A stretch of 64,000 bases of DNA from Rhodospirillaceae bacterium (GTDB lineage Bacteria > Pseudomonadota > Alphaproteobacteria > GCA-2731375): positions 1 to 64,000 of the forward strand of contig JABJKS010000082.1 of NCBI GenBank assembly GCA_018660265.1, written 5' to 3'. This document shows, piece after piece, positions 1 to 64,000 of the stretch. The notes beneath the pieces are model-generated. The model ran no database searches. It was not told the DNA's origin and worked only from the letters and a program-made list of their open reading frames with translations. The translations under genes and the position numbers were made by a program. Positions within the stretch are counted from its first letter, which is position 1. Every line of letters begins with the position of its first letter.

Positions 1-308
1 TCAACCGATGCAGCTTGCCGCGCGACGAGTGCTGTCTGCCTTTGTGGTAAGATCAAAACATGAGTGGTCAATACGATTTTTTCCGTCTGGCCGGCAAGAA
101 AACCGAACAGCGCGAACGGATCATGAAATGCATGCTTCGATGTGTACGGTCCAGACCAATCCGTATAGCTCATCGGATTGACACCGACGACATGATCATA
201 AACAGCCAAATGTTCATAACCCAATGCTTCAGCAGCCTGAGCGAAATCCCGAACGACCGAAGGGTCCGTACCAATATTGGTTTACGGAAGTGAAACACCG
301 AGTTTCAT
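1..308 (-). pseudogene. Luciferase-like (F420-type) monooxygenase, N-terminal part, with in-frame stop
   Basis: Reading leftward from the ATG at 308-306 gives MKLGVSLP, then a TAA at 284-282. The same frame then stays open to the window edge with a typical luciferase-like monooxygenase N-terminus (TNIGTD, AQAAEALGYEHLAVYDHV, then FGFLAGQTEKIVLTTHVLILPQR). The first beta-strand and the following helix are in one frame on both sides of the stop, so the break is a nonsense codon and not a frameshift. No good start follows the stop before the first conserved helix. The family are flavin- or F420-dependent TIM-barrel oxidoreductases, substrate unknown here. The gene continues beyond position 1. 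It could be a true pseudogene or a base error. The 227 bases between 309 and 535 show no convincing gene. Confidence 0.7.
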
Positions 309-535
309 CTTTGTTTCCTATTCTTGCACACTGCTATCGACCAGTTGGAGTAAAGCCGTAATTTCAATTCAACTCAAGAAAACGTATACAAATTATTGGC
401 GCTGCCGATGTAAAGGTGAGGTCTTCGCTACTGCTGCTACGCAAGGTCCATTTTTTAGTATGCACGCCTGATGAAAGACCCTACACACAGGATCGGGACT
501 GGCCATGAAAAATTTGGGCCGTTAGGGTATTGGCC

Positions 536-1447
536 ATGACACATTCAAAAACAGTTGGCCGTTTGGAACAGGTTCTATCTGAGGGCGGATTTGCGGTGAC
601 GGCTGAAACCACGCCGCCGTTGACGGCTGATCCGGCTACCGTGGTGGCGCGCACTGCGCCTTTGGTGGGGTTGGTGCACGGGGTTAATGTCACCGATGGC
701 GCAGGCGCGCGGGCTCATCTGGGGAATTTTGCCGCGGCCCATTTTATGCAGGCGGAAAACGGTCTGGAGGCGGTGATGCAGTTTACCACCCGGGACCGTA
801 ATAAGCTGGCCCTGGAGCGTGATTTGCTGGCGGTGAGCGGCTTTTCCATCCCAAATATTCTGTGCCTTTCGGGTGATCCGCTTGCAAACGGTGATGAACC
901 AGAGGCGACGGCGGTCAATGACATAGACGCCTCCGGCCTTGTGGCTGTAGCGACGATGATGCGGGATCAGGGCATCCTGCCGTCCGGGCGGAAGATTGTC
1001 CCGCCGCCTAGCTATTTTGTCGGTGTGGCGGATATGCCGATTGATCCCGGCGACGATTGGCAGCCGACCCGGCTGTTAAGCAAGATCGAGACCGGTGCGG
1101 ATTTTGCCCAGACGCAATTTTGTTTCGATATGGAGGTTTTGGGCCGCTATATCGCGCGTTTACATGATGCCGGTATCCCGGAACGCCTGCCGTTGCTGAT
1201 CGGGCTGGCACCCTTGGCCTCGGCCAGACAGGCGACTTGGATGCGCGACAATCTTTTCGGCACCATTATCCCCGATGCCATCATTTCACGCTTGCAGGAT
1301 GCGGACGACCCAACGGGCGAGGGGCGGCGAATTTGCGTTGAGTTGATCCATGCTCTCATCGACATGCCCGGCGTTGCCGGTGTGCACCTGATGGGCCATC
1401 AGGCGGAAAGCCAAATTGCTGAAACGTTGCGTATGTTGGCCCTTTAG
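536..1447 (+). CDS. Methylenetetrahydrofolate reductase-like protein (MetF family)
   Basis: This 303-residue TIM-barrel flavoprotein of the MetF family interconverts 5-methyl- and 5,10-methylene-tetrahydrofolate. The proposed catalytic Glu24 sits in TAETTPP. LSGDP (111-115) and KIETGADFAQTQFCFD (183-198) are family motifs for flavin and folate binding. The start is ATG 536 with AGGG at 524-527 as ribosome binding site; a TTG six bases upstream is less likely. The neighbours are catabolic and one-carbon genes, not methionine genes, so oxidation of methyl-THF made by the corrinoid system at 8-15 kb is a likely role (inference). It could still serve as the cell's ordinary MetF. It converges on the racemase gene with a 34-base gap. 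Confidence 0.8.
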   Translation: MTHSKTVGRLEQVLSEGGFAVTAETTPPLTADPATVVARTAPLVGLVHGVNVTDGAGARAHLGNFAAAHFMQAENGLEAVMQFTTRDRNKLALERDLLAVSGFSIPNILCLSGDPLANGDEPEATAVNDIDASGLVAVATMMRDQGILPSGRKIVPPPSYFVGVADMPIDPGDDWQPTRLLSKIETGADFAQTQFCFDMEVLGRYIARLHDAGIPERLPLLIGLAPLASARQATWMRDNLFGTIIPDAIISRLQDADDPTGEGRRICVELIHALIDMPGVAGVHLMGHQAESQIAETLRMLAL

Positions 1448-1481
1448 AGGGGGCTGCGACGCGCCGATTAATACGGATACG

Positions 1482-2225
1482 CTATCCCCGAAATAACCGC
1501 CCCGGCCCATCCGTGGGGGGCGTCTGACCCGCCAAGTGCAGCATATGCCAGGCCAGAGCTTGATTGGATGTAATGACCGGTTTACCAATTAAGGTTTCCG
1601 CCTCATCCAGGATCTCAAAGCTGCGTAAATTGGTGCAGGAGGCGAAAACCGCATCGACCTGATCGGACTGGCCCGTCTGGCAGATGGCGTCGCACACGGA
1701 TTGTGTTGATATGCGGGCGACGACGGCTTCCTCGATCTGCTCAAACGAGGCAAATACCGGGCTCGACAGACCGTTGGCTTCCAGCAAAGCGCGCATGGCA
1801 TCAGAGACTTCGGCAATATAGGGGGTGATAAAGCCCAGCTTTTTGACCCCAAGATGGGCGCAGGCTGCGATGGTTGCGCTAATGGGATCGGTCGTCGCCG
1901 CCTTCGGATGTTGCCCACGTATTATGGCGGCGATCTTTTCGGTACCTATGACTGTGGCGCCAGAGGTGCAGGCATAGGCGACAACGTCCAGGGGGGTGGC
2001 GCCGGGCAATAGGGCTGCGGCGTCGGGCATATCAGCTTCCATCTGTTGCAACGTTGTAGGGGTAACCTCCGGTGCGCTGGGAATGCGGCTGTGATAGAGG
2101 GCCCAGCCGGGATGGTTAAATACGGTGCGAAATTCCGCCTCCAATGTTTCATCAGCCTGCAGGATGATAACCCCAAAGGCCGCCTTGCTGGCGATGCCGC
2201 TGTCCAAGGTAAAGGGCAGTTTCAT
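1482..2225 (-). CDS. Asp/Glu racemase / maleate isomerase family protein (EutA-like?)
   Basis: This 247-residue protein belongs to the Asp/Glu/hydantoin racemase superfamily, which also contains maleate isomerase and arylmalonate decarboxylase. Two candidate catalytic cysteines are present: Cys86 in AYACTSGAT and Cys197 in FASCTNLR. The start is ATG 2225 with AGGA nine bases upstream. It lies 10 bases downstream of the M24 peptidase gene on the same strand, so the two are probably co-transcribed. Proteins of this family are found in ectoine utilisation clusters (EutA), and doeA/doeB genes lie 13-21 kb away, so an osmolyte role is possible. Substrate cannot be assigned from sequence alone. Confidence 0.75.
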   Translation of the reverse strand: MKLPFTLDSGIASKAAFGVIILQADETLEAEFRTVFNHPGWALYHSRIPSAPEVTPTTLQQMEADMPDAAALLPGATPLDVVAYACTSGATVIGTEKIAAIIRGQHPKAATTDPISATIAACAHLGVKKLGFITPYIAEVSDAMRALLEANGLSSPVFASFEQIEEAVVARISTQSVCDAICQTGQSDQVDAVFASCTNLRSFEILDEAETLIGKPVITSNQALAWHMLHLAGQTPPTDGPGRLFRG

Positions 2226-2235
2226 GGTGGCGATC

Positions 2236-3387
2236 CTAAAGGATAGGTAATTCGGGCGCGGCGCGTGGGGTTAGCAATTCCGCACCACCGTCGCGGATCA
2301 CCATGTTTTCTTCATGCACCATGATCTTATCCCCTGTCACTGTCATGCTCGGCTCCAGCGTAATCACCATACCCGGTCGCAGGACGGTTTCGTCAAAGGA
2401 AATCAACGACGGTGCCTCGGTCAATTGCATGCCAAGGCCATGGCCAAAGCGCCCCACATCACTGCCGTCCACATCAGGATTACTTTGGGCGATCACTTCT
2501 AGCATGGCAGCGTAGAGGTCCTTGCAGGTGAGGCCGGGGCGGGCTGCTGCCAATGCCGCATCCGTCGCCTGATAGAGGGTCTGATAGGCGTATTTGGCAT
2601 CGTCACTGGCATGGGCGAAGGCGAAATTCCGATCATAATCGCAGAAATATCCTCGCAAAGTCGCCCCGGTATCCAGCATCAGAACATCACCCGCTGCCAA
2701 CGGCTTGCTGCTTGGTGGAGAGATGACGTCGCTGTAACCGCTGGTGTCCGCGCCGCCCACCAGATAGGGCACGTCCTCCGCCCCATTTTTGAGGAGGTCA
2801 ATTTTGAAGGCACGGAATGCCTCGTTCAATGGCTGTCCGATATGGAATAGCGCCGGGGCGTTGGCGAAGCTTTCACCTGCTATATTGCAGATGCTGGCGA
2901 TTATCTCGATCTCCGCCGGTGATTTGACCATGCGCAGGGCCTGCATAAGGGGGGTGGCATCTTCGAATGTGGCCGACCGCAACCCTGCGCGCAGTGTTTG
3001 ATAATCCAACAGGGGCATGCGCAGGTTGCTCTCCCGCCCCATCAACATACCGATATTGCTGCATTGCCCAAGCGTATCGATCAGCAACTGCACCCCGTCG
3101 TCCAATTCTGCCGGCGAGCGCCAGGTGCGAATATCGTCCAGCCAGGTCTGCCGCATCAAGGCGGCACCAATCTCCGGAATGATCGCTATGGGTATACCTT
3201 GCTTGGGAATGATCAAAAACCAGGGCCTTGTCGGGCTTTCCCAGAACAACGTTCGAAAGCCAGTGAAGTAACGCATTTCCGCTTCGGTGGTGAACAACAG
3301 CGCATCCAGCCGTTGCCCTGCCATTGCTTTCTGTGCCCGTTCCAGACGCGCCTCAAACTCGCTTTGTGGAAAGTCGGTTGTGCTCAT
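2236..3387 (-). CDS. M24-family metallopeptidase (Xaa-Pro dipeptidase / creatinase fold)
   Basis: This 383-residue pita-bread-fold protein has an N-terminal creatinase-type domain (about 1-150) and a C-terminal catalytic domain. All five metal ligands of M24 enzymes appear to be present: Asp239 (LDTGA), Asp250 (FCDYDR), His316 (GHGLGM), Glu345 (TLEPS) and Glu359/360 (HEEN). It is therefore likely a true dinuclear metal hydrolase, unlike the second M24 gene at 15344. I chose the ATG at 3387 (AGGACC upstream); an upstream GTG at 3435 would add 16 residues. It leads a two-gene operon with the racemase-family gene. Xaa-Pro dipeptidase, or an enzyme acting on a small osmolyte such as DMSP (DddP is in this superfamily), are the alternatives. 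Confidence 0.75.
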   Translation of the reverse strand: MSTTDFPQSEFEARLERAQKAMAGQRLDALLFTTEAEMRYFTGFRTLFWESPTRPWFLIIPKQGIPIAIIPEIGAALMRQTWLDDIRTWRSPAELDDGVQLLIDTLGQCSNIGMLMGRESNLRMPLLDYQTLRAGLRSATFEDATPLMQALRMVKSPAEIEIIASICNIAGESFANAPALFHIGQPLNEAFRAFKIDLLKNGAEDVPYLVGGADTSGYSDVISPPSSKPLAAGDVLMLDTGATLRGYFCDYDRNFAFAHASDDAKYAYQTLYQATDAALAAARPGLTCKDLYAAMLEVIAQSNPDVDGSDVGRFGHGLGMQLTEAPSLISFDETVLRPGMVITLEPSMTVTGDKIMVHEENMVIRDGGAELLTPRAAPELPIL

Positions 3388-3510
3388 ATCCGTGTCGGTC
3401 CTGGCATATTGGGGGAGATGTAAACATGCTATCACGAATAATAATCGCCCTCTGGGGAAATTAGGCTATCTTTCGAAAAACGGAATGACAAAAATTCTGG
3501 AGGCATGTTG

Positions 3511-5946
3511 ATGAAGAGCCAAGCGCGTGTTGTCGTTGTGGGGGGAGGGGTCGTTGGCGTTGCGACTTTGTACCAACTGGCCCGGCAGGGTTGGTCGGAT
3601 GTGGTTTTGGTGGAGCGGAACGAGTTGACGTCAGGTTCCACCTGGCACGCGGCGGGACTGCTGCCCTTGTTCAATATGAGTTATTCCGTCGGCCAAATTC
3701 ACAAACACTCGGTCGAGCTGTACCAGGGTTTGGAGGCGGAAACCGGGCAGGCGGTCGGTTTTAGCAAGGTCAGCAATATACGCCTGGCCATGAACCAGGA
3801 TCGCATGGATGAATATCACCAATATGCGGGCGTTGCCAAAACCATCGGTGTTCAGGTTGAATTTCTGACGCCGGCGCAGGTCCTGGAGATCTGGCCTCTG
3901 TGCAATATCGATGGCTTGGTCGGTGCCATACAGCATCCCGATGATGGCTATATCCAGCCGGCGGATGTGACCCAGGCCATGGCCACTGGGGCGCGCAATC
4001 TCGGTGCGGAAATTTACCGCCAAACCATTGTCACCGCCATTGAACAACAGGCTAATGGCGAATGGCTTGTGAAGACGGACAAGGGCGATATCACTTGTGA
4101 ACATGTTGTCTCGGCCACCGGCAATTACGCCCGGCGGACCGGTGCCATGGTGGGCCTGGATGTCCCTGTCATTCCAGTGGAGCATCAATATATCGTCACC
4201 GAAGCCCATCCTGAAATTGTCAAACGGCACGAAGCGGGGCTGCCTGAAATGGGCGTGCTGCGGGAATCCGATGGTTCGTGGTACATGCGCGAGGAAGCGG
4301 GTGGTTTCATATTGGGGCCGTACGAACCGGGCGCGCCCATTTGTTACCCCGACGGCCCCAGGGACGGTGCCGAGTACGAGCTGTTCCCTGAAGATTTGGA
4401 CCGCATCGCGCCCCATATTGAGGCGGCGATCAATCGCGTCCCCGCATTCGGTGAGGTCGGCGTCAAGCGGGTCTATAATGGTGCCATTGCCTACACGCCC
4501 GACGGCAGCCCGATCATTGGCCCGGCCTGGGGATTGCGGAATTTCTGGCTGAATGAAGGCCACAGTTTCGGCGTCACGGCAGCAGGTGGTGCCGGCTGGC
4601 AGTTGGCCCATTGGATGATCAATGGCGAACCCAGCATTGATATGCTGGGGGTCGATCCCCGCCGCTTTGGCGACTATGCCAACGCCGCCTATTTGAAAGC
4701 AAAAAACGAAGAAGCCTACGCCAATGTTTTCGTCATTCATTATCCGGATGAAGAACGCGCTGCCGCCCGGCCACTGCGCCAAGCCCCTTGCTATGACCGC
4801 ATGCAGGATTTGGGTGCGGTTTTCGGACAAAAGTTTGGTTGGGAACGGCCTAATTGGTTCGCGCCAGCGGGCACGGATCAGTTAGATGATTGGTCCTTTC
4901 GCCGCTCTGCCTGGTTCGAACATATCGGTAATGAATGCCGCAATGTGGCCGAAAACGTCGGTTTGTTGGATATGACGGCCTTTGCCAAGGCGCGGGTTTC
5001 GGGCCCAGGCGCGGAAGCGTTTCTAAACCGGTTGCTGGCCAATCGTTTGCCGAAGGCGGTGGGGCGGATCGGGCTTTGCCATGCCCTCAATCGGTTTGGT
5101 GGCGTGCACAGCGAATTTACCGTGCAGCGTGAAGCGGCGGATAGTTTCTATCTGGTCTCTGCCGGGGCCTATCAACGCCTGGATCATGATTGGTTGTGGC
5201 GGCAAATGCCGACCGATGGCAGCGTCCGCTTTGATAATCTGACCAACGCCAAAGGCGTGTTGGTGGTTGCCGGGCCAAAGGCACGCACCTTGATGGCCAG
5301 GGTTTCCAACAGCAATTTTGCCAACAACGCTTTTCCCTGGCTCTCGGCCCAGGAAATCACTGTTGGTCAGGCCCAGGCCAATGCCATGCGGGTAAATTAC
5401 GTGGGCGAGCTGGGCTGGGAACTGCACCACGATCTGGAATATCAAAACCACATCTTTGACGCTTTAATGGCAGCCGGTGAAGACCTTGGTTTGAAGCCCT
5501 TTGGCATCCGGGCCATGGACAGCCTGCGCTATGAGAAATCCTATCGTATGGTGGGGACAGAGCTTTCCATCGAATACGCGGCATACGAATCCGGCATGGA
5601 CCGGTTCGTTCATCCCGATAAGGGCGATTTTATGGGCCGGGATGCGTTATTGGATTGGCAGGCAAAGGGCTTCGCCAACAGCCTTGTCACCATGGAAGTG
5701 CATGACGTTACGGATGCCGATGCCCTGGGTAATAATCCGATCTATCATGATGGCGAAATAGTCGGCCGGGCCACAGGCGGCAATTACGGCTTCCGGATAG
5801 GGAAATCCCTGGCACTGGCCATGGTCCGCCCCGATCTGGCCCAAACCGGCACTGAATTACGGATGGATATCCTCGGCACCGATCACCGGGTTACCATAGT
5901 GCCCGAAAGCCCCTATGACCCGAAAAACGAACGCCTTAGGGCGTAG
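3511..5946 (+). CDS. Dimethylglycine/sarcosine dehydrogenase-like FAD oxidoreductase with GcvT-like domain
   Basis: This 811-residue two-domain flavoenzyme matches the dimethylglycine/sarcosine dehydrogenase family, which oxidatively demethylates N-methyl glycines and passes the one-carbon unit to tetrahydrofolate. The N-terminal half is a DAO-type FAD domain: GGGVVG at 11-16, and STWHAAG with His46 placed as the covalent-FAD histidine. The C-terminal half (about 430-800) is an aminomethyltransferase (GcvT)-like folate domain. ATG 3511 is chosen because TGGAGG at 3498-3503 is seven bases away; ATG 3505 is only one base from it. It is divergent from the M24 gene. Together with MttB, the corrinoid protein and a GbdR-like regulator it supports a glycine-betaine-type demethylation pathway (inference). 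The exact amine substrate is not certain. Confidence 0.85.
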   Translation: MKSQARVVVVGGGVVGVATLYQLARQGWSDVVLVERNELTSGSTWHAAGLLPLFNMSYSVGQIHKHSVELYQGLEAETGQAVGFSKVSNIRLAMNQDRMDEYHQYAGVAKTIGVQVEFLTPAQVLEIWPLCNIDGLVGAIQHPDDGYIQPADVTQAMATGARNLGAEIYRQTIVTAIEQQANGEWLVKTDKGDITCEHVVSATGNYARRTGAMVGLDVPVIPVEHQYIVTEAHPEIVKRHEAGLPEMGVLRESDGSWYMREEAGGFILGPYEPGAPICYPDGPRDGAEYELFPEDLDRIAPHIEAAINRVPAFGEVGVKRVYNGAIAYTPDGSPIIGPAWGLRNFWLNEGHSFGVTAAGGAGWQLAHWMINGEPSIDMLGVDPRRFGDYANAAYLKAKNEEAYANVFVIHYPDEERAAARPLRQAPCYDRMQDLGAVFGQKFGWERPNWFAPAGTDQLDDWSFRRSAWFEHIGNECRNVAENVGLLDMTAFAKARVSGPGAEAFLNRLLANRLPKAVGRIGLCHALNRFGGVHSEFTVQREAADSFYLVSAGAYQRLDHDWLWRQMPTDGSVRFDNLTNAKGVLVVAGPKARTLMARVSNSNFANNAFPWLSAQEITVGQAQANAMRVNYVGELGWELHHDLEYQNHIFDALMAAGEDLGLKPFGIRAMDSLRYEKSYRMVGTELSIEYAAYESGMDRFVHPDKGDFMGRDALLDWQAKGFANSLVTMEVHDVTDADALGNNPIYHDGEIVGRATGGNYGFRIGKSLALAMVRPDLAQTGTELRMDILGTDHRVTIVPESPYDPKNERLRA

Positions 5947-5991
5947 TTTGAAATGCGCCAATTGCAGTTAAGGTTCGCTTTGGTCGAGAAA

Positions 5992-6156
5992 TCAGCCTGT
6001 GCGCCAGGCGGAGCTGGATTTGCATTTGCGGCAGATGCGTTCGCCGGCCCATTCGCTCAAGAATGAGTCGGTGCATACCAGACAACGTCTTGTCTTACGT
6101 TCGTCTTCGCGATCAGTGTCTTGTTCCGTATCCAGTTTCTTCAGTTCAACGTTCAT
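5992..6156 (-). CDS. Small zinc-ribbon-like protein, function unknown
   Basis: This 54-residue hypothetical protein has a very acidic/basic N-terminal half (LDTEQDTDREDERKTRR) and two cysteine pairs (CLVC and CRKC) 15 residues apart, as in a small treble-clef or zinc-ribbon fold. ATG 6156 is used; extending to 6270 adds sequence without conserved character. It lies downstream of the helicase on the same strand after a 220-base gap that shows no other gene. A nucleic-acid or protein-binding role would be typical of such mini zinc fingers, but none can be assigned. Confidence 0.55.
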   Translation of the reverse strand: MNVELKKLDTEQDTDREDERKTRRCLVCTDSFLSEWAGERICRKCKSSSAWRTG

Positions 6157-6376
6157 CGTTCGCTTTCTTCGCGTCTTGAATTGTTCATATCTGTCGCTGT
6201 TGATACACCATACCACAGTTCCGCCCGGTAAAACAGGGGCTACAGCTAATAAGTTCGGACCCTGGAGCAAATTTCAAGTAATTGGAATCGGTTGCGTGGT
6301 CTAAGCGATTGGTTCAATTGCTTGATTCATTAAAATTTGAGCATGTTTAAAAGGCACATGCGCTGGAGCCGAATTT

Positions 6377-8209
6377 TCAGGCGGCCAGATGCCGGGCGGC
6401 GTTGAAATAGGGCAGATTATCCCGTGAGGAGCAGCCCAGTATGGCCAGACGCTCTGCGATCCGAATGGCTTTTTGATATTTGCGTTCGTTTTCCGCACGG
6501 CTGTGGGATTGGAACGCGGTACCACAGAGGGAAATACCGTAATGAGCCTGTAAAGTCCGGATCATCCGGCCCGCCAGCATGCCATCGGCAATGAGGGAAA
6601 GATCGAAATTTTCCTGTTTTATGATCTGGATATTCTTTTCTACCAGATAGGCACGGATACTGGCTTCCGTCGCAAGGGCGGCGTCCCAATACTCTGACTC
6701 CGCATCCGTTTTCTCGCCGGACACTTCGGTAAACGCCATGCAGAAGGCCAGAAACACCTGCTCCTTCGCGTTGGCGGATTTCCATGCGGTGCTGCCAAGG
6801 CGGTTCCAAACGGACAGATCCATTTCGTCGAATACTTTCGGCACCCTCTCGAAGAACAATCGGTGCAAACCCTTTTCATTCAGCGAGTTTTCGAGTTTCC
6901 GTTCCTTGTAAATATCGATGGCGGCATAGGTGCCGCAAATGGGACAGGTATCGTCCTTGTGGGCGTCCTTTTTGTAGATATGAGAACAGCGCGTACCGTT
7001 CGCCAGCTCGCTCTTGCATAAAAGATAGATTTCGGAGCTGTCTTCACCATCCTGCTGCTGGCCGATCCAGTTGAAACGGTTCATGAACTGCATGTAGGAC
7101 CGTTGATGGGTTACCAGGCTCCATTGCAGCTTTTCCACCGGCCCAAACGTGCTCCAATTAGAGCTGACATCGATCACAATGCACTTGTCTTTGCCGGGTG
7201 CCGAGCGCAACCCGCGACCAACAGATTGGCCCCAAAGAACTTTTGATAAAGTTGGGCGCAGGTGGACAATTATATTGCAATGGGGGTTATCCCAGCCCTC
7301 GGCCAGCACACCGACCGAAACCATGGCTTCAATCTCGCCATTCTCGTGCTGGGCCAACAGTTTCATGCGTTCTTTGATGGGCGTGCTGGCGGTGACGATG
7401 GCCGCTTCGATGCCAAAATGCCGGATACTTTCCAAGGTCGCCTCAGCCACGCTGATATCGGCGCAAAACCAAGCAGAGACCGGCTTGGTGTTGAGCTTTT
7501 CACGCTCTTCCTGATAGCTCCAAAGCGCATAATCAATCATGGAAGATTTGATGATTGCAGGTGCCAGTTTGGCCACCGGGAAATCACCGGAGCTAATATC
7601 GATGCCTTCCAGATTCAAATCATGGACGAAATGCGGGCGATAGATCGGTTGCACCAAAACGCCTTCGTCGATCAGATCTTCAATATTGGCGCAGTCGATA
7701 ATGGCATCAAAGGCAAGGTTCAACTGGTCACGCTGATCACCGGTTCGCCGTTCGGGGGATGCGGTCAGACCAATGAACTGCGCATCCGGTTTACCGTTTT
7801 CGTTAAAATCGTCGATGATGCGTTTATAGCCGGTGCCGTTCGGCGATACCCGATGGGCCTCATCCACGATAATCAGGTCTGCTTTCGGTACGGCATCCGC
7901 CAGAACGTCCTTGGCGCGGATATTCGTGGACAACAAGATATCGTAGCCCTCAAAAGCCGGCCCTTTATCTGATACGGTCAGCTTGCGGACATTGTGTTTC
8001 TTGCTAAGGGCCTTTTCCAGCTGCTCCAGCAGGACCAGGCGATGACACAGAACAATGATCTTTTTACCCTTGTAGAACCGCTCCACGATTTCACTCGCGA
8101 GCACGGTTTTTCCGGCCCCGGTCGGTGCCTTCAGGATAAAGCGATGGTGTTGCTTGATGATCGACGGAAAGCTGTCGACAAGCTTTTGTTGCCAATTTCT
8201 GAGATGCAT
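6377..8209 (-). CDS. SF2 DEAH-box helicase, RadD-like
   Basis: This 611-residue superfamily-2 helicase is similar in architecture to the bacterial DNA-repair helicase RadD. Walker A is APTGAGKT (28-35), motif II is DEAH (116-119), motif III is GLTASPE and motif VI is GQSVGRGLRS (near 330). A four-cysteine zinc ribbon (CKSE..RCSH..CPIC, roughly residues 400-430) follows the core, then a C-terminal domain of about 180 residues. RadD acts in recombination and double-strand-break repair in E. coli; the role here is inferred from the fold. ATG 8209 is preferred over the TTG at 8224; neither has a good ribosome binding site. It interrupts the catabolic genes and has no obvious functional link to them. 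Confidence 0.8.
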   Translation of the reverse strand: MHLRNWQQKLVDSFPSIIKQHHRFILKAPTGAGKTVLASEIVERFYKGKKIIVLCHRLVLLEQLEKALSKKHNVRKLTVSDKGPAFEGYDILLSTNIRAKDVLADAVPKADLIIVDEAHRVSPNGTGYKRIIDDFNENGKPDAQFIGLTASPERRTGDQRDQLNLAFDAIIDCANIEDLIDEGVLVQPIYRPHFVHDLNLEGIDISSGDFPVAKLAPAIIKSSMIDYALWSYQEEREKLNTKPVSAWFCADISVAEATLESIRHFGIEAAIVTASTPIKERMKLLAQHENGEIEAMVSVGVLAEGWDNPHCNIIVHLRPTLSKVLWGQSVGRGLRSAPGKDKCIVIDVSSNWSTFGPVEKLQWSLVTHQRSYMQFMNRFNWIGQQQDGEDSSEIYLLCKSELANGTRCSHIYKKDAHKDDTCPICGTYAAIDIYKERKLENSLNEKGLHRLFFERVPKVFDEMDLSVWNRLGSTAWKSANAKEQVFLAFCMAFTEVSGEKTDAESEYWDAALATEASIRAYLVEKNIQIIKQENFDLSLIADGMLAGRMIRTLQAHYGISLCGTAFQSHSRAENERKYQKAIRIAERLAILGCSSRDNLPYFNAARHLAA

Positions 8210-8295
8210 CCCGTCGTATAACAAAGAATGCGTAAGGAATACATTAATTCTAAAAAAACTTTGGCATTTTACCTGACGTCAGGCCTGAAAAATCT

Positions 8296-9858
8296 CTAAT
8301 ACTCGCTATCAGGTAGCTCCGCCTTACGTTTTGCAACGAAGGACTTCAAGGCGTCATCAATGGCAGGGTCGATTGCCGGGGCTTCATAGGCGGCCAGACG
8401 CTCTTTCCACAGACGATTTGCCCGCGCCATGGCGTCGGAGGAACCGTCCGCGGACCATTGTTCAAATGAATTATTATCGGCGACGCTGGAGCGGTAGAAG
8501 GCGGTCTCGAAGTTTCGTTGTGTATGGGCCGAGCCGAGGAAGTGTTTGCCCGGACCGATTTCACGAATCGCATCCATGGCCTGGGCTTCTTCCGACAAAT
8601 CCACGCCCCTTGCCAATACCGCCATCATGCCGCATTGATCCTCGTCCATGACGAATTTCTCGTAGCTGGAGACCAAGCCCCCTTCCAACCAACCGGCACC
8701 GTGAAGGATGAAATTGACCCCGCCCATAACAGCCGGCCAAAGCGTGTGGGCGCTTTCATAGGCAGCCTGGGCATCGGCAATTTTTGATGCTGTCAAAGAT
8801 CCCCCCGATCTGAAGGGCAGGCCCAATCGGCGGACCATTTGCGCTGCTGCCAGCATAATCTGGATCGGCTCCGGCATCCCGAATGTTGGCGCGCCGGTTT
8901 GCATGGATAAAGCTGCTGCGAACAGGCCGAAAACAACCGGCGCACCGGGACGGATCAATTGCGTCAGGGCGGCACCCGCCATCCCCTCTGCCATAGCCTG
9001 GGCCAGGGTGCCCGCGACCGAAACCGGTGCCATGGCACCTGACATGATGAAGGGCGTTACAATGACCGCCTGGTTGGCGGCAACGTAGTTTTTCAAGGCG
9101 CCGAGCATGGTCGCGTCAAAGGTCATGGGTGAATTTACGTTGATCAGGGACATGATCACCGTGTTGTCGTTCAAAAAGCCATCGCCGAACAAAATTTCGG
9201 CCATGGCAATTGTGTCCGCCGCCCTGTCAGGATGGGTGACAGAGCCCATGAAAGCCTTGTCTGAGAGGCGCATATGGGCGTAGTTCATATCCAGGTGTCG
9301 TTTGGGTACAGGCACATCCACGGGTTCGCAAACCGTACCGCCTGAATGGTGCAGATGGGGTGAGAGGTAGGCCAGCTTTACGAAGTTTTCAAAATCCTGA
9401 ATGGTGGCATAGCGTCGCCCCCCCTCCATATCGTGGACGAATGGCGGGCCATAGACCGGCCCGATGACCATATTGTTGCCGCCAATCTGCACGCTGCGTT
9501 CCGGGTTTCGCGCATGTTGGGTAAATTCAGCCGGTGCCGTCGCGATCAGCTTTCGCGCCAATCCTCTGGGCAGGCGGACCCGGTTGCCTGATACATCCGC
9601 ACCGGCGTCCCGCCAAAGGGCCAAAACCTCGTCATCGCCGGTGAAATCAATACCGATTTCGGCCAATATGGTTTCCGCATTGGCTTCAATAATTTCGATG
9701 CCTTCAGGGGAAAGAACATCCGCCGTGGGCACACCGCGCACAATATAGGGGGCAGTCGCTGTGGGGGCTGCGGCCCGCGCTGCACGCTTTTCTGCCCGGC
9801 CACCGCCCTGACGGCCCCCCGTGCGGCCATTACGGCCTCTTCTTCCTTCATTCGCCAT
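8296..9858 (-). CDS. MttB-family (non-pyrrolysine) quaternary-amine:corrinoid methyltransferase
   Basis: This 520-residue trimethylamine methyltransferase (MttB) family protein transfers a methyl group from a quaternary or tertiary amine to a corrinoid protein. The reading frame contains no internal UAG, so it is of the non-pyrrolysine class that includes the glycine betaine methyltransferase MtgB. Family features include GPVYGPPFV near 133, HHSGGTVCEP near 164 and a C-terminal half rich in small residues forming the barrel. The first 30 residues are an added Arg/Gly-rich tail (8 Arg, 8 Gly), followed by Ala-rich sequence. It lies just downstream of the GbdR-like regulator on the same strand and divergent from the corrinoid protein operon. 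Betaine, carnitine and proline betaine are possible substrates. Confidence 0.88.
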   Translation of the reverse strand: MANEGRRGRNGRTGGRQGGGRAEKRAARAAAPTATAPYIVRGVPTADVLSPEGIEIIEANAETILAEIGIDFTGDDEVLALWRDAGADVSGNRVRLPRGLARKLIATAPAEFTQHARNPERSVQIGGNNMVIGPVYGPPFVHDMEGGRRYATIQDFENFVKLAYLSPHLHHSGGTVCEPVDVPVPKRHLDMNYAHMRLSDKAFMGSVTHPDRAADTIAMAEILFGDGFLNDNTVIMSLINVNSPMTFDATMLGALKNYVAANQAVIVTPFIMSGAMAPVSVAGTLAQAMAEGMAGAALTQLIRPGAPVVFGLFAAALSMQTGAPTFGMPEPIQIMLAAAQMVRRLGLPFRSGGSLTASKIADAQAAYESAHTLWPAVMGGVNFILHGAGWLEGGLVSSYEKFVMDEDQCGMMAVLARGVDLSEEAQAMDAIREIGPGKHFLGSAHTQRNFETAFYRSSVADNNSFEQWSADGSSDAMARANRLWKERLAAYEAPAIDPAIDDALKSFVAKRKAELPDSEY

Positions 9859-9937
9859 GATGCCAAATCCCCAATGACTGCGTTGACGTTGCCAATTCTA
9901 GACACTGCCGCATGGCTAACTAGATCAATTCCGACTC

Positions 9938-10930
9938 CTACTTGTGTATAAGCGCCGTCTCAGGTTCCGGCTGACGTCGTTCGGCGCGCGGGGTATGACC
10001 AAAATATCCGCGATAGCTTTTTGTGAAATGCGAGGCAGAGATGAAGCCGCAGGCCAGTGCCACCGCCGTTATGGACAGGCTGGTTTGTACCAATAGCTGC
10101 CGCGCCCGGTTCAGTCGTAATTCGAGATAATATCGGGTTGGTGTCTTGTCAAAATATCGTTGGAACAGCCGCTCCAGATGCCGGGTCGAAAGACCAACCG
10201 ATGTGGCGAGTCCAGCATAACTCAAGGGCTCTTCCAAATTTTCTTCCATTTGGGCGATGACGGCCAAAAGCTTTGGGTGACCGCTGCCCAAACGAAAGCG
10301 TAACGGGCGGCGCTGTTGATCATGCTTGTTGCGGATCCTCTCGTGCAATAGTTGATCGGCAACTTCGGCAGCCAGATCATCGCCGTAATCCAGGGAGATG
10401 AGATTGAGCATCATATCCAAGGCCGCCGTTCCGCCGGAGCAGGTGAGCCGGTTCCGGTCCATTTCAAACAGTTCCGAGGTAAATTCAACATCCGGATAGC
10501 GTTCGATCAACCCCGCCAGGTTTTCCCAATGGGCCGTGCAGCGATAACCCTTTAACAATCCCGCCCGGGCCAGGACAGAGCTGCCCGTACAAATTGAACC
10601 CAGTGTACTGCCGCCCGCGTCAAGGCGGCGCAGCCAGGCAAATACGGTTCGGTTATTATAGTCGTGGCTGCCAAGGCCGCCGCAGACAAAGATCAACGGA
10701 TGCGTTTTGACGGCGGATACCGCCTGATCGGTGGGCAGGGCGATCCCGTTGGAAGCAGCGACGGGGTTCCCGTCTGTGGAAATCAAATTCCAATCATAAA
10801 GCCGCTTGCCGGTGACGTGATGGGCAAGACGCAGAGGTTCAATCGCTGCCGTCAGCGCGATCATTGTAAAGTTCGGCACCAGAAAAAAGCCTATCTGGCG
10901 GGCCTTAATGTTTTCAGAAATTTGAACCAT
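9938..10930 (-). CDS. GlxA-family AraC-type transcriptional regulator (GbdR-like)
   Basis: This 330-residue regulator has an N-terminal DJ-1/PfpI-like ligand domain (about 10-180, with the cysteine-containing loop GSICTGSSVLA) and a C-terminal AraC double helix-turn-helix (about 225-320, with LATSVGLSTRHLERLF and ALACGFISASHF). The GlxA subfamily includes GbdR, CdhR and SouR, which sense glycine betaine/dimethylglycine, carnitine and sarcosine. ATG 10930 is preferred; a TTG at 10969 would add 13 residues. It stands between the MttB gene and the divergent corrinoid operon, well placed to control both from the 189-base gap 10931-11119. The ligand is inferred from family and context only. Confidence 0.85.
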   Translation of the reverse strand: MVQISENIKARQIGFFLVPNFTMIALTAAIEPLRLAHHVTGKRLYDWNLISTDGNPVAASNGIALPTDQAVSAVKTHPLIFVCGGLGSHDYNNRTVFAWLRRLDAGGSTLGSICTGSSVLARAGLLKGYRCTAHWENLAGLIERYPDVEFTSELFEMDRNRLTCSGGTAALDMMLNLISLDYGDDLAAEVADQLLHERIRNKHDQQRRPLRFRLGSGHPKLLAVIAQMEENLEEPLSYAGLATSVGLSTRHLERLFQRYFDKTPTRYYLELRLNRARQLLVQTSLSITAVALACGFISASHFTKSYRGYFGHTPRAERRQPEPETALIHK

Positions 10931-11119
10931 GCCGACCGCTCTTGCAAATTTGACACAGAATTTAGCCAATTATAGCGCAAAAGCGACGTCGCAGTGAGGC
11001 AAATAAATGTCGCCGGAGCACTAGCGACAGACGGCAAAAGAAACCCAATATGTGCTGTTTCCGGTGCCCAAGGGCGGAAGTTCACTGGGTGGGTAATTAC
11101 TGGGCTGGGAGTAGACGCC

Positions 11120-11854
11120 ATGGCCAACGAAGAAGACCAGGATAACGAGCTGGACCTTTCGTCCCTGAATGACGAAGATCTCGTCGCCCAAATGCATGAT
11201 GACCTTTACGACGGTCTGAAAAGCGAGATCGCGGAAGGTGTCGAAATTCTGCTGTCCCGCAGCTGGCAACCCTATGACGTTCTGACCAAGGCATTGGTTG
11301 AGGGGATGCGTATCGTGGGGATTGATTTCCGCGACGGTATCCTTTTCGTGCCGGAGGTATTGATGTCCGCCAACGCCATGAAAGCGGGCATGGCCATATT
11401 GCGCCCACTTCTGGCGGAATCGGATGCGCCGCAAATGGGCAAAATGGTCATCGGCACGGTCAAGGGCGATATCCATGATGTGGGCAAAAACCTTGTCGCC
11501 ATGATGATGGAAGGTGCCGGCTTTGAAGTCATAGATATCGGCATCAACAACTCGGTTGAAGACTACATGGCCGCGTTGGAGGAATATAAACCCGAAATTC
11601 TGGGCATGTCCGCTTTGTTGACCACGACGATGCCCTATATGAAGGTGGTTATTGAAGCCTTGGAAGCCAAGGGCGTGCGCGATGACTATGTGGTGCTGGT
11701 GGGTGGTGCACCCCTGAACCAGGCCTTTGCAGACAGCGTTGGGGCGGATGCTTATTGCGTTGATGCGGCTGTGACCGTGGATATCGCCAAGGATCTTATG
11801 GCCCGGCGTCAGGGCTCTGGTGCGGAACGCATGGCCCGGGCGGCTGAAGGCTGA
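11120..11854 (+). CDS. Corrinoid (B12-binding) methyl-carrier protein
   Basis: This 244-residue MtbC/MttC-type corrinoid protein has a helical cap domain (about 20-100) and a Rossmann B12-binding domain. The cobalt-ligand motif DxHxxG is at Asp117-His119-Gly122, followed by GMSALLTTTM and VGGAPL, the usual cobalamin tail-binding loops. It carries the methyl group between the MttB-type enzyme and the pterin methyltransferase. The first 21 residues are strikingly acidic (9 Asp/Glu). ATG 11120 is chosen for GGGAG at 11107-11111; the frame is open further upstream, but that part does not look like the family. It heads a tight operon through doeA and the nitronate monooxygenase gene. Confidence 0.92.
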   Translation: MANEEDQDNELDLSSLNDEDLVAQMHDDLYDGLKSEIAEGVEILLSRSWQPYDVLTKALVEGMRIVGIDFRDGILFVPEVLMSANAMKAGMAILRPLLAESDAPQMGKMVIGTVKGDIHDVGKNLVAMMMEGAGFEVIDIGINNSVEDYMAALEEYKPEILGMSALLTTTMPYMKVVIEALEAKGVRDDYVVLVGGAPLNQAFADSVGADAYCVDAAVTVDIAKDLMARRQGSGAERMARAAEG

Positions 11855-11857
11855 GCC

Positions 11858-12499
11858 GTGAGGGATGTCGCTGCAAAGCGGCCGGATATGCGACCGGAAA
11901 AGCGACCGGGCCTGTTGATTGCCTGTGGCGCTTTGGCGCGGGAAATTATCGCGGTGTTGGATGCAGGTGGCCTGGATGGCCTGGATGTGAACTGCCTGCC
12001 GGCTCATTTGCACATTAGGCCCCAAGCCATTGCCGAGGCCGTGCGTGGCAAAGTACGGGCGGGCAAACTCAGTCACGAGAAGGTCTTTGTGCTATACGCT
12101 GATTGCGGCACTGGCGGGGATCTTGATGCCGTCTGTGCCGAGGAAGGCGTCACCCGTATACCAGGCGCCCATTGCTATGAATTCTTCGCAGGCGCTGAAA
12201 CCTTCGCCGCTATATCCGAGGCGGAACCGGCGGCCTTTTATCTGACCGATTTCCTGGTCCGGCATTTTGACCGCCTGGTCTATGCGGGTCTTGGCCTGGA
12301 CCGATATCCGGAGCTGTTGGACGACTATTTCGGCAACTACCGCCGGGTGGTCTATCTGGCCCAGACCAAGGACCCGGCGTTGGAGGAACAGGCGAAGGCG
12401 GCCGCCGAACGTCTTGGCCTGGCCTACGAATATCGTTTTACGGGCTATGGCGAACTCGCCGCATTTACCTCCCGCGCCAATCACAGAGTACAGACATGA
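11858..12499 (+). CDS. DUF1638 domain protein of the corrinoid methyltransferase operon
   Basis: This 213-residue DUF1638 protein has unknown biochemical function; the family is repeatedly found beside corrinoid methyltransferase genes. Conserved-looking stretches are LLIACGALAREI, LYADCGTGGDLD (near 80) and GAHCYEFFAG (near 105), with several cysteines and histidines that could bind metal. The GTG start at 11858 lies three bases after the corrinoid gene stop and has GAAGG upstream; an ATG at 11888 is an alternative. Its end overlaps the next start as ATGA. Its fixed place between carrier and pterin methyltransferase suggests a role in corrinoid maturation, loading or protection (inference). 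Confidence 0.8.
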   Translation: MRDVAAKRPDMRPEKRPGLLIACGALAREIIAVLDAGGLDGLDVNCLPAHLHIRPQAIAEAVRGKVRAGKLSHEKVFVLYADCGTGGDLDAVCAEEGVTRIPGAHCYEFFAGAETFAAISEAEPAAFYLTDFLVRHFDRLVYAGLGLDRYPELLDDYFGNYRRVVYLAQTKDPALEEQAKAAAERLGLAYEYRFTGYGELAAFTSRANHRVQT

Positions 12500-13434
12500 C
12501 AGAAACCATCCTTCGTTCGGCAAACCGTGAGGTCATCATCGGTTTCGACAGACCCTTTGTCATTATCGGCGAACGGATCAATCCTACGGGGCGCAAATTG
12601 CTGTCGGAGGAAATGGCCGCGGGCGATTTCAGCCGGGTGGAGGCCGATACCCTGGCCCAGGTACAGGCAGGCGCGCAAATGCTGGATGTCAACGCCGGCA
12701 TTCCAATGGCTGACGAACCGGCAATTCTGGCCGCCACCATCCGCCTTGTGCAATCGATTACGGATGTGCCCTTGTCCATCGACAGTTCCATCGTCGCGGC
12801 GTTGGAGGCGGGCCTGGATGCCTATGAGGGCCGGGCCCTGGTCAACTCCGTTACGGGTGAGGAAGAAGTGCTGGCAGCGGTATTGCCCCTGGTGAAAAAG
12901 CATGACGCCGCCGTCGTCGCCATCGCCAATGACGAAACGGGAATATCGGAAGATCCTGATGTTCGCTTTGCCGTGGCAAAAAAGATCGTCGAACGGGCCG
13001 CTGATTTCGGCATCGCCTCAAAAGATGTCGTCGTCGATCCATTGTTGATGCCCGCGGGTGCCATCGAAGGGGCCGGTCGGCAGGCCATGCGCATAATCCG
13101 CCGCTTGCGGGAAGAGTTAAAGGTCAACACCACGGGCGGTGCTTCCAATATCAGTTTTGGTCTGCCCAATCGGCATGGCCTGAATGGTGCGTTCTTGTCC
13201 ATGGCCATTGGTGCCGGGATGACCTCCGCCATCCTTAATCCCCTGCATAGCGAGGAAATGGCCGCCATTAAGGGCGCCGATGTGATGATGGGTGTGGACC
13301 CTCATTGCCAGGCCTGGATGGCCCGCTATCGTGATCCCACGGTCCAGAGAGAGGGTCGTCGTGGTGGCCGCAGAGAACGAGGTGGACGAGGCGACCGGGG
13401 CAGCCGGGGACAGTCGGGCGCGATCGGTGAATAG
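12496..13434 (+). CDS. Methyltetrahydrofolate:corrinoid methyltransferase (MeTr/MtrH-like)
   Basis: This 312-residue pterin-binding TIM barrel of the dihydropteroate-synthase/MetH-pterin superfamily would move the methyl group between methylcobalamin on the carrier and tetrahydrofolate. Characteristic motifs are GERINPTG (25-32), DVNAG (64-68), SIDSS (near 95), NSVTGEE, VVDPL and GASNISFGLP (near 215). The last 27 residues (286-312) are an Arg/Gly-rich tail (8 Arg, 10 Gly) absent from typical family members of about 260-290 residues. The start overlaps the DUF1638 stop. In this context it probably runs in the methyl-THF-forming direction and feeds MetF. Confidence 0.9.
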   Translation: MTETILRSANREVIIGFDRPFVIIGERINPTGRKLLSEEMAAGDFSRVEADTLAQVQAGAQMLDVNAGIPMADEPAILAATIRLVQSITDVPLSIDSSIVAALEAGLDAYEGRALVNSVTGEEEVLAAVLPLVKKHDAAVVAIANDETGISEDPDVRFAVAKKIVERAADFGIASKDVVVDPLLMPAGAIEGAGRQAMRIIRRLREELKVNTTGGASNISFGLPNRHGLNGAFLSMAIGAGMTSAILNPLHSEEMAAIKGADVMMGVDPHCQAWMARYRDPTVQREGRRGGRRERGGRGDRGSRGQSGAIGE

Positions 13435-13436
13435 CG

Positions 13437-15341
13437 GTGCCAGAGCCGTCCTGCAGGATTGTTTTTACCCCCTCCGGCCGGCAAGGGACTGTTGCCTACA
13501 ACACCACGATTTTGGCTGCGGCCCGTGAACTCGGTGCCGATCTAGGCTCCATCTGCGGCGGCCGGGCCAGATGCGGGCGCTGCCGGGTGCATGTGGAGAC
13601 CGGCGCGTTTGCCAAACACGGAATTTCATCCGCTGCTGATCATCTAAGTGAAACAGAGGTGGATGAGCGAGGCTATGCCGCCCGGCGCAAGATGCCAACG
13701 GGCGACCGCCTTGGCTGCCAGGCACGCATTGTTGGCGATCTGGTCATCGACGTCCCCATCGAAAGCCAACAGCATAAGCAGATCATTCGCAAACGGGCCG
13801 AAGTTCGGGCCATTGAAATCGATCCGGTTCTAACCCTGCATGATGTAGATTTGGATGATAGCGGCGTTTTAAATGCTTTGGCCGCGCAATGGGGCATGCA
13901 AGACCTCACCCTTGATACCGCCGCACCAAGCGTTATAGGGCCGGCGACGGCGGTGGTACGTGATGCTCAGGTGGTCATTGATGTCCGGCCCGGCATAGTT
14001 GAACGAGCCTATGGCCTTGCCGTCGATATTGGTTCCACAACCCTGGCCGCGCATCTGGTTGATCTTGGCAATGGCGATGTGCTGGCGACGGCATCTGCCA
14101 TGAACCCGCAAATCCGATTTGGCGAAGATGTCATGAGCCGCGTGTCCTATGCCATGACCAACGACGGCGGGGCCGACGCCATGATGGATGCAGTCCGCGT
14201 TTCGTTGGACCAGTTAGCGGGCGATGCCGTACGTCAGGCCGATGTCCGGCGCGGGGACGTTTACGAAGTCGTCATCGTCGGCAATCCGATCATGCATCAT
14301 ATCTTCCTGGGCCTTGACCCGGTGCCGTTGGGTTTGTCGCCGTTCCGGCTTCAGGCCGAAGGTGCGGTTGAGCGCGCGGCGGCAGAACTTGGATTGTCCC
14401 TGGCCCCGAATGCACGGGTTTATTTGCCACCCTGCATCGAAGGTCATGTGGGCGCGGATGCAGCCGCGATGGTGCTGTCAGAAGGTCCGCACCTGGGCGA
14501 CGAAACCGTATTGTTGATTGACGTCGGTACCAATGCGGAAATTGTTTTGGGCAATCGCCACCGCTTGCTGGCGGCCTCCTCGCCCACCGGGCCGGCACTG
14601 GAAGGCGCGCAGATCAGTAGCGGCCAACGCGCAGCACCGGGCGCTATTGAACGGGTTCGGATCGATCCGGAAACCGGTGTTGCAAGGTTCCGTGTGATCG
14701 GCTGTGATTTCTGGTCTGACGAAGCCGGCTTTGATGCCACGCCAACCGGAATTTGCGGTTCCGGGATTATCGAGGCTGTGGCGGAAATGGCCGCCGCCGG
14801 CATTATTAAGCCCGATGGTGGTTTCCCGGCAGCCGGCACGGATTTTCAAATCCACCCTGGCGAACCTGCCATCGTGATTACGCAACAAGACGTCCGCGCG
14901 GTGCAATTGGCCAAGGGCGCATTGCATGCGGGTGCGAGGTTGCTGCTGGATCGCTTCGGTGTAGCGGCGGTGGACCGCGTGGTGCTGGCCGGTGCCTTTG
15001 GTAGCCAGATTGCCCCGGTACACGCCATGGCATTGGGCTTGATTCCAGACGGTGATCCGGACAAAGTATCGTCTGCGGGTAATGCGGCAGGAACCGGCGC
15101 GCGCATTGCCCTGTTGAACAAGGCGGCCCGGCGGGAGATTGAGGTCGTTGTGCAAGGTATAGAACGGGTCGAAACCGCGACGGAGCCGGATTTCCAAACC
15201 TATTTCGTCGATGCCATGGCAATCCCCCATGCCACGGATCCTTACACGAATTTGCGCGCCATCATGGCAATGCCCCTGCATCAGGTGGCCGAAGGACGGC
15301 GGCGCGCAAGCCGCCGGGGCCGTGCTGGAAGGAATTCTTGA
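13437..15341 (+). CDS. Corrinoid-protein reductive activase (RamA/RACE-type, 2Fe-2S plus ASKHA domain)
   Basis: This 634-residue ATP-dependent activator returns inactive Co(II) corrinoid protein to Co(I). An N-terminal plant-type [2Fe-2S] ferredoxin domain has Cys40, Cys46, Cys49 and Cys94. A middle linker and a DUF4445 ASKHA ATPase domain follow, with GLAVDIGSTTLAAHLVDL near 195, LIDVGTNAEIVLG near 360 and GICGSGIIEAVAEM near 440. The start is GTG 13437, two bases after the methyltransferase stop. The final 16 residues (619-634) are again Arg-rich (7 Arg). In aerobes such an activase would be needed often because Co(I) oxidises easily. Confidence 0.9.
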   Translation: MPEPSCRIVFTPSGRQGTVAYNTTILAAARELGADLGSICGGRARCGRCRVHVETGAFAKHGISSAADHLSETEVDERGYAARRKMPTGDRLGCQARIVGDLVIDVPIESQQHKQIIRKRAEVRAIEIDPVLTLHDVDLDDSGVLNALAAQWGMQDLTLDTAAPSVIGPATAVVRDAQVVIDVRPGIVERAYGLAVDIGSTTLAAHLVDLGNGDVLATASAMNPQIRFGEDVMSRVSYAMTNDGGADAMMDAVRVSLDQLAGDAVRQADVRRGDVYEVVIVGNPIMHHIFLGLDPVPLGLSPFRLQAEGAVERAAAELGLSLAPNARVYLPPCIEGHVGADAAAMVLSEGPHLGDETVLLIDVGTNAEIVLGNRHRLLAASSPTGPALEGAQISSGQRAAPGAIERVRIDPETGVARFRVIGCDFWSDEAGFDATPTGICGSGIIEAVAEMAAAGIIKPDGGFPAAGTDFQIHPGEPAIVITQQDVRAVQLAKGALHAGARLLLDRFGVAAVDRVVLAGAFGSQIAPVHAMALGLIPDGDPDKVSSAGNAAGTGARIALLNKAARREIEVVVQGIERVETATEPDFQTYFVDAMAIPHATDPYTNLRAIMAMPLHQVAEGRRRASRRGRAGRNS

Positions 15342-15343
15342 GA

Positions 15344-16522
15344 ATGCCGCCTGATCTGCCGTTCAGCATCACGGAATTTGACGACCGTATCGTCAAGGCG
15401 CGCGTGGCCATGGCGGATGCGGGCATCGAACTTTTGCTGGTCACCGATCCATCGAATATGGCCTGGTTGACCGGCTATGATGGCTGGTCCTTTTATGTCC
15501 ATCAATGTGTGTTGTTGCCCTTGGATGGCGCGCCGCTGTGGTATGGACGGCAACAGGATGCCAACGGTGCCCTGCGCACGGTGCATATGGCCCCCGCGCA
15601 CATCCATTCTTACCCCGATGACTATGTTCAGTCGTTTGAGCGCCATCCCATGGATCACCTCTGTGGCCTAATTGCGCAATGGGGATGGAGCAAACTCAAC
15701 ATTGGTGTTGAGATGGACAACTACTATTTCTCCGCTGCGGCTTATCAATCTTTGATTAGCCATTTACCGAATGTCAAATTTCTCGATGCGACGGCTTTGG
15801 TGAATTGGTGCCGGGCCGTGAAGTCTGAACAGGAACTGATCTACATGCGCCGGGCAGGACGTATCGTTGGGGAAATGCACAAACGCATCGCCGAGTTGAT
15901 CAAGCCTGGAATGCGCAAGAACGATCTGGTGGCCGAGATTTTTGCCACCGGCATCAGAGGGGCTGATGGCCACGGTGGCGACTACCCCGCCATCGTGCCC
16001 TTGCTACCCTCCGGTGCTGATGCGGCGGCACCTCACCTGACGTGGGACGACAAACCCATGAAAGCGGGGGAGGGGACATTTTTTGAGATTGCCGGTTGCT
16101 ATCGCCGCTATCACGTACCCCTGTCGCGGACCATATTCCTAGGCCCCCCATCGCAAGAATTCCTGGATGCGGACAAGGCTGTTCAGGAAGGCATGCTGGC
16201 GGGACTGGAGAAAGCGCGTCCTGGCTTCCGTTGTGAAGATATCGCAAATGCCTTTTTTGCGGTCCTAAAAAAATACGGCATCATCAAGGACAATCGCGCC
16301 GGCTATCCCATCGGCATCAGTTATCCCCCAGACTGGGGAGAGCGGACCATGAGCTTGCGGCCCGGTGACCGAACCGAGCTGAAGGCCGGCATGACCTTTC
16401 ACTTTATGACCGGCTTGTGGATGGATAATTGGGGCATGGAAACCACAGAAAGTATCGCCATCACTGACGCTGCGCCTGAATGTCTGGCGGATGTGCCACG
16501 GAAACTGCTGGTCATTGACTGA
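15344..16522 (+). CDS. doeA: Ectoine hydrolase (DoeA/EutD family)
   Basis: This 392-residue M24-superfamily protein closely resembles ectoine hydrolase, which opens the ectoine ring to N-acetyl-diaminobutyrates. Recognisable blocks are TDPSNMAWLTGYDGWSFYVH (N-terminal domain), IGVEMDNYYFSAAA, GADGHGGDYPAIVPLLPSGA, HLTWDD and GYPIGISYPPDWGERTMSL. The usual M24 metal ligands are replaced (FFEIAGCYRRYH in place of the Asp pair, no GHGxG), as in creatinase-type metal-independent hydrolases. ATG 15344 is preferred because GGAAGGA at 15327-15333 is ten bases away; the TTG at 15338 is too close. doeB is at 22797-23786. Hydrolysis of another cyclic or betaine-like osmolyte cannot be excluded. Confidence 0.85.
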   Translation: MPPDLPFSITEFDDRIVKARVAMADAGIELLLVTDPSNMAWLTGYDGWSFYVHQCVLLPLDGAPLWYGRQQDANGALRTVHMAPAHIHSYPDDYVQSFERHPMDHLCGLIAQWGWSKLNIGVEMDNYYFSAAAYQSLISHLPNVKFLDATALVNWCRAVKSEQELIYMRRAGRIVGEMHKRIAELIKPGMRKNDLVAEIFATGIRGADGHGGDYPAIVPLLPSGADAAAPHLTWDDKPMKAGEGTFFEIAGCYRRYHVPLSRTIFLGPPSQEFLDADKAVQEGMLAGLEKARPGFRCEDIANAFFAVLKKYGIIKDNRAGYPIGISYPPDWGERTMSLRPGDRTELKAGMTFHFMTGLWMDNWGMETTESIAITDAAPECLADVPRKLLVID

Positions 16523-16543
16523 TCCGAGACGATAGATTGGGTC

Positions 16544-17656
16544 ATGGTCAAAATCAGAACCAAATTGGCGGAACGCCTGGGCATTGATTTGCCCATCTTC
16601 GGGTTTTCTCACAGTGTCGATGTCACGGCGGCGATTACCAATTCCGGTGGCCTTGGTGTGTACGGCATTGCCCATGACCCACCTGATGCCGTGCCGGGAA
16701 AACTGGCAGCCATTCGGAAATTGCTGGGGGACAGACCGTTGGGCATCGATATCATGATGCCCAAGGGAATGCCGGAAGATGAAACGTTAGAGAACGTTCG
16801 TGCTAATTTGCCCGGCGAACAAGTTGCCTATGTGGCAGGCCTGACCGAGAAATATCAGGTGCCTGCGTCCACGAAGAAAACCTTTTTCAATTCCGTACTA
16901 CGAACGCCCAGCTATTTTGAGGGGCAGCTGCAGGCCTTGTTGGCCTCGGATACCGACCTTGTGGCCTTTGGCGTCGGCTTGACGCCGGATGCGGTCAGCC
17001 GGCTGCAGGCTCAGGGCAAGCTGGTTGGTGCCTTGATCGGCAGCCCGCATCATTTTGATGCCTATCGTGGCGTTGACCTGGATTTTATCGTTGCCCAGGG
17101 TACGGAGGCTGGTGCCCATACGGGGCAAATCGGCACCATGGTGATGGTGCCCGAAATTGTGCAGATGGCGGGCGATCTGCCTGTATTGGCTGCTGGCGGG
17201 ATCGGCCATGGCTCTCAAATCGCCGCTGCCCTGTCCATGGGCGCGCAAGGGGTTTGGTTGGGAACCACGTGGTTGTCTGCGTCAGAGCACGGCCATGGGG
17301 ACCATGCCATCGGTGATAAACTGCGGGCCAAACTATTTGCCGCCGGTAGTGGTGATACCGCGATCACCAAGGGCAGTAGTGGCAAACCGCAAAGGCAGGT
17401 CCGTTCCGCCTGGACAGAGGCTTGGGCGGATCCAAATGCGCCGCCGCCACTGAAGATGCCGTTTCAACATGCTCTGGTGGGCGAATTACTGACAGCGATT
17501 GATGAGCATGAGGTTGATCCCTTGCTGCATTCACCCGCCGGGCAGGGCGTTGTTTGGAGCAAGGCAGAGAGATCCGTCCCCGAGATTATGGACGACCTGG
17601 CAGAACAGACCGCTATCGGCCTGAAGCAGGGTATTGCGACACTGGAAGAAGGGTAA
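16544..17656 (+). CDS. Nitronate monooxygenase family FMN protein
   Basis: This 370-residue member of the nitronate monooxygenase / 2-nitropropane dioxygenase family is an FMN TIM barrel. The segment IVAQGTEAGAHTGQIGTM followed by PVLAAGGIGHGSQIAAAL gives the phosphate-binding and active-site loops, and the C-terminus is extended beyond the barrel by about 80 residues. It is the last gene of the corrinoid/doeA operon, 21 bases after doeA, and converges on the ABC permease gene 13 bases away. The family detoxifies nitronates or oxidises related carbanions; its substrate in this operon is not evident. Confidence 0.82.
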   Translation: MVKIRTKLAERLGIDLPIFGFSHSVDVTAAITNSGGLGVYGIAHDPPDAVPGKLAAIRKLLGDRPLGIDIMMPKGMPEDETLENVRANLPGEQVAYVAGLTEKYQVPASTKKTFFNSVLRTPSYFEGQLQALLASDTDLVAFGVGLTPDAVSRLQAQGKLVGALIGSPHHFDAYRGVDLDFIVAQGTEAGAHTGQIGTMVMVPEIVQMAGDLPVLAAGGIGHGSQIAAALSMGAQGVWLGTTWLSASEHGHGDHAIGDKLRAKLFAAGSGDTAITKGSSGKPQRQVRSAWTEAWADPNAPPPLKMPFQHALVGELLTAIDEHEVDPLLHSPAGQGVVWSKAERSVPEIMDDLAEQTAIGLKQGIATLEEG

Positions 17657-17669
17657 CGAACAGCTGTAG

Positions 17670-18521
17670 CTATCCGGGGCTCATCCCGCGCATACGTTCG
17701 CTACGCCGTCGCAACAATTCCAGGGTCGCCAACAGGGCGATGGAAATCATCACCAATATGGTCGCCACAGCCAGGATAGTCGGGCTGATCTGCTCACGAA
17801 TACCAGACCACATTTGCCGTGGAATAGTGCGCTGGTCAAACCCGGCCAGGAACAGCACGACCACAACTTCATCGAACGATGTGATGAAAGCGAACAAGGC
17901 ACCCGAGATCACGCCCGGCAGGATCAAAGGCATGATGACCTTGAAAAACGTTGTCGTCGGATTGGCACCAAGATTGGCCGAGGCTCTGGTCAGGGAATGG
18001 TCAAAACCTACAAGTGTCGCCGTCACGGTAATAACCACAAACGGCGTGCCCAGGGTCGTATGGGCCAGAATAATGCCCAGGAAGGTCTGATCAAGGCCAA
18101 TATTGGAATAGAAAAAATACATCCCCGCAGCGGAAATAATCAGCGGTACAATCATCGGTGAGATCAACAGGCCCATGGCGAGGGAGCGGTAGGGCATGTT
18201 TGAATTGCTTAACCCCAGGGCGGCGAGGGTGCCCAATATAGTCGCCAAAATGGTCGAGGCGATAGCAATGATGAAGCTGTTCTTGACCGAATGGGTCCAT
18301 TGCGTGTTGGAGAGGAAATCCTCATACCAGCGCAGGGAATAGGCATCCGCATCAAATGTCAGCATGCCTTGGGTAAAGGTGAAATAAGGCTCCACATTGA
18401 AGCTCAATGGGATGATCACCAGGATTGGCGTGATGAGGAAGATAAAGATGCAGGCGCAAATGAGACGGAAGGCGTAGTACCACGTCGTCTCCAGCGGTCC
18501 GGCGTAAGATGGTAGGGCCAT
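17670..18521 (-). CDS. ABC transporter permease, PotC-like
   Basis: This 283-residue inner-membrane permease has about six transmembrane helices. The EAA-type loop that contacts the ATPase is RASANLGANPTTTFFKVIMP near residues 175-194. It is the last gene of a four-gene polyamine/betaine-type importer operon (ATPase, binding protein, permease, permease), three bases after the partner permease. Substrate is unknown; in this context ectoine, a betaine or a degradation product fits, while polyamines are the textbook substrates of the family. Confidence 0.9.
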   Translation of the reverse strand: MALPSYAGPLETTWYYAFRLICACIFIFLITPILVIIPLSFNVEPYFTFTQGMLTFDADAYSLRWYEDFLSNTQWTHSVKNSFIIAIASTILATILGTLAALGLSNSNMPYRSLAMGLLISPMIVPLIISAAGMYFFYSNIGLDQTFLGIILAHTTLGTPFVVITVTATLVGFDHSLTRASANLGANPTTTFFKVIMPLILPGVISGALFAFITSFDEVVVVLFLAGFDQRTIPRQMWSGIREQISPTILAVATILVMISIALLATLELLRRRSERMRGMSPG

Positions 18522-18524
18522 GAT

Positions 18525-19787
18525 CTATCCCAGTTTCATATTATCGATGCCGACAATTTTATTATACAAGAAGTAGAGCGCCAGTACGGATGCCAACAAT
18601 AATGCGCCCAATGCGCCCGCCAGACCCCAGTTCAGGGACGATTGCATGTGATAGGCAATCTGGTTCGATATTAAGGTGCCGTCGGTGCCGCCGACCAACG
18701 CCGGTGTGATGTAGTAACCAATGGATAGAATGAACACCAGGACGCTGCCTGCGCCAATGCCTGACAGGGTTTGCGGCATATAGACCCGGACGAAGGCGAC
18801 GAACGGATTTGCCCCCAACGACAGGGCGGCGCGCATATAGGTCGGGGGAATGGTCTTCATAACGCTGTAAAGGGGTAGGACCATGAAGGGCAACAAAATA
18901 TGGGTCATCGCGATGATGGTGCCGGTCAGATTATGGATCAGTTGCAATCTGTTTTGATCGTCCACAAAACCAAAGAAGACGAATAGATCGTTCAGCACAC
19001 CCTGGCTTTGCAGCATGGCGATCCAGGCTGTCGTGCGCACCAGCAACGATGTCCAGAATGGCAGCAGCACAAAAATCATCAACAGGTTGGAATAACGCAA
19101 GGGCAAAGTCGCCAACAGGAAGGAGATCGGATAGGCCAAGACAACACAGATCATGGTGATCGCCAGGCTGATGGCAAAGGTCCGCCAAAATAATTTGCCA
19201 TAGATGCGCCGGTTTTCCGGCTGCATGACGATCTCGCCTGTTTTGTCATACTTCATATCCAGGGCATTGAGGTAATAGCCAACCGTGTAGGGTGCTGTAT
19301 TACGCTTGATCACCGTCCAGGTTTCCAGATCCTTCCATTTCTTGTGCATTTTCAGGACCTTGGCCTTGTACGGCCCGGACGTAAGTTTTTTGGATTTTCG
19401 CGCCGAGCTGGTGATCATGCTACGCATGCCGGATTTTTCATAATTCAGCCGGGTGCCCACCTTGCCGATTTGTCTGGATTTGGCACCGGCCTGAAGGTCT
19501 ACGACCAGGGCGGCGAAAACCGATTCTTCCGGGATATCCTTGCCATCCCATGTCGCCAGCGCGGCGGTGGTCGCCGGCATCAAAGTTCCCACATGCCAGT
19601 TATCGACACTGCGCAAGGTCATATTAAAAATCGGGATCAAAAATGAAAACAGCACGAACAGCAGCAATGGTGCCACCAACATTACCGCCCGCATGCGGTT
19701 CTTGCGCAGGGCGCGGTTCAGGCTATCTTTTAGCGGCCTGCCGTCTGCGGCAAGGACAACTCCGTTATCTGCGGTATCCGCTGCCAT
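18525..19787 (-). CDS. ABC transporter permease, PotB-like, with long periplasmic insertion
   Basis: This 420-residue permease is paired with the downstream PotC-like subunit. It is about 120-140 residues longer than usual. After the first membrane segment (near 35-55, LLLFVLFSFLIPIF) a hydrophilic Lys-rich loop of roughly 130 residues is inserted before the second helix (AISLAITMICVVLAYPISFLL). The EAA loop RAALSLGANPFVAFVRVYMP is near residue 320. ATG 19787 has GGGG seven bases upstream; the ATG at 19793 is too close to it. A hairpin with T-rich tail separates it from the binding-protein gene. Confidence 0.88.
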   Translation of the reverse strand: MAADTADNGVVLAADGRPLKDSLNRALRKNRMRAVMLVAPLLLFVLFSFLIPIFNMTLRSVDNWHVGTLMPATTAALATWDGKDIPEESVFAALVVDLQAGAKSRQIGKVGTRLNYEKSGMRSMITSSARKSKKLTSGPYKAKVLKMHKKWKDLETWTVIKRNTAPYTVGYYLNALDMKYDKTGEIVMQPENRRIYGKLFWRTFAISLAITMICVVLAYPISFLLATLPLRYSNLLMIFVLLPFWTSLLVRTTAWIAMLQSQGVLNDLFVFFGFVDDQNRLQLIHNLTGTIIAMTHILLPFMVLPLYSVMKTIPPTYMRAALSLGANPFVAFVRVYMPQTLSGIGAGSVLVFILSIGYYITPALVGGTDGTLISNQIAYHMQSSLNWGLAGALGALLLASVLALYFLYNKIVGIDNMKLG

Positions 19788-19825
19788 GCCCATGCCCCAA
19801 TGAAGTCAAAAAATAAAACAATTCA

Positions 19826-19869
19826 AAAACAAAAATATTGGAATGTGGGGCAGGTTACCCCGCCCCACA
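19826..19869 (-). terminator. Intrinsic terminator or attenuator between binding protein and permease genes
   Basis: On the minus strand an 8-bp perfect stem (TGTGGGGC 19869-19862 with GCCCCACA 19851-19844) closes a 10-base loop. A T-rich run follows (AATATTTTTGTTTTT). This is the classic rho-independent form. It lies inside the transporter operon, so partial read-through would give more binding protein than permease message. Confidence 0.75.
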
Positions 19870-19887
19870 CACCAAAAAACAATGGCC

Positions 19888-20979
19888 TTATTGCAAAAGC
19901 CAAGCCGCGAAACGTTCTTTCATTTCGTCGGAGTTATCAGCCCACCATTTGAAGTTGGTGAGGAAGCCTTGGTCCGCATACTTGGTCGGCATATGGGGGC
20001 CCATATCGATGCCCAGCACCGCATGCTTGGAGACCATGGGGCCGGACGATTTCCGCGCCGGACCGTAGGAGATGTATTTGGCCTGATCCGCCAACCGTTG
20101 CGTATCGGTAGAGAATTTCAGGTACTTCATAGCTTCATCGAGTTTCTTGCTTTTGGCGGAAACCACATAGCCATCGATGTCCAGAACCTGACCATCCCAC
20201 AGCATGGCAAAGGGCTGTTTTTCCTCGGCAATGGCAGAGAACCAACGACCGTTGTAGCCCGTGCCGAAGACGGCTTCACCATCGGCCAGCAACTGCGGTG
20301 GTACTGCGCCGACCGTCCACCAGATCACGTCTTTTTTAATGGTTGCCAATTTGGCAAAGGCGCGATCTTTGCCTTCATCGGTGTCGAGGACGTCATAGAT
20401 TTTGGCCAAGGGAACGCCGTCTGCCAGCAAAGCCCATTCCAAATTGTTGACCGGGCTTTTCTGCAAGGTGCGCTTGCCGGGGAAGTTTTTGGTATCGAAC
20501 ACGTCCCTAATGGAGGTTGGCTTTTTGCCGCCCCAGGCGTCGTCACGATAGGCAAAAACTGTGGAATAGATGATCAGGGGCACGAAGCATTCTGACTTCA
20601 GGGTACCGTCCAGAAAATCCTTGGAAGCCGCTGTGCCGTCGGGTGCCTTGGCCAGTTCCATGTCAACATTGATGGGACGGAACATGCCCTCGTCACAGCC
20701 AACAATGGCGTCGGCAATAACCACATCGACGACATCCCAGGTGACGTTACCTGATTCTGTCTGGGCCCGCATTTCAGCCAAGCCGCCGCTATAGTCAATG
20801 GAATTGATTTTGGTGCCGGTCATCTTGGTATAAGGCTCGTGATAGGCCTTGATCTGGCTGGTGGTGTATGCCCCACCCCATGATACGACATTCAGCTCAC
20901 CCGCTTGTGGCGCTGTTGTCATGCCCGCAATCGCCAAAGCGGCGACGGTAAGGGCTGAATTTTTCAACAGTTTATTCAT
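19888..20979 (-). CDS. ABC transporter periplasmic substrate-binding protein, PotD-like
   Basis: This 363-residue extracellular solute-binding protein of the spermidine/putrescine (PotD) family has a clear Sec signal peptide (KLLKNSALTVAALAIAGM, likely cleaved after APQA at about residue 26). The mature start ELNVVSWGGAYTTSQIKAYHEPY is typical of the family. It is the second gene of the transporter operon. The ligand pocket cannot be read reliably; alphaproteobacterial relatives are commonly linked to catabolic genes and not to polyamine synthesis, so an osmolyte or amine ligand is likely (inference). Confidence 0.9.
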   Translation of the reverse strand: MNKLLKNSALTVAALAIAGMTTAPQAGELNVVSWGGAYTTSQIKAYHEPYTKMTGTKINSIDYSGGLAEMRAQTESGNVTWDVVDVVIADAIVGCDEGMFRPINVDMELAKAPDGTAASKDFLDGTLKSECFVPLIIYSTVFAYRDDAWGGKKPTSIRDVFDTKNFPGKRTLQKSPVNNLEWALLADGVPLAKIYDVLDTDEGKDRAFAKLATIKKDVIWWTVGAVPPQLLADGEAVFGTGYNGRWFSAIAEEKQPFAMLWDGQVLDIDGYVVSAKSKKLDEAMKYLKFSTDTQRLADQAKYISYGPARKSSGPMVSKHAVLGIDMGPHMPTKYADQGFLTNFKWWADNSDEMKERFAAWLLQ

Positions 20980-21060
20980 TTCGTCTATTCTCCCTAGTTT
21001 TGGTTTCTGCTTTAATTCTGTTTCAGTTCGTTTCGTTACGCAAAATTCTAAAGGTATGCC

Positions 21061-22155
21061 CTATGCATCGAGGGCGCGGCAATCTTCTGCCTCCCAACCA
21101 ATCTGGGTCACTTCACCTTCTTTTAGATGCACATGGCCATGTGAATTCGGTACTTTGACAATGAATTCATTATTGCCGGACAAGCTTACGCGGCTGCGAA
21201 TGTGATCGCCCAAATAGATCAATTCTTCGACTTTGGCTTCCAGGGAGTTGGTTGATTGGCCCTGGGCAGCACCGATGGTCACCCGCTCAGGCCGAAGCGA
21301 TAAAGTTGTCCGAGAGCCAACACCGTTCACGTTGACAGACAAGGCCTTGACCATACCGCCGCCGCCCTCCAACTCAACGTGACAGAAGTCGCCTTCAATG
21401 GCCTTAACCTCGCCGTACAGGCGGTTGTTCTCACCGATAAAGCCGGCGACAAAGGCATTCATGGGTTTTTCATATAATTCATCCGGCGGGGCCAGTTGCT
21501 GGACGATGCCGTCATCAAATACCGCGATCCGGTTGGACATGGTCAATGCTTCTGATTGGTCATGGGTCACATAGACCATGGTGACCTGCAATTCTTCGTG
21601 AATATGCTTGATCTCGTACTGCATCTCTTCGCGTAGATTCTTATCCAACGCGCCTAAAGGTTCATCCATCAGAACCAATTGCGGCCTGAAGACCAGGGCG
21701 CGGGCCACAGCGACGCGTTGTTGCTGCCCGCCCGAAAGCTGTGCCGGACGACGATCACCAAAACCGCCCAGGCGCACCATGTCCAGGGCACCGGTCACCT
21801 TTTCCGCCGTCTCTGATTTACCCATGCCGCGCACCTGCAGGGGAAACGCCAGATTTTCCGCCACCGTCATATGGGGAAACAGGGCATAATTCTGAAATAC
21901 CATGCCAATGCCGCGCTTGTGCGGGGGCACGTTATTTATAGGGATACCATCAAGGTAGATTTCGCCGTGGGTGGCTGGCTCAAAACCTGCCAACATCATC
22001 AGGCAGGTCGTCTTGCCCGAGCCCGAGGGCCCCAACATTGTGACGAATTCGCCCCGCGCCACGTCAAGGTTGAAATCCTTAACCACAAGGGTTTCACCGT
22101 CGTAGCTTTTTTGTACCGACTCAAATTTAACAAGCGTGTCTGTTGCTTCAGACAT
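21061..22155 (-). CDS. ABC transporter ATP-binding protein, PotA-like
   Basis: This 364-residue ATPase has Walker A GPSGSGKT (42-49), signature LSGGQQQR (near 141), Walker B LVLMDEP and the switch histidine in YVTHDQSEAL. It ends in a C-terminal TOBE domain (about 285-360) typical of PotA/FbpC-type importers. It is the first gene of the leftward transporter operon. Its 5' leader carries a 12-base direct repeat (see 22180-22214). Confidence 0.93.
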   Translation of the reverse strand: MSEATDTLVKFESVQKSYDGETLVVKDFNLDVARGEFVTMLGPSGSGKTTCLMMLAGFEPATHGEIYLDGIPINNVPPHKRGIGMVFQNYALFPHMTVAENLAFPLQVRGMGKSETAEKVTGALDMVRLGGFGDRRPAQLSGGQQQRVAVARALVFRPQLVLMDEPLGALDKNLREEMQYEIKHIHEELQVTMVYVTHDQSEALTMSNRIAVFDDGIVQQLAPPDELYEKPMNAFVAGFIGENNRLYGEVKAIEGDFCHVELEGGGGMVKALSVNVNGVGSRTTLSLRPERVTIGAAQGQSTNSLEAKVEELIYLGDHIRSRVSLSGNNEFIVKVPNSHGHVHLKEGEVTQIGWEAEDCRALDA

Positions 22156-22179
22156 ATGAACCCACCGCCCCTGTTTTTC

Positions 22180-22214
22180 TTTTTCCGGTCCGGGATATTG
22201 TTTTTTTCCGGTCC
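22180..22214. repeat. Two 12-base direct repeats in the leader of the ABC operon
   Basis: TTTTTCCGGTCC occurs at 22180-22191 and again at 22203-22214, a 23-base period, about 25-60 bases upstream of the ATPase start (minus strand reads GGACCGGAAAAA). The period is close to two helix turns, so paired sites for a regulator are possible. Otherwise the 296 bases between 22156 and 22451 hold no gene I can support. Confidence 0.45.
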
Positions 22215-22451
22215 CATTCTTGCATTCACCTTACCATAAAAATCCATTTGCGATAGATCGGAAATAACGACAAAAACCGGGTCGTTTGCGCACCATTTTC
22301 TGACGCCTGTAGACCAGTTTTGCGGTCTCATTTCGCTATGCATATTCCGCATATCAGCATTGCAAATTTGACGCGTTTCACCGTTAAATTTCGGGCCTAT
22401 ATGAGCGCCATAATTGATCGATCCACTCATGCGCACAAAGGGAGTTTTGCC

Positions 22452-22688
22452 ATGAACACGAACCTGAACAACACCTCGATGGCACCTCATTCCGTGCTTG
22501 TATCGATCGTGAACGACCTTATCGCACCAATCGCTTTTGTCATATCAACAGCCATTGTGGCGCTGTTGTTCCGGCACAAAAAAGCCGGCAATGAAACAAC
22601 CATGAAGCTTGCCGCAACCCAGGCGCCGCATGTTGCCATGGTCATGGTTCCAGGCAACTTTGTGACCGAACCATTCAGCCACCGTTAG
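22452..22688 (+). CDS. Small single-pass membrane protein, unknown function
   Basis: This 78-residue hypothetical protein is not recognised. Its start is well supported by AAAGGGAG at 22436-22443, eight bases before the ATG. One hydrophobic segment (LIAPIAFVISTAIVALLF, about 23-40) is followed by basic RHKKAG, which suggests a single-pass inner-membrane protein with the N-terminus outside. A strong hairpin follows 28 bases after the stop, so it looks like a complete monocistronic unit. It is divergent from the ABC transporter operon. Confidence 0.55.
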   Translation: MNTNLNNTSMAPHSVLVSIVNDLIAPIAFVISTAIVALLFRHKKAGNETTMKLAATQAPHVAMVMVPGNFVTEPFSHR

Positions 22689-22716
22689 GCAACCTGCATA
22701 GTCTGCCATTTTATGA

Positions 22717-22754
22717 CAGGCCGGCCCCCGTGATTGGATCCATGGGGCCGGCCT
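22717..22754. terminator. GC-rich 11-bp hairpin between convergent genes
   Basis: AGGCCGGCCCC (22717-22727) pairs perfectly with GGGGCCGGCCT (22744-22754) over a 16-base loop. It sits between the small membrane protein gene and the end of doeB, which converge. The T tract is short on either side, so termination may depend on hairpin strength and could work in both directions. Confidence 0.6.
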
Positions 22755-22796
22755 TCCTCATTGGTGCTTAGGTGAATAACTTAAATAAATATCGGG

Positions 22797-23786
22797 TCAG
22801 ACTTCTACGGCGATCACGGCCACCATGTCGCCCAAGGCAATCAGGCCCGACGCATGACGGCCGGCAAAGATGCCGCTTATGGGGCTGTGATATGAAACGG
22901 GTTTGAGCCCCGTCCGTGTCACATCATGGACAAGCGCCAGCGTCTGTCCCTTTTGGACAGGGTCGCCAAGGGCGACGATAACTTCCAACAGGCCTGCGGT
23001 TTCGCTCTGCACAAAGCAATCCTGCTCCGGCATCTCTAAACTAACCGATGGCGCCTGCGCCAATGGCCCCGATCGTATGCCCGCATGCTTCATGAGGTTC
23101 GCGATACCTTTTTTTGCGATTGCAACTGTATCCGCCCGCGCTGTGCCGCCGCCGCCAAGTTCCGTGGTGATGAAAACCTTGCCCATCTCCTCCGCCGCGC
23201 TGTCATATAGGCCGGTGCCATCGGGTTCTATCATCATGACGCTGTAGGGGGCGTTGAACGCGGTCATGGCGGCAACGCAGCGTGCCTGTTGCGCTTTGTC
23301 AGCAAGCACGTGGGCGGCACAAAAGGGGATGAAGTCCAACGTCCTGCCGCCGGAATGCAGATCAACCACATAATCCGCCATGGGCAACAGGGTACGCTGA
23401 AAATAGTCGGCGATCTTTTCGGTTATCGTGCCCCTTGGTGTGCCGGGGAATAGGCGGTTCAGATTGCCGCCGTCTATGGGCGAAGTACGCCGGGCAGATT
23501 GGAAGGCAGGATAATTCATCGCCGGTACGATGATGACCCGGCCCGTCAGATCATCCGCATCAATTCGGGTCGCCAGATCAAACAAGGCAATGGGGCCTTC
23601 GTACTCATCCCCATGATTGCCGCCGGTGACAAGCAGGGTCGGCCCGGTGCCCCGTCCGGCCACTGTAATAGGTATCATAATGGAGCCCCAGGCCGATGCA
23701 TCGGTGGAATGGGGCAATTTCAAAAATCCATGCTGGACGCCGTCTTTTTGGAAATCCACAGTCGCGGTGATGGGGTTGTCAGACAT
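22797..23786 (-). CDS. doeB: N-alpha-acetyl-L-2,4-diaminobutyrate deacetylase (DoeB/EutE family)
   Basis: This 329-residue zinc deacylase of the succinylglutamate desuccinylase/aspartoacylase family matches DoeB, which removes acetate from the ectoine ring-opening product. Zinc-site motif GGNHGDEYEGP (near 57-67), NYPAFQSARRTSPIDGGNLNR (arginine and substrate loop), DLHSGGRTLDF (second zinc histidine) and TTELGGGG (catalytic Glu) are all present. The C-terminal barrel runs from about 230. ATG 23786 has GAAGGA seven bases upstream. Its partner doeA is 6.3 kb away on the other strand, with the ABC operon between. No doeC (aldehyde dehydrogenase) or doeD (transaminase) is in the window. Confidence 0.88.
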   Translation of the reverse strand: MSDNPITATVDFQKDGVQHGFLKLPHSTDASAWGSIMIPITVAGRGTGPTLLVTGGNHGDEYEGPIALFDLATRIDADDLTGRVIIVPAMNYPAFQSARRTSPIDGGNLNRLFPGTPRGTITEKIADYFQRTLLPMADYVVDLHSGGRTLDFIPFCAAHVLADKAQQARCVAAMTAFNAPYSVMMIEPDGTGLYDSAAEEMGKVFITTELGGGGTARADTVAIAKKGIANLMKHAGIRSGPLAQAPSVSLEMPEQDCFVQSETAGLLEVIVALGDPVQKGQTLALVHDVTRTGLKPVSYHSPISGIFAGRHASGLIALGDMVAVIAVEV

Positions 23787-23806
23787 TATTCGATCCTTCG
23801 GCAATT

Positions 23807-24694
23807 CTATTCCTCGACAATATCGTGAATGACCCCGGCATTGAGCAATTCTTTATGGGTCGGAAACCAGATTTCCTGGTGTGATGATTTAAAGACACGG
23901 CCCAGGAAGTCCTCGGAAATGCCCTGAAGGCGATAAAATCTGATCTCTTTTTCCTGCTCCGCCTCCAGATCATAAAGCGGAAGGGGAAATCGTAAATCAA
24001 TGCCATATTGATGGAATCCAAGCTTGGCAGCCCTACCCAGGTGCCGTTTTGCTCCGCCGATAAAGGCGGTGGCACAGGCTGATTTGCAGCTGCCATAGAC
24101 ATAGGTGTTCAGAAGGCGGGAATTAATCAGGTAGGCAATCCTCCGTCCTGCATAGACATGTCCGCCATCGCTGCGCAGCACGATATCAGTGACGGCCCGA
24201 TTCTGATCCAGCAGATCTGACAGCTTGTCACCTGAGCCAAGGGCGAGGCTCCCGCTGATATGGATTTGTCGGCCATTCGGGCTGACCCGCAATGTGTATT
24301 GACTGGCGCGCGCCTTTTCCAGGGCAAGGGGGTCTTCGACGACAAATTTGTCCGCCGTCAGTGACTGGTAGGAGACAAGCAGACTAAGCAAGGTAAAAAC
24401 CAGGCTGCCAGCTATAGCCAGGTAGGCGATCCAAGCGGCGGTATCGGAATTGATCCCGCCTTCCTGGCGTTTTATGGCCCTCAGCAAGCCGACAATTTGC
24501 CAGGGATAGATTATGCCGTGGCACAGGAGACAAAAAACCACCGTTGCCACAATCGCATCGGATCGTATTGGAATATAGGGGGGTAGGGCGAAGCGATCTG
24601 AAAATAGAATGACTGTCCGGATCAATACCAAATTTATCCAAAGTGACCAAAGCAGGGACTGCCCCCCCTGCCAATGGTTGCGAACATAGTTCAT
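23807..24694 (-). CDS. Membrane-anchored ClpP/crotonase-fold protein (COG3904-like)
   Basis: This 295-residue protein has about three N-terminal membrane helices (15-31, 48-70, 86-109) and a soluble domain of the COG3904 type, which has a ClpP-like fold. The segment VLRSDGGHVYAGRRIAYLI, then GSCKSACATAFIGG with the probable nucleophile serine between two cysteines, and LGFHQYG with a histidine match a serine-protease-like arrangement. It is 20 bases upstream of doeB on the same strand, so the two may be co-transcribed. The biological role of the family is unknown. Confidence 0.7.
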   Translation of the reverse strand: MNYVRNHWQGGQSLLWSLWINLVLIRTVILFSDRFALPPYIPIRSDAIVATVVFCLLCHGIIYPWQIVGLLRAIKRQEGGINSDTAAWIAYLAIAGSLVFTLLSLLVSYQSLTADKFVVEDPLALEKARASQYTLRVSPNGRQIHISGSLALGSGDKLSDLLDQNRAVTDIVLRSDGGHVYAGRRIAYLINSRLLNTYVYGSCKSACATAFIGGAKRHLGRAAKLGFHQYGIDLRFPLPLYDLEAEQEKEIRFYRLQGISEDFLGRVFKSSHQEIWFPTHKELLNAGVIHDIVEE

Positions 24695-24872
24695 TCAGAA
24701 TTTACCTTTAGCATCTATTGCTTTCGGTATGAGTTTACGACGCAAAAATTTGGCTGACTTTGGCATTATTGCATAGACGAAGCGAACCTTTGCGCGGTAT
24801 GAGCCGCCGATAACTAATCTTTGAAAAATTCGGAAGTCCCCATTCACTCCTGTTGATTATTGGAACGCTGCC

Positions 24873-26180
24873 ATGTTTCAGGTGATTGCGAACAGTTGGG
24901 CCTTATTTTTGGGCCTGGGCCTGATCATGCTTGGCAACGGCTTGCAGGGTTCCCTTTTGGGACTACGCGCCTCGTTGGAAGGTTTCGGGGTCACAGCGAC
25001 GGGTTTGATCATGTCGGGTTATTACATCGGCTTGTTAAGCGGTGCCACGATGGTGCCGAAATTCGTCGCGCGGGTCGGCCATATTCGCAGTTTCGGGGCC
25101 ATGGCGTCCCTGGCCTCGACCTCAATCCTGGTCCATGTGGTGTTTATCGATCCGTGGGTTTGGTGGGCCATGCGCCTGGTCACCGGCTTTGCTTTTGCGG
25201 GGCTGTTCGTGGTGGCGGAAAGCTGGCTGAACGATGCCGCCGAAAATGAAACCCGCGGCCAGTTGCTCAGCTTTTACATGCTCATCACATTGGGCGGCAT
25301 GGCGGGCGGTCAGTTCATGCTGAATATCGCCTCTCCGTCCAGTTACGAGTTGTTCGTGTTGATTTCGGCTCTGGTCAGTATTGCGGTTATTCCCATTTTG
25401 TTGTCGGTCGCGAAGGCGCCTGAATTCAATACCTCGGAATCGGTCAGTATCTTTCAGCTTTATCAGGTTTCCCCCCTGGGTGTGTTCGGCATGCTGGTCA
25501 ATGGTGTGATGATGGGCGCAATTTTTGGCATGGGCGCGGTCTATGCCACCGCCATTGGGCTGTCTGTGCCAGAGGTATCCCTGTTTATGGGCAGCATGGT
25601 TCTGGGCGGTGCGATACTGCAATTTCCCCTGGGCCGGATGTCAGATATTGTCGGTCGGCGGCAGGTCATCATCGGGGCCTGTGCTGCCGGTGTGGCCGTC
25701 GCTATATTTGCCACGAACTTTGACTATAGCGGTTGGATTTTGTATCTGGTGGTCGCCCTGATCGGCGGTTTTGCAACGCCCCTGTACGCCCTTTGTGTGG
25801 CCCATACCAACGACCACCTCAGCCCCAGTCAGATGGTAGCGGCCAGCGGTACCCTTGTTTTGGCAGGGTCAATCGGGGCCTGTCTTGGCGCGCCGATTAC
25901 CGCCATCGCTATGGAGCAATATGGCTCTCAAGCCTTTTTTTACACAATTGGAATTTCCATGGCGGTGGTCTGTGTTTTTGGCCTATGGCGCATGACACAG
26001 CGGGATGCGATTTCCAGCGAAGACACCTCCGACTTTGTTGTTTTGGCACCGACCCCGATGAGTGCCGTCTTAAACCCGGAGATTGAGTTGGAGGAAATTG
26101 TCACCGCCAACGAAGTGGATGCCGAAGCGGTGCAGGAGAGCTTCGAAGAGTTGGTCAATGATTTGGCGAACCCTGAATAA
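24873..26180 (+). CDS. Major facilitator superfamily transporter, YcaD-like
   Basis: This 435-residue protein has twelve predicted membrane helices in two sets of six, with an acidic cytoplasmic tail of about 50 residues. GRMSDIVGRRQVI (near 250) is the MFS inter-helix motif of the second half, and AESWLNDAAENETRGQLLSFY after helix 4 is typical of the YcaD group. Substrate is unknown. It lies 178 bases from the divergent COG3904 gene and upstream of the cobalt-transporter pair, but no direct link to either is visible. Confidence 0.82.
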   Translation: MFQVIANSWALFLGLGLIMLGNGLQGSLLGLRASLEGFGVTATGLIMSGYYIGLLSGATMVPKFVARVGHIRSFGAMASLASTSILVHVVFIDPWVWWAMRLVTGFAFAGLFVVAESWLNDAAENETRGQLLSFYMLITLGGMAGGQFMLNIASPSSYELFVLISALVSIAVIPILLSVAKAPEFNTSESVSIFQLYQVSPLGVFGMLVNGVMMGAIFGMGAVYATAIGLSVPEVSLFMGSMVLGGAILQFPLGRMSDIVGRRQVIIGACAAGVAVAIFATNFDYSGWILYLVVALIGGFATPLYALCVAHTNDHLSPSQMVAASGTLVLAGSIGACLGAPITAIAMEQYGSQAFFYTIGISMAVVCVFGLWRMTQRDAISSEDTSDFVVLAPTPMSAVLNPEIELEEIVTANEVDAEAVQESFEELVNDLANPE

Positions 26181-26219
26181 AGCCGCCGGGTACGATTTCC
26201 TGCAAATAACTACGACATA

Positions 26220-26245
26220 GCGGCATTTGGCCGCGGAATTTTGTT
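26220..26245 (+). terminator. Possible weak terminator after the MFS gene
   Basis: GCGGC (26220-26224) and GCCGC (26230-26234) form a 5-bp stem with a five-base loop, followed by GGAATTTTGTTG. It is 40 bases after the MFS stop and upstream of cbtB. The stem is short, so the call is tentative. Confidence 0.3.
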
Positions 26246-26320
26246 GTATTTGATGAGTGTGCAAGTATTCTCAGAGGTAATGGATTTGGGGCGACCTAGT
26301 TGTTTTGGAAAGGCGAGCAT

Positions 26321-26521
26321 ATGGCTCAGATAAAAGTAGCGGATCAGACGGCAGCCGAACGTACGGCGACCACACAAATGCAGACCGCACAGGTCATGCA
26401 GGCGGGGCTTGCCGCTTTGTTGGGCTTGGCGTTGTTCATCGGCGTGGCCTTTGCCCATCCGACGGTTATTCACAACGCCGCCCATGATGGCCGCCACGGT
26501 ATTGCGGTCCCCTGCCATTAG
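26321..26521 (+). CDS. cbtB: CbtB cobalt transporter subunit
   Basis: This 66-residue small membrane protein has one transmembrane helix (about 29-46) and the diagnostic histidine-rich C-terminal motif (HNAAHDGRHGIAVPCH) of CbtB. It is the small partner of CbtA in proposed B12-regulated cobalt uptake. ATG 26321 follows AAAGGCGAG. cbtA begins 19 bases downstream. No cobalamin riboswitch could be recognised in the 140-base gap upstream, although this pair is riboswitch-controlled in many bacteria. Confidence 0.88.
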   Translation: MAQIKVADQTAAERTATTQMQTAQVMQAGLAALLGLALFIGVAFAHPTVIHNAAHDGRHGIAVPCH

Positions 26522-26540
26522 AGTTCCGAGATAGAACAAT

Positions 26541-27272
26541 ATGGGTTTTTTTAAATCCATTCTGCTGTGCGGCCTGATCGCCGGCGTCGTCGCCGGTTTT
26601 GCACTTACAGCCCTGCAGACCGTAAAAGTCTATCCTCTGATATTTGCTGCTGAAGAATTTGAAGACACCGCCCATGATCATGGCAGCCATGACCATGGTG
26701 ATGCCAAGACGACGCCAAATTCCACTTCAAAGCCCGCAACAGAAGCTAAGCCATGGATGCCGGCGGATGGCATCGAACGGCTGTTCTATTCCCTGTTATC
26801 AAATATTCTCATGGGTGTCGGCCTGGGCCTGGTTCTGGCGGCGATCTTTGCCTTACGGGATGTGGAAAATTGGCGGCAGGGCGCGATTTGGGGCCTGGCG
26901 GGATTTATTGCCGTTAATTTGGCACCCGCATTGGGTATCCCGCCGGAATTGCCTGGCATGCCCTCTGGCGCTTTGCTGGCGCGGCAAACATGGTGGCTTA
27001 CAACAGCGCTTTGCACAGGTGCCGGTATCGCCTTGATATTCCTGACGGCGAACCTGATTTGGCGCGTTGCCGGTGCCGCCCTCATTGCCTTGCCGCAAAT
27101 TTATGGTGCCCCGCATCCCGACAGCGTGGCGAGTGACGTGCCGGCGACTTTGGCGGCCGACTTCGCCACCGCCAGTCTGGCCACCAACCTGATATTTTGG
27201 GCCATCCTGGGCATTCTGGCGGCCGAGGTCATGTCGCGCCTGGACCGGAATAAAGACGCCCGTCCGGCCTAA
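26541..27272 (+). CDS. cbtA: CbtA cobalt transporter subunit
   Basis: This 243-residue CbtA-family membrane protein has about five helices. The first begins at GFFKSILLCGLIAG, and a His-rich loop (HDHGSHDHGD, near 45-54) in the first extramembrane segment is a likely metal collector. It works with CbtB in presumed cobalt import for the cobalamin locus that follows. It converges on cobT with only four bases between stops. Confidence 0.88.
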   Translation: MGFFKSILLCGLIAGVVAGFALTALQTVKVYPLIFAAEEFEDTAHDHGSHDHGDAKTTPNSTSKPATEAKPWMPADGIERLFYSLLSNILMGVGLGLVLAAIFALRDVENWRQGAIWGLAGFIAVNLAPALGIPPELPGMPSGALLARQTWWLTTALCTGAGIALIFLTANLIWRVAGAALIALPQIYGAPHPDSVASDVPATLAADFATASLATNLIFWAILGILAAEVMSRLDRNKDARPA

Positions 27273-27276
27273 GTCC

Positions 27277-28290
27277 TCAATCTGATTTTTCTTCCACGCC
27301 GGCATCTGCGAAGCTGGACATTCCTGCATGGGTTGCCAGAGCGGCGCGCAGCAAGGGTACCGCCGTTGCAGCGCCCGACCCTTCTCCAAGGCGCATGCCC
27401 AGGTCCAGCAATGGCGATAGGTCCATATTAGCCAGTAATCGACTGTGACCAGCCTCTGCCGAGACATGGGCGGCCCAGCAATGATCCAGGAAACCATCCG
27501 CTGCACATGCCAGTGGTGCCAGCGCCGCGCCGGCCACAAAACCATCGATCAACAAGGGTACCCTGGCCCGCCGCGCGGCCAGTGCGGCACCGGCCATCGC
27601 GGCCAGTTCCCGACCGCCCAAACAACGGGCAATTTCCAGTGGCTGACCCAGGATGTCATTATGCAGGCTTCGCCCGGCCGAAATCGCCTTGGCTTTGCGC
27701 GCCAGACCGGCATCATCAACGCCGGTACCGCGCCCGATCCAATCCTCCGCCGCGCCGCCATACAAGGCATGCGCCAGGGCTGCTGCAACCGTCGTGTTCC
27801 CGATACCCATCTCCCCAATGCAGACCAAGTCCGAATCGTCATGAACCTGCGCCATACCCTGGCGAAAGGCGTCCAGAAATTCCGGCCAGTCCATAGCCGG
27901 GCCTTGGGTGAAATCTGTGGTGGGGTTATCCAGTTCCAGGGCAAGGACACTTAATTCGGCACCAGCGACCTGGCACAGTTGGTTGATCGCGGCACCTCCA
28001 GCGGCGAAATTGCGCACCATCTGTTCCGTCACGGCAGCGGGAAAGGCTGAAACACCTTGTTCAACCACCCCATGATTGCCCGCGAACACCAGAACCTGCA
28101 CCATGTCCAGCTTGGGGACCTCGCGGCCCTGCCAGGCGGCCAGCCACAGGGTTAGATCCTCTAATTTACCCAAGGCCCCCTGGGGCTTGGTCAGCATGTC
28201 GTTGCGGGCCTTGGCTGCGTCGCGGGCGGCGGTATCCGGTTGGGGCAGATTGGCCAATAATTTTTGTAGGTCTTCGCGGGTCTTTGGCAT
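27277..28290 (-). CDS. cobT: Nicotinate-nucleotide:dimethylbenzimidazole phosphoribosyltransferase
   Basis: CobT (337 residues) makes alpha-ribazole phosphate, the lower-ligand precursor, in the cytoplasm. FAGNHGVVEQGVSAFP (near 85), GEMGIGNTTVAAAL (near 170), GRGTGVDD and the C-terminal MRLGEGSGA, whose Glu is the general base, are all present. Length fits the family. It is the last gene of the short leftward run cobA-cobB-cobT, 30 bases after cobB. Confidence 0.95.
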   Translation of the reverse strand: MPKTREDLQKLLANLPQPDTAARDAAKARNDMLTKPQGALGKLEDLTLWLAAWQGREVPKLDMVQVLVFAGNHGVVEQGVSAFPAAVTEQMVRNFAAGGAAINQLCQVAGAELSVLALELDNPTTDFTQGPAMDWPEFLDAFRQGMAQVHDDSDLVCIGEMGIGNTTVAAALAHALYGGAAEDWIGRGTGVDDAGLARKAKAISAGRSLHNDILGQPLEIARCLGGRELAAMAGAALAARRARVPLLIDGFVAGAALAPLACAADGFLDHCWAAHVSAEAGHSRLLANMDLSPLLDLGMRLGEGSGAATAVPLLRAALATHAGMSSFADAGVEEKSD

Positions 28291-28320
28291 GGCTGTGAAA
28301 CGGTTCCTGTGTTTATTCTT

Positions 28321-29634
28321 CTAGGCTTGGTCGATGAGGTGAATAAAACTGCCCATGACATTGCCTGCTATTAATCCGGTCTGGGCCTGACCTTCGCCCA
28401 GGGCATCTTTTATCGTAAACAGATGACTGCCACTTTCGCGGACAATCGTCGCATAGTGGAATTCATGGCCCCGGTATCTGGCTCCGGCTTGGCCCAAGGG
28501 ACCATCGTTGGGAAGTTGGATTTGACGGTAGCCTAAGTGCATCTTGCGCTGGGCAAATGTCGTCTCAAGCTGCAACAGCCCGGCCATGGCATGGCGCTGG
28601 CCATCAGTGTCGACGACCCCTTGTCCCAGGACCATGTAGCCGCCGCATTCACCCAGGATAACCGCGCCCCGTGATCCGGCCTCTTCCAGGCCCGTCAGAA
28701 AGGCCTGGTTTGCCGCCAGTGGACCAGCGTGCAGTTCGGGATAGCCGCCTGGTAAGTAGACCGCATCCGCGTCCCCATGCGGGGCTTCATCGGCCAGGGG
28801 AGAGAAGAACGTGATTTCCGCCCCTTGGGCCCGCCAATCGTCGAGAACATGGGGATAGCAGAAGCCAAAGGCGATATCCTGGGCCACGGAAATTCTCTGA
28901 CCCAACGGCTGTATGGGCTTTGGAAAAGCGGCGTCGGTTCGGGAAGGCTGCCTGGCGATATCATGCAAGGCGGGAAGATCTATATCCCGTGCCAACAAAT
29001 CAGCGGCCCGGTCCAGCATCGCGTCCAAATCCACCCGCTCGGCGGCCTGGACCAGTCCAAGGTGGCGGGCCTTTAGGCTCAAGGATGGGTCGAAACCCAT
29101 GGCACCAATGACCCGCATGCCAACCTTTTCGCAGGCCTCCGCCAACAGCGTGCGATGGCGCGGGCTGCCGACTTGGGTGAAGATGACACCTGCGACATTC
29201 ACATCGCCGCGAAAATTGGCAAAGCCCTGGGCCAGCGCGGCGACGGATGCGCCCTGACCTTTGGTATTGATGGCCAATATGACGGGCAAATCAAATTCCG
29301 CTGCCAGATCCGCGGTCGCGCCATCACCACTGACGGCCCCATCAAACAGGCCCATCACGCCTTCGATGACGAAATGGCCACTTTTTGAATGCTGCAGAAG
29401 CTGGCCAAGACGCCCGGCATTCATCGCCCAAGGGTCAAGGTTGCGGCACGTTGTCCCCGCTGCTGCCGACAAAAACCCAGGATCAATGTAATCAGGGCCC
29501 ACTTTGAAGGGCGTTACCGCGCCGCCGTCGCGGCTTAACAGGCGCAACAGGGCGGCAGAGACCAGGGTCTTGCCGGTATTCGATGACGGTGCTGCCAGGA
29601 TCCAACCGCATGATGGTTCGACCGTGTCGGTCAT
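28321..29634 (-). CDS. cobB: Cobyrinate a,c-diamide synthase
   Basis: This 437-residue ATP- and glutamine-dependent enzyme amidates the a and c side chains of (cob)yrinic acid. The N-terminal ATPase domain has a P-loop in SSNTGKTLVSAAL (near 17-29). The C-terminal class I glutamine amidotransferase domain has the nucleophile Cys in LGECGGYMVLG (near 335) and the His in GHEFHY (near 390). It starts with ATG overlapping the cobA stop (ATGA), so the two are translationally coupled. Confidence 0.95.
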   Translation of the reverse strand: MTDTVEPSCGWILAAPSSNTGKTLVSAALLRLLSRDGGAVTPFKVGPDYIDPGFLSAAAGTTCRNLDPWAMNAGRLGQLLQHSKSGHFVIEGVMGLFDGAVSGDGATADLAAEFDLPVILAINTKGQGASVAALAQGFANFRGDVNVAGVIFTQVGSPRHRTLLAEACEKVGMRVIGAMGFDPSLSLKARHLGLVQAAERVDLDAMLDRAADLLARDIDLPALHDIARQPSRTDAAFPKPIQPLGQRISVAQDIAFGFCYPHVLDDWRAQGAEITFFSPLADEAPHGDADAVYLPGGYPELHAGPLAANQAFLTGLEEAGSRGAVILGECGGYMVLGQGVVDTDGQRHAMAGLLQLETTFAQRKMHLGYRQIQLPNDGPLGQAGARYRGHEFHYATIVRESGSHLFTIKDALGEGQAQTGLIAGNVMGSFIHLIDQA

Positions 29635-30446
29635 ACTTTGTGCTCAAACGGCGGCATGGTGCCCAATTCCGATTTGTCGAACCAGTCCAGGCTGGATCGC
29701 AATGCCACCACATCCCCCACGGCGATCAGAACCGGTGCCTCGATGCCCGGCAACCGGGCCGCTGCGACACATTCCGATAGGGTGGTAACGACAACCACCT
29801 GATCCGGCGTTGCGGCCTTTGACAGCAGGGCCATGGGGTGGTCAGCCGGCCGGCCGGCGGCAAGCAGATTATCCCGGATCGTCGGCAATTGCTTCAGCCC
29901 CATGTAAAACACCAATACCGGGGAGCCTTGGGACAGCGCGGTCCAGTCGATGCCGTCATGATCGCCGGTAATAGTGTGCCCTGTGATGAAGCTGACGACG
30001 GTGTTCACCGTACGATGGGTGGCCGGAATGCCGGCATAAGCCAGACCGCCGACGCCCGCGGTAATGCCGGGGATGATGCGAAAGGGAATATTTTCCCGTG
30101 CCAGGGCCAGGGCCTCCTCACCACCACGGCCAAAGACGAAGGGATCGCCGCCTTTCAGGCGCAGGACCCGTTTGTTCTGTCGTGCCAATTCAATCAGGTA
30201 CAAGGAGATATCGCGCTGCTGCGGCGAAGGTTTGCCGCCCCGTTTGCCCGCATATTCCAGACGTTCCGGTTTCTCGATAGCATCCAGGATCTGCCGCGAG
30301 ACCAGGGCGTCGTAGACAATAACATCCGCCTGTTGAATGGCATTGACCGCGTGCAGGGTCAGCAGCCCCGGATCACCCGGGCCCGCACCGGCCAGCCAAA
30401 CCGATCCGGGTTCGAATGTGGGCAATGTGCCAAAAGATGCCGTCAC
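29631..30446 (-). CDS. cobA: Uroporphyrinogen-III C-methyltransferase
   Basis: This 271-residue SAM-dependent methyltransferase makes precorrin-2, the entry step to corrins. AGAGPGDPGLLTL (near 20-32) is the SAM-binding signature. RLKGGDPFVFGRGGEE and GITAGVGGLAYAGIP are family blocks. It is the single-domain form, without the CysG dehydrogenase/chelatase part. The start is GTG 30446. It heads a leftward operon divergent from cbiD. Confidence 0.95.
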   Translation of the reverse strand: MTASFGTLPTFEPGSVWLAGAGPGDPGLLTLHAVNAIQQADVIVYDALVSRQILDAIEKPERLEYAGKRGGKPSPQQRDISLYLIELARQNKRVLRLKGGDPFVFGRGGEEALALARENIPFRIIPGITAGVGGLAYAGIPATHRTVNTVVSFITGHTITGDHDGIDWTALSQGSPVLVFYMGLKQLPTIRDNLLAAGRPADHPMALLSKAATPDQVVVVTTLSECVAAARLPGIEAPVLIAVGDVVALRSSLDWFDKSELGTMPPFEHKV

Positions 30447-30531
30447 GTAATTATGCCTATTCCCTGCTTGCGGCTAAACTGAATGCATGCCTATTGCAGG
30501 CTAGGTGAGGGATCAAGAGGTTTTCGTAGTG

Positions 30532-31629
30532 ATGGCGGGGAAAGAACCGGATGAAGGTGGAAAGGGCACGCCATTGCGGCGCGGCTGGACCACCGGTGCC
30601 TGCGCCACCGCAGCGGCGAAGGCTGCCTATACGGCCCTGATTACCGGCGCGTTCCCTGATCCCGTTGAAATTGTGCTGCCACGTGGCGGCAACGCATCAT
30701 TCTGTCTGTCGAAGGAAATATTGAGCCCGCATGAGGCTATGGCAGCCGTTGAAAAGGATGCCGGCGATGATCCGGATGTCACCCATGGTGCGATAATCCA
30801 CGCAACCATCCGGCAGCGCGAGGATGATGGCGCGGGCATCCAATTCATTGCCGGTGAGGGCGTCGGTACAGTGACCAAACCAGGTTTACCAATCGAGGTG
30901 GGGCAGGCGGCCATTAATCCGGTGCCCCGTTCCATGATAACGGCTGCGTTGTCGGCCTTGGCAGCGGGAGCGGGCCGTAAACCGGACCTGGATGTCGAAA
31001 TATCAGTACCGGGGGGCGAGGCAATGGCCCATCAGACCATGAACCCCCGCCTCGGTATTCTGGGCGGGATTTCCATCCTTGGAACAACGGGCATTGTCAT
31101 ACCCTATTCCTGTGCCGCCTGGATCGCTTCTATCCATCAAGGCATCGATGTGGCCAGGGCGGAGGGATTGCGCCATGTGGGAGCGGCCACGGGGCGCACA
31201 TCAGAAGCTGCCCTGCGCAAGCATTATGGCTTTGATGAAGGGGCCTTGATCGATATGGGTGATTTTGCCGGTGGCATGTTGAAATACTTCCGTGATCATC
31301 CGGTTGAAAAGCTGTCATTGGCAGGCGGCTTCGCAAAAATTTCAAAGCTGGCAAAGGGGCACATGGACCTTCATTCAAAACGCAGTCAGGTTGACTTCGA
31401 ATGGTTGGCAGACGTAGCGGCGGATGCGCCGCAAATCGCCGCCCTGTGCCAGCGGGCCAACACGGCTGCGGAAGTCTTGGCGGCGGCACAGGCCATAGAC
31501 TTTCCCCTGGCCGACAAGGTTGCCGCTTTGGCGCGCATGCAAGCCCTGGATATCTGCCGTGATGCCGTTGCTATGGAGGTCCTGATTTTTGACCGTGCGG
31601 GAACATTGGTCGGGCAAGCGAATGGCTGA
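30532..31629 (+). CDS. cbiD: Cobalt-precorrin-5B C1-methyltransferase (CbiD)
   Basis: CbiD (365 residues) methylates C1 in the early-cobalt (anaerobic) branch and takes the place of CobF. The N-terminal signature LRRGWTTGACATAAAKAA and the glycine-rich EGVGTVTKPGL and TTGIVIPYS segments identify it. ATG 30532 is chosen (AGAGG eleven bases upstream); a GTG at 30505 is an alternative. It overlaps cobK by eight bases. Its presence with cbiX and cbiG argues that cobalt is inserted early in this organism. Confidence 0.93.
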   Translation: MAGKEPDEGGKGTPLRRGWTTGACATAAAKAAYTALITGAFPDPVEIVLPRGGNASFCLSKEILSPHEAMAAVEKDAGDDPDVTHGAIIHATIRQREDDGAGIQFIAGEGVGTVTKPGLPIEVGQAAINPVPRSMITAALSALAAGAGRKPDLDVEISVPGGEAMAHQTMNPRLGILGGISILGTTGIVIPYSCAAWIASIHQGIDVARAEGLRHVGAATGRTSEAALRKHYGFDEGALIDMGDFAGGMLKYFRDHPVEKLSLAGGFAKISKLAKGHMDLHSKRSQVDFEWLADVAADAPQIAALCQRANTAAEVLAAAQAIDFPLADKVAALARMQALDICRDAVAMEVLIFDRAGTLVGQANG

Positions 31630-32347
31630 ACGTCCGTTGCTGATCCTTGGCGGCACGACCTTGGCTCTTGCGCTGGCCAAGCAGCTCGCCGCGCGCGACA
31701 TCCCCGCGATTTATTCCCTGGCCGGTCGTACGGTGCCAAAGGCTCTGCCGGATATAGAGGTTCGCAGTGGTGGGTTCGGCGGCGCAGAGGCATTACGCGA
31801 CTATGTGCAGGCCAAGAACATCCGGGCCGTCATCGATGCAACCCACGCCTACGCCAGACAAATATCGCTGAATGCGGCGGCAACCGGGCACCTTCTTTTG
31901 CGTCTATCGGAAGAACCATGGCAACAGGTCGTGGGAGACCGCTGGACCGCTGCCGAAGATATTTCAGCTGCCCGGGATGTCGCTTCTGCCATTGCCGACA
32001 GGGTTTTCGTGACGACGGGCCGCCAGGGCATGGATGAATTCGTGCATGATACCCGCTGTTGGTGGCTGGCGCGGGTCATTGCGCCGGGTCCGGACCTTGA
32101 TCGGGGAATATATATTCAGGCCCGTGGACCGTTTGAAAAAGCCGATGAACTAGAACTTTTGCGCGACCACAGCATAGATGCGGTAATTTCCAAGAATGCC
32201 GGCGGCACCGCGACTTACCCCAAAATCGCCGCCGCGCGGGAGCTGGGACTGCCTGTCATCATGATTGACCGAGCCAGATCGGCAGATACCGAAACCGTGC
32301 ACACGGTAGAGGCCGCCATGGCCTGGATCTCAACCCTGGGGGCGTAG
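31622..32347 (+). CDS. cobK: Precorrin-6A reductase
   Basis: CobK/CbiJ (241 residues) is the NAD(P)H-dependent reductase of precorrin-6A. The Rossmann start is LLILGGTTLALALAKQL; DATHAYARQIS (near 80-90) and VTTGRQGMDEF are family blocks, and VISKNAGG near 195 is the usual nucleotide/substrate loop. It overlaps cbiD at the start and runs 18 bases into the convergent cobM gene at its end. Confidence 0.93.
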   Translation: MAERPLLILGGTTLALALAKQLAARDIPAIYSLAGRTVPKALPDIEVRSGGFGGAEALRDYVQAKNIRAVIDATHAYARQISLNAAATGHLLLRLSEEPWQQVVGDRWTAAEDISAARDVASAIADRVFVTTGRQGMDEFVHDTRCWWLARVIAPGPDLDRGIYIQARGPFEKADELELLRDHSIDAVISKNAGGTATYPKIAAARELGLPVIMIDRARSADTETVHTVEAAMAWISTLGA

Positions 32348-33088
32348 AATATGGCGATGGTCGGGGGCGTAAAGGCGGCTGTCTGTTGCCTCGTCCGTAT
32401 CCAGAACCCGGCCAACCAAAACCAGGGCGGTGCGGGTTAACTTTGCCTCCCGCGTCTTTTCGCGAATGTCGGCCAGGGTGCCGCGAACAATCTCTTCATC
32501 CGGCCAGCTGGCCCGGTAGACCAGGGCGACCGGACAATCGGCGCCATAATGGGGTATCAAGTCCCGGCAGACTTGGCGTAGGTTACGGGCGGAAAGATGG
32601 ATAGCCAGGGTGGCGCCCGATTTGCCCAGGTTCTCCAATTCCTCACCCTTTGGCATGGCTGAACTTTTCATGGCTGTGCGGGTCAGGATTATGGTCTGGC
32701 TGATATCGGGCAGGGTCAATTCCAAACCCAGGGCGGCGGCGGATGCGGCAAAGGCCGGTACGCCGGGCACGATTGTGTAATCAATATCCATCTGTTTCAG
32801 GCGCTTGATCTGTTCGCCGATAGCGCCATACAGGGATGGATCACCGGAATGCACCCGGGCCACGTCCTGGCCCTTTGCCTTTGCTGCCCCGATTTCCGCC
32901 ATGATCTGATCCAGGTTCAAGGGCGCGGTGTCGATAACACGGGCATCGTCGGGGGCAAAGCCGACGATCTCGACCGGGACCAGGGAACCGGCATAAAGGC
33001 AGACCGGGCAACGGGCGATCAGATCGCGCCCACGTAACGTGATCAGATCCGGCGCGCCGGGGCCGGCACCAATAAAATACACAGTCAT
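32330..33088 (-). CDS. cobM: Precorrin-4 C11-methyltransferase
   Basis: This 252-residue SAM-dependent corrin methyltransferase (CobM/CbiF) methylates C11. GAGPGAPDLITLRG at the N-terminus, HSGDPSLYGAIGEQ near 85 and IVPGVPAFAASAAALG near 110 are diagnostic. ATG 33088 lies two bases after the cbiG-cobJ stop; extension to 33154 would run into that gene. It is the last gene of the six-gene leftward run from cbiX. Confidence 0.94.
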   Translation of the reverse strand: MTVYFIGAGPGAPDLITLRGRDLIARCPVCLYAGSLVPVEIVGFAPDDARVIDTAPLNLDQIMAEIGAAKAKGQDVARVHSGDPSLYGAIGEQIKRLKQMDIDYTIVPGVPAFAASAAALGLELTLPDISQTIILTRTAMKSSAMPKGEELENLGKSGATLAIHLSARNLRQVCRDLIPHYGADCPVALVYRASWPDEEIVRGTLADIREKTREAKLTRTALVLVGRVLDTDEATDSRLYAPDHRHILRPQG

Positions 33089-33090
33089 AA

Positions 33091-34887
33091 TTATGCTTCC
33101 TTGATTAATTCGGTGCCCTTGGCGGCGTAACCGCGTGGGGTATAGACCGACCATGTCCCATCACCGCGTTTCCTGGCCCGGGTCTCGGACGAGCCGACCA
33201 TGACCAGGGTCAACATATCGACATCATCGACCTGTAGATGGGTGAGGGGCATGGCAGTTATCTGTTCATCCGCGCGGCCCAGGTTGCGGGCCAGAATAAC
33301 CGGCGTGTCTTCAGGGCGATGGCGCAACAACAGATCCCGGGCGATGGCCAACAGATCCCGTCGCCGTTTACTGACCGGATTATAAAAAGCGATAACGAAA
33401 TCGGCGGACGCCGCAGCGACCACGCGTTTTAAAATGACTTCGCGTGGGGTCAATAGATCAGACAGCGAGATGGCACAGAAATCATGCCCCAATGGGGCAC
33501 CAACCCGCAGGGCGGCGGCCTGCATGGCGGAGATGCCAGGCGATAATTCCACGGATATACGATCCCAATGCGCGGGTGTATCATCCCGGTCCAGTAATTC
33601 ATGGGCCAAAGCGCCCATGGCGAAAACACCCGCATCGCCCGATGATACCAGGGCGACGTTCTGTCCCGTCGCCGCTAATTCTATGGCTGCGGCCACGCGG
33701 GTCTCTTCTTCGCCCAGATTATAGGCGCGGCAATCTTTGTCTTTGACCAGATCGGCGATCAATTCCAGATAAAGACTGTAACCGACGATGATATCCGCCC
33801 GGCGAATGGCTGCTTCGGCAGCACCCGTGCGCCAGTCGGCCCGACCGGGTCCAATGCCGACAATGGATAAATGCCCCCGCGCTTGGCCATGGGCGTTCGG
33901 ATCTATGATGCCGCTGCTGCGTGAAATAGCGCAGGTGGCGCGTTTACTTTTCTGCTTTTCAACCAGCAATTCGCCGCCAACGGACAGGGCTGCTGCCTCC
34001 GCCACGCCCGCGATGCCGACCTCGGTCTTGACGACAACTGATGGGTTGGGCAGACGATCTTCCTGGGCCTGCAAGGTGGCCAGATCAAGGAACCGCGCGG
34101 GTATATTGAAATGCGCCGCTGCCTCGTGCAGGGCAGCTTCGTCTGCCTTCAAATCCAGGGAAAATAAACCCGCCAGGGATAATGGGGACAAATTTGCCTC
34201 TGCCAGTGTGTGCTCAATCAAGGCAATCATTTCCTGGCCATCGGTTCGCCGTTCGCAGCCGATGCCCAGGGCCAGGTTCCGGCGATGATAAACCAGATGC
34301 TGGCCATCGCCTTGGCTGGGTTCATCCGTGACCGTTATGTGCAGGGCGGCGCTATCAGCCTGGGGTATATTGCTGTTGGCGAGCCAGTCAGCCTCACCCG
34401 TAATTGTGACGGCTGCGCCGTCACGAAGCGTCGCAACAAAATTTTTCACATCGCCAGGATTAGCCAGACACCAGCCCTGTGGTGGTTCATCCAGGGCGAC
34501 GTTGAACATGGTATCGCTGGCCGTGGTGATAGCGGGTGCGAGGTTCAGAATTTTGCCAATGTCGCGCGCCAAGGCATTGCCGCCATGATGTCCGCCCAAC
34601 AGGGGGACGATGGCCGTGCCGTCCTCTGCCAGTGCGATGACAGGGGCATCCTCGTGCTTTGTACTCAGATGCGGGGAGAGGTGGCGAATAATAATCCCGG
34701 CCGCGCATAGGGCGACCAAGGGTTCCCCGCCGTGAAAAAGATCTCCAATGGCGGCACCCACATCTTCAAATGGACGAGCATCATCCGTCTGCACCCGTTT
34801 GCCGTATGCGTGGATAACGCCGCCAAGTTCGTTCTGCAAGCGTCGCGCCGTGGCCAGGCCGGTCTCACTCAAAACCAGATAATTCAC
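33091..34887 (-). CDS. cobJ: CbiG-CobJ fusion: cobalt-precorrin-5A hydrolase and precorrin-3B C17-methyltransferase
   Basis: This 598-residue bifunctional protein carries CbiG in residues 1-350, the hydrolase that removes the C20 fragment as acetaldehyde (CAAGIIIRHLSP, LLGGHHGGNALARDI and GIGCERRTDGQEM are CbiG blocks). A short linker follows, then CobJ/CbiH from about 355 (SIVGIGPGRADW, SSGDAGVFAMGALAHEL, ELSPGISAMQAAA). The start is GTG 34887, overlapping the cobI stop. Fusion couples two neighbouring ring-contraction steps. CbiG belongs to the early-cobalt route. Confidence 0.93.
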   Translation of the reverse strand: MNYLVLSETGLATARRLQNELGGVIHAYGKRVQTDDARPFEDVGAAIGDLFHGGEPLVALCAAGIIIRHLSPHLSTKHEDAPVIALAEDGTAIVPLLGGHHGGNALARDIGKILNLAPAITTASDTMFNVALDEPPQGWCLANPGDVKNFVATLRDGAAVTITGEADWLANSNIPQADSAALHITVTDEPSQGDGQHLVYHRRNLALGIGCERRTDGQEMIALIEHTLAEANLSPLSLAGLFSLDLKADEAALHEAAAHFNIPARFLDLATLQAQEDRLPNPSVVVKTEVGIAGVAEAAALSVGGELLVEKQKSKRATCAISRSSGIIDPNAHGQARGHLSIVGIGPGRADWRTGAAEAAIRRADIIVGYSLYLELIADLVKDKDCRAYNLGEEETRVAAAIELAATGQNVALVSSGDAGVFAMGALAHELLDRDDTPAHWDRISVELSPGISAMQAAALRVGAPLGHDFCAISLSDLLTPREVILKRVVAAASADFVIAFYNPVSKRRRDLLAIARDLLLRHRPEDTPVILARNLGRADEQITAMPLTHLQVDDVDMLTLVMVGSSETRARKRGDGTWSVYTPRGYAAKGTELIKEA

Positions 34888-35585
34888 CCGGCCACCTCAT
34901 TTCTTCGAACTAATATCATGGCGAAATAGGGGATATCCGCGGGATCTATGTCGGCTAGATTGCCAACGATTTGATTGGGCATGGTTGCATGCGCGACATA
35001 CTTGGCACCGGCCATAAGCCCCATATCTCTAAGAATTGTGCAAATCTTCTCGGCATGACGCCCCAGTTTGATGATGGCCACAGCGTCCCCCTGACTAAGC
35101 CGGAGGCGCAGGTCCTCCTCGGCCAAGGGTGCCGGCAATATACTCAAAACCTCGTTGCGCGATGCCAGGGGGGTCAGGGCGGCAGCCGGACATGCCATCA
35201 GGGAGGAAATGCCCGGGATTATCTGGATCGGAAATTCTTCTTCCAAACGATTAAAAAGATACATGAAGCTGCCATAAAAAAACGGATCACCTTCGCAGAT
35301 GACGGCTACATCCTGGCCCGCGCGCAGGATATCGCCAATTTCCACGGCGGCTCTGTCATAGGCGCTGCGGTCGAGGGCATCTTTCGGTGCCATGCTGACA
35401 CGGATCATAATTTCCCGCCGCCCGTTTGGTATATGCGGGGCGGCGATTTGACGGGCCAGGCTGTCGCCAACTGCCGGTGCGGGATAGGCAATCACCGGTA
35501 CGGACTGCAACAAATTGTATGCCTTCAGGGTGATTAGGTCCGGGTCGCCGGGGCCGACGCCGACGCCGTAAAGGGTGCCGGTCAT
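34884..35585 (-). CDS. cobI: Precorrin-2 C20-methyltransferase
   Basis: This 233-residue CobI/CbiL enzyme methylates C20 before ring contraction. GVGVGPGDPDLITLKAYN at the N-terminus and CEGDPFFYGSFMYLF (near 100) with IIPGISSLMACPA are typical. The ATG start overlaps the cobL stop, so translation is coupled. Length agrees with the family. Confidence 0.95.
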   Translation of the reverse strand: MTGTLYGVGVGPGDPDLITLKAYNLLQSVPVIAYPAPAVGDSLARQIAAPHIPNGRREIMIRVSMAPKDALDRSAYDRAAVEIGDILRAGQDVAVICEGDPFFYGSFMYLFNRLEEEFPIQIIPGISSLMACPAAALTPLASRNEVLSILPAPLAEEDLRLRLSQGDAVAIIKLGRHAEKICTILRDMGLMAGAKYVAHATMPNQIVGNLADIDPADIPYFAMILVRRNEVAG

Positions 35586-36787
35586 GGTTTTTGGCCGCGA
35601 TATTGGCTGACCGCCTGCATGGCGCGCCAGGCATGCAGATCCCCCATGCCGTCAAGATGGGAAATGGCGATCCGTGTCATCCCACCGCCATGGCGTTGCA
35701 TGAAGGCAAACAGCTGTGCTTCAGCCTCCATGGTAATTCCATTCGCGATCAAACGTCCGTTCGGTCCCAGGGCGCGCCAGCAGGCATTCAGTACCTTGGC
35801 ATCGCTGACCCCGCCGCCGATGAATATGACGTTTGGTTTTGCCAGGCCCTTTAGTGCGGCGGGGGCTGAACCCGCCACGACCCGCAGATTACCCGCACCA
35901 AGGTTTTCGCCATTCGCAATGATATTCGCGATCCGCTTCGGGTTCTGTTCAATGGCGATGGCTTGGGCCGTTGGTTCCGCGCGCAGAAATTCTATGGCGA
36001 TGGAGCCCGCACCCGCCCCAACATCCCAAAAAACTTCGCCGGGCCTCGGGGATAATGCGGCAATGGTGACGGCGCGCACCTCCCGTTTGGTAATCTGCCC
36101 GTCGTGTTGATAGACCTCATCCGCCAATCCGGCCGTGCGCATAAGATGGACCGTGTCGGGATCAATTCGGCAATCAACGGCGATGGTGTTCAAATCCGCG
36201 GTATTGCGCCGCCAGGTGCGGGCCGTGCCGTCATGACGACGTTCCTTTGCCCCGCCCATATGTTCGAAGACCGTGATGGTACTGTTGCCATAGCCGTTTG
36301 CCTTCAACATGGCGGCAACCTGCTTTGGTGTTTTGCCGTCCTCGCTCAATATCAATAGCCGCGCGTTGGGGCGCAGATGCAGATGCAACAGGCCAAGGGG
36401 GCGACCATGCAGGGTCAGACAATCAACTTCCGCCAAGGGCCAGCCCAGGCGGGCACAGGCAAGGGAGAAGGCGGATTGATGCGGGATGACCAGACATTGC
36501 GCCAGACCAATTTCGCGGCTCAGGGTGACGCCAATGCCATAAGACATGGGATCTCCGCTGGCCAAAACGCAGACTGCCTGGCCTTTTAGGGCCTTAATTT
36601 TCGCCATGGTTTCCTGCAATGGGCTATCCCAGGTCATGCGCGGGCGCGGATCATCCCCCAACATGGCCAGGTGGCGGGCCCCGCCGACGAAAATTTCAGC
36701 ACCATCAATACCTGCGCGCGCGGCCTGATTGAGGCCCGGCAGCCCCTCTTCACCAATCCCGATGATGGAGAGCCATGGTGTTGTCAT
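35582..36787 (-). CDS. cobL: Precorrin-6Y C5,15-methyltransferase (decarboxylating), CbiE-CbiT fusion
   Basis: CobL (401 residues) adds methyls at C5 and C15 and decarboxylates the acetate side chain. The N-terminal CbiE domain (about 1-200, ASGDPMSYGIGVTL) is joined to a C-terminal CbiT Rossmann methyltransferase (from about 215, FWDVGAGAGSIAIEFLRA as SAM site, FIGGGVSD further on). The start ATG overlaps the cobH stop. Confidence 0.95.
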   Translation of the reverse strand: MTTPWLSIIGIGEEGLPGLNQAARAGIDGAEIFVGGARHLAMLGDDPRPRMTWDSPLQETMAKIKALKGQAVCVLASGDPMSYGIGVTLSREIGLAQCLVIPHQSAFSLACARLGWPLAEVDCLTLHGRPLGLLHLHLRPNARLLILSEDGKTPKQVAAMLKANGYGNSTITVFEHMGGAKERRHDGTARTWRRNTADLNTIAVDCRIDPDTVHLMRTAGLADEVYQHDGQITKREVRAVTIAALSPRPGEVFWDVGAGAGSIAIEFLRAEPTAQAIAIEQNPKRIANIIANGENLGAGNLRVVAGSAPAALKGLAKPNVIFIGGGVSDAKVLNACWRALGPNGRLIANGITMEAEAQLFAFMQRHGGGMTRIAISHLDGMGDLHAWRAMQAVSQYRGQKP

Positions 36788-37425
36788 GCGGGTTTGCGGG
36801 CCAAGGCATTCACTGCGGCGGCTGCAATGGCGCTGCCTCCGCGCCGTCCCGTCAGGGTGATGTAGGGAATGTCCAGATTTGCATCAATCAATGCCTGTTT
36901 GGATTCCGCCGCGCCTACGAAGCCTACGGGAAAGCCCAATATGATCGCTGGCTTCGGTGTGCCGTCCGCCAACATCTCCAGCAACCGGAACAATGCTGTC
37001 GGGGCATTGCCGATGCAGACCACGGCATCTTTTAGGATAGGCCGCCATTTTTCTACAGCGATGGCGGATCGTGTGTCCATTCGTGCCCGTGCGATGCCGG
37101 CAATGTCGGGTTCGTTCAGCATGCAGATAATCCGGTTTTTCGCCGGTAGCCGGTCGGCAATAATTCCGTGCCGGACCATGGTGACGTCCGTCAGGATAGG
37201 TGCGCCGGCCTGCAAGGCTGTTCGCCCCGCCGCAACCGGGTCCCCGCCCCAGGCCATGTCGTTGGGCAGATCGGTCATGCCACAGGCATGGATCAAACGC
37301 ACCGCGACATCCGCCAGGTCGGCGGGCAAATGGGACAGATCCGCCTCAGCACGAACAATCTCGAATGAAGCTTGATAAATCGCCTCCGGATCGTGCAAAT
37401 AGTCATATGTGGCGGTCGTGGCCAT
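36784..37425 (-). CDS. cobH: Precorrin-8X methylmutase
   Basis: CobH/CbiC (213 residues) moves a methyl from C11 to C12. The catalytic histidine lies in TDVTMVRHGI (near 98), and GNAPTALFRLLEML and GFPVGFVGAAESK are conserved blocks. It sits seven bases after cbiX and overlaps cobL by four bases. Confidence 0.96.
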   Translation of the reverse strand: MATTATYDYLHDPEAIYQASFEIVRAEADLSHLPADLADVAVRLIHACGMTDLPNDMAWGGDPVAAGRTALQAGAPILTDVTMVRHGIIADRLPAKNRIICMLNEPDIAGIARARMDTRSAIAVEKWRPILKDAVVCIGNAPTALFRLLEMLADGTPKPAIILGFPVGFVGAAESKQALIDANLDIPYITLTGRRGGSAIAAAAVNALARKPA

Positions 37426-37432
37426 GGCTGTC

Positions 37433-38524
37433 CTATTTTTTTAACATGCTGCGCGGACCCAACGGGTGGTCAGCGTGTGGATAGGGGTGGTGCTCGTGAT
37501 CATGATCGTCGTGACTGTGGGCATGCTCGTGCCCATCACTATGACCATGCCCGTGATCATGACTATGCTCCTGACTATGGTCGCCATCAAGATGGACATG
37601 GGCCGTGGGGTCAAAATCTTCGTCCGATATTTTGCCCGTGCCGATGCCTTCTACATGATGATGGTGGCTTTCCTGGGGCAGGCCGACCTCAACTTCAAAG
37701 CCCAGGACCTGCTCCCGATATTTGCACATCAGGCAGTTCATATTGTTGGCACCTTCTAGGGCTTCCTGCACTCTGTCTGCAAAAGCATCGAGAACCAAGG
37801 GATGGTCGTTCAGGTAGGGTGCCTTGACGAATTCGATGTCCGGGTTTTCCGCGGCGACAACATCCACGTAGTGATAGATGCGCCGTACCAATATCCCTGT
37901 GAACAGGAAGTATGGGAAGACGATAATACGTTTGTAACCCAACCGGGCGGCATGCTGCAGGCCAGGTTCCACCAAGGGAAATGTTACGCCGGAATAAGCC
38001 ACCTCGGCCCAGCCAAAGCCAAGGCCTTCCCATAACAGGCGGCAGACTTTGGAGATATTGGAATTCGCATCTGGGTCCGATGCGCCCCGGCCAACGACCA
38101 CCAGCAGGGTTTCCGCCGGGCTGAAGTGATCGCCCGCACTGGCCATAGCTTCCCTGATCCGATCACCGGCGGCGCGGATCAGTTTCATATCCATACCTAG
38201 ATCCCGGCCATAGGTGATCTCCAGCTCCGGGTGCTGTGCGCCGTATGTGTTGATGACGGAGGGCAGGTCATTTTTGACGTGACCGGCGGCAAACAACATG
38301 CCGGGTATGGCGATAATGCGTTTGTTACCGCGCTCCCGCAAAGCATCCAGGCGCTCACGGATGATCGGCGTGGCGAATTCCAGAAATCCGCTGTCTACAT
38401 CGTATTGCGGCAGGCGGTCGCGAATGCCGTTGGCGACACTTTGAAATTCCGTAACCGCGTCAACATCCCGGCTTCCGTGGCCGCAAACCATGATGCCAAT
38501 GCCTGTCGTTCCATTGTCTGTCAT
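37433..38524 (-). CDS. cbiX: Sirohydrochlorin cobaltochelatase, long form with His-rich tail (CbiX-L)
   Basis: This 363-residue chelatase inserts Co2+ into sirohydrochlorin, the entry to the early-cobalt route. Two CbiX domains are visible, with VCGHGSRD (His16 region) and VVGRGASDPDANSN. Beyond them lie MNCLMC at 262-267, matching the MxCxxC motif that binds a 4Fe-4S cluster in long CbiX proteins, and a strongly His/Asp-rich tail (last 60 residues) likely to hold cobalt. ATG 38524 is preceded by AAAGG. It heads the leftward six-gene operon and is divergent from cobD over 91 bases. Confidence 0.93.
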   Translation of the reverse strand: MTDNGTTGIGIMVCGHGSRDVDAVTEFQSVANGIRDRLPQYDVDSGFLEFATPIIRERLDALRERGNKRIIAIPGMLFAAGHVKNDLPSVINTYGAQHPELEITYGRDLGMDMKLIRAAGDRIREAMASAGDHFSPAETLLVVVGRGASDPDANSNISKVCRLLWEGLGFGWAEVAYSGVTFPLVEPGLQHAARLGYKRIIVFPYFLFTGILVRRIYHYVDVVAAENPDIEFVKAPYLNDHPLVLDAFADRVQEALEGANNMNCLMCKYREQVLGFEVEVGLPQESHHHHVEGIGTGKISDEDFDPTAHVHLDGDHSQEHSHDHGHGHSDGHEHAHSHDDHDHEHHPYPHADHPLGPRSMLKK

Positions 38525-38615
38525 ATTGCCTTTATCGCACTCCGTACGCCGCGCTTGCTCTATGCCATGTAATACGGCAAAGCTGCTGCCAGGGCGGCTT
38601 AGCACAGCAGTTTGC

Positions 38616-39605
38616 ATGTTTGAATTTGTTTTTCCAATTTTGTCCCATGATGGATGGAGCCACGGGGTCCAGGCGGTGCTGCTCGCCTTCATTTTGGATC
38701 TGTTGTTTGGTGAGCCGAAATGGCTTTATCGCCATGTAGCTCATCCCATCGTCTGGATTGGCCGGCTGATTTCCGGGCTTGAAGCTGGTCTGCGCAAGGA
38801 GGGTCAAAGCCCGGCCAGGCAAATCAACATGGGTGCTGTTCTGGTCGTCGTTGTGGTTGGCCTTTGTGCCGCCGTGGGGATGGTCCTGGCGTGGCTGGGT
38901 TCGTTGAGCGATTACGCCTGGATCATAACGGGGAGCATCGGTTCTGCATTCATTGCCGCGCGTAGCCTGCACGACCATGTGGCAGCCGTTGGTGTCGGTT
39001 TGACTGACAACCTTGCCGCCGGGCGTCGCGCCGTCGGCCATATCGTGGGCCGGGACCCTGAGAATTTGGATGAGGCGGGGGTCGCCAGGGCAGCATTGGA
39101 GTCTTTGGCGGAAAATTTTTCCGACGGTGTTGTCGCACCATTGTTTTGGTTTCTGGTCGCCGGTCTGCCGGGCTTGCTGGCTTATAAGGCGATCAATACC
39201 CTGGATAGCATGATTGGCCATCGCAATGAACGTTACCTGTATTTTGGCCGCATCGCGGCGCGCCTTGATGACGTGGTGAATTGGCCCGGTGCCCGCATAA
39301 CAGGATTGTTGCTGTGCCTTGCGGCCCTTATCACACCGGGAAGCCGGGCGGGCAGGGGCTGGAAGGTCATGTGGCGGGATCACGGCGGGCATGCGTCCCC
39401 CAACGCCGGTTGGCCCGAGGGGGCCATGGCCGGTGCCATAGGCGTAGCGCTGGCCGGGCCGCGCATGTACCAGGGCGAGACCGTCGAGGGTGCCTGGTTG
39501 GGGGCTGGAGAGGCCGCTGTGGGAGATATCCCCCGTGGTTGCCGCCTGTATCGTTGGACTTGCGGTCTGATTGTGGCGATCCTGATCGCCGGGGTTTTTA
39601 TCTAA
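38616..39605 (+). CDS. cobD: Adenosylcobinamide-phosphate synthase (CobD/CbiB)
   Basis: This 329-residue inner-membrane enzyme joins the aminopropanol arm to adenosylcobyric acid. AFILDLLFGEP and HPIVWIGRLI near the N-terminus, ESLAENFSDGVVAPLFW (near 163) and YKAINTLDSMIGHRNERY are diagnostic. Four to five membrane helices are present. ATG 38616 is the first start that fits the family N-terminus, although its ribosome binding site is weak. It converges on cobQ with one base between. Confidence 0.93.
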   Translation: MFEFVFPILSHDGWSHGVQAVLLAFILDLLFGEPKWLYRHVAHPIVWIGRLISGLEAGLRKEGQSPARQINMGAVLVVVVVGLCAAVGMVLAWLGSLSDYAWIITGSIGSAFIAARSLHDHVAAVGVGLTDNLAAGRRAVGHIVGRDPENLDEAGVARAALESLAENFSDGVVAPLFWFLVAGLPGLLAYKAINTLDSMIGHRNERYLYFGRIAARLDDVVNWPGARITGLLLCLAALITPGSRAGRGWKVMWRDHGGHASPNAGWPEGAMAGAIGVALAGPRMYQGETVEGAWLGAGEAAVGDIPRGCRLYRWTCGLIVAILIAGVFI

Positions 39606-39606
39606 A

Positions 39607-41070
39607 TCAGACCGCATGGGCGATCTCCAACATGGCATCCAGGTCCAGGTGCTGTTCAAAATGTGCGGCCAAGGCATCCAAAGTACCGTCCACCAGGGCG
39701 GTGTGGTTGATACCGCTGTCAGGACGCGCTCGGATGCCGGATAAATAGGCATGCCGGAAGCCATCGGCGGCCATTAAGCCGTGCAGATAACAGCCCTGAA
39801 CCAGATCATCCTGGCTGCACGCACCTTCCCCTGCGCCATTAATGGTCAGGAATGGTCGATCCCGGTCAGGACCGTCTGATTGGCCAAGGTGGATCTCGTA
39901 GCCATGTACTGGCGCTCCGCTGGCCGCGTGCTGCCCGGACCGTTCGCCGAGGCTTTTTTCGCCCGATAGAACCGTATCAATGTTCAGCAGACCCAGGCCT
40001 TGTGCGAACTGGGTATTGCCTTCTATTCCATCGGGGTCGGCGACCGTCCGCCCCAGCATTTGATAGCCGCCACAGATGCCCAGAATTCTACCGCCCCGGC
40101 GGTGATGTGCCAGGATGTCGATGTCCCAGCCCTGCTCTCGCAGGAATGCCAGGTCCGCGATGGTTGCCTTGCTGCCAGGCAACAGGATCAGGTCCGTATC
40201 GCCGGGGATGGCGCTGCCGGGGGCGATAACGCCCAGATCTACGTCGGGCTCCGCATTCAGAGGGTCCAGATCATCGAAGTTCGCGATGCGGGACAGCTTC
40301 GGGACCGCGATCTTAATCGGCCCGGTGCCGCGCGTGTTTAAGTTACTCAACGCCATGGCGTCTTCAGCAGGTAGTTTGGCAGCATCCGAAAAGAACGGCG
40401 CGATGCCCATAGATTGCCAGCCGGTCCGTTGCGTGATTTCCCGCAGGCCATCATCGAACAGTGTGACATCGCCGCGAAATTTGTTGATGATATAGCCCTT
40501 GACCCGATCCCGGTGGGCCTCGGTGATAACCGCATGGGTTCCGACCACGGCGGCAATAACCCCGCCGCGATCAATATCAGCGACCAGAATGACCGGTACA
40601 TCCGCCGCTGTGGCGAAACCCATATTGGCGATATCCTTGCCGGGCAGGTTGATTTCTGCCGGGCTGCCCGCGCCCTCGACTAAAACAAGATCGCTGCCCT
40701 TGGCGGTGATGGCGAAACTTTCCAGCACTTCATCCATCAGGCCGGCTTTAAGGGCCTGATAGGCCCGCGCGTCTGCGGCACCGCGCACTTTGCCACGAAC
40801 GATGATTTGCGCGCCGGTCTCGCTTTGCGGCTTCAACAACACCGGGTTCATGTGGATGGAGGCAGGCACCCGTGCTGCCATGGCTTGGAGATGCTGCGCC
40901 CGGCCAATCTCTCCACCGTCTGTGGCAATGGCGGCGTTGTTGGACATGTTCTGGGACTTAAACGGGCGCACCCGCAAACCACGGTTGGCATAGGCGCGTG
41001 CAAGTCCGGCCACCATGAGCGATTTGCCCACGTCAGATCCGGTGCCTTGGAACATTAGCGCCCTCGCCAT
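39607..41070 (-). CDS. cobQ: Cobyric acid synthase
   Basis: CobQ (487 residues) amidates side chains b, d, e and g. The N-terminal ATPase domain has [17 protein letters not shown] (near 10-26). The C-terminal glutamine amidotransferase domain has the nucleophile Cys in [10 protein letters not shown] (near 335) and a His in VHGYEIHLG. It is the last gene of the riboswitch-led operon, eight bases after cobO. Confidence 0.96.
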
Positions 41071-41078
41071 AACAAATC

Positions 41079-41708
41079 CTAAAACTCGATACCTTTTTGT
41101 GCCTTCACCCCGGATCGGAAGGGGTGCTTAATCTGTGTCATCTCGGTCACCAGATCGGCAATCTCGATCAATTCATCCTTGGCATTGCGGCCCGTGACGA
41201 TGATGTGCAGGTCCTCGGGCTTGTTTGCCAGGGTCTCGATAATTTCATCCAACGGCAGATTGTCGTAGCGCAGGACAATATTTAATTCATCCAGCAGGAT
41301 CATATCGAATTCCGGGTTCGGTCCGCGCGATGCCTCGATCATCTCTTTTGACTTTTCCCAGGCCTTGCGGGCAGCGGCGATATCGCGGGCCCTGTCCTGG
41401 GTGTCCCAGCTAAAGCCTTCGCCCATGGCGTGGATCTCTATCTGATCGGGGAAATGTTCCAGGATATCCCGCTCCCCCGTCTCCCACTTGCCCTTCACGT
41501 ATTGGATCACGCCGACTTTCATGCCGTTCCCCATGGCGCGCGCGACCAGGCCAAAGGCAGCCGTGGATTTGCCCTTGCCCTTGCCCGTGTGAACGATCAA
41601 CAGACCCTTTTCGATGGTCTTCGTGGCCAGCATTTTCTCTCTGGCGCGTTTTTTGTTCGCGGCCTTTTCATTGGCGCGGGCATATTGGTCTTCTTGATCT
41701 TCGGTCAT
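41079..41708 (-). CDS. cobO: Cob(I)yrinic acid a,c-diamide adenosyltransferase
   Basis: This 209-residue CobA/CobO/BtuR-type adenosyltransferase attaches the upper ligand. The P-loop is [13 protein letters not shown] (42-53), [13 protein letters not shown] follows, and [13 protein letters not shown] carries the acidic motif. The N-terminal 30 residues are the charged lid typical of the class. ATG 41708 overlaps the cobN stop (ATGA). Confidence 0.95.
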
Positions 41709-44700
41709 GTTTTCTCTCCCATCAAATTCTGTAACGCACCTCTGGTGGAGTTTGATTTGGCGTGCCACAGGCCGCGCTCCAACGCCTCTGCCATACGTGC
41801 GGCCATTTCCTTTAACGCGGCCGGATTGTTATCCCGCAGAAACGCCAGCACCGTGTCGTCATTCAAATAGGCTTCATAAACCGCATCGAAATGATGATCT
41901 GATACGACCCGCGCCGTGGCGGCAAATGCGAATAGATAGTCTACCGTGGCGGCCATCTCAAACGCGCCCTTGTAGCCATGGCGCATGACCCCGGCGATCC
42001 ATTTCGGATTGACCACGCGGGCGCGTACCACCCGACCGATCTCATCCTCCAAAGTACGGATTTTCGGTGCGAAAGGGCGGCTGTGATCATTGTGATAAAT
42101 GGCGGGTTGATGGCCCGAATAATGCCGCACGGCGGCGGTTAATCCGCCCTCAAATTGATAGTAATCATCGGAATCAAGCAGATCATGTTCCCGGTTGTCC
42201 TGGTTCTGCACCACCGCCTGTGTCGTCGACAGCAGGGATTGGAACTGGCCATGGGCGGGCCGTCCCGATTGTTTGCCGCCATAGGCATAGCCGCCCCAGG
42301 CCAGGTAGGCACGCGCCAGGTCATCATCGTCCTGCCAGCCCTTTTCGTCGATCAAGGCCTGCAGGCCCGCACCATAGGCGCCGGGCTTGGAGCCGAATAC
42401 ACGGGCGGCTGCAAGATGATCCGCATCCGCCTCGCTGTGGCCGTCCTGGCGCAAACGGGCAGCGTCCTGTCGTGACCGGGCAGCCAGTGGGTTGTCACGA
42501 TCGCTTTCATCCAGGGCGGCGATGGCGCGTGCGGCACTGTCGAACAGATCGATCTGGGTCGGAAAGGCATCCCGAAAAAAACCGGAAATGCGCAAGGTCA
42601 CATCGACCCTTGGGCGATCCAGCATATGGACCGGCAACACATCAAAACCAATGACCCGGCGGGAGGCGGGCTCCCACTTCGGCTGGGCCCCCATCAAGGC
42701 CAGAGCCTGGGCGATGTCATCGCCCCCCGTGCGCATATTGGCAGTGCCCCAGGCGCTAATCGCCATATGCCGGGGCCATTCACCATGACTTTGCCGATAT
42801 TCATCGATCAACAGCCCGGCTGATTTCCATCCCAGCTGCCAGGCAGCCGGCGTGGGAACGGTGCGGCTATCTATAGAATAGAAATTCCGCCCCGTGGGCA
42901 GGACATCCAGACGCCCCCGCGTTGGTGCGCCTGACGGCCCGGGTTCCACAAACCTGCCATCCAAGCCGTGGAGCAAGGCCGAAAGTTCCGCTGCGCCGCA
43001 GGCATCGACGGTGGGGCCGATATGGTTGTTGATGGTGTTGAGGACGGCATGGGTCGCGGTCCATTCCGGTAGGGCTGATGTTGCCCCATCAACTAAGCGC
43101 GCGGCAAGGTCTTCCAGGCGTTCGACCGTATCGCCATAGGTGCGCCAGGCAGCGGGGCTTGCCAAAGCATCCGGCTTCGGCCCCTGCCATGCATCGCCCA
43201 ACGTGCAATCCAATGGATCGAAGGTCATTTTCAGGTCCGTCGCCATGGCCCGGATCAACGAATTATCACCTGCTGCGTCTCCCTGTCGCGGCAGACGAGA
43301 CAGGGCAATGAGGAGATCGCGGCGCAGACGCCCCTGCGGCTGGGTGCCCAGGATATGCAAGCCGTCGCGGATTTGCATCTCCTTCAGGTCACATAGGTAG
43401 TTATCCAGCTTGGCCAGCGCTTCGGCCTCATCATCGTCCTTGGCAATGCCGGCATCCCTGTCCAGGCCGATATCCCGGGTCAGCTCCAGGATCTGCTGAC
43501 GCAGAAGGTTCAGGCGGCGTGGGTCAAGGCCCGCTGCTTCGTAATATTCGTCCACCAGCAATTCCAGCTCCGCCAAAGGGCCATAGCTCTCGGCCCGGGT
43601 CAGAGGTGGCGTGAGGTGATCGACGATGACCGCCTGGGCCCGGCGCTTGGCCTGGGTGCCCTCGCCGGGATCATTGACGATGAATGGATACAGGTGGGGC
43701 AGGGGCCCCAGAATGGCTTCGGGGAAGCAGGCTTCGGATAGCGCAATTGACTTGCCTGGTAGCCATTCCAGATTGCCGTGCTTGCCCATGTGGATCACGG
43801 CCTGGACCTGGAAGACCTGACGCAGCCAGCCATAGAAGGCCAAATAGCCATGCGGCGGCACCAAGTCCGGGTCGTGATAGCTGGATTTCGGATCGATGTT
43901 GTAGCCGCGCGCCGGTTGCAGGCCGATCATGACGTTGCCTTGCATGAAGCCTGCCAGGACAAAGTCGTCACCCACAACGAATGGATCGTCAGCCGGCGGG
44001 CCCCAACGTTCAATGACCCGCGCCTGAATGGTCATTGGCAGGCTTGCGAAGAAAGTATTGTAGTTGCTGACGGGATATTTGATGCCGCCGGGTCGGTCTT
44101 TCCGGTCGGTCAGATCATTGGTCGGGCCGGCGGCGAGGCGGTTAATCAGATCATCGCCCTTTGCCGGTAACGTGCCCACCTCATAGGAGGCAGCGGCAAG
44201 CGCCTGCAACAGGTTCAGGGCCGAGGCCGGGCTGTCCAGGCCCACGCCATTGCCCAGGCGTCCATCCTTGTTGGGATAGTTGGCGAAGATCAAAGCCAGG
44301 CGGCGTTCGGGCGTCTTTGTGCCTGACAGCTGCAGCCAATTGGCGGCCAGATCACAGACGAAATTGACCCGATCAGGCACGCTTTGATAGGCGATAACCG
44401 GCAGCTGGGTCGCGGCATCAAAACGCGCTTCGGTCTTGAACGACACGGCGCGGGAGATGATGCGGCCATCGACTTCCGGTAAAGCCACATTCATGGCGAT
44501 GTCCCGGGCGCTTAAACCGTTCAGCCCGTCCCGCCAGTCGTCTTCGTTGCCACCGGCGAAAATCATTTGGATAACCGGCACGCCGGGGCGCTCAAGCGGC
44601 GAGGGTGTCCGCTCACCATTCGGTTTGGATACGGCAAATCCCGTGCTGTTGAGAATGATGGCAGGCGGCGCGTCGCCAAATATGCTGTCCACGGTCTCTG

Positions 44701-45439
44701 CCGATAGGGCTTCCTTTAGGGAGGCGACAAAGACCGGCAGGGGGTTGAGATCGCGTTGACGCAGCGCTGCAATGACGGCGTCCACGGGCTCCAGATTTCC
44801 GGCCTGATAAAGCGCCCGGTAAAACGTAATGGCAACCACGGGAGCGTCTTCGATCCAATGGGTCCGCAGATTGTTCAGGCTCATGACACGCGCGCCAGGC
44901 CAATAGATACCCGCACGCAATAATGGTGCGGGTTCCCGCCATTCTGTCTCCACTCCCAGAAGGCAGCCGGCATATGCAAGCAGGTTCACACCATTATCAG
45001 GACCACCATGGACAAAATACTGCCAAAGGCGATGGCAAACTTCCCCGCCCAGTGTGGAAAGACCGTGCAATTCCGCATCCGGTTGATCATCGCCGGGGAC
45101 AATGGCCAGGGGAATATCGCCCCGGCGGCAGCAATCAACCACCTGCTCTATCCCATAGGGCCAATAGTTCACGCCCCCCAACAGGCGAATAATGACCAAC
45201 TTTGCCGCCCCGATAATATCACCCACATAAAGGTCAACCGACATGTTGTGGCTAAGGTTCATCAGGTTGGCCAGGCGCAGGCTTGGTTGCGCGCCACTCG
45301 GCCTCTGGTGCGCCGCAGATAACATCTGCAAATCCGTATCCGCAGCCGACAATATGACGATATCACCGGGGCTTTGGCCCAGGTCTATCGCCTCTCCGCC
45401 ATCGGAGATGCCGCCGGGTTTGGCTGCAAGCAGATGCAT
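41705..45439 (-). CDS. cobN: Cobaltochelatase subunit CobN
   Basis: This 1244-residue large subunit is of the class I (Mg-chelatase H-like) chelatase that inserts cobalt into hydrogenobyrinate a,c-diamide in the late-cobalt route. Family blocks include AVIHMGKHGNLEWLPGKS (near 540), NDPGEGTQAKRRAQAVI, RNFYSIDSRTVPTPAAW (near 850) and GWKSAGLLIDEYR. Length fits CobN. The AAA+ partners CobS and CobT are not in this window, whereas the stand-alone chelatase CbiX is, so either the partners are elsewhere or CobN has another use. It lies between cobW and cobO. Confidence 0.94.
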   Translation of the reverse strand: MHLLAAKPGGISDGGEAIDLGQSPGDIVILSAADTDLQMLSAAHQRPSGAQPSLRLANLMNLSHNMSVDLYVGDIIGAAKLVIIRLLGGVNYWPYGIEQVVDCCRRGDIPLAIVPGDDQPDAELHGLSTLGGEVCHRLWQYFVHGGPDNGVNLLAYAGCLLGVETEWREPAPLLRAGIYWPGARVMSLNNLRTHWIEDAPVVAITFYRALYQAGNLEPVDAVIAALRQRDLNPLPVFVASLKEALSAETVDSIFGDAPPAIILNSTGFAVSKPNGERTPSPLERPGVPVIQMIFAGGNEDDWRDGLNGLSARDIAMNVALPEVDGRIISRAVSFKTEARFDAATQLPVIAYQSVPDRVNFVCDLAANWLQLSGTKTPERRLALIFANYPNKDGRLGNGVGLDSPASALNLLQALAAASYEVGTLPAKGDDLINRLAAGPTNDLTDRKDRPGGIKYPVSNYNTFFASLPMTIQARVIERWGPPADDPFVVGDDFVLAGFMQGNVMIGLQPARGYNIDPKSSYHDPDLVPPHGYLAFYGWLRQVFQVQAVIHMGKHGNLEWLPGKSIALSEACFPEAILGPLPHLYPFIVNDPGEGTQAKRRAQAVIVDHLTPPLTRAESYGPLAELELLVDEYYEAAGLDPRRLNLLRQQILELTRDIGLDRDAGIAKDDDEAEALAKLDNYLCDLKEMQIRDGLHILGTQPQGRLRRDLLIALSRLPRQGDAAGDNSLIRAMATDLKMTFDPLDCTLGDAWQGPKPDALASPAAWRTYGDTVERLEDLAARLVDGATSALPEWTATHAVLNTINNHIGPTVDACGAAELSALLHGLDGRFVEPGPSGAPTRGRLDVLPTGRNFYSIDSRTVPTPAAWQLGWKSAGLLIDEYRQSHGEWPRHMAISAWGTANMRTGGDDIAQALALMGAQPKWEPASRRVIGFDVLPVHMLDRPRVDVTLRISGFFRDAFPTQIDLFDSAARAIAALDESDRDNPLAARSRQDAARLRQDGHSEADADHLAAARVFGSKPGAYGAGLQALIDEKGWQDDDDLARAYLAWGGYAYGGKQSGRPAHGQFQSLLSTTQAVVQNQDNREHDLLDSDDYYQFEGGLTAAVRHYSGHQPAIYHNDHSRPFAPKIRTLEDEIGRVVRARVVNPKWIAGVMRHGYKGAFEMAATVDYLFAFAATARVVSDHHFDAVYEAYLNDDTVLAFLRDNNPAALKEMAARMAEALERGLWHAKSNSTRGALQNLMGEKT

Positions 45440-45448
45440 GCTGTTCAG

Positions 45449-46483
45449 CTAGTCCAAAATCATGGCGCGGACCGCCGCTTCATCCAGACCATGCAGACCA
45501 ATCACCACCAGACGGCTCTCGCGTACTTCATCCGGCGTCCAGTCCCGGTCGAAATAGTGCTGATAGCGGTCGCCGACCCCCTGTACCAACAGGCGCATAT
45601 CCTTGCCCGCAACAGCGATGAAACCTTTCATGCGCAGGACATCGTGGGTTGCCGCCGCTGCGCGGAGTTTTGCAAGCAACGCCTCAGGGTCTGCAATGGC
45701 GGCAAAGGTGAGGACGAAACTTTCAAAATCATCATGCTCGTGGTCATCTTCGTCATCGTGATGGGACGGACGATTGGCTAAATCAGCCTCCGCCCCTGCA
45801 TCCAGACCTAATAATGTGGCGGCATCGATGGCACCGTGTTGGGCGCTGACCACACGGACGGAGGGGCGCAATGCAGCCTGCAGATCCTGGTTCACACGCG
45901 GGGCGTCATCGGCCGATAGCAGGTCCGATTTGTTGATCACAACCATATCGGCACATGCCAACTGATCTTCGAACAATTCAGCCAGGGGGCTGTCATGTTC
46001 CAAAGCGTCATCGTCTGCCCGTTGGGCCGCAACCGCATCCGGGTCATCAGCAAACAAACCAGCCGCATAGGCCGGACCGTCGACGACGGTGACGACGCCA
46101 TCGACTGTTATGCGGGTCCGGATCGCGGGCCAGTTGAAGGCTTTCAACAACGGTTTCGGCAGGGCCAGGCCCGATGTTTCAATAATGATATGATCAATCC
46201 CGTCGGGGCGGTTCAATAAAGCTTCCATTGTAGGGACGAAATCATCCGCCACGGTGCAGCAGATACAGCCGTTGGCCAGCTCCACAATATCGTCTTCGGC
46301 GCAGTTTTCCGCACCACAGGCTTTTAGGATGTTGCCATCCACCCCCATATCGCCGAATTCGTTGATGATCAGGGCCAGGCGTTTGCCATTGGCCGTCTGT
46401 AACAGGTGCCGGATCATGGACGTCTTGCCCGCGCCCAAAAAACCAGTGATGACGGTGGCGGGAATACGGTTCAATTTGTTCAT
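45449..46483 (-). CDS. cobW: CobW-type GTPase metallochaperone
   Basis: This 344-residue G3E GTPase probably delivers cobalt to the chelatase step. The P-loop is GFLGAGKT (14-21), the metal-binding CxCC motif is NGCICC (Cys73, 75, 76), and an acidic His-rich stretch (HHDDEDDHEHDD, near 235) precedes the C-terminal CobW_C domain. ATG 46483 is preferred; ATG 46492 lies only two bases from the AGGA element. It is directly upstream of cobN, 9 bases away. Confidence 0.93.
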   Translation of the reverse strand: MNKLNRIPATVITGFLGAGKTSMIRHLLQTANGKRLALIINEFGDMGVDGNILKACGAENCAEDDIVELANGCICCTVADDFVPTMEALLNRPDGIDHIIIETSGLALPKPLLKAFNWPAIRTRITVDGVVTVVDGPAYAAGLFADDPDAVAAQRADDDALEHDSPLAELFEDQLACADMVVINKSDLLSADDAPRVNQDLQAALRPSVRVVSAQHGAIDAATLLGLDAGAEADLANRPSHHDDEDDHEHDDFESFVLTFAAIADPEALLAKLRAAAATHDVLRMKGFIAVAGKDMRLLVQGVGDRYQHYFDRDWTPDEVRESRLVVIGLHGLDEAAVRAMILD

Positions 46484-46496
46484 ATGGTGCATTTTC

Positions 46497-47063
46497 CTAA
46501 TTGGAATTTTGGGCCGGGTTGCGGCCCTTCATAACGAGGGGCAGTCCGGCGGCAACGAAGATGACGTTGTCCGCCACCCTGGCGATTTCCTGGTTCATGA
46601 TGCCCGATAGGTCGCGATAGCGTCGTCCCAATGCATTGTCGGGAACGATGCCCAATCCGGTTTCGTTGGAGACCATGACGAGGGGGGCGTTTCGTTGCGG
46701 CAAAATGTCGACCAAATCCGCGATTTCGGATTCTACATCCCGTTCAGCCAACAAAATATTGCTCAACCATAGGGTCAGGCAGTCAATTAGAATGGGTTTT
46801 GCACCCGGAAACAGATCCAACAGAGCTGGGCCTAAATTCAAGGGAACTTCTTCCGTGCGCCATTGATTGCCCCGGCGTTCCTGATGGGTCGCGATACGTC
46901 TGCGCATTTCGTCGTCATAGGCCTGGGCCGTGGCGATGTAGATCGCACCACGGTCTATTCCTTCGACAATAGTTTCACCAAGACGGCTTTTACCTGATCG
47001 GGCACCACCCAATATCAGGCTCACCTCACCCTGGTCGTCAATAGAATGTCCGAATTGCCCCAA
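46497..47063 (-). CDS. cobU: Adenosylcobinamide kinase / guanylyltransferase
   Basis: CobU/CobP (188 residues) phosphorylates adenosylcobinamide and loads GMP in nucleotide-loop assembly. LILGGARSGKSR (P-loop near 17-27), DCLTLWLSNILL (near 85) and MVSNETGLGIVP (near 130) identify it. I use the TTG at 47063 because GGAGGGAGGG lies about nine bases upstream; a GTG at 47024 would start closer to the family N-terminus. It is the first gene under the cobalamin riboswitch. Confidence 0.9.
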   Translation of the reverse strand: MGQFGHSIDDQGEVSLILGGARSGKSRLGETIVEGIDRGAIYIATAQAYDDEMRRRIATHQERRGNQWRTEEVPLNLGPALLDLFPGAKPILIDCLTLWLSNILLAERDVESEIADLVDILPQRNAPLVMVSNETGLGIVPDNALGRRYRDLSGIMNQEIARVADNVIFVAAGLPLVMKGRNPAQNSN

Positions 47064-47095
47064 AACCTAGCGCCCTCCCTCCGAGGATCAGTTGT

Positions 47096-47290
47096 CGTCC
47101 TGCCGCGCGCGTCTCCTGGCTTTGGATCATCGGTTGCGGGGCCTTCCCGGCTGCAGGGACCAATTCCAAAGGGAAATGCTCCGGGCAGCTAGTGGCAATT
47201 ACCCGTTTCCTCACCATTCACAGTTGCGGGGGCAGCGCCGGATTTAAAACATAACCGGCTTCCGCGCCACGGCAGAGGGAACCTAACATG
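47096..47290 (-). promoter_or_regulatory. Cobalamin riboswitch
   Basis: On the minus strand, GCTGCCCCCGCAACTGTG (inside 47219-47245), the upstream GGAAGCCGG element and the B12 box AGCCAGGAGAC (47121-47111) occur in the right order and spacing for the cobalamin aptamer. CTGCCG near 47272 can pair with CGGCAG near 47103 to close the core. It lies 33 bases upstream of cobU, so adenosylcobalamin should repress cobU-cobW-cobN-cobO-cobQ. The Shine-Dalgarno of cobU (GGAGGGAGGG, 47082-47073) falls in the expression platform, which points to translational control. Confidence 0.93.
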
Positions 47291-47375
47291 GGCGCAGATA
47301 TTTGTCGCTGGCCAATTGCCGGTCGGGAGCGTAAAGCTGGGGTCCACTGAGTATGTGTATTGTCTGGACTTTTTA

Positions 47376-48086
47376 ATGTTCACCATCCTCGGCCTGGGTT
47401 TCCTCCTCGGCCTGCAACACGCCATGGAAGCTGATCATGTCGCAACCGTCGTCGCTATGACGGCGGGGCGCACACGGCTGTCCAGGGTGGTCCGTCATGG
47501 CTTGTTTTGGGGCCTGGGCCATGCTTTGGCATTGTCGGCTTTTGCCGGTGTGATCGTGTTGGCGCGGGGGAATGTTCCGCCTGCTTTGAATGTACTGCTG
47601 GAATGTATTGTCGCTGTGATGTTGATTGGGCTGGGCGTGATGGTGATCTGGCGCGTTCTGAAGGAACGTCTGCATTTCCACTCGCACAGCCATGTGGACG
47701 GCAGATTGCATTTTCATGCCCACAGCCACGCAGGCGAAGCGCGGGCTCACGATAAAAACCGCCATGATCACGATCATGAAGGGGCGAGTATGCGACGCAG
47801 CCTATTGGTCGGGGTCATGCATGGCCTGGCAGGGTCCGCCGCGTTGATCGCACTCGCCGCACCTGGTGAATGGGTCCAGGGCCTGGGCTTTATCTTTCTG
47901 TTCGGGGTCGGCTCTATCGCCGGTATGGTGCTGTTATCCTCGGTGATCGCCCTGCCGTTGATGCTGTCGGGTAAAGTCATGACCGGCCTGAACCGAAGCC
48001 TGCAACTTGGTATTGGCGCGGCCTCCATCGCGATTGGCGGTTATTATGCCGCAAACCAGATACCTGCGCTTATGGCCCTGATCTAA
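47376..48086 (+). CDS. Nickel/cobalt transporter, NicO/HoxN-like
   Basis: This 236-residue membrane protein has about six helices. The first-helix signature LGLQHAMEADHVATV is shared by nickel/cobalt transporters and related HupE/UreH-type proteins. A His-rich cytoplasmic or periplasmic loop (HFHSHSH, HFHAHSH, HDHDH; about 108-145) would gather metal, and VGVMHGLAGSAALIAL follows it. ATG 47376 matches the family start. It diverges from the riboswitch-led operon and is probably a cobalt carrier; import versus efflux is not decided by sequence. It ends four bases into the convergent isochorismatase gene. Confidence 0.8.
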   Translation: MFTILGLGFLLGLQHAMEADHVATVVAMTAGRTRLSRVVRHGLFWGLGHALALSAFAGVIVLARGNVPPALNVLLECIVAVMLIGLGVMVIWRVLKERLHFHSHSHVDGRLHFHAHSHAGEARAHDKNRHDHDHEGASMRRSLLVGVMHGLAGSAALIALAAPGEWVQGLGFIFLFGVGSIAGMVLLSSVIALPLMLSGKVMTGLNRSLQLGIGAASIAIGGYYAANQIPALMALI

Positions 48087-48763
48087 ACCTTCAATTCGGC
48101 CATAGCCTCGTCGGCGGAAATTACCCGCCCAAAGAGGCGTTGGAAATTTGTAATTGCCGCTTCGTGCAGGTCTTCATGGGTGGTGGCGCAGGCATCTTCG
48201 ATCAATGTCACGCCATAACCCCGGTCCGCTGCCTCCCGCGCCGTGGTATCGACACACATGTTGGTGGAGACACCACACATATACAGCTGATCCTTCCCCA
48301 TGGAGCGGAGTAGATGATCGATGCCGGTGGAGGCAAAAGCCCCGATGGATGTTTTGTTAACCACGGCCTCACCGGGTTCTGGCTTAAGCGCGTCAATTAT
48401 TTCGTGTTCCCGGCTGCCCTCAAAATTATCGAGGGCCTGAAACATTCCCGTCATATGCGGCGGCGCGTCACTGCAATCGGCCTTGGCTGAACCTATGGTC
48501 AAATAGACGACTGATCCGCCGCCCTTTCGAAAGCCTGTTAGCAGACGGGTGATGTTCGGCACCACCTTGCTTTCAATCCGATCAAAGCGGTAGCCGCCGA
48601 CGTTGGAACCCTCTGCCGACAACCGTCGCCCCAGGGCACCGTCCCGATGGCCCGTCGCATATTGCATATCAACAACAATAAGAACGGCACGGCCAAATTC
48701 CGGCTCCCGCTCTGCCATAAAGGCCTGGATATAGTCGTTGTCTTTGTTCTTTGGCGTGATCAT
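48083..48763 (-). CDS. Isochorismatase-family cysteine hydrolase
   Basis: This 226-residue isochorismatase-fold amidohydrolase has a complete catalytic triad: Asp32 (VVDMQ), Lys137 (NKTSIGAF) and Cys170 (STNMCVDTTAR). It also has the cis-peptide loop before the cysteine. The family hydrolyses amides such as carbamoylsarcosine, nicotinamide or ureidoacrylate. It is the last gene of the leftward AtuA operon, 12 bases after that gene, and a second family member sits in the divergent operon (52847), which suggests two related amide cleavages in one pathway. Confidence 0.85.
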   Translation of the reverse strand: MITPKNKDNDYIQAFMAEREPEFGRAVLIVVDMQYATGHRDGALGRRLSAEGSNVGGYRFDRIESKVVPNITRLLTGFRKGGGSVVYLTIGSAKADCSDAPPHMTGMFQALDNFEGSREHEIIDALKPEPGEAVVNKTSIGAFASTGIDHLLRSMGKDQLYMCGVSTNMCVDTTAREAADRGYGVTLIEDACATTHEDLHEAAITNFQRLFGRVISADEAMAELKV

Positions 48764-48775
48764 GGGCAGGCTCCC

Positions 48776-50185
48776 TTAAAGTTCTTCCATGCGTATGGGA
48801 AATAACGTGGCCAAATCCGTAACATTCTCCAGTGTCATGATGTGATAGACGCTGAAGCGATAGGCTGTGCCGGCATTCATCTCCGGCGGGGTCAGGGGAA
48901 AGGCCAGATTACCCCCTGTCGACAAGCGACCCGGAAAGCCGTGGTGGAGAAGATGCTGGCGCACCACGGCAATGACCGCCCTGGCCTCGTCCGCCGTGGC
49001 CGCAATGCATTCCCCCAGCAGGAAGATCTCTCTGGGCAGCACCTCCGGCGGGGTGGGCCAGTCAACCACGCCGTTCAAACCGTAATGGCGGAAATACAAG
49101 CTATAGGGATGCTCCGGGTCCGGCGGGGCGATATCCCGCGCGGTTTCCTTCACGGCGGCAATAATATCTTCGACGTTCTCGATAAAGCGGGCATCAGCCG
49201 CACCTGCCATCATGATCGCCCGTTCGCCAACCCAGGTGGCACCTTCGATCTTGACGCTGGCGCGGGCGGCGGACTCCCACCTGGCGCCGTGGACACGAAC
49301 CCGGCGTTCATCCACCGCCTCGTACTGGGCACTGCCCACATGCAGGACGCCGTCAGGTTCAGACACCGTATAGGGATCGGCCTGTTCATAGAGGCTGTGG
49401 GCGGCGACCGACGTTGGCGTGGCACGCCGTGCGGGGTTCATACTTTCGAGAACAAAGCCAGTTTCGTCCAACGTCCCCAGCATGGCGTCCCGCCCGCCGG
49501 GGATGCAGCAAATGGAGGAGCATTCAATGATCTTGGCCATATGGGTGGCTTCGCCCACGGGATAACCAAGCAATATGGGCACGGCGGAGAACACGGCTGT
49601 GTCACAGGCCCGCCCGGCCAGGATAACATCGGCACCCAGGGCGAGGGCCCGGTGAAAGGCCTCAACCCCCATTTGCCCGACGATATTCGCGGCCCCGTTG
49701 ACTGTCTCGTCATCCAGCGCGGCGATGGCACCGATGGCCTGGGTGCGCCCGCCATTCACAGCCTCAACCACCACATCGCGGGGCATATCCGCCTCGATCA
49801 GGGCAAGGTTGAAATGCAGATCTTCATCGGCGGCGACCTGGCGCAAAATTTCGGCCACTGTGTTTAGTTGAGAGTTCGTACCAGCCGTGCCGGCACTGCC
49901 AATCAGCAAGGGCACATCCAGTTTCCGCGCGGCTGTGAGGACCAGCCGTAAATCCCGCGCCGTCATAGATGGCGATGTGGCTATCTGCCCGGACCCCAGG
50001 TAAGCCGGGCCCGGATCGATGGAACCCATATCGGCACCAATAACATGCGGCTCCCGCGCGATGCCGGCCTTAAGCGCGGCCCCCGGGATGCCATAGCCAA
50101 GTTGGCCCGAAGCCGCCAGCACGCGCAGGGGTGGTCGCGCCGATTGCCCGTCAATTTCAGCCTTTAATCTGTCAAAAGCACTCAT
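48776..50185 (-). CDS. AtuA-family (DUF1446) protein
   Basis: This 469-residue protein belongs to the DUF1446/acyclic terpene utilisation AtuA family. VLAASGQLGYGIPGAALKAG, ADMGSIDPGPAYLGSG, LLIGSAGTAGTNSQL (near 95) and ILAGRACDTAVFSA (near 190) are typical glycine-rich blocks; C-terminally it lacks the extra DUF domain of the longest members. AtuA is needed for citronellol/geraniol breakdown in Pseudomonas, but its chemistry is unproven. Its start overlaps the end of the DUF4387 gene; that pair is a common combination. Confidence 0.85.
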   Translation of the reverse strand: MSAFDRLKAEIDGQSARPPLRVLAASGQLGYGIPGAALKAGIAREPHVIGADMGSIDPGPAYLGSGQIATSPSMTARDLRLVLTAARKLDVPLLIGSAGTAGTNSQLNTVAEILRQVAADEDLHFNLALIEADMPRDVVVEAVNGGRTQAIGAIAALDDETVNGAANIVGQMGVEAFHRALALGADVILAGRACDTAVFSAVPILLGYPVGEATHMAKIIECSSICCIPGGRDAMLGTLDETGFVLESMNPARRATPTSVAAHSLYEQADPYTVSEPDGVLHVGSAQYEAVDERRVRVHGARWESAARASVKIEGATWVGERAIMMAGAADARFIENVEDIIAAVKETARDIAPPDPEHPYSLYFRHYGLNGVVDWPTPPEVLPREIFLLGECIAATADEARAVIAVVRQHLLHHGFPGRLSTGGNLAFPLTPPEMNAGTAYRFSVYHIMTLENVTDLATLFPIRMEEL

Positions 50186-50484
50186 AGGACCAGATCCAAT
50201 AGGGGGCCGTGTTGTTGTGCGCCATAGACATCCCGGTCACCGGGCGTGCCGGCCACCATGGCCCGGTCCATGACAACCTTTAGGGCGTTGGCGGCAGGAT
50301 AGGGGATGATCCGCACCTGGTTTTGCGATAGACCGTAACGGGCGGCAATCGCGCTTTCCGTCAGATTGTCTGAATTGCAGGCGTGCTCAAACGCCTCTGG
50401 CTCATCGAACAGAATATCAATGGTCATTTGCGTAGGCCCTGCGTTCTTGCTGCGAATGACCCGTGCGCTATCGATCAGTTTCAT
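50182..50484 (-). CDS. DUF4387 protein
   Basis: This 100-residue DUF4387 protein is a small cytoplasmic protein usually encoded next to AtuA-family genes. RSKNAGPTQMTIDILFD at the N-terminus and PYPAANALKVVMDR near the C-terminus are the recognisable parts. It overlaps AtuA by four bases, so it is probably a subunit or partner. No enzyme activity is known. Confidence 0.8.
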   Translation of the reverse strand: MKLIDSARVIRSKNAGPTQMTIDILFDEPEAFEHACNSDNLTESAIAARYGLSQNQVRIIPYPAANALKVVMDRAMVAGTPGDRDVYGAQQHGPLLDLVL

Positions 50485-50508
50485 ACCTTCCCCCAGAAAA
50501 ACGAATTC

Positions 50509-51249
50509 CTATTTTATGACATAGCCGCCATCGGCGCAGATCACCTGGCCAGTGATGAAGGACGCCGCATCCGACAACAAAAACAGGTTTAGATTGGCGA
50601 TCTCGTCCGCTTCGCCGAAACGCCCCATGGGAATATTGTTCAAAAGATAGTCCCGGCGTTCCGGTATCGTGCGGGTTTCCGCCGTCATATCTGTGGCGAT
50701 GGGCCCGGGACCCACGGCGTTGATGCGTACGTTGTCGGCGCCCAACTCCAACGCCATTGTCCGGGCCAGGCCATTGATACCTGCCTTCGAGGCGGCATAG
50801 GCGGCAGCGCGGGGATGACCGACCAAACCGATCTGGCTGGAAATCATCACGATTGAGCCTTTGCCCATATCCTTCATGTGCCGGGCTGCGGCGCGGGCGA
50901 GATTAAAGCTGCCGGTCAGGTTGGTGCCGATTACATCATCCCAAACCGCATCCGTCGTTTCTATCGATGTCGACAACGAAATAATCCCGGCGCAGGCCAA
51001 GGCCCCGTCCAGGCCGCCTAAACTTTCGATTGTGGCCGCAATCGCGCCATCCAAGGCGTTGCCCTCTGTCACATCGAGATCATGGATATGCTCAGGTGCC
51101 ATAAAGGCGCTTAACGCTGCCCGCTGTTCGTCGCCCCGTATTGTTCCAGCCAGCTTTGCCCCCATTTCAGATGCCCGGCGTACCGTGGCCAGGCCGATGC
51201 CCGAACCGGCACCGGTGACGAACAGGCGATATCCTTCAAGGTTGATCAC
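50509..51249 (-). CDS. Short-chain dehydrogenase/reductase
   Basis: This 246-residue classical SDR has NAD(P) motif TGAGSGIG (12-19), active-site Ser in MISSQIGL (near 137), YAASK (Tyr about 150, Lys about 154) and VRINAVGPGPIATDM near 180. A usual alcohol/ketone oxidoreductase, substrate unknown. The GTG start at 51249 overlaps the NTF2-like gene by 14 bases, so the two are one transcription unit. It has an intact catalytic set, unlike the SDR at 54455. Confidence 0.88.
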   Translation of the reverse strand: MINLEGYRLFVTGAGSGIGLATVRRASEMGAKLAGTIRGDEQRAALSAFMAPEHIHDLDVTEGNALDGAIAATIESLGGLDGALACAGIISLSTSIETTDAVWDDVIGTNLTGSFNLARAAARHMKDMGKGSIVMISSQIGLVGHPRAAAYAASKAGINGLARTMALELGADNVRINAVGPGPIATDMTAETRTIPERRDYLLNNIPMGRFGEADEIANLNLFLLSDAASFITGQVICADGGYVIK

Positions 51250-51646
51250 TGCTTACTCCTTTGGGCCGAACCTCCGCCATATCATTCCATACTTTGTGGT
51301 CCATTAACTTGCCATCCAACACCGTGAAACGATCAATAAAACGGATGCCCTCAAATGGTGTGCCGTTGCCCCAGGCCCCCGACAATGTACCACGGCAATA
51401 GACTGTAGTCTGGTTGGGAGCATCGACGGCCGGGCATTCATCGACACCCTCATAGGTTTTTCGTACGCTTTGATAGCGCCCCGTCGACCAGGCGATAAGC
51501 GCCTCCAACTCATGAAAGACCGGGCTGTTTGGGAAGATCATGTTGAAACCACCGCCCAGGTAGGACTTCGCCTTCACCAGATCCCGCGCCTCCATGGCAT
51601 CAAGGAAGTCCCGGGCCAATTGGGCGGGCGTTATGTCATGGCTCAT
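51236..51646 (-). CDS. NTF2-like (SnoaL-type) protein
   Basis: This 136-residue cone-shaped NTF2/SnoaL-fold protein opens with helices FLDAMEARDLVKAKSYLGGG, then FNMIFPN, and ends with sheet segments FIDRFTVLDGKLMDHKVWND. Such proteins are isomerases, hydratases or substrate-binding partners in catabolic operons. It is the first gene of the leftward operon, with the start at ATG 51646. Its substrate is not predictable. Confidence 0.72.
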   Translation of the reverse strand: MSHDITPAQLARDFLDAMEARDLVKAKSYLGGGFNMIFPNSPVFHELEALIAWSTGRYQSVRKTYEGVDECPAVDAPNQTTVYCRGTLSGAWGNGTPFEGIRFIDRFTVLDGKLMDHKVWNDMAEVRPKGVSSDQP

Positions 51647-51698
51647 GGATATTCTGCCTCGGCTTGTGGCTGCTGGAAAAAATGCTGGCCTAAAACTT

Positions 51699-51712
51699 AT
51701 TGATATATCAAT
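51699..51712. promoter_or_regulatory. 14-bp perfect palindrome, possible operator
   Basis: ATTGATATATCAAT is fully palindromic and lies 53-66 bases upstream of the NTF2-like start, in the 302-base gap between divergent operons. Its form resembles operators of GntR-family or similar dimeric repressors, but no regulator gene is adjacent. Confidence 0.4.
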
Positions 51713-51839
51713 CTATCATTCACCGGCTGGGAGAAACAATGGCCCTTAAGGATGGTGAAGGGTTGAGGTTTTGCGGGCGGACCAAACCTGAACGACATTT
51801 CTTGCCGACGCCATTGTCGTGCCCTTGTTGGCGGTGAAA

Positions 51840-51891
51840 TTTGTCACCGTGGTTTATCACCGTGCGTTATCACTGGGCTTTATCGCCTTGA
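51840..51891. repeat. Four tandem 13-bp units upstream of the CoA-lyase operon
   Basis: Units TTTGTCACCGTGG, TTTATCACCGTGC, GTTATCACTGGGC and TTTATCGCCTTGA follow one another without spacers, ending 57 bases before the start of the rightward operon. Units 1-3 share TCAC; unit 4 is more degenerate. An AT-rich stretch (ATATTTATAAATACC) follows directly and may hold the promoter. The rest of the 51647-51948 gap shows no gene. Confidence 0.6.
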
Positions 51892-51948
51892 TATTTATAA
51901 ATACCGTATGAATTTGTCACTTCTTCAATCTACCCAGAAAGAGACCAC

Positions 51949-52854
51949 ATGGTCGCCGAGCCACTAAATTTCCGTCTCCATCGCAGCAAGCTTTTTGTGC
52001 CAGGCAATCGGCCGGAGCTGTTTCAAAAGGCTCTGATATCAGGTGCTGATACGATCTCCATCGATCTGGAAGATGCAGTTCCGGCGGGCGAGACGGCGAC
52101 GGCACGGCGGATCGTGGCGGAATTTCTTGATGACCTTAAACCAGGCTCCATGCCCCCCGGCGTAGAAATCGGCGTGCGTTTAAACGGCCGTGACAGCGGC
52201 AACATGGTCGAAGATATTCTGGCCACGGTGCGCCCCGGTCTGCATTGGGTCAATGTGCCCAAGGTTGAGGACCCGGTGGATATCCTGCTTTGCGCGGACC
52301 TGCTGGATCATATGGAACGGCAATACGATTTCGCCCAACAGATAGCCATCCTGGCAACCATCGAAACGCCCAGGGGCGTGCGCCGGGTGGCGGAGATTGC
52401 CGCTGCGCATCCTCGTTTGACCGGGCTGCAATTCGGTGTTGGGGATTACGGCATTGCCATGGGGATCACGCCCAGCCCCACCCGCCTGATGCCGGCCTGG
52501 ATGGCCGTGGTCGGCGCGGCGCGGGAGGCGGGTATTGCTGCCTATGACAGTGCTTTCATTGATATCGAAGATATGGCGGGGTTCGAGGCTTGGTGCCGGG
52601 AGGCCAAGGCCTGTGGCTTCGCCGGCAAAAGCTGTATCCATCCTAAACAGGTGGCACAGTGCAATGCCTCCTTCAGCCCGTCGGTTGAGGAGCTTGAGGA
52701 AGCCCGCGCGATTGTTGCGGCATACGATGATGCCGTTGCCAAAGGACTGGGCGCGTTGACCTTTCGCGGCAAATTGGTCGATTACCCGTTTGCGGAGGAC
52801 GCCCGTCGAATGGTGACGCAATTTTCCACGGGAGAGATCGTTCGTCATGGCTGA
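51949..52854 (+). CDS. HpcH/HpaI-type CoA-ester lyase (CitE/Mcl-like)
   Basis: This 301-residue TIM-barrel lyase of the citrate-lyase beta/malyl-CoA lyase family has the N-terminal LFVPGNRPELFQKAL, acidic metal motif SIDLEDAVP (near 37-45), Arg in GVRLNGRDSG, metal Glu in ATIETPRGV (near 141) and KSCIHPKQV near 225. It would split or form a 3-hydroxyacyl-CoA. It heads the rightward operon of region 3. Partner specificity is unknown. Confidence 0.88.
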   Translation: MVAEPLNFRLHRSKLFVPGNRPELFQKALISGADTISIDLEDAVPAGETATARRIVAEFLDDLKPGSMPPGVEIGVRLNGRDSGNMVEDILATVRPGLHWVNVPKVEDPVDILLCADLLDHMERQYDFAQQIAILATIETPRGVRRVAEIAAAHPRLTGLQFGVGDYGIAMGITPSPTRLMPAWMAVVGAAREAGIAAYDSAFIDIEDMAGFEAWCREAKACGFAGKSCIHPKQVAQCNASFSPSVEELEEARAIVAAYDDAVAKGLGALTFRGKLVDYPFAEDARRMVTQFSTGEIVRHG

Positions 52855-53542
52855 TTGGGAACAACATCTAAGCGAACATGACCGCGCCGTCCTGGAACGA
52901 GGACGTTTTGCCCGCCGCATGGGTTTCGGTCAACGCGCCGCCGTGATCGTTATCGATTGTCAGAACTACATGGTGGGCAGCCGGGAGTTGGATGACGAAC
53001 GTTACCCCTCCCGCTGCGGCCCGGCAGGGTGGGCGGCGGTGGATCGAATTGCCGACGTAGTGACGGCGGCGCGGGCAGTGAAGGCCCCGGTCTTCTATAC
53101 CCGCTTCGTACTTGACCCTACGGGCAATGACATTGGGGTTTATGGCCTGAAGCGGGATTTGCTGCATACACCGTACTGGTGCCTGGCTGATACTATCGGG
53201 GCGGAGATCATTGACGATATTGCGCCGGGCGTGGATGACATTGTCATGGTGAAGAAAAAGCCATCGGCCTTTCATGGCACGCCCTTGCTGGGGCATTTGA
53301 TCCAGCGGAGCATTGATACATTGGTGATCGTCGGCGGGGCCACGTCGAACTGTGTCCGGGCCACGGTGTTTGATGCCGCATCACACAATTACCGGGCTAT
53401 CGTGCCCAGTGATTGCGTTTTTGATCGTATTGAGATTTCCCATTCAATCAGCCTGTTCGACATGGACCGCCAATTTGCCGACGTCGTCGAAAGCAGTGAT
53501 GTTCTGAATTACTTTGCAGGAGTAGAGAGCAATGGAGCGTGA
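52847..53542 (+). CDS. Isochorismatase-family amidohydrolase (N-carbamoylsarcosine amidase-like)
   Basis: This 231-residue cysteine hydrolase has triad residues Asp37 (VIDCQNYM), Lys138 (VKKKPSAFHGT) and Cys169 (GGATSNCVRATVFDA). The N-terminal extension and the SNCVRATVFDAASHNYR block are like those of N-carbamoylsarcosine amidase and close relatives. It overlaps the lyase gene by eight bases and the deacetylase gene by eleven. With the PuuE-like protein next door it suggests ureido- or amide-type chemistry (inference). Confidence 0.82.
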   Translation: MADWEQHLSEHDRAVLERGRFARRMGFGQRAAVIVIDCQNYMVGSRELDDERYPSRCGPAGWAAVDRIADVVTAARAVKAPVFYTRFVLDPTGNDIGVYGLKRDLLHTPYWCLADTIGAEIIDDIAPGVDDIVMVKKKPSAFHGTPLLGHLIQRSIDTLVIVGGATSNCVRATVFDAASHNYRAIVPSDCVFDRIEISHSISLFDMDRQFADVVESSDVLNYFAGVESNGA

Positions 53543-54452
53543 CTTCATCGGTTATGGTGCCCAACCGCCGAAAATAAATTGGCCCAACAAGGCACGCATC
53601 GTGGTCTCTATCGTGGTCAACTACGAAGAAGGCTCCGAGCTGTCCTTCGCTTTTGGCGATCCCATTCAGGAGGCCTACAAGGAATACCCAAAGGCCATGC
53701 CCGATGGGGTGCGTGACCTGACCAATGAACAGGTTTACGAATATGGTGCCAGGGTCGGCATCTGGCGGGTGATGCGTCTTCTGGACAAGTATGATCTGAA
53801 AACCACTTTTCACGCCTGCGGCATGGCGTTGGAACGTAATCCCGATGTTGCCAGGGCAGCAGTGGACGGTGGCCACGAGATTTGTACCCACGGCTATCGC
53901 TGGGTCGAAACCTCGAACATGACGGAAGATGAGGAGCGCGCCTTTATTAAGAAGTCGGTTGAGGCACAGCGGGAGGTCTGTGGCCAACGCCCGGTGGGTT
54001 GGTATTGCCGCTACGGCCCTGGCCTGCGCACCCGGCGTTTGTTGATGGAGGAGGGCGGCTTTGAATATGACAGCGACAGCGTGGCGGACGAACTTCCCTT
54101 CTATGCCGTCGTTGATGGCGAACCGTTCACCGTGGTGCCTTACACGATAGATGTGAACGATATGAAGTTCTGGGCCAATGCCGCCTTTGGCAATGGCGAA
54201 GATTTTTCGACTTACATGATCGATGCATTTGATCAGCTATATGAAGAAGGTGCGGAAACGCCGAAGATGATGTCCATAGGCCTGCATCCCCGGATCATTG
54301 GCCGACCGGCCCGGGCCCGGGCGCTTGATCGGTTCTTTAAACATATACGCAGCCATGACGATGTCTGGGTCGCGCGGCGGGCAGATATCGCGGCACATTG
54401 GCGCCAAGAACGGCCCTATGAACAACCCTATAGTGGGCCTTCAGGAGAATAA
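53532..54452 (+). CDS. Polysaccharide-deacetylase-fold protein, PuuE/allantoinase-like
   Basis: This 306-residue NodB-fold protein of the PuuE class includes metal-independent allantoinases and cyclic-imide hydrolases as well as deacetylases. VVNYEEGSE, TTFHACGMALERNP (near 96), GHEICTHGYRW (near 116-126) and RYGPGLRTRRLL match that class and not chitin deacetylases. There is no signal peptide, so it acts in the cytoplasm on a small molecule. Its place after a carbamoylsarcosine-amidase-like gene supports hydrolysis of a cyclic ureide or imide (inference). Confidence 0.82.
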   Translation: MERDFIGYGAQPPKINWPNKARIVVSIVVNYEEGSELSFAFGDPIQEAYKEYPKAMPDGVRDLTNEQVYEYGARVGIWRVMRLLDKYDLKTTFHACGMALERNPDVARAAVDGGHEICTHGYRWVETSNMTEDEERAFIKKSVEAQREVCGQRPVGWYCRYGPGLRTRRLLMEEGGFEYDSDSVADELPFYAVVDGEPFTVVPYTIDVNDMKFWANAAFGNGEDFSTYMIDAFDQLYEEGAETPKMMSIGLHPRIIGRPARARALDRFFKHIRSHDDVWVARRADIAAHWRQERPYEQPYSGPSGE

Positions 54453-54454
54453 TT

Positions 54455-55213
54455 ATGGATTTGCAACTCGCCGGTCGCGTGGCCCTGGTTACCGGAGCCA
54501 GTATTGGGCTGGGCGCATCTATCGCAGAGCATTTGGCGGCTGAAGGTTGCCGTATGGCCCTGTTGGCCCGGCGGGAGAATTTGTTGGAAGCGGTCGCCAA
54601 CGCCATCGCCGGTCAGGGTTTTGAACGCCCCATGGTGATCGTCGAAGACGTCACCTCGGACGGAATGGCGGAGCGGGTGGAGGCTTTGGTTACCCGACGT
54701 TACGGCAATCTTGATATCCTGATAAACAATGCCGGTGGCTCGCGCCCCATGCCTGGCCTCGGTACGGAGGCTGAGTGGGACGAGGCCATGGCCCTCAACT
54801 TTACCGCTGCCCGTCGTCTGACCCATGCCTTTGTGCCCGGCATGCAGACGCGGAAATTTGGCCGCATCATCAATATTACGGGTGGTGATGAGCCCGTCTC
54901 CATGAACGCAGGCGTGCCGCCAAACGGCGCTACGCATATTTGGGCGAAATCTTTATCGCGTGTCGTGGGCGGTGACGGTGTGACGGTGAATTGCATTCCC
55001 CCTGGGCGCATTCATTCGGAACAGGTTGACGAACGCCTGATGCCTACGGAGGCAAAGCAGCGCGCCTGGGTCGAGGCCAATTGCCCTGCCGGCTATATTG
55101 GCGAGCCGGAGGATCTAAGCGTTCTGGTCGCCTTCCTGAGTTCTCCCAAGGCCCGTTATATTAACGGCCAGGTGATTTATGTGGACGGTGGTGCGCGGTA
55201 TTATTCCCATTAA
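54455..55213 (+). CDS. SDR-fold protein without the catalytic Tyr and Lys
   Basis: This 252-residue protein has the SDR Rossmann fold: TGASIGLG (about 14-21), INNAGGSRP near 90, VTVNCIPPGRIHSEQ near 180 and INGQVIYVDGGA at the C-terminus. Aligned on KSLSR...VTVN, the YxxxK positions fall on Gly and Asn (GVPPNGATHIWAK), so the classical catalytic pair is missing. It may use another mechanism or be a non-reductive member. AGGAG at 54443-54447 supports ATG 54455. It is the last gene of the rightward operon. Confidence 0.85.
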   Translation: MDLQLAGRVALVTGASIGLGASIAEHLAAEGCRMALLARRENLLEAVANAIAGQGFERPMVIVEDVTSDGMAERVEALVTRRYGNLDILINNAGGSRPMPGLGTEAEWDEAMALNFTAARRLTHAFVPGMQTRKFGRIINITGGDEPVSMNAGVPPNGATHIWAKSLSRVVGGDGVTVNCIPPGRIHSEQVDERLMPTEAKQRAWVEANCPAGYIGEPEDLSVLVAFLSSPKARYINGQVIYVDGGARYYSH

Positions 55214-55325
55214 TATGCCATAGCGGCGCGACAATTGCGTCGATTTGACCCAGTCTCTCTGCATTGCTTACCGTGTCGGTAGGGTTATGCTGCTGGCAAC
55301 CGCAACGGCTGAGGGGGGCGGCATA

Positions 55326-56048
55326 ATGGCACTACTTGATCGTGACACATTTGAGCGGCGAACCGGTATTCGCACTGCCGATTTTGAGCATTTGAAAAAA
55401 ATCCCGCTGCTGGCCGGGATGACGGATGACGCGCGGATGAGTTTGTTGGCGGATGCCACGGTTCGTAAGTATCCACGGGGAACGTCATTGTTCATGCAGG
55501 GAGAGCCGGCGGACCGTTTTTTTGTGATCCTGGACGGCTGGGTCAAAGGCTTTCGTCAGGCCCCCGATGGGCATGAAAGCGTCATTGCCGTATTTGGGCC
55601 GGGAGAAAGCTTCGCCGAAGCCGCGATGTTCGTCTCTGGCAACTTTCCCATCTCCACCGAAATTGTTGCTGATGCCCGGCTGTTGGTTATCCCCCGCAAT
55701 GGCCTGTTAAAACAGCTACGTGACGATCCTGATATTGCCCTCAAAATGCTTGCGTCGATGTCGGCGCGACTACGTGGTTTTGTCCAGCAGGTGGAACAAT
55801 TGACCGTTAAATCCGCAACCCAGCGGCTGGCCTCATTCCTGGAAAAACTGGTCGATGTGGATGAAGGCGCGGATGAGTTTGAGCTGCCTTTGGACAAGAT
55901 GTTGATCGCCGGTCGTCTGGGCATGCAGCCCGAAACCTTGTCCCGTGCCCTGGCAAAATTAAAATCAATTGGCGTCGTGACAGAGGGGCATCGGGTGATC
56001 GTAAAAGATGTTGCCGCGTTGCATGCAATCAATGACGATGACGACTAG
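55326..56048 (+). CDS. Crp/Fnr-family transcriptional regulator
   Basis: This 240-residue regulator has an N-terminal cyclic-nucleotide-binding-like barrel (about 20-140, IPLLAGM, GTSLFMQGEPADRFFVILDG), a dimer helix and a C-terminal winged helix-turn-helix (IAGRLGMQPETLSRALAKL near 190). It lacks the N-terminal cysteines of FNR, so it is not an oxygen-sensing Fe-S type; Dnr/NarR-like haem or redox sensing is possible. GAGGGGGG six bases before ATG 55326 decides the start. It lies 62 bases upstream of the molybdoenzyme operon and probably controls it. Confidence 0.85.
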   Translation: MALLDRDTFERRTGIRTADFEHLKKIPLLAGMTDDARMSLLADATVRKYPRGTSLFMQGEPADRFFVILDGWVKGFRQAPDGHESVIAVFGPGESFAEAAMFVSGNFPISTEIVADARLLVIPRNGLLKQLRDDPDIALKMLASMSARLRGFVQQVEQLTVKSATQRLASFLEKLVDVDEGADEFELPLDKMLIAGRLGMQPETLSRALAKLKSIGVVTEGHRVIVKDVAALHAINDDDD

Positions 56049-56110
56049 ATGGGTTAGAAGTAGATAGGCCGAACGTGATGGCCATTCGAATAACCAGCTA
56101 GGATGCGACG

Positions 56111-58831
56111 ATGAGCACTTCGAAAAAGATTGCGCAATATTGTTATCAATGCGTCGCAGGGCCTGACTTCCTGACCGTTAAGGTTGAGGACGGCGTGATG
56201 ACGGAAGTAGAACCCAATTTCGCCCTTGCTGATGTTCATCCCGGCGCCGGGCGGGCCTGCGTTAAGGCCTATGGGTTGGTGCAAAAAACCTATAATCCCA
56301 ACCGTCTGCTTACGCCCATGAAGCGGACCAATCCCAAGAAAGGCCGGGACGAGGATCCTGGCTTCGTTGCGATTTCCTGGGATGAGGCATTGGGGCTGGT
56401 TGGCGAGAAAATGCGCGAGATCCGCGCCAAGGGCCTGCGGGATGAGCATGGCTATGCCCGCGTTGCCGCATCTTTTGGCGGCGGCGGCACGCCAACTTAC
56501 TATATGGGAACCTTCCCTGCGTTTTTGGGGGCCTGGGGCCCGATCGATTTCAGCTTCGGCTCCGGACAGGGTGTGAAATGCACCCATTCGGAACATTTGT
56601 ACGGTGAATTGTGGCATCGCGGCTTCACTGTCGCAGCGGACACCCCAACCTCGAACTATATCCTCTCGTTCGGCGGTAATCCGGAAGCCTCCCATGGTGT
56701 TATGGGTATCTCCCGCCATGCCGACGCCCGCGATCGTGGCGCCAAACGGGTACAGATCGAACCGCACATGTCGGTGACCGCGGCCTGTTCATCGGAATGG
56801 GTGCCCATCCGTCCCAAAACGGACCCGGCCTTTATGTACGGTCTGATGCACGTGATGCTGCACGAAATGCCGCGAGAGCGTTTGGACCTGCCTTTTTTGA
56901 CGGATCACACCGGCTCCCCCTATCTGATCGCACCGAACGGCTATTTCATGCGTGATCCGGTGACCCACAAGCCGATGTTGTGGGATACCAAGCGCGGTGC
57001 CGCCGTGACATTCGATACCCCCGACATCGCCCCGGCGTTGGAGGGGAGCTTTACGGTCAGCGGTTTGGAAGTCGGTGCCGACGACGAGGAATGGCAACAC
57101 GAAGACATCCAGGTCGAAACCGCGTTCAGCCATCTGGTTAAACAGATGGAACAATACACACCGGAATGGGCTGAGGATATTTGCCAGGTGCCTGATGGCT
57201 GTATTCGCCGCATCGCCGATGAATTCGTCAGCCACGCCCAGGTTGGTGACACAATCGAAATTGATGGCGAAATATTGCCCTTGCGCCCTGTCTCGGTGAT
57301 CCTGGGCAAGACCGTAAATAACGGCTGGGGCGGCTATGAATGCTGTTGGGGACGGACCCTGCTGGCCTGCTTGGTTGGGGCCTTGGAAGTGCCGGGCGGC
57401 ACCTTGGGAACGACCGTGCGCCTGAACCGGCCGGCGACGACCCGTCAGGCCAGTGTCGCGCCGGGTCCCGATGGTTTCATGAAATATCCGATGAACCCGA
57501 CAGACAAGGACAATTGGCAGGAAACACCAAAGGCCCGCAATGGACATGACACCCTGGTGCCCCTGTCCGCCTCGTCACCGTGGAGCCAGGCCCTGGGCCC
57601 GACCCATTTCGCCTGGATGTTCCGTAAGGAAAGCCCGGAAAATTGGCCGGAGGTGTCCGCGCCGGATCTTTGGTTCGTCTATCGGACCAACCCGGCTATA
57701 TCGTTCTGGGACACCAAAGCGGTAACCGAACGCATCGCGGAATTCCCCTACATCGTTTCGTTCGCCTATATCCGGGACGAGACCAACCATATGGCGGACA
57801 TTCTGCTGCCCGAATGCACCGACTTTGAAAGTACTCAGTTGATCCGGGTCGGCGGCACCAAATTCTCGGAAAGTTATTGGGACCACGAAGGCGTGGCCCT
57901 GCGCCAACCGGCCATTGAGCCTTTGGGGGAGACACGGGACTTCACGGACATCGCCACTGCTTTGGCGGAGCAGGCTGGTATATTGGATAGATACAATAAT
58001 GCCATCAACAAAGGCGCGGGCGGCATCCCGTTAAAGGGCGACCATTGGGACTTCACCCTGGATACCGACACCAAGCACGAAGCAGAGGTAATTTGGGATG
58101 CAATGTGCCGCTCTGCCTCGGCTGAATTGACCGATGGTGAAGAAACGGATGGGTTGGATTGGTACAAGGAAAACGGCATGCGGACCCGGCCGATTTCCCG
58201 GTTGATCTGGTATCTTTTCCCGGAAATGAAAAAGCAGAAACTACGCTTTGAGATGCCTTATCAGGAACAGTTGTACCGGGTCGGCAAACAGCTGGGCAAC
58301 CGTCTGCACGAAAAAGGCATTGAGTGGTGGAACGAACAGCTCAAGGAATATGAGCCGCTGCCGCCTTGGAAGGATTTTCCCGGTATCTGGGAACAGGCGA
58401 CGGTGAATTCAGGCGGCGATCTAAAGGATTATCCGTTCTGGCTTTTGACCTCGCGCAGTATGCAATTGGCCTGGGGCTCCAACAGTTCCATCCAGATGAT
58501 TGATGAGGTCGCCAAGAATATGCATGGTCACCGGGCGATGATCATGAATGCGGGTCGGGCGGCGGAAATGGGCATCGAAGAAGGTGATCTGGTGGAGATT
58601 AAATCGACCCTGCGCGCCACTAAGGGGCGGGTGGCCCTCAAACAAGGTATCCGCCCGGATACGATTTTGATCCAGGGCCAGTTTGATCATTGGGTCACGC
58701 CCTATTCCAAGGACAATCCGGCTCCGTCGATGAATACGGTGGTGCCCATGTCCCTGGCTTTGACCGATGCCACGGGGTCCTCAGCCGATATTGTCCGGGT
58801 CGCCGTGACCAAGCTGGCGGGTGCTGCATGA
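56111..58831 (+). CDS. Molybdopterin oxidoreductase catalytic subunit (PadB-like)
   Basis: This 906-residue DMSO-reductase-family enzyme binds bis-MGD and at most one N-terminal cluster. Only three of the usual four cluster cysteines are evident (Cys11, Cys14, Cys50). ASFGGGGTPTYYMGTFPAF, FGSGQGVKCTHSEH (near 155) and GKTVNNGWGGYECCWGRTLL (near 400) are conserved-looking active-site blocks, and the C-terminal MopB domain starts near 775. There is no Tat signal, so it faces the cytoplasm. With the next two genes it resembles phenylacetyl-CoA:acceptor oxidoreductase PadBCD; thiosulfate/polysulfide-type enzymes are the alternative. AGGA eight bases before the ATG supports the start. Confidence 0.85.
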   Translation: MSTSKKIAQYCYQCVAGPDFLTVKVEDGVMTEVEPNFALADVHPGAGRACVKAYGLVQKTYNPNRLLTPMKRTNPKKGRDEDPGFVAISWDEALGLVGEKMREIRAKGLRDEHGYARVAASFGGGGTPTYYMGTFPAFLGAWGPIDFSFGSGQGVKCTHSEHLYGELWHRGFTVAADTPTSNYILSFGGNPEASHGVMGISRHADARDRGAKRVQIEPHMSVTAACSSEWVPIRPKTDPAFMYGLMHVMLHEMPRERLDLPFLTDHTGSPYLIAPNGYFMRDPVTHKPMLWDTKRGAAVTFDTPDIAPALEGSFTVSGLEVGADDEEWQHEDIQVETAFSHLVKQMEQYTPEWAEDICQVPDGCIRRIADEFVSHAQVGDTIEIDGEILPLRPVSVILGKTVNNGWGGYECCWGRTLLACLVGALEVPGGTLGTTVRLNRPATTRQASVAPGPDGFMKYPMNPTDKDNWQETPKARNGHDTLVPLSASSPWSQALGPTHFAWMFRKESPENWPEVSAPDLWFVYRTNPAISFWDTKAVTERIAEFPYIVSFAYIRDETNHMADILLPECTDFESTQLIRVGGTKFSESYWDHEGVALRQPAIEPLGETRDFTDIATALAEQAGILDRYNNAINKGAGGIPLKGDHWDFTLDTDTKHEAEVIWDAMCRSASAELTDGEETDGLDWYKENGMRTRPISRLIWYLFPEMKKQKLRFEMPYQEQLYRVGKQLGNRLHEKGIEWWNEQLKEYEPLPPWKDFPGIWEQATVNSGGDLKDYPFWLLTSRSMQLAWGSNSSIQMIDEVAKNMHGHRAMIMNAGRAAEMGIEEGDLVEIKSTLRATKGRVALKQGIRPDTILIQGQFDHWVTPYSKDNPAPSMNTVVPMSLALTDATGSSADIVRVAVTKLAGAA

Positions 58832-59478
58832 CCCGGTATGTGATGGTCGCGGACCTGCGCCGTTGTGTCGGTTGCCAGACCTGCACGGCGGCCTGCAAGC
58901 ATGCCAACGCCACCCCACCCGGCGTGCAGTGGCGGCAAGTGCTGGATATGGAGACAGGCACCTACCCACAGGTACAGCGCACTTTTGTGCCGGTGGGGTG
59001 TATGCATTGCGCCGATCCGCCCTGCGAAGATGTCTGCCCGTCCACGGCAACCAAGATCCGCCCCGACGGCATTGTCGAAATTGACTATGACCTGTGCATC
59101 GGTTGCGGCTATTGCGCCGTGGCCTGCCCTTATCAGGCCCGTCATATTGTCCACAAGCGGGATTTGGCCTATGGCAAAGAGGCCATGGCAAACGAAGACA
59201 AACGCTTTGACGAAGGGCGCATGTCCGTCGCCATGAAATGCAATTTCTGCCAGGGCCGCATCGATAAAGCCAAGGAGACGGGGCAGACCCCAGGCATCGA
59301 CCCTGAGGTCACCCCCGCGTGCGTCAATTCCTGCCTGGCGGATGCATTGCATTTCGGTGACAAGGAAGATCCGGACAGCAACGTCAACAAACTGTTAGCG
59401 GAAAATCAGACCTTTCGTATGCACGAAGATCTGGGCACGGACCCTGGCTTCTATTACATCTGGGATAAAAATAAATGA
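58828..59478 (+). CDS. Four-cluster ferredoxin-type electron-transfer subunit (PadC/DmsB-like)
   Basis: This 216-residue Fe-S protein has four cysteine groups for four [4Fe-4S] clusters: CVGCQTCTAACKH (13-25), CMHCADPPCEDVCP near 58, CIGCGYCAVACP near 91, and CNFC...CVNSC near 138-170. It passes electrons between the molybdenum subunit and the membrane anchor. It starts in an ATGA overlap with the catalytic gene and ends in another with the anchor gene, so the three are translated together. Confidence 0.93.
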   Translation: MTRYVMVADLRRCVGCQTCTAACKHANATPPGVQWRQVLDMETGTYPQVQRTFVPVGCMHCADPPCEDVCPSTATKIRPDGIVEIDYDLCIGCGYCAVACPYQARHIVHKRDLAYGKEAMANEDKRFDEGRMSVAMKCNFCQGRIDKAKETGQTPGIDPEVTPACVNSCLADALHFGDKEDPDSNVNKLLAENQTFRMHEDLGTDPGFYYIWDKNK

Positions 59479-60383
59479 ACGGGATCGAACCCTGGCACCA
59501 GGTCAATTGGGACTGGCGGGCAGCGGGAAATTTCATCGGTGGTGGTAGTGGCACCGGCCTGGTGATCCTGGCCGCCATCGCCAGCTTGCCTGGCAGCCAA
59601 GGCGTCCTCTACTGGCCGTTGGGCCTGCTGGGTGCAGTATTGGTTGGCATCGGCTTATTCTGCGTCTGGTTGGAGATCGGTCGCCCCTGGCGCGCCTTGC
59701 ATGTTTTCTTCCATCCGCAATCATCCTGGATGACGCGGGAGGCTTTTGTTTCCGCCATATTGCTGCCCGTAACTTTGATCGCAGCCGTCACCGCTTCGCC
59801 TTATTTGCCCCTGCCCGGCGTGGCGGGCGGTACAATGTGGCTGGCGGCAATTTTGGCGGCTCTTTATTTGTTTTGTCAGGCCAGAATTTTGCACGCCTCG
59901 AAAGGTATTCCGGCCTGGCGTCATCCGGCCTTGATGCCGGTGATTGTCGTTACGGGACTGGCGGAAGGTTGCGGCTTTTTGTTGCTGGGGACGGCTTTGT
60001 TTGCTGGCTCTGCCAGTTGGACCCTGGCGTTGTTGATCGGTTTGGTGTTGGCGCGATGGTTGTCCTGGCGTCGTTATTTGGCAGAGCTGACGGAAACCGG
60101 TGCACCGACCAAGGCACTGGCGGTGCTGAACGGTGCCACGCCGATGATCAACAACGTCGGTCATTTCGCCGCTGCGGTGGTTGCCGTTCTGGCCCTTATC
60201 TGGATCGATGCGGGCCCCTGGCTGGGCGCCTTGGCGGGTCTTTTGGCCATTGCCGGGGGCTGGTGGATGAAGTTCGTCGTTATCGCCCGTGCTGCTTTTA
60301 ATCAAGGTTTTGCCCTACCCTTGACGCCCGTGCGCGGCCAGGGTGAGGCGGGACCCGGCGACAAACCGGGATGGCGCAATTAA
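59475..60383 (+). CDS. NrfD/DmsC-like membrane anchor subunit (PadD-like)
   Basis: This 302-residue integral membrane protein has about eight helices and belongs to the DmsC/NrfD class of quinone-reactive anchors. The N-terminal NWDWRAAGNFIGGG, GLFCVWLEIGRPWRALHVFFHPQSSW (helix 2-3 region) and WRRYLAEL are typical blocks. It would link the cytoplasmic molybdoenzyme to the quinone pool. It is the last gene of the operon and converges on the cyclase gene, five bases away. Confidence 0.87.
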   Translation: MNGIEPWHQVNWDWRAAGNFIGGGSGTGLVILAAIASLPGSQGVLYWPLGLLGAVLVGIGLFCVWLEIGRPWRALHVFFHPQSSWMTREAFVSAILLPVTLIAAVTASPYLPLPGVAGGTMWLAAILAALYLFCQARILHASKGIPAWRHPALMPVIVVTGLAEGCGFLLLGTALFAGSASWTLALLIGLVLARWLSWRRYLAELTETGAPTKALAVLNGATPMINNVGHFAAAVVAVLALIWIDAGPWLGALAGLLAIAGGWWMKFVVIARAAFNQGFALPLTPVRGQGEAGPGDKPGWRN

Positions 60384-60388
60384 GCGGA

Positions 60389-62452
60389 TTATTTCCCGGT
60401 CATGACAAAGACGCCATCCCAATCATTTGCCGGCGGTGTTGCTATATATAGCTCGGCCCGCGCCGCCATGAGCTGCGCCGGGCCATCCCCATCGCCCATG
60501 GCGCGCCAAAGATCCGCTGCCTGTTGAAAGCGTCTGGCGCGATAATGCGCCAAGGCTGAACTGAAATCCTCGTTCGACTTTGACTGTGCCGCCGTAATAG
60601 CGTCGACCAGGCCAAGGGGCTCGAATATCGTTAAGGGCGCTTCCCGCCCTTTGACGGCAACGTGGTCTATTTCCCGCAGCAAGATCATCTCGCCCACCGC
60701 TGCCGCTGTGCTTGGCCCCAACAACAGACTACATCCATAGACCCCGGGTAGACCTTCCAGACGGGCCGCGATATTTACCGTCTCCCCCACGGCGGTATAA
60801 TTATAACGCCTGGCGGAACCCACATTGCCGACAATGGCGGGACCGGACTGGATGCCGATCTTGATGCCAAAGGAATGCGCGCCCCGGGCCTTGGCGGCCT
60901 CACCCGCCTTGGCAATTTCGTCTACGATGCGCAGGGCGGCGCGGGATGCTTCCATTGCATGCTGATCCGACTTGATGGGTGCGCCCCATATGGCCATCAC
61001 GGCATCGCCGATGAATTTGTCCACATAGCCGTTGGAGGCATCGACTTCATCCGCGATGATGGCCAGGTATTCGTTGGTCAAAGTGACGAGTTCTTCGGGG
61101 CTGGTCCGCGTTGATAGGGCGGTAAAGCCTGAAAGGTCGGCAAACATCACCGTGACATCACCCAAAGTTCCCCCCAGGCGCAATTGATCGGGGCTTTCCG
61201 ATAAGGCCTCAACCACACTGGGGGCCAAATACCGGCCAAAGGCATTCTGGATCATGCGGCGGCGGCGATCCGAAACCAAGTAGCGGACCAGATAGGCCAG
61301 TACGGTTGTTAGAAACAGCGCCAGGATGGGCGCAAAGGCCGGCAGCCACAGTCCGAATTCCAAGGCCCCAGCTTCCGCAGACCAGACCAGTCCAGCCAGG
61401 ATGAAGACGCACAAAAAGGCACCCCACGGGGCCAGGAACAAACCCAACAGGGCCCCGGCAAGGCCAAGGGCGGCAGCGATGACGGCACGCCAAAGCGGCG
61501 CGGCTGGACGCACCCAATTACCGCTGATCGCTGCTTGTGCAGCCATGGCATGGAGATAGACACCAGGCACCGTATGTGAATTTGCCTTGGACGGGCCCAG
61601 GCGTGGAAGCTGGCAACCCTTCATGCTGTTGCTGTCAATTGGGTTGGCGGGCGGCAAATAGCGGGCGGCGCTTATGCGGCGGTCTTCATCCGGCAAGACC
61701 GATCCTATAAAGACCAGCAGCCCTTCAAAGGTTTTTTTCACGACATCGGGCGCTGTTCTCATGCAACGCAGAACATCAACCAGGGCATAGGTTGGCATGG
61801 CTTCCGGGTGCTGGCGGGGACTGGGGATAATTCGTGGGGGCAGGGCTTGGCCAATTCCGGCTTTCGCCAAAGCGGCGGCGCTTAAGGAGCGTACAGCAAC
61901 ATCGTCACCAGCGTTCTTGTCCCCATGACTGAGGGGAAATTCACGGATCACGCCGTCAGTATCGGGCAGCAGTTCCAACAGGCCCAATGCGGTTGGGTCA
62001 AAACGCAGGGCGGCGAGATAGGATTTAGCGGGCAAGGTGCCCGCAGAACGGCCCAGGACGACCCGGTCGCCATAGCGAAACAACGCCTTTTGGAATTCCC
62101 GATCATGGCCTGCCTTGAACTGTCCACTGCTAAACGACAACAGAAAATCAAAGGCGACGGCGGCAGCGTCCGCCTGGCCCAGGCCGTTCAGGGTTTCGGC
62201 CCAAATGGGGCTGAACAGGGCGCGGGGCAGATTACGAAGCTCAGGCGCATCCAGACTACGTTGGTCCAGGGCAAGGACAACCACGTCATCCCGTGCGCCA
62301 GCGCCTGATACCTGGCTATTACGGGCCCACAATGCAGTATCGAAGAACCAGCCATCCAGGCTGTTATCCCGTGGGATGAAAATACCCAGCAAAATAGAGA
62401 AGGTAACACAGGCAACAATAGTAAGAGCAGTTATGGATTGTCGTTGCACCAT
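60389..62452 (-). CDS. CHASE2-domain adenylate/guanylate cyclase (class III)
   Basis: This 687-residue membrane-bound sensor has an N-terminal helix (10-28), an extracytoplasmic CHASE2 sensor domain (about 35-320), three closely spaced helices (about 325-395) and a class III cyclase domain (about 430-615). Metal-binding aspartates lie in MFADLSGF and FIGDAVMAIWG; VGETVNIAARLEG carries the transition-state Asn and Arg. A short C-terminal segment with TPR-like character follows. It is 18 bases downstream of the FecR-like gene, a frequent pairing for CHASE2 proteins. Confidence 0.92.
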   Translation of the reverse strand: MVQRQSITALTIVACVTFSILLGIFIPRDNSLDGWFFDTALWARNSQVSGAGARDDVVVLALDQRSLDAPELRNLPRALFSPIWAETLNGLGQADAAAVAFDFLLSFSSGQFKAGHDREFQKALFRYGDRVVLGRSAGTLPAKSYLAALRFDPTALGLLELLPDTDGVIREFPLSHGDKNAGDDVAVRSLSAAALAKAGIGQALPPRIIPSPRQHPEAMPTYALVDVLRCMRTAPDVVKKTFEGLLVFIGSVLPDEDRRISAARYLPPANPIDSNSMKGCQLPRLGPSKANSHTVPGVYLHAMAAQAAISGNWVRPAAPLWRAVIAAALGLAGALLGLFLAPWGAFLCVFILAGLVWSAEAGALEFGLWLPAFAPILALFLTTVLAYLVRYLVSDRRRRMIQNAFGRYLAPSVVEALSESPDQLRLGGTLGDVTVMFADLSGFTALSTRTSPEELVTLTNEYLAIIADEVDASNGYVDKFIGDAVMAIWGAPIKSDQHAMEASRAALRIVDEIAKAGEAAKARGAHSFGIKIGIQSGPAIVGNVGSARRYNYTAVGETVNIAARLEGLPGVYGCSLLLGPSTAAAVGEMILLREIDHVAVKGREAPLTIFEPLGLVDAITAAQSKSNEDFSSALAHYRARRFQQAADLWRAMGDGDGPAQLMAARAELYIATPPANDWDGVFVMTGK

Positions 62453-62470
62453 GGTCCTAAATTTTGGCCG

Positions 62471-63124
62471 CTATTTCAGGCGGACAATTGTCAAAGGGCT
62501 TTTTCCACCCTGCTTGGTGACTTGAAAAGGTACCTGTTTTAGCGGGCTGCCATTCTTGCCTTGGATTTCCAGTACATAGCTGCCATGGGCCAGCCCTTCG
62601 GCCCGGCTCGGCCATTGAAATTGCGGTTCTTGAAGTGGAACTGATAAGACTTCATTGCCCTTCGAAAGGATGCGAATACGCGTCACTTGGTGGCCCGTAA
62701 AGGCAAAGCTGGGTTTGTCATTTAGGCGTAGGGAATTTGCAGAGGAGCGTAACCGGACGCCGCCGACACGGGCATTTTTGTCCAGGGCCATGACCTTGGG
62801 ACAACGGCCCCGCGCCTCCTTCATGACCTTTCCGCCGCGCAAGGAATAGCGTTTATCAGTAAAGGCAAGTCTGCCGCCCGATATGATGACGTTCTTACAG
62901 CTGTTGTAATCCAGGAATTCCAACCGACCGTCTTTGCCAAGATCTATCTGGGTACCTGCTTCGACCTCCGTAAATGGTTCCACTGAATTGTCCGCTGCCC
63001 CGGAAATATCGATGATCAGGGCCACCGGGGCAGCCATGGCATCGCCAGGCATACCTGCAACGGCGATAAACAGAGCTAAAGATAGGCCCCATAAGGTCAT
63101 GGTGAATTCAGATTTTCGGAGCAT
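62471..63124 (-). CDS. Secreted FecR-like protein paired with CHASE2 cyclase
   Basis: This 217-residue protein has a signal peptide (TMTLWGLSLALFIAVAGMPG, cleavage probably after AMA near residue 32) and a FecR-type beta domain (VEAGTQIDLGKDGRLEFLDYNSCKN near 55-80). Its C-terminal beta-sandwich-like part ends FQVTKQGGKSPLTIVRLK. It is probably periplasmic and may present a signal to the CHASE2 domain of the next gene (inference from pairing). ATG 63124 is used; a TTG at 63160 would spoil the signal peptide. Confidence 0.75.
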   Translation of the reverse strand: MLRKSEFTMTLWGLSLALFIAVAGMPGDAMAAPVALIIDISGAADNSVEPFTEVEAGTQIDLGKDGRLEFLDYNSCKNVIISGGRLAFTDKRYSLRGGKVMKEARGRCPKVMALDKNARVGGVRLRSSANSLRLNDKPSFAFTGHQVTRIRILSKGNEVLSVPLQEPQFQWPSRAEGLAHGSYVLEIQGKNGSPLKQVPFQVTKQGGKSPLTIVRLK

Positions 63125-63149
63125 GAGCTTTAATCCTGTTCCCAATGAA

Positions 63150-64000
63150 TTAGTCGCCAATCCCGCTTTGGTGGGTCGACGGGGTCAACTCCGCCATAGC
63201 ACTGGCGCGCTTTGAAAGCCAATATTCATAGGCGCTGGGCATGATCCCATAAGGATCATCCAGGCCCAGTTTATGGGCTGCATCCAGGGTCCAATTCGGA
63301 TTGTACAGAAATTCCCGGGCCAGGGCGATCAGATCCGCCTCACCATTCTGCAATATCTGTTCCGCCTGATCCGCATGCACGATCAGGCCAACGGCCATGC
63401 TCATCATATCAGCCTCTGCCTTGATTTTGGCCGCATAAGGCACCTGATAGCCATAGCCCACGTGACCGGTGCCCACGACGGGAGAGCCCCGCATGCCGCC
63501 AGAGGAACAGTCAATCACATCGATACCCTTGCTCTTGACGATCCGCGCCAGGGTAACGTTTTCCGCCGGGCCCCAGCCCGCATCGTCCTCCACCGACAGG
63601 CGCAGAAATAGCGGCTTATGATCCGGCCAGTTGGCCCGCACGCTTTCCACAACCTCGATGGCGAAGCGATGGCGGTTGGCTTCCGAGCCGCCATAATCGT
63701 CATTGCGTAGATTAGCCATGGGGGAGAGGAATTGATGGATCAAATAGCCGTGCGCCCCATGAATTTCCAGCATATCGAAACCGGCAGCGTCTGCTCGCGC
63801 CGCCGCTTTTCCCCAGCGTTCAACAACATCCTGGATTTCGCCATGGCTCAAGGCCCGGGGTTCGGGGTCCTTGGGATCTGACAGGGCTGTCGGTGCCACC
63901 AGTTCCCAGGCATCCCAATCGTCAACGCCCTCCGCCTTCGCACCTTCCTCCGTTAACGGTCGCCCGCCCTCCCAGGGGCGAAAGCGGCGGGCTTTGCGGC
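63150..64000 (-). CDS. NADH:flavin oxidoreductase (old yellow enzyme, YqjM-like), C-terminal part
   Basis: The frame is open from the right edge to the stop at 63150, giving 283 residues of the C-terminal part; the N-terminus lies beyond the window. The first visible residues RKARRFRPWEGG continue the family HAGRK motif of YqjM-type enoate reductases. IHGAHGYLIHQFLSP carries the substrate-binding His pair, SPMANLRNDDYGGS follows, and IALAREFLYNPNW is the C-terminal phosphate-binding/Arg region. It is an FMN enzyme that reduces activated alkenes; the natural substrate is unknown. Confidence 0.9.
   Translation of the reverse strand, partial: RKARRFRPWEGGRPLTEEGAKAEGVDDWDAWELVAPTALSDPKDPEPRALSHGEIQDVVERWGKAAARADAAGFDMLEIHGAHGYLIHQFLSPMANLRNDDYGGSEANRHRFAIEVVESVRANWPDHKPLFLRLSVEDDAGWGPAENVTLARIVKSKGIDVIDCSSGGMRGSPVVGTGHVGYGYQVPYAAKIKAEADMMSMAVGLIVHADQAEQILQNGEADLIALAREFLYNPNWTLDAAHKLGLDDPYGIMPSAYEYWLSKRASAMAELTPSTHQSGIGD

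Follow-up and report, generated by a model that had tools for sequence, protein, structure and literature searches.

In a stretch of 64,000 nucleotides from a Rhodospirillaceae bacterium (contig JABJKS010000082.1; the whole stretch is called the window here), nine tightly packed genes raise the question of which compound they break down, and whether they do so as one pathway. A sequence-only reading had placed them in two divergent operons and proposed stepwise breakdown of an N-containing ring or a conjugated acid. Two often-separate cassettes are a better description of the locus than one linear nine-step pathway. That the locus combines two catabolic cassettes of one kind in a back-to-back arrangement, serving a cyclic imide or ureide, is a reading in which we have about as much confidence as doubt.

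Gene content of the divergent locus

Nine open reading frames were confirmed at the stated positions: a minus-strand group of five (48083-51646) and a plus-strand group of four (51949-55213). Genes within a group were spaced by +24 to -14 bases, and a single divergent gap of 302 bases separated the groups. Seven of the nine genes had orthologs in a congeneric species (genome G007) with protein identities of 82-96%, and dN/dS between the window and its orthologs, computed for five genes, was 0.02-0.06, indicating purifying selection. Because of these two results the nine are not chance open reading frames, and the description as nine packed genes in two divergent operons was borne out. Profile searches returned two isochorismatases, AtuA (PF07287), DUF4387, two short-chain dehydrogenases/reductases (SDRs), a PuuE-like polysaccharide deacetylase and an HpcH/CitE-type CoA-ester lyase, as well as a weak SnoaL/NTF2 match. 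The families assigned earlier hold in these searches, the AtuA label at superfamily level only.

Table 1. Features of the locus, with positions in the window
Feature	Position	Strand	Principal evidence
ISO1, isochorismatase-family amidohydrolase, BiuH/RutB-like	48083..48763	-	PF00857, E 2e-37
AtuA-family large subunit, CmlA-like, predicted CoA-free malate/citramalate-type lyase	48776..50185	-	39% identity to 9erq_A
DUF4387 small subunit, CmlB-like	50182..50484	-	match to 9erq_B; neighbor of AtuA in 32/32 loci
SDR1, canonical SDR	50509..51249	-	adh_short_C2, E 1e-60
NTF2/SnoaL-like protein	51236..51646	-	PDB 9mua_A residues 67-186, E 1.1e-33
Divergent control region	51647..51948		palindrome and 13-base-spaced repeats
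CitE/RipC-like CoA-ester lyase	51949..52854	+	PF03328, E 4.5e-44
ISO2, isochorismatase-family hydrolase, N-carbamoylsarcosine-amidase-like	52847..53542	+	nearest solved structure 1nba, E 4.6e-26
PuuE-like hydrolase	53532..54452	+	TIGR03212, 362.6 bits; loop motif WYCRYGP
SDR2, conserved non-canonical SDR	54455..55213	+	G143 and H161 for Ser and Tyr; K165 kept

The proposal of one shared control region was upheld as to the single divergent gap, but the gap contained two different elements, one per side. A palindrome, TTGATATATCAA (51700-51711), lies on the side of the left operon and has a near-identical counterpart, TTGATATACCAA, in G007. On the side of the right operon, four repeats span about 51828-51890, with a lag-13 self-match exceeding that of 500 shuffles. 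A GntR gene adjoins the left operon in G007; a search for this type of GntR elsewhere in the window's genome found none.

Enzymes of the two operons

The AtuA/DUF4387 pair resembles a solved enzyme, a likeness missed by the sequence-only reading. Its members match the two chains of the two-subunit citramalate lyase CmlA/CmlB (PDB 9erq and 9evf), the large subunit nearly over its full length (residues 20-452 aligned, E 4.8e-100) and the DUF4387 protein with E 1.3e-22, and the two genes are likewise adjacent. Among 126 clade-invariant residues, 89 are retained in 9erq_A, 34 of the polar ones among them, whereas 21 polar ones are changed; because of these changes, citramalate may not be the substrate of the window protein. 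The pair also differs from CmlA/CmlB in its setting among amide hydrolases and an SDR. Literature searches found no paper on 9erq, for which citramalate lyase activity is the depositors' name, and none on DUF4387. A second AtuA-DUF4387 locus in the same genome holds two PuuE-like proteins, an isochorismatase and a methylisocitrate-lyase-like protein.

ISO1 and ISO2 both match the isochorismatase domain and carry the Asp-Lys-Cys triad (D32/K137/C170 in ISO1; D37, K136/K137 and C169 in ISO2), as do N-carbamoylsarcosine amidohydrolase, biuret hydrolase and RutB. They differ from RutB and biuret hydrolase in scoring below the equivalog cut-offs, for ISO1 with 75 versus 378 bits (RutB) and 86 versus 370 bits (BiuH). 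ISO1 is predicted to be a half-amide or N-carbamoyl hydrolase, and orthologs with 59-67% identity adjoin AtuA/DUF4387 in three other loci (L159, L161 and L164). SDR1 has an intact S137/Y151/K155 triad and relatives of 45-51% identity in AtuA loci L159, L162, L163 and L164. The NTF2-like protein is homologous to the C-terminal half (120 residues) of a solved tautomerase fusion (PDB 9mua and 9mup) but lacks its N-terminal 66 residues, presumably the tautomerase domain; a literature search for a paper on 9mua found none.

In the right operon, the CoA-ester lyase keeps R77, E139, D166 and D278, the Arg, Glu, Asp and lid Asp of the HpcH/CitE domain, and has an ortholog of 70% identity in another locus (L056). 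Conserved catalytic residues liken it to RipC/CitE of itaconate/citramalate degradation, which acts with a family III CoA transferase, and relatives of the window lyase pair with such a transferase as well. However, the window lyase is far below both cut-offs (CitE, E 7e-58, 195.9 versus 443.4; RipC, 166.7 versus 375), and the two operons have no CoA transferase. The PuuE-like hydrolase is predicted to open a cyclic imide or ureide ring. SDR2, earlier called degenerate, shows no sign of decay, which was considered and rejected: the Ser-to-Gly and Tyr-to-His substitutions are identical in all orthologs found (eight non-identical sequences, 64-92% identity). To judge from these orthologs, SDR2 is a conserved variant subfamily, which the sequence-only reading had missed.

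Recurrence of the two halves in other genomes

The right half (CoA-ester lyase, ISO2, PuuE-like hydrolase and SDR2) recurs in dozens of genomes, and the recurring cassette combines CoA-ester lyase, family III CoA transferase and ISO2 with a PuuE-like protein or an amidase. The transferase, usual with this half and found beside ISO2 in many relatives, is missing from the window, a gap that the sequence-only reading had not noted. These comparisons drew on 73 ISO2-related loci with flanks from a larger genome collection; in a phylum-wide sample, ISO2 orthologs (E ≤ 1e-50) were found in the window only. SDR2 was present at 64-70% identity in seven right-cassette loci that also hold PuuE.

Where the left half recurs, it is accompanied by other PuuE-like hydrolases, MmgE/PrpD proteins and racemases. 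Near the 32 AtuA-DUF4387 loci, isochorismatases were found in 9, PuuE-like proteins in 4 and C-C lyases of the PEP-mutase/ICL type in 9, compared with 0/16 for each of these families in control regions taken from those genomes or their relatives. Many of the loci nevertheless had neither isochorismatase nor PuuE nearby, and proximity of SDRs was not enriched (10/32 versus 4/16).

The sequence-only reading would have been contradicted by halves that never co-occur, and this was not observed: both halves are present in Verticiella (within 12.5 kb), Zwartia, Candidimonas, an alphaproteobacterial MAG and G007. Each half is often found alone, however; in Bosea, for example, the right half is present, and a search for AtuA homologs at E ≤ 1e-60 gave none. 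In counts uncorrected for phylogeny, an AtuA ortholog (E < 1e-110) was present in 16 of 41 ISO2-positive genomes versus 10/385 in the class, and a sample of the family had AtuA orthologs in 9/200 genomes, six of these nine being ISO2-positive. The right half was at one point suspected to be absent from G007, where the lyase is missing in the assembly and GntR lies beside the left operon. This was rejected, as a short contig with synteny to the right flank of the window carries PuuE (95%) and SDR2 (92%). Because of this synteny, the G007 lyase and ISO2 probably fall into an assembly gap; the halves occupy the same place as in the window, with GntR apparently between them.

Proposed reactions and alternatives

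Gene content, families, catalytic residues, purifying selection, cassette recurrence and co-occurrence were observed directly; all of the reactions below, their order and the substrate are what we infer. In the right cassette, the PuuE-like enzyme would open a cyclic imide or hydantoin-like ureide, and ISO2 would hydrolyze the resulting half-amide to a malate-type hydroxy-dicarboxylic acid. Because neither operon encodes a family III CoA transferase, this enzyme presumably comes from another part of the genome; it would make the CoA ester, which the CitE/RipC-like lyase would split into an acyl-CoA and a 2-oxo acid. In the left cassette, a related ring or acid may be the substrate of SDR1 and the tautomerase-associated NTF2-like protein, ISO1 would remove the amide, and the CmlA/CmlB-like AtuA-DUF4387 pair would split the free malate-type acid, without CoA, into a 2-oxo acid and a carboxylic acid. 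The general chemistry is supported by the family matches, the conserved catalytic residues and the recurring neighborhoods. Of the breakdown proposed earlier, opening of an N-containing ring or amide followed by cleavage to small acids or CoA esters is retained, and two cassettes are preferred to a single linear pathway.

In the fungal degradation of nicotinate (PMC9304392), the cyclic imide formed by a dehydrogenase is opened by a PuuE-related imidase before an amidase acts. The fungal HxnW-HxnM-HxnN set resembles the proposed route in that an imide is made and opened and ammonia is released, leaving a hydroxy-dicarboxylic acid, but it includes no C-C lyases; the parallel is functional, and homology of the whole set is not claimed. 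A literature search for cyclic imide hydrolase together with isochorismatase found no paper, and the gene combination has no described pathway, although all of the enzymes come from known families. More tentatively, and with doubt outweighing confidence, the locus may represent a modular bacterial route, so far undescribed, for a natural imide of cyclic structure or a hydroxylactam, in which CmlAB, CitE and PEP-mutase/ICL lyases are interchangeable after an imidase-amidase stage, together with a new His-for-Tyr SDR subfamily.

A single linear pathway for one substrate, with the CmlAB-like and CitE-like lyases at successive C-C cleavages, is rather unlikely. The tight divergent packing would fit it, as would the synteny of the halves in G007 and their proximity in Verticiella and Zwartia, but many genomes hold one half without the other, the control region carries different repeat elements on its left and right, and the paired isochorismatases, SDRs and lyases suggest duplicated functions and not a sequence of steps. 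We regard hydantoin or pyrimidine catabolism as less probable still. There the PuuE-like protein would be a hydantoinase, the isochorismatases N-carbamoyl hydrolases, and the lyases would act on an amino-acid-derived hydroxy acid. The structure nearest to ISO2 is N-carbamoylsarcosine amidohydrolase, ISO1 is BiuH/RutB-like, and some relatives have luciferase-like monooxygenases, the superfamily to which RutA belongs. The D-hydantoinase and Asp/Glu/hydantoin racemases near locus L164 fit hydantoin as well as imide; among the relatives, however, hydantoinase occurs in one and racemases in two, and the two operons of the window have no hydantoinase, racemase or monooxygenase.

Handling of allantoin, with the PuuE-like protein as the genome's allantoinase, appears very unlikely. 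The protein aligns over its full length with solved PuuE allantoinases (PDB 3cl6 and 1z7a; E 6e-99) and has the highest TIGR03212 score in the genome, yet this score falls short of the 424.6 bits set as the curated cut-off for allantoinases, and the substrate loop reads WYCRYGP (WYCRYGPGLRTR), in agreement with isochorismatase-linked homologs, and not WYTGRxxPNTR as in the solved enzymes. No urate or allantoate genes were recognized nearby, and C-C lyases have no role in a purine ureide pathway. Breakdown of acyclic terpenes (citronellol/geraniol), suggested by the AtuA name, was rejected as wholly improbable. The PF07287 match of 52-58 bits (58.5 over 94-390) compares with 355-473 for three other AtuA proteins encoded in this genome, all of them lacking an adjacent DUF4387, and no geranyl-CoA carboxylase genes were recognized in the two operons. 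With this score, the match to 9erq_A and the pairing with DUF4387, the label does not hold in the sense of a terpene AtuA.

DUF4387 and its AtuA-like partner are currently annotated as unknown or terpene genes. The link to a citramalate-lyase-type enzyme, together with the recurring imidase-amidase cassettes, gives this common gene pair a testable function. The conserved SDR with His for Tyr offers another concrete target, and the cassettes point to an uncharacterized environmental substrate of soil and aquatic Proteobacteria.

Gene organization and control region

Nine open frames were found at the coordinates given by the sequence-only reading, in two divergent runs, and Pfam and NCBIfam upheld the family assignments that it had proposed. 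Orthologs of seven of the nine were identified in another species of the same genus (G007), with protein identities of 82-96%; dN/dS against G007 was 0.02-0.06 in the five genes where it was computable. The one shared control region proposed earlier stands as a single 302-base divergent gap, but a different element lies on each side of it, which suggests that the two operons are separately controlled. The left-hand element, TTGATATATCAA, reads TTGATATACCAA in G007. The TTATCACCGTG-like repeats reached a level of self-match unmatched by any of 500 mononucleotide shuffles and are possibly candidate binding sites of some regulator. The left operon of G007 has a divergent GntR gene next to it; at E<=1e-12, a search of the genome to which the window belongs detected no counterpart.

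Two further features of the window were recorded. A cobalamin riboswitch heads a large B12 biosynthesis cluster adjoining the nine-gene locus. A marginal Rfam PYLIS_3 match (38.1, gathering threshold 38) lies inside an MttB-like gene; because this gene runs for 520 codons with no stop, it is probably a non-pyrrolysine homolog and the match probably false.

Positions of the features discussed
Feature	Location	Strand	Remark
Left operon	window 48083-51646	minus	ISO1, AtuA, DUF4387, SDR1, NTF2-like
TTGATATATCAA element	window 51700-51711		left-operon side of divergent gap
Four 13-base-spaced repeats (TTATCACCGTG-like)	window 51828-51890		upstream of lyase operon (right-operon side)
Right operon	window 51949-55213	plus	CoA-ester lyase, ISO2, PuuE-like, SDR2
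PYLIS_3 match	window 8694-8796		in MttB-like gene
Cobalamin riboswitch	window 47087-47289	minus	heads B12 cluster
Second AtuA-DUF4387 locus (L043)	G000:C78, ~8300-14900		window's own genome
Histidine kinase locus (L184)	G007:C195, 1496-3016		downstream of SDR2, opposite strand

The AtuA-DUF4387 pair

The window AtuA matched the Pfam AtuA model weakly (58.5 bits), whereas three other proteins of the genome reached 355-473 bits. In a search of solved structures, AtuA and DUF4387 each gave one strong match, to the two chains of a single entry (9erq/9evf), which carry the names citramalate lyase subunits A and B (CmlA and CmlB). Within the region aligned to 9erq_A, that chain keeps 89 of the 126 columns invariant among eleven AtuA homologs, at 39% overall identity; 21 of the changed columns are polar positions. 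All 32 homologous loci that were examined had DUF4387 next to the AtuA-like gene; none of the three long AtuA genes in the window's genome had it as a neighbor. From these sequence comparisons, the pair is taken to be a predicted CmlAB-type lyase, whose substrate is probably related to that of citramalate lyase. This fits a cluster of E. coli O157:H7 that includes mesaconase, where a DUF1446 (AtuA-family) gene lies downstream of that for methylaspartate ammonia-lyase and where it was still not settled in 2015 what becomes of citramalate (PMC4682846).

Around the 32 loci, isochorismatases (9/32), PEP-mutase/ICL-type lyases (9/32) and PuuE-like proteins (4/32) were found, each against 0/16 control regions; SDRs were not enriched in this comparison. 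ISO1 homologs (59-67%) accompany the pair in L159, L161 (Verticiella) and L164, together with SDR1-like, distant PuuE-like, MmgE/PrpD, Asp/Glu/hydantoin racemase family and ABC or TctC transport genes; not every locus has the full set. L043 holds a second pair, 39% identical to the window's, two distant PuuE-like proteins, an isochorismatase and a methylisocitrate-lyase-like PEP-mutase/ICL protein; an IS200-like transposase separates its AtuA from the PuuE-like genes.

Remaining enzymes and right-operon neighborhoods

The isochorismatase triad is intact in both ISO1, nearest to biuret hydrolase, and ISO2, nearest to N-carbamoylsarcosine amidase; both score under the RutB and BiuH cut-offs. The CoA-ester lyase retains the catalytic residues expected of CitE-type enzymes. 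For the NTF2-like protein, a match was found to a tautomerase fusion of solved structure, in the C-terminal half of that fusion. The PuuE-like protein scores under the allantoinase cut-off and carries the motif WYCRYGP, a type common to isochorismatase-linked homologs, where solved allantoinases have WYTGRTGP. Genome-wide, the PuuE allantoinase model has matches in thirteen stretches, none of which reaches its cut-off, indicating a family greatly expanded there and mostly without known function.

In SDR2, which had been called degenerate, Gly and His stand where the catalytic Ser and Tyr would be. The same substitutions are fixed in orthologs of Bosea, Limobrevibacterium and several MAGs, which rules out a relic and defines a distinct subfamily. 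In L184 of G007, a sensor histidine kinase gene directly follows SDR2; it is absent from the corresponding place in the window.

A scan of 84,980 genomes for ISO2 yielded 73 loci, around which CoA-ester lyase, family III CoA transferase (Pfam run for one), PuuE-like protein or amidase, and TctC-type binding proteins recurred. SDR2 (64-70%) occurred in seven, always with PuuE. A Variovorax sp. SRS16 plasmid has the same annotated core of CoA transferase, amidase, isochorismatase (63%) and CoA ester lyase (45%). Lyase (70%), CoA transferase and ISO2 (73%) are consecutive in a genome of the same genus (L056), placed there because its AtuA hit coincides in position and score with that of genome G005; neither window operon contains a CoA transferase.

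Co-occurrence of the halves and proposed pathway

Both halves lie within 12.5 kb in Verticiella sediminum and ~10 kb apart in Zwartia hollandica. Two Candidimonas genomes and one MAG have ISO2 flanked by more distant AtuA-DUF4387 pairs. The halves co-occur elsewhere, but many genomes carry a single half. AtuA homologs lay near ISO2 in 5 of the 73 loci against 0.24 expected by chance (~1 homolog per 5 Mb; kinship uncorrected). An AtuA ortholog was present in 16/41 ISO2-positive genomes compared with 10/385 in the class, and in 9/200 genomes of the family sample, six of the nine being ISO2-positive. The G007 assembly splits the left half and the PuuE-SDR2 end between two contigs whose outer flanks both match the window; lyase and ISO2 were not found in that assembly.

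In both cassettes (catabolic halves) and their relatives, the PuuE-like protein or an amidase would open a ring or amide, the isochorismatase would remove the amide, and a lyase, belonging to any of three unrelated types, would then cleave a malate-type acid at a C-C bond. The front end parallels fungal nicotinate breakdown, in which a dehydrogenase yields 3-hydroxypiperidine-2,6-dione, a PuuE-related imidase opens the ring and an amidase follows (PMC9304392). By this analogy, cyclic imides or hydroxylactams are favored as candidate substrates over hydantoins, which are less probable. The earlier observation was borne out, and its catabolic interpretation was right in outline but incomplete. 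The families were already known; what is new is the assembly of genes, the AtuA-DUF4387 assignment and the conserved SDR variant.
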